IMG/VR virus record: IMGVR_UViG_3300020160_000476
Coordinates: 1-22,390 of that record
DNA from: a virus
Direction: 5' to 3' (one strand)
DNA: 22,390 nucleotides
Position 1 is the stretch's first letter, and each line of letters starts with the position of its first letter. A model generated the notes under the pieces. That model saw only the letters and a list, made by a program, of their open reading frames with translations, searched no databases and had not been told where the DNA came from. This document shows, in pieces, positions 1-22,390 of this stretch. Both the position numbers and the translations under genes were made by a program.

Positions 1-2
1 TA

Positions 3-176
3 ATGAAGTTTAACTTCTATGTTAATGGTTTATATTTAGAACCACAAGCAATTACATCAGTAGTTAATAGTGGATATAATGTAGTAGTAACTGTAAATAA
101 TTTAGCAGCTAACTTTACACAACCATTAGATTCAGGTGATGAGGTAATAGGAAACGGCAAATTTGTTGCAATATAA
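3..176 (+). CDS. C-terminal part (or short complete form) of a phage structural protein
   Basis: An open frame runs from an ATG at position 3 to a TAA at 174-176, giving 57 residues that begin MKFNFYVNGLYLEP and end GDEVIGNGKFVAI. The pattern 'F-Y-V-N-G-x-x-x-E-P ... S-G-D-E-V ... G-K-F' resembles the C-terminal beta-rich end of phage fibre or baseplate wedge-type proteins, from memory of such proteins and not from a search. The window opens with TAATG, so either an upstream gene stops at bases 1-3 and this is a coupled 57-residue gene, or the ATG is an internal Met of a longer gene cut by the window edge; the sequence cannot decide. Its stop overlaps the next start (TAATG), suggesting translational coupling. 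Confidence 0.55.
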   Translation: MKFNFYVNGLYLEPQAITSVVNSGYNVVVTVNNLAANFTQPLDSGDEVIGNGKFVAI

Positions 177-430
177 TGGCAAGATTAAGATTTAAAAATA
201 TAAATCCATCAGGATCATTTGAAGTTAATGGTGCAATGACCGTAACAGGTAACACAACATTAAAACAAAATGATGTTTCCGGTTCTGCGCTTATAGTATC
301 AGGCACGATGGATATAGTACAAGCTATGATCGGTGTTGAGGTAGCAAAAGCAAAATTAACAATACAAAACCTAGGCTCATTAGGCGATTCAGGATCGCTC
401 AGTGTTATAGACTTAGGCGGGTTTTTTTAA
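176..430 (+). CDS. Small fibre-associated structural protein (84 aa)
   Basis: This 84-residue protein starts MARLRFKNINPSGSFEVNG and contains the beta-solenoid-like phrases 'MTVTGNTTLKQNDVSGSALIVSG', broken here as GAMTVTGNTTLK and SGSALIVSGTMD. The wording (V-N-G, T-V-T-G, G-S-A-L-x-V-S-G) is the same as in the shaft segments of the large fibres downstream. The middle (about residues 45-62) is Ala/Val/Lys-rich and may be helical. Its ATG overlaps the stop of the preceding gene. It is most likely a minor virion protein or a short fibre joint. No named family is recognised. The gene ends in a run of seven T, but no hairpin stem precedes it. Confidence 0.7.
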   Translation: MARLRFKNINPSGSFEVNGAMTVTGNTTLKQNDVSGSALIVSGTMDIVQAMIGVEVAKAKLTIQNLGSLGDSGSLSVIDLGGFF

Positions 431-437
431 TATTTAT
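430..437 (+). promoter_or_regulatory. ATATTTAT motif, candidate late promoter element
   Basis: ATATTTAT sits in the 26-base gap before the 644-residue fibre gene, with 19 bases between motif and ATG. The extended form AATATTTATTAC recurs upstream of the sheath and tube genes. The promoter role is inferred from recurrence and position only. Confidence 0.5.
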
Positions 438-456
438 TACAAACGTATATTAGAAC

Positions 457-2391
457 ATGGCTCAAATAATAAAAAATAGAAGAGGTAGCATAGGTAATGC
501 AAAAGATGTAACCACACAAAACGGTGAGATAATTGTTGCATCGGGTTCAGTCGGTGACTTATCTGGTCCCTTTTTATTACTTGGCTCCCCAACACCAGCT
601 GATAACGGCTTAGCAGGCGTTTACAAACCTGCTTCTAAAATATACACAGGTAACGCTGCTCCTACAATTCTTTCTGCATCTTACGGTAACGTATTAGATG
701 GTACTCCATTCTATGCTGTAGGAAGTAATACATTATATATATTAAGTTCTGCTGGTAATACAACAATGAACTTAGCTGGTAACATTAATGGTAATACATT
801 AACAAATTTAACAGCATCAGGCTCATTCAGTGGATCATTCCAAGGTAATGGTAGTGGATTAACAAACATATCTGCTTCTAGTATCGTTGGATTAAATTTA
901 TCTAGAATATCAACAGGATCAGTAACAGCATCAGTAGATGTTGGTGCTACTACATTCCAAGTAGCCAGTGGTAGTTCTAATTTCTTTAAAATTGCTAATA
1001 GCGGTATAGTATCAATTACTGGCTCATTAGGGATAACAAACGGAATTACAGGATCATTATTAGGTACTGCATCATTTGCAGATAGAGCAACTACATCATC
1101 ATATTCTTTATCATCATCATATTCAGATACATTAGGTGCTAGCTTAACATCATCAGCAAATAATCAAGTAAGGTTATTAGCCAGTAATGGAGCTACATTA
1201 TCAACTGTAACAGTAAACAATGTTACTTCAGCGTCGTACGCTTTAAGTGCATCATATGCCTCTTTCGCTACAACATCATCATATGTAGCATCTTCATCAT
1301 ATGTTCCTAATTTACAAGAAGTAAGTAATAAAGGTGCTACTACAACAAATGCACTTACAATGTCAGGTGCCTTTATTAATGGTACAACAGACATTAATGG
1401 TGACTTAAACGTTAAAGGTACTATAACATACATTTCATCATCAACATTACAAATTGGTGATAATATAATTGAAATCAACGTTAATAAAACCGCTGGAAAC
1501 AGTGGTATGATTGTATACGATACTACAGCACCATTTACTGCATCATTACTATGGAATGCATCATTAGATAGGTGGATTGCAGGACCATATGGATCAGAAT
1601 CAATTATTATATTAGCCAGCGATACAAGCTCAATGTCAGTGAATTATGCTACAACAGCATCTTACTCGACTACATTAGGTGCTAGTTTAACATCGTCTGC
1701 AAACAACCAAGTACGCCTATTAGCTAGCGACGGTAGTATTTTATCTACATTAACTGTAAATAATGTTACTTCTGCATCATATGCTTTAAGTGCTTCATAT
1801 GCCTTTAATGCTACAACAGCATCATATTCATTAGTAGCTACATCAGCATCATACTCAGCTGTTGCTACAAGCGCATCATATTCAGCATTTGCTACTAGCG
1901 CATCATATGCTGCAACAGCATCATCAGCCGATATATTTTTAGTTAGAAATGGTCTTACCGTTAATAGTGGTGCTGTAATAACAGGATCATTAATTGTAAC
2001 TAATGGTATTACTGGTAGTTTACTAGGTAATGTATTTGGAACAGCATCGTGGGCTAATAACGCTACAACAGCATCATATGCTTTACAAGCTACTTCAGCA
2101 TCATACGCATCTCAAGCTACAACAGCATCATATGCTTTACAAGCTACAACGGCATCATATGCTTTAACAGCATCGTATGTTAATACATTATTCCAAAATT
2201 TAATTGTAACTGGATCAATATCTACTACAAATGGTATATTTGATAACTCATCAGGAACAGGTTCTCATTTTATGTTTATGTCGTCATCTAACAAAATATC
2301 ATATGTTACTCCAACGACATCAGGAGATTTAATTCAATGGAATGGTACAACGATGGTAGCTACAAACCTTATTGACGGAGGTACATTCTAA
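457..2391 (+). CDS. Tail fibre / adhesin-like protein, 644 aa, repeat-rich
   Basis: This 644-residue protein has no signal peptide or membrane segment and is dominated by Ser, Thr, Ala and Gly, as expected for a beta-structured fibre shaft. The N-terminus (MAQIIKNRRGSIGNAKDVTT) resembles the short basic N-terminal motif of phage fibres that begin K-x-R-R-S/G. A G-N-G-S-G-L-T-N-I segment lies near residue 130. Around residues 310-390 is a T4-type fibre segment (V-K-G-T-I-T-Y-I-S-S-S ... I-G-D-N-I-I-E-I-N-V-N ... S-L-L-W-N ... W-I-A-G-P-Y-G). Two copies of a 44-residue block start at residues 225 and 406. Nonapeptide A-T-(S/T)-A-S-Y-(A/S)-x-x arrays occupy about residues 452-490 and 534-578. 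It is the first of four large fibre-like genes and has its own ATATTTAT motif. Which fibre it forms is unknown. Confidence 0.8.
   Translation: MAQIIKNRRGSIGNAKDVTTQNGEIIVASGSVGDLSGPFLLLGSPTPADNGLAGVYKPASKIYTGNAAPTILSASYGNVLDGTPFYAVGSNTLYILSSAGNTTMNLAGNINGNTLTNLTASGSFSGSFQGNGSGLTNISASSIVGLNLSRISTGSVTASVDVGATTFQVASGSSNFFKIANSGIVSITGSLGITNGITGSLLGTASFADRATTSSYSLSSSYSDTLGASLTSSANNQVRLLASNGATLSTVTVNNVTSASYALSASYASFATTSSYVASSSYVPNLQEVSNKGATTTNALTMSGAFINGTTDINGDLNVKGTITYISSSTLQIGDNIIEINVNKTAGNSGMIVYDTTAPFTASLLWNASLDRWIAGPYGSESIIILASDTSSMSVNYATTASYSTTLGASLTSSANNQVRLLASDGSILSTLTVNNVTSASYALSASYAFNATTASYSLVATSASYSAVATSASYSAFATSASYAATASSADIFLVRNGLTVNSGAVITGSLIVTNGITGSLLGNVFGTASWANNATTASYALQATSASYASQATTASYALQATTASYALTASYVNTLFQNLIVTGSISTTNGIFDNSSGTGSHFMFMSSSNKISYVTPTTSGDLIQWNGTTMVATNLIDGGTF
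1129..1260 (+). repeat. Internal duplication, copy 1 (132 bp)
   Basis: This block encodes TLGASLTSSANNQVRLLAS and continues to a S-A-S-Y-A-L-S-A-S-Y-A run. A second in-frame copy of the same length lies at 1672-1803. The proteins are nearly identical, but many third codon positions differ, so the duplication is not recent or has been diversified. Confidence 0.85.
1672..1803 (+). repeat. Internal duplication, copy 2 (132 bp)
   Basis: In-frame second copy of the 44-codon block at 1129-1260, 543 bases downstream in the same gene. The most visible protein difference is 'ASNGATLSTVTV' versus 'ASDGSILSTLTV'. Confidence 0.85.
1810..2184 (+). repeat. Nonapeptide (27-bp) repeat arrays in the 644-aa fibre
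   Basis: Two arrays of in-frame repeats with unit A-T-(S/T)-A-S-Y-(A/S)-x-x lie at about 1810-1926 and 2056-2184, separated by a non-repeat segment. The DNA shows recurring words such as GCATCATATGC and GCATCATACGC. The regular Tyr every nine residues suggests a repeating structural register in a trimeric shaft (inference). Confidence 0.8.
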
Positions 2392-2413
2392 CGTAATAAT
2401 TCAATTTTCTTCC

Positions 2414-2421
2414 ATATTTAT
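2414..2421 (+). promoter_or_regulatory. ATATTTAT motif, candidate late promoter element
   Basis: The motif lies 36 bases before the ATG of the 1209-residue fibre and is followed directly by a strong hairpin at 2421-2446. In the form ATATTTATA its complement contains TATAAATA. Confidence 0.5.
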
Positions 2422-2446
2422 ATAAGACCTATATAGGTTCCTTATA
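2421..2446 (+). promoter_or_regulatory. Leader hairpin before the 1209-aa fibre gene
   Basis: TATAAG-ACCT, a four-base ATAT loop, then AGGT and CTTATA with a two-base TC bulge, form a 10-bp stem. The core ACCTATATAGGT is a perfect 12-bp palindrome at 2427-2438. It ends 11 bases before the ATG at 2458 and has no T-run after it, so it is not a terminator. It could affect translation or mRNA stability, or bind a dimeric protein at the DNA level; the role is unknown. Confidence 0.5.
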
Positions 2447-2457
2447 ATCCCATAGAT

Positions 2458-5400
2458 ATGGCCCAACAAGTAAAACTACGCAGAAGTTCTGTAGCGGGTA
2501 ATAAACCTACAACCGCACAATTAGAATTAGGTGAATTAGCCATCAATACAAACGATGGTAAATTATATTTCGAGAAATCATCATCACTTGGTGAATCAGT
2601 ACAAGAAATAATTGTAACTGATGCTTGGAATACAGGGTCAATCAATGTATCAGGTTCAGTTACTGTATCTGGTTCTATCAATGCAACTTCATTTATAGGA
2701 TCATTATTTGGAACAGCGTCATACGCTTCAAACGCATTAAGTTCATCTTATGCTCTAGTATCAACTAGTGCTTCATATGCCGCTACATCAACTAGTGCAT
2801 CATACGCATCTCAAGCTACAACAGCATCATATGCTAACAACGCTACAAGTGCATCATACGCTAATGCTGCTACATCAGCATCATACGCTTTAACAGCATC
2901 ATATGCCGCTACAGCTTCTTTAGCACAAAATGCATCTGATATATTAGTATATGTTAAAAACTCATCAGGTGCTCAAATTAATAAAGGTAAAGTTGTAAGA
3001 ATTATAGGAGCAGTAGGTGATAATCCTTTAATTGCAACAGCATCTTATGAAAATGATAATAATTCAGCTAACACATTAGGTATTACTTATCAAAACATTC
3101 CAAATGATGACTTTGGTTATGTAATAACTGAAGGTACTCTAATTGGAATTAATACCAATACTTTTACAGCAGGTCAATTAATATATTTAGGAGCTACTGG
3201 TAGTATTATAGGTACTGCTCCTGTAGCGCCACTTCATGCTGTACGTTTAGGTGAAGTATTACGTTCACAATTAAATAATGGTTCAATTTATATTCGCGTA
3301 GATAACGGATATGAACTTGGAGAATTACACGATGTTAAAGATACATCTACAACAAGCTCTTATGGAGATTTACTTGTTAAGAGTGGTAGTGTATGGACTA
3401 ACTCAAATCAACTAACTGGTTCATATGGTTTAACTGGTAGCTTAAATGCAACATCATTTACTGGTTCACTTTTAGGAACAGCATCATATGCTACACAAGC
3501 ATTAAGTTCATCTTATGCTTTAAATACAACTTCAGCATCATACGCTTTAAATGCAACATCAGCAGCTACAGCATCATACGCTAACAACTTTACAGTTGCT
3601 GGAACATTAACAGCCCAAACATTAGTTGTACAAACAATAACATCATCTATTATATATTCATCTGGTTCTAACCAGTTTGGTGATGCTACAAACGATACTC
3701 AATTATTGATTGGTACTACTAAAGTAACAGGTAGTTTAGAAGTTACAGGAAGTACTACAATTACAGGATCATTAAATGTATCTTCAGGTATTACAGGATC
3801 ATTATTAGGAACAGCATCATACGCTGTAAATGCATTAACAGCATCATATTATAATGGTAGTGTAGTTAGTGCATCATACGCTTTAACAGCAACATCAGCA
3901 TCATACGCTCAGGTAGCAGTAAGTGTTTCATACTTTAGTGGAAGTATATCTACTGCCATTAGTGCATCATACGCTGCAACAGCATCATACGCTGTATTAG
4001 CTACAACAGCATCATACTTTAGTGGTAGCTTATCAGCTCCAGGATCAACAACACAGATACTATACAATAATGGAGGTACTGTAGCAGGTGATTCTGGATT
4101 AGTGTATAGTGGAAGTAATGTGGGTATCGGAACTACAAGTCCAGGATATAAACTGGAAGTAAATGGCACACAAAGAGTAGTAGGTAATTTTTATTTATAT
4201 AATACAGTAACTAATGTAGCTTCAAACTACTCTAATCAAAGAGGACTTGGATTTGATGCATCTACAGGTGCTACAGAAATAGCAGCAAGTACAGTTCCTT
4301 TACAATTAAGTAGATTTAGTACTACTGGAGATGTACTTACTATTCGACATTCAGGATCATATGTTTCTTCTCTTAAGACAGATGGTGGAGCTATATTTAC
4401 AGGTAATGTAGGTATCGGAACTACAAGTCCTTTAGAAATATTACATTTACAATCAAGCCAACCAGTTATTCAATTTACTAAAACAGGCATTTTAAATTGG
4501 AAAATAGGGAATATATCGGGGAATAATTTTACTATTAATACTGATGCGGGAGGTGGAGATGCTTTTAACATTCTAACTAATGGTAACGTTGGTATTGGAA
4601 CAACAAATCCAAGTGCTAGACTAAGTTTAGGATCATCAACAAATGGAGAAAGAATAACATGGTCAGATTTTAGCAACGTATTTAGTGAATATAGTAGTGC
4701 TGATCTATGGCTATCAGCTAACTTTTATGGTAACTTAGGCTCAAGTGGATACAAAACATCTTTTACAGCAGCTTATGGTGCTGCCGGTATTTCTGTAAGT
4801 AGCACAGGTGCTGGATTAGATGGAGTGCTTAGATTCTTTGTTAATAATGCTGCTTCAAAAACAGCCGGAGATGCATTTACACCTACTGAAAGAATGCGTA
4901 TCACTGGAGGTGGTAATGTCGGTATTGGTACTACATCTCCAACTTATAATCTCCACACATACGGAACAAATCCAAGAAACCTTATTCAAGATCCAAGTGC
5001 AGGATACCCAATTCTACAATTAAACAATGCCAGTGGTAACTTCTACATGTCAATAGACAACTCAGCAGGTACTGGTTTTGGATCAGCCTATGGTCGTTAT
5101 CTATATTCTGACGGTGCTTACCCAATGATGTTTGTTACAAATGATGTTGAAAGAATGCGTATCACGTCAGGTGGTAATGTTGGTATTGGATTAACATCTC
5201 CACAAAAAGTATTAGATGTATTAAGTGGAGCAAATAATTTTACAACAGCTGGTGCTGATAATTTAAGTGTAGGTCAATGGGCTGGTGTTCATTTTGGATA
5301 TAGAGAAAATAATACAGACTATAGAAAATCAGCTATTGTTTTTGAAAGAACAGATCTTACATCTAACAATGCACAAGGTAAAGTACATATACTAAATGGA

Positions 5401-6087
5401 CCACAAGCTGGAGCTGGTAGTGCTACATTAGCTGATGCTAAATTAACTATTAATGAAGCTGGTCAAGTTGGTATTGGCACTACTGCTCCTACATTAAAAT
5501 TAGTTGTTGATGGAGGTTCTGCGGATTTTACACCAATATGGGCAAAATCATCTTTGTTAGTAAGTAATAAATATTATGCATCAATTATAGCAGGTTATAC
5601 TTTAAATACTAATCAAGCAGCTCAATTTGGTTATGTTTATGATACTATAACACCTGCTAATTCTTTTGCGCATATTACTCCTTATGGTTCTTCTGAAGGA
5701 AGTGTATTTAAAATAAATACAACAGGTGCAGCAACATTTATAAGTAGTGTAACAGCTAATAGCTTAATTGTTAGCTCATCATTAATAGCAAACCAAAACA
5801 CAGCATCACTAGCATCAGGAGCACAAACCATATCAACAAACGCTACCAGCTCATATACAGCAGCATTCTTTAACTACACTGTAGCTTCAGGATCAAATGC
5901 TAGAGCAGGACAAGTAACAGCAGTATGGAATGGTGGAAGTATTCAATATACAGACGTATCAACAACAGACATAGGTTCTACCTTAGGAGTAGCATTTACT
6001 GCTTCGCTAAGTGGAGCAAACGTTAGATTAACAACAGTACTTCCAACCTCAGGATGGACAGTAAAAACATTAGCAAATCTATTATAA
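2458..6087 (+). CDS. Large tail fibre protein, 1209 aa, with Mtd-like N-terminus and GNVGIGTT repeats
   Basis: The N-terminus (residues 1-42, KLRRSSVAGNKPTTAQL then E-L-G-E-L-A-I-N-T-N-D-G-K-L-Y-F) is a widespread phage fibre attachment motif, similar to the Mtd N-terminal type. Next come nonapeptide A-S-Y-A repeats (about 83-155) and a beta domain (about 159-300) with G-D-N-P and ending G-E-L-H-D-V. After that are further A-S-Y-A arrays and an N-F-T-V-A-G-T-L-T-A-Q-T cassette near residue 377. Six G-x-V-G-I-G repeats follow (about 553-1017). The C-terminal roughly 95 residues (S-G-S-N-A-R-A-G-Q-V ... V-W-N-G-G ... T-D-I-G ... N-V-R-L) look like a fibre tip domain shared by many phages. It probably forms a trimeric adhesin; the receptor is unknown. 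A one-base gap follows before the next gene. Confidence 0.88.
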   Translation: MAQQVKLRRSSVAGNKPTTAQLELGELAINTNDGKLYFEKSSSLGESVQEIIVTDAWNTGSINVSGSVTVSGSINATSFIGSLFGTASYASNALSSSYALVSTSASYAATSTSASYASQATTASYANNATSASYANAATSASYALTASYAATASLAQNASDILVYVKNSSGAQINKGKVVRIIGAVGDNPLIATASYENDNNSANTLGITYQNIPNDDFGYVITEGTLIGINTNTFTAGQLIYLGATGSIIGTAPVAPLHAVRLGEVLRSQLNNGSIYIRVDNGYELGELHDVKDTSTTSSYGDLLVKSGSVWTNSNQLTGSYGLTGSLNATSFTGSLLGTASYATQALSSSYALNTTSASYALNATSAATASYANNFTVAGTLTAQTLVVQTITSSIIYSSGSNQFGDATNDTQLLIGTTKVTGSLEVTGSTTITGSLNVSSGITGSLLGTASYAVNALTASYYNGSVVSASYALTATSASYAQVAVSVSYFSGSISTAISASYAATASYAVLATTASYFSGSLSAPGSTTQILYNNGGTVAGDSGLVYSGSNVGIGTTSPGYKLEVNGTQRVVGNFYLYNTVTNVASNYSNQRGLGFDASTGATEIAASTVPLQLSRFSTTGDVLTIRHSGSYVSSLKTDGGAIFTGNVGIGTTSPLEILHLQSSQPVIQFTKTGILNWKIGNISGNNFTINTDAGGGDAFNILTNGNVGIGTTNPSARLSLGSSTNGERITWSDFSNVFSEYSSADLWLSANFYGNLGSSGYKTSFTAAYGAAGISVSSTGAGLDGVLRFFVNNAASKTAGDAFTPTERMRITGGGNVGIGTTSPTYNLHTYGTNPRNLIQDPSAGYPILQLNNASGNFYMSIDNSAGTGFGSAYGRYLYSDGAYPMMFVTNDVERMRITSGGNVGIGLTSPQKVLDVLSGANNFTTAGADNLSVGQWAGVHFGYRENNTDYRKSAIVFERTDLTSNNAQGKVHILNGPQAGAGSATLADAKLTINEAGQVGIGTTAPTLKLVVDGGSADFTPIWAKSSLLVSNKYYASIIAGYTLNTNQAAQFGYVYDTITPANSFAHITPYGSSEGSVFKINTTGAATFISSVTANSLIVSSSLIANQNTASLASGAQTISTNATSSYTAAFFNYTVASGSNARAGQVTAVWNGGSIQYTDVSTTDIGSTLGVAFTASLSGANVRLTTVLPTSGWTVKTLANLL
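2701..2922 (+). repeat. Nonapeptide repeat array, N-terminal part of the 1209-aa fibre
   Basis: About eight degenerate units of A-T-(S/T)-A-S-Y-A-x-x run from residue 83 or so to 155. Synonymous codons alternate (TCATAT versus TCATAC), so DNA identity is lower than peptide identity. Confidence 0.8.
3478..4020 (+). repeat. Further A-S-Y-A repeat blocks in the 1209-aa fibre
   Basis: Two blocks of A-S-Y-A-type units (about 3478-3582 and 3808-4020) flank the cassette at 3586-3681. Some units have Y-F-S-G in place of Y-A, which breaks the nine-residue rhythm. Confidence 0.7.
3586..3681 (+). repeat. Shared fibre cassette A, short copy
   Basis: Encodes NFTVAGTLTAQTLVVQTITS followed by S-I-I-Y-S-S-G-S-N. 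Two longer copies occur in the 1558-residue fibre at 6487-6699 and 9778-9990. Confidence 0.8.
4036..4161 (+). repeat. Shared fibre cassette B, copy 1
   Basis: Encodes APGSTTQILYNNGGTVAGDS and leads into a V-G-I-G-T-T unit. A 126-bp partner of the same length is at 7756-7881 in the next fibre gene, and a shorter relative is at 10564-10650. Confidence 0.8.
4114..5508 (+). repeat. G-x-V-G-I-G-T-T repeat region (6 units)
   Basis: Six degenerate units of the form G-N-V-G-I-G-T-T-S-P-x-x-K-L-x-V, spaced irregularly by beta-rich inserts, several of which end in E-R-M-R-I-T. This architecture is common in large phage fibres and in S74-bearing adhesins. Confidence 0.85.
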
Positions 6088-6088
6088 T

Positions 6089-6277
6089 ATGACATACGAA
6101 GTACAAATGCAATTTATTCCTGGATTGGATCAAATATGGGTAGCAGAGCTAACACCAGAATCACCAATTTACAGATACAATAATGAGCCAGAAGCACAAG
6201 CCAAGGCTACAGAATTACAAGATGCTGATCCGACAGGACGAAAATATAGAGTAGCATCTATGGCTATTGTAGAGTAA
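6089..6277 (+). CDS. Small conserved phage protein between fibre genes (62 aa)
   Basis: A 62-residue soluble protein, MTYEVQMQFIPGLDQIWVAE at its start, with a helical E-P-E-A-Q-A-K-A-T-E-L-Q stretch near residues 33-44 and G-R-K-Y-R-V near the end. It starts one base after the stop of the 1209-residue fibre (TAATATG), so it is probably translated by coupling. The alpha/beta pattern and the position suggest a small fibre-assembly helper or minor virion protein. No named family is recognised, and this function is only inference from context. Confidence 0.7.
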   Translation: MTYEVQMQFIPGLDQIWVAELTPESPIYRYNNEPEAQAKATELQDADPTGRKYRVASMAIVE

Positions 6278-6291
6278 TCTACATTTAGTTT

Positions 6292-6299
6292 ATATTTAT
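6292..6299 (+). promoter_or_regulatory. ATATTTAT motif, candidate late promoter element
   Basis: The motif lies 37 bases before the ATG of the 1558-residue fibre, in the form TATATTTATA. The complement contains TATAAATA. Confidence 0.5.
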
Positions 6300-6309
6300 A
6301 TTAAACACC

Positions 6310-6331
6310 ATTAGTGGAAAGTGAAACTAAT
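6310..6331 (+). promoter_or_regulatory. Possible leader hairpin before the 1558-aa fibre gene
   Basis: ATTAGT and ACTAAT can pair (6 bp) around a ten-base purine-rich loop GGAAAGTGAA, five bases before the ATG at 6337. The stem is weak, so a regulatory role is uncertain; the purine loop might instead serve as a ribosome contact. Confidence 0.3.
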
Positions 6332-6336
6332 AAGAC

Positions 6337-9300
6337 ATGGCAAACGAATTTATAGCTCGTAATGGACTCATTGCGCAGAACAACTCCACAGTAAGTGGCT
6401 CTTTAACAGTAACAGCAGGTATTACAGGCTCCATTTTTGGATCTGCATCATACGCTACAACAGCAGCAACAGCATCATATGCTAATAACTTTACAGTAGC
6501 AGGTACATTAACTGCTCAAACGTTAGTTGTTCAGACTATAACATCTTCAACTGTATATTCTTCGGGATCAAATATATTTGGTAATAGCTTAGCTAATACT
6601 CAAACATTTACTGGTTCAATGTATCAAACAGGATCAGTAGCTGCGTTTATGGGTAGTGTTGGTATAGGTACTACTAATCCAGGTTCAAAATTAGAAGTTG
6701 TTGGTATAGGAAGATTTACTGGCGCTGGAGGAAGAAGTGTTGTTCTAGAGGGTAATGGGGCTGGTAAAATAGATATTAATGGGGATGGAGCTACTTACGC
6801 AGTAGGAATAGCATTTAATAGTCAATTAGGTGGTACTACTTTAAGTGGAATATGGGATTACGGAAGTGGAACAACCCAAAATTGGTTAGCTGTAGGTGGT
6901 ACTAGTTACAATAACGCGGCGATGTATATTTTACCATCAGGTAATGTTGGTATCGGTACTACAAACCCTACTGCTAGATTAGAAATACCTTCAGCTAGTT
7001 CAGGCACAACAATTCTTGTTGGAAGAGCAGTTGGAAATTCTAGTATTAAAGCATTATCGGATGCTGCTGGTGGTATTCTAGCATTAGACTCAGCAGGAAC
7101 AGGAAATGGATTAATTTTAAATCATTACACATCCGATAACATATGGATGGTTACTGGTGGGGGTAGTGTTGGTATTAATACTAGTAGCCCTTCTTACAAA
7201 CTCGACGTATCAGGAAGTGGCCGATTTACAGGTGGATTAAGTCTAACCTCAGAAAACCCACAACTAACATTCACAGACACAACAGCAGGTGAAGATGATA
7301 TGACTTTAAGTATGAATGGTGATTACTTAGAGTTCTTATCAAATGCACTTAGAAATATAATCACTGTACATGGTGAAACATCAACCTATACTGGTAATGT
7401 TGGTATAGGCACTAATGTTCCAACTCAAAAATTAGAAGTAAATGGTGGTGATGCTTTAATACGAACTTCTTACATAGGTAACATATCCGCATTTGGTACA
7501 AACTATGCTTCATTTTCACACATAGCACGTACGGGGTCAGGAGATTATTCATTCATATCCGCAAATGATGGTACTACTTACATCAATGCTAAAACATCAA
7601 GTCCAATAAGATTTAGAATTGATAATACTGATAAGGTAATAATCAACTCTTTAGGTAATGTTGGTATTAATACTACAAGCCCAAACAACACTCTTCAAGT
7701 AGTAGGAGGCATTACAGCAACATCATTCACAGGTTCATTCTCAGGGTCATTAACCGCTCCAGGATCAACAACACAAATACTATATAACAATGCAGGCACC
7801 ATAGCTGGTGATTCTGGATTAATATATAGTGGATCTTACGTTGGTATTGGTCTTACAAACCCATCAGCACCATTAGATACAAATGGTGTACGTTTAGGTA
7901 GAAATTGGGCAGTTGCTGGTCGTGCTAATATTAGATTAGACTCTAGTGGATCAGCTTACCCAGCAGATATTTTATTTGGACACACAGCAGCAGCTAATCA
8001 AACTAGTTGGGATGGGGCTTATTGGTCATTATCTTCTAGAGCGGATAATGCTAGTAATAGATTTTACATATATAGAGGAGGAGGTAATCCAAGTGGTTCT
8101 GGTGAAGAAGTTATTATGGCTTTAGAACCTAATGGTAAAGTCGGCATTGGTACTACAAGCCCATTAACCCAACTACAAGTAGTAGGTGGATATATTAGTA
8201 CTAAAGATAATGCTGCTTACGGTGGTGCTTTCTTAGAAGGTGGTAATGGTATTAGTTATTTTGGATCATTAGGATCAGATGATATTCAATTATATACTGG
8301 TGGAGCAACAAAGGTAACAATTAAACAAAGTACTGGTAATGTTGGTATTGGTTCTACAGCCCCCGGCTATGCATTAGATGTAGTAGGTGATGCTAGAGCT
8401 AGAGGCTTTATTGTAGAGGGAGGAGGAGCATATGCTTCTGGATCAATTTATTCTGATGGAAATTGGGGTATGTTATTCCGAGCACGACAAGCATCTCCAG
8501 TACAAGCTCAGTTTATGTGGGCTACTGCAGGCGATACTGAGTTAATGAGAATTAGTGCTGCTGGTAATGTTGGTATTGGAACTACAAGTCCAGGAGCAAA
8601 ACTCCACGTCTTAGCAGGATCAAACAGCACCAGCATGTTATTAGACCATGGTAGTTCTGCAGATAGAACTTACTTTGGATTTGATGGTACTGGAAACTAT
8701 ATAGAAACAAATGGAGCTACTACAGCTAAACAAAGATTAAGATTACAAGTATATAACAGCAGTAGTCTAGCATATACTCAATTATTTATAGATGGAGGCA
8801 ATAATGTAATTTATACTAGTGCTACGGCAAATGTTGGTATTGGTATTACAAACCCAAGTAGTAAACTACATGTTTACAGTTCAGGAGCTACTAGTGTAAA
8901 TATTCAATCGGGTGGTGGTGATTATGCTTATCTTCAACTTTCTACTCCTGCTAGTGGTGATGGATATTTAATCAAAAATACAGCTACAGCTAATAGCACA
9001 GTTGGCAAAAGTTTATACTTATGGAATACTGATGGTCCAATTCAATTTGTACCTAGTGCTACTATAGGGAATGCTGTTACAATCAGTACATCTGGACATG
9101 TAGGTATTGGTAGCGCTAGTCCATCTTCTATCTTAAACACATCAGGATCAAACCAAGGAATCACACACGATGATGTAGCTGGTAAAGGATATATAAGATT
9201 TAGAAATAGTGGTACTACATTAGCATTATTTGGTGTAGCAGGATCTTGGGAAGGTAGTACTTTACAAGATACAATGATTGCCGCTGAAACAGGATTAAAC

Positions 9301-11013
9301 ATTAGATTCTATACTAATGGATCAGCAACACCTAAAATGTTTATTTCAAGTTCAGGTGATGTTGGTATTGGTACTACTAGTCCAGGATACAAGTTAGATG
9401 TAAACGGAAATGCTAGAGTGAGTGGTCAAGTTGTATCAAATACTCAATTTAATGTTGCTGGTACTCCTACTGCTAATAGTGGAGATTTAGTAAACATAAG
9501 AGATTTAAGTGCAACGGGGGCTAACACTACTTTTGGTGGTGTATTTTTTAACTCAAGCCCCGGTAGCGATTACTCAATAGGTAAATTAACCGAAAATAAT
9601 AACGGATTTTTACAAATAAGAAATGGAAATAATGGTGCAGAATTATTAAGAATCAATTCTACTGGTGTAGCAACATTTAGTGCAGGCGTAACAGCAACCT
9701 CATTCACAGGTTCATTATTAGGAACAGCAACTAATGCAACTTCTGCATCATATGCAGCAACATCATCTTATGCTACTAACTTTACAGTAGCAGGTACATT
9801 AACAGCACAAACGCTTGTAGTACAAACTATAACGTCTTCAATTGTATACTCTTCAGGTTCGAATATATTTGGTAATGACTTAACTAACACTCAAGTGTTT
9901 ACAGGTTCACTATATCAAACAGGATCAGTAGCAGCATTTATGGGAAGTGTCGGTATTGGAACAACAAACCCAGGCTCAAAACTATATGTAGAAGGTGGAT
10001 CAGCAGATTGGAGTCTTCCAACCCCAGGAACAGCAGTAGGTACAATACATCTAGATCCAGGAGTTGCTACAGACAACTTTGGTAATGCTATTACCTTTGG
10101 AGCAAGTGATTCAAGTGCTGGTGCAACAGCAATGGCTGGTATCTATGTAAGAACAGATGGTGCTTATGGTTCAAAGATGTACTTTGGTACAACAGACTCA
10201 TATGTCGCTGGATCTAAAATAGCAGTAACTATCAATGAAAGTCAACGTGTTGGTATTGGAACTACAGATCCTGCTACTAAGCTTCATGTCTACTCATCAG
10301 GAGGAGGAATGGAGTTATCTCCGGGATCAACAACTACACTTGAATTTATAGATAGAGCAAATACATCTGCAACTGTTAATACAGCTTTTTATACAAGACT
10401 TGGTTATTTTTCTTGGAATATAGGTAGTTATTCTGAAGCAATGAGAATAACTGGTGGTGGTAATGTCGGAATCGGCTCAACATCACCAACCGAAGGCAAA
10501 TTAGTTGTCAATGGTGGAGTATATGCAACTTCATTTACAGGTTCATTCTCAGGTACAATAGCAGCACCAGGATCAAACACCCAAGTAATGTATAATAACA
10601 GTGGTGTTATAGCAGGTTCTTCAAATCTAACCTTTGATGGTTCTACATTGAATGTAACAGGAACTTTAACAGCTACAGTTAAATCATTCGTAATTGATCA
10701 CCCAACCAAAACAGATAAGAAATTACAATACGGTGTACTTGAGGGACCAGAACATTCAGTTTATGTTCGTGGTAAACTAAAGAACACCAACTATATTCCA
10801 TTACCAGACTACTGGCATGCATTAGTGCATGAAGATAGTATTACTGTTAATATAACAGCTATAGGTAGAAACCAAGAGATTTGGGTTAATGAGGTTACTG
10901 ATCGAGGAATATATTTAGGATATGAAGGCGATACAATAGAATATTTCTATACTGTGTTTGCTGAACGTAAAGATATAGATAAATTAGTTACTGAATTTGA
11001 TAAGGAGATTTAA
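6337..11013 (+). CDS. Giant tail fibre protein, 1558 aa, with 15 GxVGIG repeats and FVIDHP-type C-terminal domain
   Basis: This is the largest gene in the window. The N-terminus (MANEFIARNGLIAQNNSTVS) leads into a short A-S-Y-A stretch and cassette A (from about residue 51). Fifteen G-x-V-G-I-G/N-type repeats follow, separated by beta-rich inserts of varied length. Cassette A recurs near residue 1148 and cassette B near residues 474 and 1410. Residues 1448-1558 form a distinct C-terminal domain with K-S-F-V-I-D-H-P, L-E-G-P-E-H-S-V-Y-V-R-G and F-A-E-R-K-D, a module I know from phage fibre or virion proteins, notably of marine myoviruses. It probably forms the distal tip or trimerisation unit. 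No catalytic motif was seen. The next gene starts after a three-base gap. Confidence 0.87.
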   Translation: MANEFIARNGLIAQNNSTVSGSLTVTAGITGSIFGSASYATTAATASYANNFTVAGTLTAQTLVVQTITSSTVYSSGSNIFGNSLANTQTFTGSMYQTGSVAAFMGSVGIGTTNPGSKLEVVGIGRFTGAGGRSVVLEGNGAGKIDINGDGATYAVGIAFNSQLGGTTLSGIWDYGSGTTQNWLAVGGTSYNNAAMYILPSGNVGIGTTNPTARLEIPSASSGTTILVGRAVGNSSIKALSDAAGGILALDSAGTGNGLILNHYTSDNIWMVTGGGSVGINTSSPSYKLDVSGSGRFTGGLSLTSENPQLTFTDTTAGEDDMTLSMNGDYLEFLSNALRNIITVHGETSTYTGNVGIGTNVPTQKLEVNGGDALIRTSYIGNISAFGTNYASFSHIARTGSGDYSFISANDGTTYINAKTSSPIRFRIDNTDKVIINSLGNVGINTTSPNNTLQVVGGITATSFTGSFSGSLTAPGSTTQILYNNAGTIAGDSGLIYSGSYVGIGLTNPSAPLDTNGVRLGRNWAVAGRANIRLDSSGSAYPADILFGHTAAANQTSWDGAYWSLSSRADNASNRFYIYRGGGNPSGSGEEVIMALEPNGKVGIGTTSPLTQLQVVGGYISTKDNAAYGGAFLEGGNGISYFGSLGSDDIQLYTGGATKVTIKQSTGNVGIGSTAPGYALDVVGDARARGFIVEGGGAYASGSIYSDGNWGMLFRARQASPVQAQFMWATAGDTELMRISAAGNVGIGTTSPGAKLHVLAGSNSTSMLLDHGSSADRTYFGFDGTGNYIETNGATTAKQRLRLQVYNSSSLAYTQLFIDGGNNVIYTSATANVGIGITNPSSKLHVYSSGATSVNIQSGGGDYAYLQLSTPASGDGYLIKNTATANSTVGKSLYLWNTDGPIQFVPSATIGNAVTISTSGHVGIGSASPSSILNTSGSNQGITHDDVAGKGYIRFRNSGTTLALFGVAGSWEGSTLQDTMIAAETGLNIRFYTNGSATPKMFISSSGDVGIGTTSPGYKLDVNGNARVSGQVVSNTQFNVAGTPTANSGDLVNIRDLSATGANTTFGGVFFNSSPGSDYSIGKLTENNNGFLQIRNGNNGAELLRINSTGVATFSAGVTATSFTGSLLGTATNATSASYAATSSYATNFTVAGTLTAQTLVVQTITSSIVYSSGSNIFGNDLTNTQVFTGSLYQTGSVAAFMGSVGIGTTNPGSKLYVEGGSADWSLPTPGTAVGTIHLDPGVATDNFGNAITFGASDSSAGATAMAGIYVRTDGAYGSKMYFGTTDSYVAGSKIAVTINESQRVGIGTTDPATKLHVYSSGGGMELSPGSTTTLEFIDRANTSATVNTAFYTRLGYFSWNIGSYSEAMRITGGGNVGIGSTSPTEGKLVVNGGVYATSFTGSFSGTIAAPGSNTQVMYNNSGVIAGSSNLTFDGSTLNVTGTLTATVKSFVIDHPTKTDKKLQYGVLEGPEHSVYVRGKLKNTNYIPLPDYWHALVHEDSITVNITAIGRNQEIWVNEVTDRGIYLGYEGDTIEYFYTVFAERKDIDKLVTEFDKEI
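6487..6699 (+). repeat. Shared fibre cassette A, long copy 1 (213 bp)
   Basis: Encodes N-F-T-V-A-G-T-L-T-A-Q-T through QTGSVAAFMGSVGIGTTNPG. The second copy of equal length is at 9778-9990 in the same gene. Confidence 0.85.
7756..7881 (+). repeat. Shared fibre cassette B, copy 2
   Basis: Encodes APGSTTQILYNNAGTIAGDS and matches the block at 4036-4161 in the preceding fibre gene in length and peptide. Confidence 0.8.
9778..9990 (+). repeat. Shared fibre cassette A, long copy 2 (213 bp)
   Basis: In-frame copy of 6487-6699. The peptides differ at only a few positions, for example F-G-N-S-L-A-N-T versus F-G-N-D-L-T-N-T. Confidence 0.85.
10564..10650 (+). repeat. Shared fibre cassette B, diverged copy 3
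   Basis: Encodes APGSNTQVMYNNSGVIAGSS just before the C-terminal F-V-I-D-H-P domain. It lacks the trailing V-G-I-G unit of the other two copies. Confidence 0.65.
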
Positions 11014-11016
11014 GTT

Positions 11017-12099
11017 ATGGCTTTAAATTATGGACCTATATTACCTAACAAAGAAAATCTGATATTTACATATCAGCCAGGAGCAACAACACCATTTACT
11101 AATTTTACAGCTTCACTAGCATCTGATGTGGCTACTCCTTCAAAAGGAGCAGTTATGGGGCCTAGAAGAAAAAATGCTGACCAAACTACAGTATATGATG
11201 ATATCTACTCAGTAGATAATTACCAAGGAATTCCAACATTATCTCTACAAAATATTGCTAGTTCAGTTTATAATTTAAATACAGCTAATACAAATATATA
11301 TACTCTATCTTTATGGGTTAAAGTTGTACAATTTCCTACTAAATATAATCGCACAGCATCATTTGGATCTGATACTGGTCTTGTTACAAAAACAAAACGA
11401 GCAGCATTAGCTAAATTTGATTACTCATATTCAGGAGCAGGAACTCAATATAACGGATTTATACAGTTTGGAGCTATGGCTCCTTATTATAAAAACGCTA
11501 GTGGAACTCCAAATTACAAATCAGTATTTTCTCCTATATCGTTTGGAGCTGCTATATGTTGTGCTAAATATCAAGCAAGTGTTTACACTGATTATAAATT
11601 TAATTTAAATCAATGGTATCTACTTACAATACAATTACAAAGTAATTCTAATTTTGCTTCTTCTGCTCAAACACTTAATGTTAAAATGTTTGTAAATGAT
11701 TCTCAAGAAAATATTGCTAAATGTTTAGGTATAGCATGGAGACAACATTTCGGAAAACGTTTAAAAAGACAACTAGGTGACGTAGCAGGGCAACCCGGAT
11801 TTTATAATCGTGCAACAGGAGGAACAGTATCAAATGTTAGTTCACAATCTTTAACTTATAATTATTTTATAAATTTAGCTAGACTAAATTGTATATCATA
11901 TTCTCCTGTATTACAATTTGGAAGTGAAGGAGTTCGTGCAATAAGTAGTAATAATGGTATAAACACCCCAGGTATAATCTCTGGTACTCATAGTGCTAGA
12001 TTTAACGTAGGATCATCTATTAATTTTGGTCAAACATATATTTATAATACGGCATTTAATTCATCACTATATACTCAATTTAATAGTTTATACAGTTAA
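11017..12099 (+). CDS. Putative virion protein with lectin/LamG-like fold (360 aa)
   Basis: A 360-residue protein starting MALNYGPILPNKENLIFTYQ. The patterns I-Y-T-L-S-L-W-V-K-V (about 93-102) and N-L-N-Q-W-Y-L-L-T-I-Q-L (about 193-204) are characteristic strands of concanavalin A/LamG-like jelly-roll domains, as in the two paralogues downstream, although overall similarity to them is low. An A-I-C-C-A-K stretch is unusual in this Cys-poor region. It starts three bases after the 1558-residue fibre gene. AAGGAG lies nine bases before the ATG, inside the upstream gene's last codons, and is the only Shine-Dalgarno-like start noticed here. A structured terminator region follows. A glycan-binding role is inferred from the fold; confidence in the gene itself is high. 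Confidence 0.72.
   Translation: MALNYGPILPNKENLIFTYQPGATTPFTNFTASLASDVATPSKGAVMGPRRKNADQTTVYDDIYSVDNYQGIPTLSLQNIASSVYNLNTANTNIYTLSLWVKVVQFPTKYNRTASFGSDTGLVTKTKRAALAKFDYSYSGAGTQYNGFIQFGAMAPYYKNASGTPNYKSVFSPISFGAAICCAKYQASVYTDYKFNLNQWYLLTIQLQSNSNFASSAQTLNVKMFVNDSQENIAKCLGIAWRQHFGKRLKRQLGDVAGQPGFYNRATGGTVSNVSSQSLTYNYFINLARLNCISYSPVLQFGSEGVRAISSNNGINTPGIISGTHSARFNVGSSINFGQTYIYNTAFNSSLYTQFNSLYS
12038..12045 (+). promoter_or_regulatory. ATATTTAT motif inside the end of the 360-aa gene
   Basis: This is the one ATATTTAT copy noticed inside a coding region. It lies 54 bases before the stop, upstream of the folded intergenic element at 12100-12177. It may be chance within the Y-I-Y-N codons or may drive a short transcript. 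Confidence 0.25.
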
Positions 12100-12152
12100 A
12101 GATATTATCCTCTGCGGAGGGTGGACTGGTACTACAGAAATGTAGTTTATCT
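12100..12152 (+). ncRNA. Candidate structured RNA element (three-way junction) between lectin-like genes
   Basis: In the 99-base gap, AGATA (12100-12104) can pair with TATCT (12148-12152) and enclose two hairpins: CCTC-TGCG-GAGG (12109-12120) and ACTACA-GAAA-TGTAGT (12131-12146, with a GAAA tetraloop). A strong terminator follows at once. The stretch is much richer in G+C than its surroundings and has no coding frame of note. It resembles a small RNA, a processed 3' end or a riboswitch-like leader. I recognise no known RNA family, and hammerhead core bases are absent. Existence as an RNA is inference. Confidence 0.4.
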
Positions 12153-12177
12153 AGGGGCGTGAAAGCGCCCCTTTTTT
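12153..12177 (+). terminator. Rho-independent terminator
   Basis: AGGGGCG (12153-12159), loop TGAAAG, CGCCCCT (12166-12172), then a T-run to 12177. It is a seven-base-pair GC-rich stem in an AT-rich genome and separates the fibre/360-residue gene group from the LamG-like paralogues. Confidence 0.9.
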
Positions 12178-12198
12178 CAAACAAAACAAAATTATAAT

Positions 12199-13362
12199 AT
12201 GCCGTCATCAGTAGGACCAAATATAATAGGAGAAAATAATATAGTATTAGCTTATGATACTGGTGATACGGTTAATTCGTATAAGGGAGAGCCTACAACT
12301 AATTTATACACAACATTAGGCTTTGGGTTCTACCAGCAAGAAGGAAACCATTCAGCTGTAAGAACTACTGGTCCTGCTCCTGATTTAACTTTACCATCTA
12401 ACTATGATTATACTACTGTAACTGCTACTGGTAATTGGCAATCAGAAGTTAATCGATTAATTATATGGACAGATTCTGGTTTATCTTCAGGTACATATAA
12501 TATATCTTTTTGGGCTCGAGTAACTAGCACAGCATCAGCAACAATAGGGTGTGCGTTTTATGGTAATAGTCTTAACCAATCAATGTCATTAACAACTCAA
12601 TGGCAACGTTTTTCTATACAATCTACTACCCATTCTACATATAGAGCTACTGAATTTGGTTCTTTAAGTGGAGCTATTGTATTTCAAATTGCTGGATTAC
12701 AAATAGAAGCAATATCACATGTAACACCATATGTTAGTGGTACTCGCTCAGTAACACAAGGTCTACTACCAATAATAAGTAATACATCATTAGATTTATC
12801 TAATATGTCTTATACTTCAAATGCACAAATAACATTTGATGGAACGAATGATTATATAGATATAGGAAATTTAGGTACAATTGGTAATGAATATAGTATA
12901 GAATGTATATTTAATTCATCAGCAGTAGTAAACTATAGAAATGTATTTGATATGAATTATGCTACTTATGCTGGTGTAACAGGTAATGTTGGGCCTCGAT
13001 TAGAGCAATACTCAGATGGAACATTTTCAATCACATGGTCAGGTGTCACAAATAACAATTCATTAGCTGTTGGAACTACACCAATATCAATTTCTGCTAA
13101 TACCAATTACCATGTAACTTTTGTACAAAATGGATTAAATGGATCTATATACTTAAATGGTGTATATAGAAACCAAACAAGTAACACATATGGTTATATT
13201 CAAACTTTTGGAGATGCAAATTTAGGTAGGGGATTTGAGTTAGCTGGAGATAGATACTTTATAGGTTCACTCCCAGTATTTAAAGTATACAACAGAGCAC
13301 TAACATCATCCGAAATACAACAAAATTACCAACAATATAAATCACGTTTTAATTTAAGCTAA
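12199..13362 (+). CDS. LamG/concanavalin-like putative receptor-binding protein, paralogue 1 (387 aa)
   Basis: The N-terminal segment (residues 8-40: NNIVLAYDTGD, then G-E-P-T-T-N) is shared with the next gene. Residues about 95-187 look like a carbohydrate-binding beta-sandwich (G-T-Y-N-I-S-F-W-A-R-V ... I-A-G-L-Q-I-E ... T-P-Y-V-S-G-T-R-S). Residues 208-387 match a LamG-3/concanavalin-like domain: N-A-Q-I-T-F-D-G-T-N-D-Y-I-D, N-Y-H-V-T-F, S-I-Y-L-N-G, V-Y-N-R-A-L-T-S-S-E-I-Q-Q-N-Y. It probably binds glycans and sits on a fibre or the baseplate (inference). It follows the terminator at 12153-12177, and no ATATTTAT motif was found in that gap. The leader reads ATTATAATATG with no Shine-Dalgarno sequence. 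Confidence 0.82.
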   Translation: MPSSVGPNIIGENNIVLAYDTGDTVNSYKGEPTTNLYTTLGFGFYQQEGNHSAVRTTGPAPDLTLPSNYDYTTVTATGNWQSEVNRLIIWTDSGLSSGTYNISFWARVTSTASATIGCAFYGNSLNQSMSLTTQWQRFSIQSTTHSTYRATEFGSLSGAIVFQIAGLQIEAISHVTPYVSGTRSVTQGLLPIISNTSLDLSNMSYTSNAQITFDGTNDYIDIGNLGTIGNEYSIECIFNSSAVVNYRNVFDMNYATYAGVTGNVGPRLEQYSDGTFSITWSGVTNNNSLAVGTTPISISANTNYHVTFVQNGLNGSIYLNGVYRNQTSNTYGYIQTFGDANLGRGFELAGDRYFIGSLPVFKVYNRALTSSEIQQNYQQYKSRFNLS

Positions 13363-13363
13363 T

Positions 13364-14548
13364 ATGTCAGTAGCAAATGGATATGGAAAAATAATAACAA
13401 GTGGATCAATATTCGCTTATGACACTGGTGACTTTAAAAATTCATATATAGGAGAGCCTACAACAAATTACCAAAATGGAATTAGTCCTTGGACTGTTGG
13501 AGGTGTAAATACTGATGTTAGTAATACTATTGATCAGGGACCAATAGCAAATGCTAAAACATGGAAGTTTGAAAAAACAGGAACTTCGAACCAATGGAAT
13601 GGTTGGGAAGATACTTATGGAGGAATATGGACTGGAAATTCAGGTGATATTTGGACTACGAGTTATTGGTATAAAACAACTGCACCTGCTGGAAGTACAG
13701 CATTTGGTATTGGATACTTTTATTTGTCAAATTGGTCTGCACCTTATAATACATCAATATTAGCTAATTCAAATGGTATTATAGCTGATGGACAATGGCA
13801 TTATAATTATACAACAACCCAGTTTAATGAAAATTATAGCAATGCTATTATTGTAGATGGACCTTCTTGGGGATATAGTACCCAAGCAGGTACTTTATAT
13901 ATAAACGGATTACAATGGGAAAAAAAATCTCACCCAACTCCTTTTGCTGGGTATACTCGCTCAGTAACTCAAGGCTTACTTCCTATTGTAAGTAACCAAA
14001 CGTTAAATTTATCCGCTGTATCATTCGATACAAACGCTCAAATGATATTTGATGGTACAAACGATAAAATCGATACAGGATTAGGGAACATTGGAAATAA
14101 CGTTTCATTCGCCGCTATAATTAATTCAGCAGGTTCAGCAAACGAATATAATATGTACATGGGACAATTATTACCATACATGGGAGCGTATGCTGGAGTA
14201 TTAATTATATTTTCAGATTATATTGATTCAGTACAACGAACAATAAATACTAATAGTGGTACTATAGTTACAGGACAAAACCATTATGTGGTTTGTACTA
14301 GGGAATATGATGGATCTAGTACTACAAATAAAATATATATTGATGGTAAACTACTAAATTCAGGAACATGGAGTGGTGCTCCTACATATGTTGGGTATAA
14401 TATAACAGTTGGTGATGGACGATCAACTTCTACATGGTATCCATTTTATGGAAAAGTAAACGCAACACAAATATACAATAGAACACTAACAGCCGGTGAA
14501 ATTGAACAAAATTACCAGCATTATAAAACACGTTTTAACTTAAGTTAA
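13364..14548 (+). CDS. LamG/concanavalin-like putative receptor-binding protein, paralogue 2 (394 aa)
   Basis: This is a tandem paralogue of the preceding gene, joined by TAATATG. It shares A-Y-D-T-G-D ... Y-x-G-E-P-T-T-N at the start, TRSVTQGLLPI in the middle, N-A-Q-M-I-F-D-G-T-N-D-K-I-D at residue 224, K-I-Y-I-D-G-K-L-L, and IYNRTLTAGEIEQNYQHYKT at the end. Residues 60-200 (W-x-x-x-x-G-N-S-G-D-I-W-T-T-S-Y-W-Y-K ... L-Q-W-E) are much more diverged than the LamG part, so the two proteins may recognise different ligands. The two genes differ mainly in the inner jelly-roll, as expected of duplicated receptor-binding modules. No enzyme motif is visible. Confidence 0.82.
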   Translation: MSVANGYGKIITSGSIFAYDTGDFKNSYIGEPTTNYQNGISPWTVGGVNTDVSNTIDQGPIANAKTWKFEKTGTSNQWNGWEDTYGGIWTGNSGDIWTTSYWYKTTAPAGSTAFGIGYFYLSNWSAPYNTSILANSNGIIADGQWHYNYTTTQFNENYSNAIIVDGPSWGYSTQAGTLYINGLQWEKKSHPTPFAGYTRSVTQGLLPIVSNQTLNLSAVSFDTNAQMIFDGTNDKIDTGLGNIGNNVSFAAIINSAGSANEYNMYMGQLLPYMGAYAGVLIIFSDYIDSVQRTINTNSGTIVTGQNHYVVCTREYDGSSTTNKIYIDGKLLNSGTWSGAPTYVGYNITVGDGRSTSTWYPFYGKVNATQIYNRTLTAGEIEQNYQHYKTRFNLS

Positions 14549-14555
14549 TATTTAT
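14548..14555 (+). promoter_or_regulatory. ATATTTAT motif, candidate late promoter element close to a start
   Basis: The motif overlaps the TAA of the upstream gene and lies only six bases before the ATG at 14562. If it is a -10-like element, this transcript would be nearly leaderless, unlike the other copies with 15-45 base spacings. Confidence 0.4.
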
Positions 14556-14561
14556 AGGTAT

Positions 14562-14900
14562 ATGGATGAATTTTTAAATAGACGTTGGCTAGTAATACCA
14601 ACAAGCATAACAGGATCAATTGACTTTAGCCAAGTATTAGATACTAACGCTAGTACACTACGCTATAGTGTAGATGGTACTGAAACATTCGTTAAGTATG
14701 AAACCAATACTGTAACAGCTAGCTATACAGTAGACTACATAAACGCAGAAACAAACGAAACAGGTAGCTATACGATAGAGGCAGGAGTATATGGTCGTCC
14801 ATCTTCTATATATTCAACAGAATATACAGAATATAATCACGAAGAAATACTAACATTATTATCCACAGAAGCGTGGACACAACCAATGATAATAGAATAA
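14562..14900 (+). CDS. Small hypothetical structural protein (112 aa)
   Basis: A 112-residue acidic protein: MDEFLNRRWLVIPTSITGSI at the start, a Thr/Tyr-rich beta middle (V-K-Y-E-T-N-T-V-T-A-S-Y-T-V-D-Y), and an E-E-I-L-T-L-L-S-T-E-A-W helix near the end. It is joined to the S74 fibre gene by TAATATG, so the two are probably co-translated; such neighbours of fibres are often attachment or assembly partners. I recognise no family, and a role in fibre assembly is inferred only from position. Confidence 0.65.
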   Translation: MDEFLNRRWLVIPTSITGSIDFSQVLDTNASTLRYSVDGTETFVKYETNTVTASYTVDYINAETNETGSYTIEAGVYGRPSSIYSTEYTEYNHEEILTLLSTEAWTQPMIIE

Positions 14901-14901
14901 T

Positions 14902-17900
14902 ATGGCAGATATTAGAATAACCCCAGCATCCAGCATAATGGCTTTCACAAGCTCATTATCGTTTAAGGAAACATTAACACAAGATGCTTCGGGATCTATA
15001 GTTTTATATGGATCTGGTTCTACAGGTAGAACCAATGTGTTTGCCATAGATGGAGGTAGTGGTAGATTATTCTCTGTTGATGACAGCTTATCAGATTCAT
15101 TATTTTCAGTAAATACAATCGCTGGTTTACCAGTGATAGAGGCATTCGCAGACAATACAGTTAACATAGGAAAATATGGAGCTTACTCATTTGTAGCTAC
15201 AGGCTCAGGTGATGCTCGTATTGGATCGGGTAGTGTAATGTTTGTAAGTGCTAGTGGTAATGTTGGTATTGGTACTACTAGTCCAGGCTACAAATTAGAT
15301 GTTGTAGGAGATATAAGATTACAAGGTAATAACCAAGTATATTTTGACACTACCAGTGATAGTGCTAGTAACTATATTGGTATAACAAATGACTATTGGT
15401 TAACATTATATTGCGGCAGAGGAAATAATTCTAGAATAGACTTAACAAATGGTACTGGTATTTTGTTTTCTGAATCAGGAACAGAAAGAATGCGTGTTAA
15501 CGCTGGAGGTAATGTAGGTATTGGTACTACAAGTCCTGATTCAAAATTACATGTATCTACAACAGCATCTAATCCATTCAGAATGGTTAGAACTGGTGGA
15601 ACTGCTACTAACTTTGGATTTGAATTTGGAGGTGGAGATATTGGATTATATAACTACTCAACTTCTGCATATGGTTGGTTTCTTACAGCAGCAGGTTTGG
15701 TCGGCATAGGAACAACGAGCCTAACCTATAAATTCGAAGTACACAACAATGCAACAGCAAATGCTGCATTACTTTATAGTTCAACATCTGCAACTACTGT
15801 AGCTATAGGAAGTACAAGTAATACTAACAACGCAAACGTAATATGGTACACAGATAGTGGTACGGGTCAAATATTTAGAGGTGGTACTGGATTTAGCGCA
15901 TGGGCTGGTGCATTATCTTTAAACATTTATAATAGTAATGGTCCTATAGGTTTCCATCCAGGAGCTACAGCTAATGCATTATATCTTACTACTGGTGGTT
16001 TAGTTGGTATTGGAACTAATAGTCCACTTAACCTGCTTCACGTATCACAAGCGTCAGCAAATACTATTTTCAGATTAGGTAATAACGCATCATACGACCA
16101 ATTTATATACTTCAATGGTGGTAATGATTGGTCATTAGGTATGGATTATTCTAATTCTAATGCTTTTGTATTATCCAACGCTTCATCTATCGGTACTAAT
16201 GATAGATTAGTAGTTACAACTGGAGGTAACGTAGGTATTGGCACTACAAACCCATCTGAAAAACTAGCAGTAGCAGGTGCTATTACAAGTACAAGTATTA
16301 TATATACATCTGCAGGTAGTTTACTCGCTCGAGCAAGTGGAACCGAAGGAGCTCAATATCAATTAAATGGTATTACAGTAGGATATAGTGCAACAGGAAC
16401 TTATGGCTGGCTTACAGCTGGTGGAGCCGCGGCAAGAACATCTTTAGCTTTAAATGCAGGTGGTGGTAACGTCGGTATTGGAACTACAAATCCAAGTTTT
16501 AACCTAGACATAGCAGGTAGTGCTAGAGCGTTTGTAGGAGCAGGTACAACCAACTATAACTACTTCCAAGTAGCAGAAATTGGTGCTAACCTATATGGTA
16601 GATTCCATTATATTCCAAGTGGTTTCTCTACTGCTGGTCTTACTTTAGCTAATAGCGTTTTGATAAACGCAGCAGATGGAGCAACAGCAGGTTTAGTTAT
16701 TAGAACAGATGCAAATGCTCCTATTATATTTGGTACAAACCAAACTAGTGAGAAGATGCGTATCACTGGACCTGGGGCAGTTGGTATTGGTACCACTAAT
16801 CCAGGTACTAACTTAGAAGTATATTCATCTAATGCCATAGTTAGGATTACAAATACAAATGCTAATTCTTATAGTGAACTTCATTTTAATGAAGGAGGAA
16901 CAGTGAAAGCTGAGCTATTTGTTGTTGGATCTACTCAAACAACATACGGAGGATCCAACTCACTTAACATATATCAAGCATCAAATGCACCTATAGCATT
17001 TTTTACTAATGGTGGCAATGAAAGAATGCGTATTACAGGAGCTGGTAATGTTGGTATAGGAACTACATCACCACAAGCTTTATTAGATGTAAACGGCGGT
17101 GATGGCACACCAGCAGGAACACAATTTACAGCGGTTATCAAAGGTACTTCATCAAGAACATTATATTTTGATGGTGGTGGTTCAGGGGCTTCAGTATGGT
17201 GGGGTGATGGTAACTCTCCTCAATTTGCAATAGATTCAATTTCAGGTGGTGGAGCAGCATTTTGGACAAATGATGGTAGTTGGTCTGAAAGAATGCGTAT
17301 TACCTCCGCAGGTAATGTAGGTATAGGAACTACAAACCCATCAACCAAACTAGATGTAGTAGGTGCAAATATAAGAACAGATAAAGCATTTATGTCTCAA
17401 GGATCAAATGCAACGTGGTCTGGAGCTGCCTGTTTTATGGATTATATCCCGGCTTCATCTTATGGTAGAATAGGAGTATATGATTATGGTGAACCTACTT
17501 GGCAAAATTTATATGTTGGTGGAGGAGGAAAGGTAGGTATTGGTACTACAACATTTACCTACAAGTTAAACTTACTTGGTGATTTGTATATTACTGGTGG
17601 ATCTATAGGTGTAGGTGTTGCTCCAAATGCTACAGATGGTAGAATTGATGCTTCAAACGATATTGTAGCTTACTCAACATCCGATATTAGATTCAAAGAA
17701 AATATACAACGTATTCCAAACGCTTTAGAGAAAGTAAACACATTATCAGGTAATACATTTACTTGGAAACCTGATCCTGAATTAACTAAGCTACATGGTT
17801 TTGAAGGAAACGATGTTGGTATCATAGCTCAAGAAATTGAAGCAATTTTACCAGACATTGTAACTACGAGAGATTCAGGATACAAAGCAGTTAAGTATGA

Positions 17901-17973
17901 AAAACTAGTACCACTATTGATTGAAGCTATCAAAGAACTAACCGATAAAGTAAACAAACTAGAGAACAAGTAA
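14902..17973 (+). CDS. Tail fibre with C-terminal S74 (intramolecular chaperone) domain, 1023 aa
   Basis: The N-terminal part (about residues 46-95) has N-V-F-A-I-D-G-G-S-G-R-L-F-S-V-D-D and L-F-S-V-N-T-I-A-G-L-P-V-I-E-A-F, a module often seen at the start of S74-type phage adhesins. Ten G-x-V-G-I-G-T repeats fill residues 119-892. The C-terminal domain starts at SDIRFKENI: Ser927 and Lys932 match the S-D-x-R-x-K catalytic pair of the S74/endosialidase intramolecular chaperone family, which folds the trimer and then cuts itself off. D-V-G-I-I-A-Q-E-I-E and Y-E-K-L-V-P-L-L-I-E-A-I-K-E-L follow, ending in a coiled coil. Cleavage would release about 97 residues. Its stop overlaps the next ATG (TAATG). 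Confidence 0.92.
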   Translation: MADIRITPASSIMAFTSSLSFKETLTQDASGSIVLYGSGSTGRTNVFAIDGGSGRLFSVDDSLSDSLFSVNTIAGLPVIEAFADNTVNIGKYGAYSFVATGSGDARIGSGSVMFVSASGNVGIGTTSPGYKLDVVGDIRLQGNNQVYFDTTSDSASNYIGITNDYWLTLYCGRGNNSRIDLTNGTGILFSESGTERMRVNAGGNVGIGTTSPDSKLHVSTTASNPFRMVRTGGTATNFGFEFGGGDIGLYNYSTSAYGWFLTAAGLVGIGTTSLTYKFEVHNNATANAALLYSSTSATTVAIGSTSNTNNANVIWYTDSGTGQIFRGGTGFSAWAGALSLNIYNSNGPIGFHPGATANALYLTTGGLVGIGTNSPLNLLHVSQASANTIFRLGNNASYDQFIYFNGGNDWSLGMDYSNSNAFVLSNASSIGTNDRLVVTTGGNVGIGTTNPSEKLAVAGAITSTSIIYTSAGSLLARASGTEGAQYQLNGITVGYSATGTYGWLTAGGAAARTSLALNAGGGNVGIGTTNPSFNLDIAGSARAFVGAGTTNYNYFQVAEIGANLYGRFHYIPSGFSTAGLTLANSVLINAADGATAGLVIRTDANAPIIFGTNQTSEKMRITGPGAVGIGTTNPGTNLEVYSSNAIVRITNTNANSYSELHFNEGGTVKAELFVVGSTQTTYGGSNSLNIYQASNAPIAFFTNGGNERMRITGAGNVGIGTTSPQALLDVNGGDGTPAGTQFTAVIKGTSSRTLYFDGGGSGASVWWGDGNSPQFAIDSISGGGAAFWTNDGSWSERMRITSAGNVGIGTTNPSTKLDVVGANIRTDKAFMSQGSNATWSGAACFMDYIPASSYGRIGVYDYGEPTWQNLYVGGGGKVGIGTTTFTYKLNLLGDLYITGGSIGVGVAPNATDGRIDASNDIVAYSTSDIRFKENIQRIPNALEKVNTLSGNTFTWKPDPELTKLHGFEGNDVGIIAQEIEAILPDIVTTRDSGYKAVKYEKLVPLLIEAIKELTDKVNKLENK
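15256..17577 (+). repeat. G-x-V-G-I-G-T-T repeat region (10 units)
   Basis: Ten units were counted by eye, often preceded by E-R-M-R-I-T or M-R-V-N-A-G-G. An eleventh, G-V-G-V-A-P-N, is a degenerate match just before the S74 domain. They form the shaft of the 1023-residue fibre. Confidence 0.85.
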
Positions 17974-18533
17974 TGGCAATTCCTCTTACAGGTCCTATAT
18001 CATCTAGTATGGTTAATGTTGAATTTGCTAGATCAGCTACTGCAACATTTTCTATAAAAACAGCGTTTGAGAATGGTTATGGAGTTATTAATCGAAACTC
18101 AGCAGCTGGAGCTAACATATACTCTCAAGTAGTAAACTACGGTGATGATTATAATTTAGGGATGTTTCGTGGATATAATAATTCATCACCTATGTTGTTT
18201 GATTATAACTTCAATAATAATTCGGATTTTGGTATCCTAATAGCATGTAGTATCCACTCAGGTAATGTTGTAGCTAACCCATATATAGATGCCTTTAGCT
18301 CAGCCGGTCAAAATAATATTAATACAACAAGATCAACCAATAGTATCTTTTACTTGCAAACAGTACCTGATAGTTCTCAATATATGGATGTATCTTTATT
18401 TGATTCTAATACTTATGCATCTATTTACTATAATGCTGGAGTTTTATCAACAGACTTTGAACCAGCAGCAGTAGCTTTAGGCACTATCTATTCCTATCAA
18501 CATGTAATCTTACTTATAGATCTTTATAATTAA
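17973..18533 (+). CDS. Putative phage tail/virion protein with I-P-L-T-G-P-I-S N-terminus (186 aa)
   Basis: A 186-residue protein beginning MAIPLTGPISSSMVNVEFAR. The 'P-L-T-G-x-I-S-x-S-M-x-N-V-E' motif recurs, from memory, at the start of small structural proteins in many tailed phages. The rest is Asn/Tyr/Ser-rich and beta-predicted, with no catalytic motif. Its ATG overlaps the stop of the S74 fibre gene, so it is translationally coupled and may be a tip or cap for that fibre (inference). A tail, baseplate or fibre-tip position fits the context; the exact role is unknown. Confidence 0.7.
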   Translation: MAIPLTGPISSSMVNVEFARSATATFSIKTAFENGYGVINRNSAAGANIYSQVVNYGDDYNLGMFRGYNNSSPMLFDYNFNNNSDFGILIACSIHSGNVVANPYIDAFSSAGQNNINTTRSTNSIFYLQTVPDSSQYMDVSLFDSNTYASIYYNAGVLSTDFEPAAVALGTIYSYQHVILLIDLYN

Positions 18534-18556
18534 TAATTAATTTACTATTTTTTTAT

Positions 18557-18564
18557 ATATTTAT
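18557..18564 (+). promoter_or_regulatory. ATATTTAT motif, candidate late promoter element
   Basis: The motif lies 15 bases before the ATG at 18580, within TTTTTTTATATATTTATATT. It would drive the 120-residue gene on its own. Confidence 0.5.
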
Positions 18565-18579
18565 ATTAAAATAACAATT

Positions 18580-18942
18580 ATGGCAATCGAAATCAAAAAC
18601 TTCAGCCCAGTATGGGAATTTGTTCAACCAAACTTTGGTCCAATGATGGGAAATCCAATCCCACAATATTATAATGGAGCTTATATGTTCCTACAATGTT
18701 CAATTAACAATGGTACATCTATCAGTGTAAGTGCAAACTTATGGGATAAGAAACCAGAGTGGACTCCAGGTGAATCAGGTTCAACCGATTACAATGGTGC
18801 TAGAACAATCACTAACTTAAACTTCGGTACTGTAAACACAGATGTTGAAGGTAATGTATTATTAGCTGCACACAACTATGTAGTATCATCATCATTACCT
18901 AATAACCCAGGTGTTGAGTTTAATATTATTGATCTTTCATAG
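18580..18942 (+). CDS. Hypothetical virion protein (120 aa), likely single-gene unit
   Basis: A 120-residue soluble protein: MAIEIKNFSPVWEFVQPNFG at the start, then Y-Y-N-G-A-Y-M-F-L-Q-C-S, S-I-S-V-S-A-N-L-W-D-K-K-P-E-W-T-P and D-Y-N-G-A-R-T. The alternating hydrophobic pattern suggests a small beta sandwich. ATATTTAT motifs both before and after the gene suggest that it is transcribed separately, as expected for an abundant structural or decoration protein. It is the only gene here ending in TAG. No family is recognised. Confidence 0.65.
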   Translation: MAIEIKNFSPVWEFVQPNFGPMMGNPIPQYYNGAYMFLQCSINNGTSISVSANLWDKKPEWTPGESGSTDYNGARTITNLNFGTVNTDVEGNVLLAAHNYVVSSSLPNNPGVEFNIIDLS

Positions 18943-18979
18943 TTTGTAATCTGATTTGGCGTTTTAGGAAAGTTTTTAT

Positions 18980-18987
18980 ATATTTAT
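18980..18987 (+). promoter_or_regulatory. ATATTTAT motif, candidate late promoter element
   Basis: The motif lies 31 bases before the ATG at 19019. AAGTTT (18970-18975) and AAACTT (18995-19000) flank it as a weak inverted repeat. It would serve the four-gene cluster 19019-20239. Confidence 0.5.
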
Positions 18988-19018
18988 ATACAAGAAACTT
19001 AAAACCCATTAAAACATT

Positions 19019-19264
19019 ATGTCAACATTTTTAATCTTTGTAGTAATTACACTATTAGTAGCTATCGGTATCGGATTCGTTATCGTAGGTAAAGAAAACA
19101 CACCAGAAGGTGAAGCTAAAAAACCAAACTCATTGTTCCCAATTGAAGACCACCCAGCGTTTGAAGATGTTCCAGTAGCAGTAGAAAAACCAGTGGTAGT
19201 AGTACCTAAGCCTAAGAAAAAATACTACAATAACAACAACAACAAAAAAACAATTAAAAAATAA
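19019..19264 (+). CDS. Small membrane-anchored protein with Pro/Lys and Asn-rich tail (81 aa)
   Basis: Residues 4-24 (FLIFVVITLLVAIGIGFVIV) form one clear membrane segment, followed by an acidic linker (H-P-A-F-E-D-V), a V-V-V-V-P-K-P-K-K-K stretch, a run of Asn (N-N-N-N-N-K-K) and a basic end. The N-terminal anchor with an extended basic tail predicts a single-pass inner-membrane protein. It could be a lysis-related or assembly-site protein, but it has no holin or spanin signature, so the function is unknown. It heads a four-gene cluster placed just before the sheath gene, with a two-base gap to the next gene. Confidence 0.65.
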   Translation: MSTFLIFVVITLLVAIGIGFVIVGKENTPEGEAKKPNSLFPIEDHPAFEDVPVAVEKPVVVVPKPKKKYYNNNNNKKTIKK

Positions 19265-19266
19265 TT

Positions 19267-19725
19267 ATGTCTAGCATTAAATTAAAGTTACACGAATACT
19301 ATTCATTGGATAGTGAAATCAATGGATTAAAAAATCCACAAACTGGTGAAGTATTATCTGAAGGCTTATTAGCTGAGAAATTAGGTTTAGTTACTAAATA
19401 TTGGTTAACTGATCTATCTAAGAAAGTAGCAGACGAAAAAACAGCAATCGAAACCATGAAGACTGATTTAATCAAGAAACATGGCACTGAGGATGAAGAT
19501 AAAAATATCTCAATTCCAATGTGGATCGATGAAGAAAAAGATGAAGATGGAAACATTATCTCAGCTAAACCAAATCCAACATTCATTAAATTCCAAGAAG
19601 AATTCAATGCATTGTTGCAAGAGGAAAAAGAATTAGAATACCACGAATTTAAATTAGATGATTTTAAATCAGTAGAAACATCTGAAAACTACACTGTATT
19701 CTATAAATTAGTTCAAGTTGACTAA
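19267..19725 (+). CDS. Hypothetical acidic helical phage protein (152 aa)
   Basis: A 152-residue, charge-rich protein beginning MSSIKLKLHEYYSLDSEING, with Leu/Glu/Lys helices at about 30-75 and 105-130 around an acidic turn (D-E-E-K-D-E-D-G-N). The start 'K-L-x-x-Y-Y-x-L-x-x-E-I-N-G-L' resembles small helical proteins near tail genes in other phages (loosely like DUF1617 proteins), but this is weak. Its stop overlaps the next ATG (TAATG). A tail-assembly chaperone or scaffold role would fit its place between fibre and sheath genes; this is inference. Confidence 0.65.
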   Translation: MSSIKLKLHEYYSLDSEINGLKNPQTGEVLSEGLLAEKLGLVTKYWLTDLSKKVADEKTAIETMKTDLIKKHGTEDEDKNISIPMWIDEEKDEDGNIISAKPNPTFIKFQEEFNALLQEEKELEYHEFKLDDFKSVETSENYTVFYKLVQVD

Positions 19726-19955
19726 TGAAACTGTTAGAAATAGCAGAAGCATGGATAATCGCTGAAAACCCAAACCCTACTCAAAAGGCAATAGCCGAAT
19801 ATAGGGTTTCGGTTTGCGACCAATGTCCACATAAAACATTCAATAAAGTATTTGATTCGTTCCTATGTGGTATATGCCATTGCCCATTAAGTAAAAAAGT
19901 ATTTAGCTCGTTAGAAGGACCTAAAGCATGTCCTGAAGCGCGCTGGGAAAAATAA
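19725..19955 (+). CDS. Small zinc-ribbon protein (76 aa)
   Basis: A 76-residue protein with a Cys pattern typical of a zinc-binding fold: C31-D-Q-C34-P-H, C48-G-I-C51-H-C53-P-L and C69-P near the end. The 'C-x-x-C-P-H-K ... C-G-x-C-x-C-P-L ... K-x-C-P' layout is a recurrent small phage protein family that I recognise from memory but cannot name with a function. Residues 1-27 are an amphipathic helix. It is translationally coupled to the preceding gene (TAATG). It could bind nucleic acid or act as an assembly factor; no evidence decides. Confidence 0.72.
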   Translation: MKLLEIAEAWIIAENPNPTQKAIAEYRVSVCDQCPHKTFNKVFDSFLCGICHCPLSKKVFSSLEGPKACPEARWEK

Positions 19956-19966
19956 AAATAAAGATT

Positions 19967-20239
19967 ATGTCAGAAGTACAAACATTAACCACAGAAGAAT
20001 TAGATTCTATCAAAAACCTACAGAAAAAATATAATACAGTTATATTTGAATTAGGTAGTATTGAAGCGCAATTAACAGCTATCCACAAACAAACGCAAGA
20101 ATTAGAGGCGGAAAAGAAAAACGTTATCGTTGATCTAGAGAAGATAGGTGAAACTGAAAAAGAAGTAATTGATGCGCTTCAAGTTAAATATGGTGCAGGG
20201 AATATAAATATCGAAACGGGCGAGATTACCTCATTCTAA
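19967..20239 (+). CDS. Coiled-coil hypothetical protein (90 aa)
   Basis: Residues 8-70 form one long Leu/Ile/Glu/Lys helix with coiled-coil character (L-T-T-E-E-L-D-S-I-K-N-L-Q-K-K-Y through L-E-K-I-G-E-T-E-K-E-V), followed by Y-G-A-G-N-I-N-I-E-T-G-E-I-T, a tail end also seen in small coiled-coil proteins of other phages. It has no membrane segment. It is the last gene of the small cluster, with an A/T-rich 11-base leader lacking a Shine-Dalgarno sequence. A structural or chaperone role is likely but unproven. Confidence 0.68.
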   Translation: MSEVQTLTTEELDSIKNLQKKYNTVIFELGSIEAQLTAIHKQTQELEAEKKNVIVDLEKIGETEKEVIDALQVKYGAGNINIETGEITSF

Positions 20240-20270
20240 TACTGTTTCTGCGTTTTATATAATTCTGTGA

Positions 20271-20278
20271 ATATTTAT
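20271..20278 (+). promoter_or_regulatory. ATATTTAT motif, candidate late promoter for the sheath gene
   Basis: AATATTTATTAC begins 45 bases before the sheath ATG (counted from the motif end). TTACTA (20278-20283) and TAGTAA (20296-20301) just after it can form a six-base-pair hairpin. Confidence 0.5.
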
Positions 20279-20323
20279 TACTAGATTAATCCTATTAGTA
20301 AAATCATAAAATAACTACATAAA

Positions 20324-22075
20324 ATGGCAGAACAAATCATCTCTCCTGGAGTATTCCAGATAGAAACAGACCAAAGTATCTACACGCAACAGCCTCAAGA
20401 AATAGGCGCTGCTATCGTAGGTCCTACAGTATCAGGTCGTCCTTTAGTTCCAACGTATGTTACTACTTATTCGCAATTCCAATCACTTTTCGGTGAGCAA
20501 TTCAAAAGTGGTAGCTATTATTACGAATATTTCACATCACAAGCTGCTAAAGAATACTTTAGCAATGGTGGAAAAACATTATTAGTAACTAGAATCATTA
20601 GTGGTTCATCAGGTATTAGTACGTATGCGACTTCAACTATTCCTGCCCTTGTAGGTACAGGATCATCATTCCAATTAGAAACATTATCTTGGGGTGCACA
20701 AATGAACAACACATCTAGTATGTCAAGTGGTTCATTAGACAGTGGCTCTATGTTTAACGTTCGTTGGGAAGTAACAGCAGTAAATTCAGGAAGTGGTACA
20801 TTCACATTGACAGTTCGTCGTGGTGATGATAACAACAACACTAAAAATATTTTAGAAACATGGGCTAACATGAGTTTAGATCCATAACAATCTAACTATA
20901 TTGCTCGTGTTATTGGTGATTTAAAACCAGTATACGTTGCAGCAACAGGTGGAAGTTCAGCTTATGTTAATTTCTCTGGATCATATTCAAATAAATCACA
21001 ATACGTTCGTGTATCAGCAGTAACAGTTCCTCAAGTAGATTCAATCGACAATAATGGAGCATATAAAGCAACCCAATACAGTGGTAGTTTACCATTAGTA
21101 GGAAGTGGTTCATATGGTGGTTCATTTAGTGGTGGTGTAGTAGATACAACAGCTATTAAACAAATGAATGAAAATATCGGTACAGGTGCTGGTTACATAA
21201 CTGGTTCTACAGGTAACATTCAGGGATTTGGAACAGCAGATTACGCATTAGCATTTAATTTATTAACAAATAAAGACGAATACCAATTCAACGTATTATT
21301 AGCTCCAGGTGCTGGTTTAGATAGTGCTGCAGCAGCTACAATGATTTCTACAGCAGAAGGTAGAGGCGATGCAATCGCAATTACAGATGCAGGTGTATAT
21401 GGTACAGCAATTGCAACAGCAGCTCAAAACGCAGCTGGACAATCAAGTAACTACGCTGCTACTTATTATCCTTGGGTTCAATTATACTCAACTACATTAG
21501 GTAAAGTATTATGGTGCCCACCATCAACAGTAATCGGTGGTGTATTAGCATTTAATGATAATGCTGGTGCTGAATGGTTTGCTCCTGCTGGATTAAACAG
21601 AGGTGGTATTCCAAACGTACTATTAGCAGAACGTAAATTACAACAAACAGATCGCGATACATTATATAGTGCAAATGTTAACCCATTAGCAACATTCCCA
21701 GGAACTGGAGTATGTGTTTGGGGTCAGAAAACATTACAACGTAAACCAACATCTTTAGACAGAATCAACGTTCGTCGTTTATTAATTGCTTTAAAAGATT
21801 TCGTTGGAAGTGTATCTCGTACATTAGTATTCGAACAAAACACAACAGTAACAAGAAATAGATTCTTATCTCAAGTTAATCCATACTTAGAATCAGTAGT
21901 ACAACGTCAAGGTTTATACGCTTACAAAGTAGTAATGGATGATTCAAATAACACACCAGATGTTATTGATAGAAACCAATTAGTAGGTCAAATTTATATC
22001 CAACCTACAAAAACGGCTGAATTTATTATATTAAACTTTAACTTACAACCAACTGGAGCAACGTTTCCAGGATAA
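20324..22075 (+). CDS. Tail sheath protein (T4 gp18 family), interrupted by in-frame TAA
   Basis: The frame encodes 583 sense-length codons of a contractile tail sheath. The N-terminus MAEQIISPGVFQIETDQS, I-G-A-A-I-V-G-P-T and A-A-K-E-Y-F-S-N-G-G-K are typical of gp18 homologues. The C-terminus has T-S-L-D-R-I-N-V-R-R-L-L-I-A-L-K, F-E-Q-N-T-T-V-T-R-N-R-F and G-Q-I-Y-I-Q-P-T-K-T-A-E-F-I. Codon 188 (20885-20887) is TAA between S-L-D-P and Q-S-N-Y-I-A-R-V-I-G-D, while the same frame stays open and family-like on both sides. The next ATG is at 21164 (codon 281), too far in to restore the lost domain, and no GTG or TTG codon lies between. Explanations are a base error, a real nonsense mutation, or readthrough/suppression. 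It ends in tandem TAA TAA. Confidence 0.9.
20885..20887 (+). other. In-frame TAA inside the sheath gene
   Basis: TAA replaces a sense codon between CCA (Pro187) and CAA (Gln). One-base changes from TAT/TAC (Tyr), CAA (Gln), AAA (Lys), GAA (Glu), TCA (Ser) or TTA (Leu) could produce it. TAA is the normal terminator of nearly every other gene here, so a general reassignment of TAA is excluded. Confidence 0.9.
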
Positions 22076-22086
22076 TAAATAGAATC

Positions 22087-22121
22087 ATGTAGGGAAGCGC
22101 AAAGCTTCTCTACATATTTTT
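22087..22121 (+). terminator. Rho-independent terminator after the sheath gene
   Basis: ATGTAGGGAAGC pairs with GCTTCTCTACAT (12 bp, one G-T wobble) around loop GCAAA, followed by A and a run of five T. It separates sheath from tube transcription. Confidence 0.85.
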
Positions 22122-22131
22122 AAAATAATTA

Positions 22132-22139
22132 ATATTTAT
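22132..22139 (+). promoter_or_regulatory. ATATTTAT motif, candidate late promoter for the tube gene
   Basis: AATATTTATTACTA lies between the sheath terminator and the tube gene, 25 bases before the ATG at 22165. The same 13-base string (ATATTTATTACTA) precedes the sheath gene. Confidence 0.5.
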
Positions 22140-22164
22140 TACTAAATATAATAATAACACTAAC

Positions 22165-22390
22165 ATGCCAGTATTAAACCCTAACGAAATAATGTTCACG
22201 AGTTTTGAACCACAAGTTCAGAATCGTTTTTTAATGTATATAGATGGTATCCCTGCATATTTAATTAAGAAAGCTAGTGCTCCTTCATTAGATGCTGGTG
22301 AAATCATATTAGATCACATCAATGTTTACCGTAAAATTAAAGGTAAAGTAAGATGGGGTGATATGACATTAGAATTATATAATCCAATTA
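22165..22390 (+). CDS. Tail tube protein (T4 gp19-like), 3' end outside the window
   Basis: An ATG at 22165 opens a frame with no stop up to the window edge, giving 75 complete codons. It starts MPVLNPNEIMFTSFEPQVQN, then R-F-L-M-Y-I-D-G-I-P-A-Y-L-I-K, A-P-S-L-D-A-G-E-I-I-L-D-H-I-N-V-Y-R-K-I-K-G-K and W-G-D-M-T-L-E-L-Y-N-P. The N-R-F-x-M-x-I-x-G-I-P, K-x-K-G-K and W-x-x-M-T-L phrases are the hallmark of gp19-type tail tube proteins, which form the inner tube inside the sheath. Position directly after the sheath, as in T4 (genes 18 and 19), supports the call. Its own promoter motif and the preceding terminator suggest separate expression, as expected for a protein needed in many copies. Confidence 0.88.
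   Translation, partial: MPVLNPNEIMFTSFEPQVQNRFLMYIDGIPAYLIKKASAPSLDAGEIILDHINVYRKIKGKVRWGDMTLELYNPI

Follow-up and report, generated by a model that had tools for sequence, protein, structure and literature searches.

An in-frame TAA in the tail sheath gene of a T4-like phage contig and its probable origin as a contig-private substitution

The tail sheath gene and its surroundings

The stretch of DNA analysed here, referred to as the window, is a whole virus record of 22,390 nt. It carries a gp18-like tail sheath gene, whose frame runs from ATG 20324 to TAA 22073–22075 and is open throughout except at codon 188. At this codon, a TAA in frame with ATG 20324 occupies positions 20885–20887, in agreement with the preliminary description, which had reported an internal stop in an otherwise intact sheath gene. 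The features of the locus are as follows.

20324..22075, plus strand, gp18-like tail sheath gene of 583 codons, with codon 188 counted as sense
20885..20887, plus strand, in-frame TAA at codon 188, with a private C-to-T at 20885 (CAA, Gln, in the six nearest relatives that cover it)
20324..20887, plus strand, truncated ORF of the contig as it stands, 187 residues
21164..22075, plus strand, ORF of 303 amino acids that opens at the first in-frame start past the stop and would lack residues 188–280
21230..21736, plus strand, Pfam PF04984, sheath subtilisin-like domain, residues 303–471, entirely 3' of the stop
21743..22045, plus strand, Pfam PF17482, sheath C-terminal domain, residues 474–574, entirely 3' of the stop

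The read-through product resembles T4-like gp18 (PHROG 23; PF04984, PF17482), since it matches the PHROG 23 tail sheath family over residues 2–581 and T4 gp18 (PDB 3j2m and 9mkb) over its C-terminal part; it differs in the ochre codon at position 188, which is present in this contig and in none of the relatives. Motifs of the gp18 family had been claimed for both halves of the protein. This held for the second half, where the Pfam and PHROG domains are found, but not for the first 187 residues, which matched no family when searched alone against Pfam and PHROGs and which are assigned to the sheath because the relatives carry them within a single uninterrupted ORF. The domains of a contractile sheath lie on one continuous protein in the read-through product, in the sibling contig L101 and in the relatives, while the window's own ORF is interrupted. 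The sheath is strongly conserved across the family, and most of its substitutions relative to near relatives fall at third codon positions. The tail tube gene follows directly downstream, where the sequence from 22165 onward matches PHROG 4542, and is complete in L101 (L101:3160–3645).

A large part of the window (457–17973) is taken up by tail-fibre genes of great length, in which GNVGIGTTSP-type repeats are numerous. A Laminin_G_3 domain is found at 12199–13362, and the last fibre gene (14902–17973) terminates in an S74 chaperone domain. The fibre genes could be compared with distant relatives only; a single stop was listed, in the alignment 448–2268, which starts before ATG 457, and this stop was taken to lie in the leader before that ATG.

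Codon 188 in related phages

Searching viral contigs with both halves of the sheath yielded about 150 relatives. The alignment of related sheath proteins that had been suggested for this site placed a stop at codon 188 in this contig only and a sense codon in all the other 162 sequences, among which some contigs are duplicated. The codon is CAA in 75 of these 162 sequences (duplicates included), and the remainder mostly encode Ala, Met, Asn or Ser. The family varies at residue 188 (Q, A, M, N, S, G, L), so no special signal is to be seen there.

The nearest relatives that cover the site, L101, L003, L089, L090, L092 and L002, all have CAA, and a base-by-base comparison with seven near relatives gave C at 20885 in all six that cover the position. 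The closest of the comparisons is that with L101, which is 99.65% identical to the window (12 differences over 3,385 nt), has CAA at codon 188 and encodes an open 583-residue sheath. The sequence of the site with its TAA was sought in other viral contigs and found in none, and an exact search for the site in genome contigs gave no match. Since CAA is present in the nearest relatives and TAA in no other contig, the stop is one private C-to-T change at 20885; the ancestral codon is CAA (Gln), and TAA is a single recent replacement of it. Inspection of the codon in near-identical sibling contigs is a cheap check, which can be made before any recoding is proposed.

We thus consider it very probable that the TAA arose by substitution of one base (CAA to TAA) in this contig alone, that the gene concerned is a normal T4-like sheath gene, and that the stop has neither a function nor a special decoding. 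The preliminary description had offered an error, a minor variant, or readthrough or suppression as explanations. The first two are supported by the absence of the stop from all relatives, the ancestral CAA and the lack of the TAA in any other viral contig, whereas readthrough or suppression found no support in the tests of decoding described below. Mis-assembly through a second copy of the sheath was rejected, as the nine relative records searched for such a copy gave a single match each. It may be added that 5.6% of random point changes in the sheath gene create a stop, so that isolated stops are to be expected when many contigs are screened.

Origin of the base and a second private stop

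The sibling contigs L035 and L101 (3300020172 and 3300020205) derive from metagenomes of Lake Erken, Sweden, which were sequenced on a HiSeq 2500 (2x125 bp), each being assembled on its own with megahit at a minimum coverage of 2 (PMC7527133). The window is presumed to come from Lake Erken as well, solely on account of its near identity to these two contigs. When a mixed population is assembled at low coverage, rare or wrong bases may enter the consensus, and incorrect gene sequences caused by local assembly errors are a recognised problem (PMC7111523). Few reads would have supplied the base at 20885 to the consensus of the contig. Its source may be a sequencing or assembly error, which we regard as somewhat more likely, or a genuine but rare and non-viable nonsense genome in the mixed lake population, to which an appreciable though smaller probability is assigned. 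In either case, the phages that make virions would encode Gln at codon 188 and produce a full-length sheath by ordinary translation.

Two further positions of the sheath gene bear on the origin of the base.

21506..21507, plus strand, other window-private sheath change, adjacent AC to GT, Thr to Val at residue 395
21887..21889, plus strand, codon 522, TTA (Leu) in the window, TGA in the sibling contig L035 (L035:656–658)

Identity between L035 and the window is 99.5% across the 1,159 nt common to both. The TGA of L035 at codon 522, like the TAA at codon 188, was sought in other contigs and found in none. After removal of antisense shadow ORFs, which were the source of many reverse-strand matches, the final nonsense scan of 777 kb of conserved coding sequence from 162 contigs contained these two codons as the only in-frame stops flanked by conserved sequence, and chance alone is insufficient to account for them. 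Different stops in the same gene of two of three sibling contigs count against the main explanation, because independent random errors rarely fall so close together. L035 and L101 differ at four positions in 6,490 nt, all of them in the first 860 nt, near the contig end, a clustering with a chance of about 3e-4 under an even spread. Such concentration is the single feature that plain random error explains poorly. The cluster reads as the pattern of a locally weak consensus or of a mixed strain tract, and in our view each of the two stops is either a consensus error due to low coverage or the mark of a rare defective genome.

The two different private stops would also be accommodated if sheath-nonsense genomes were present at appreciable frequency in the lake phage population, through co-infection with intact phages or relaxed selection, the stops then being independent null alleles. 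This proposal, which we consider improbable, draws on the finding that the differences between siblings concentrate in the sheath and immediately downstream of it and that most of the sheath-specific ones alter the protein. Against it stand the strong conservation of the family sheath with mostly third-position substitutions among near relatives, the intact gene of the sibling L101 and the fact that neither stop recurs in another contig; moreover, clustered low-coverage errors yield the same pattern. Little credence is likewise given to the suggestion, prompted by the two stops in siblings, that sheath-null alleles segregate in the lake phage population and persist through co-infection or because the host suppresses nonsense codons. 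If the stops of the siblings were real alleles, complementation of defective phages in lakes would become testable; the present evidence does not require such alleles.

The private substitution is comparable to the ochre and amber mutants of T4 in that a one-base change introduces a nonsense codon into a structural gene that is essential. The classical T4 mutants are laboratory mutants propagated on suppressor hosts, whereas here the codon is read from an assembled consensus alone and a suppressor was not found.

Among the other differences between siblings, 8 of the 12 that separate the window from L101 lie within a 200-nt tract (19124–19323), several of them common to other strains, and this tract looks like the product of recombination. 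Val at residue 395, the result of the adjacent AC-to-GT change, is common elsewhere in the sheath family.

Readthrough, a split sheath and code reassignment

Translation of the stop by readthrough or with a suppressor tRNA of host or phage, resulting in short and long forms of the sheath, is very unlikely. In its favour, the frame is intact downstream, and a residue inserted at the stop would probably be accepted, given the range of residues tolerated there. However, TAA is recognised by both bacterial release factors, and the stop is conserved in no relative. The preliminary description had pointed to the CAA after the stop as a feature shared with the readthrough site of tobacco mosaic virus (UAG CAR YYA). 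The likeness ends with this CAA: the codon here is TAA and not TAG, the bases that follow are CAATCT, in which TCT breaks the YYA part of the CAR-YYA motif, and there is no conservation. The CAA is also older than the stop, as it is the second codon of an ancestral Gln-Gln that is present in relatives without the stop; together with its flanks, it is the same in the relatives with CAA at codon 188, so no context has evolved with the stop. Programmed readthrough of this type was accordingly rejected.

An RNA element that stimulates readthrough was rejected as well. In the 100 nt that follow the stop, folding is slightly better than in shuffled sequences (z -2.06, one fold), which would favour readthrough, but the fold is not tied to the stop because the same 100-nt sequence is present in the CAA-bearing L101.

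A suppressor tRNA with anticodon UUA, which had been put forward as a means of decoding the stop, was not encountered either. ARAGORN found no tRNA in the window and 38 relative loci, and suppressors with anticodon UUA, CUA or UCA, sought in the window, these 38 loci and the relative contigs G001, G006, G007, G010, G011 and G012, were not found; the search included three contigs of about 169–173 kb, the genome represented by the window being itself incomplete. These three, G010 (171.7 kb), G011 (168.9 kb) and G012 (173.2 kb), have 25, 6 and 1 tRNA genes, respectively, none of which reads a stop. A tempting case of stop-codon readthrough in a phage is thereby removed.

A sheath naturally split at codon 188 into two cooperating polypeptides is exceedingly unlikely, even though both parts are open frames. 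The AlphaFold model, with a mean pLDDT of 62, is mostly good over residues 30–300 and poor in the C-terminal part. Codon 188 is placed in a loop between the strand 176–184 and the helix 193–197, and this loop sits inside a beta domain (strands 102–233, pLDDT mostly 70–95) and at no domain border. A chain ending at codon 188 would be cut inside a domain and would contain neither of the Pfam sheath domains, and the next in-frame start, at 21164, would yield a second chain without residues 188–280. On these grounds, a functional split sheath is judged unlikely from the model, and all relatives are unsplit.

Reassignment of TAA to Gln in this phage would suit the ancestral codon and is excluded, in line with the preliminary description, which had ruled it out: TAA terminates 16 of the 17 window genes, and a search of conserved genes for further in-frame TAA codons found none beyond this one. 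In the phages with reassigned stops (code 15, code 4), the codon is TAG or TGA, many genes are affected and a suppressor tRNA is often present (PMC11210395). The stop described here resembles the TAG-to-Gln change of code 15 in occupying a position where relatives have Gln, and differs in being one TAA in one gene.

The 25 tRNA genes of G010 form a cluster at L179:6185–13924, and none of them decodes a stop. In G011 and G012, tmRNA genes (Rfam RF00023, 61 and 69 bits) with tags ending in ADYAVAA lie beside tRNA genes, at L193:16635–16997 and L197:16745–17129, respectively.
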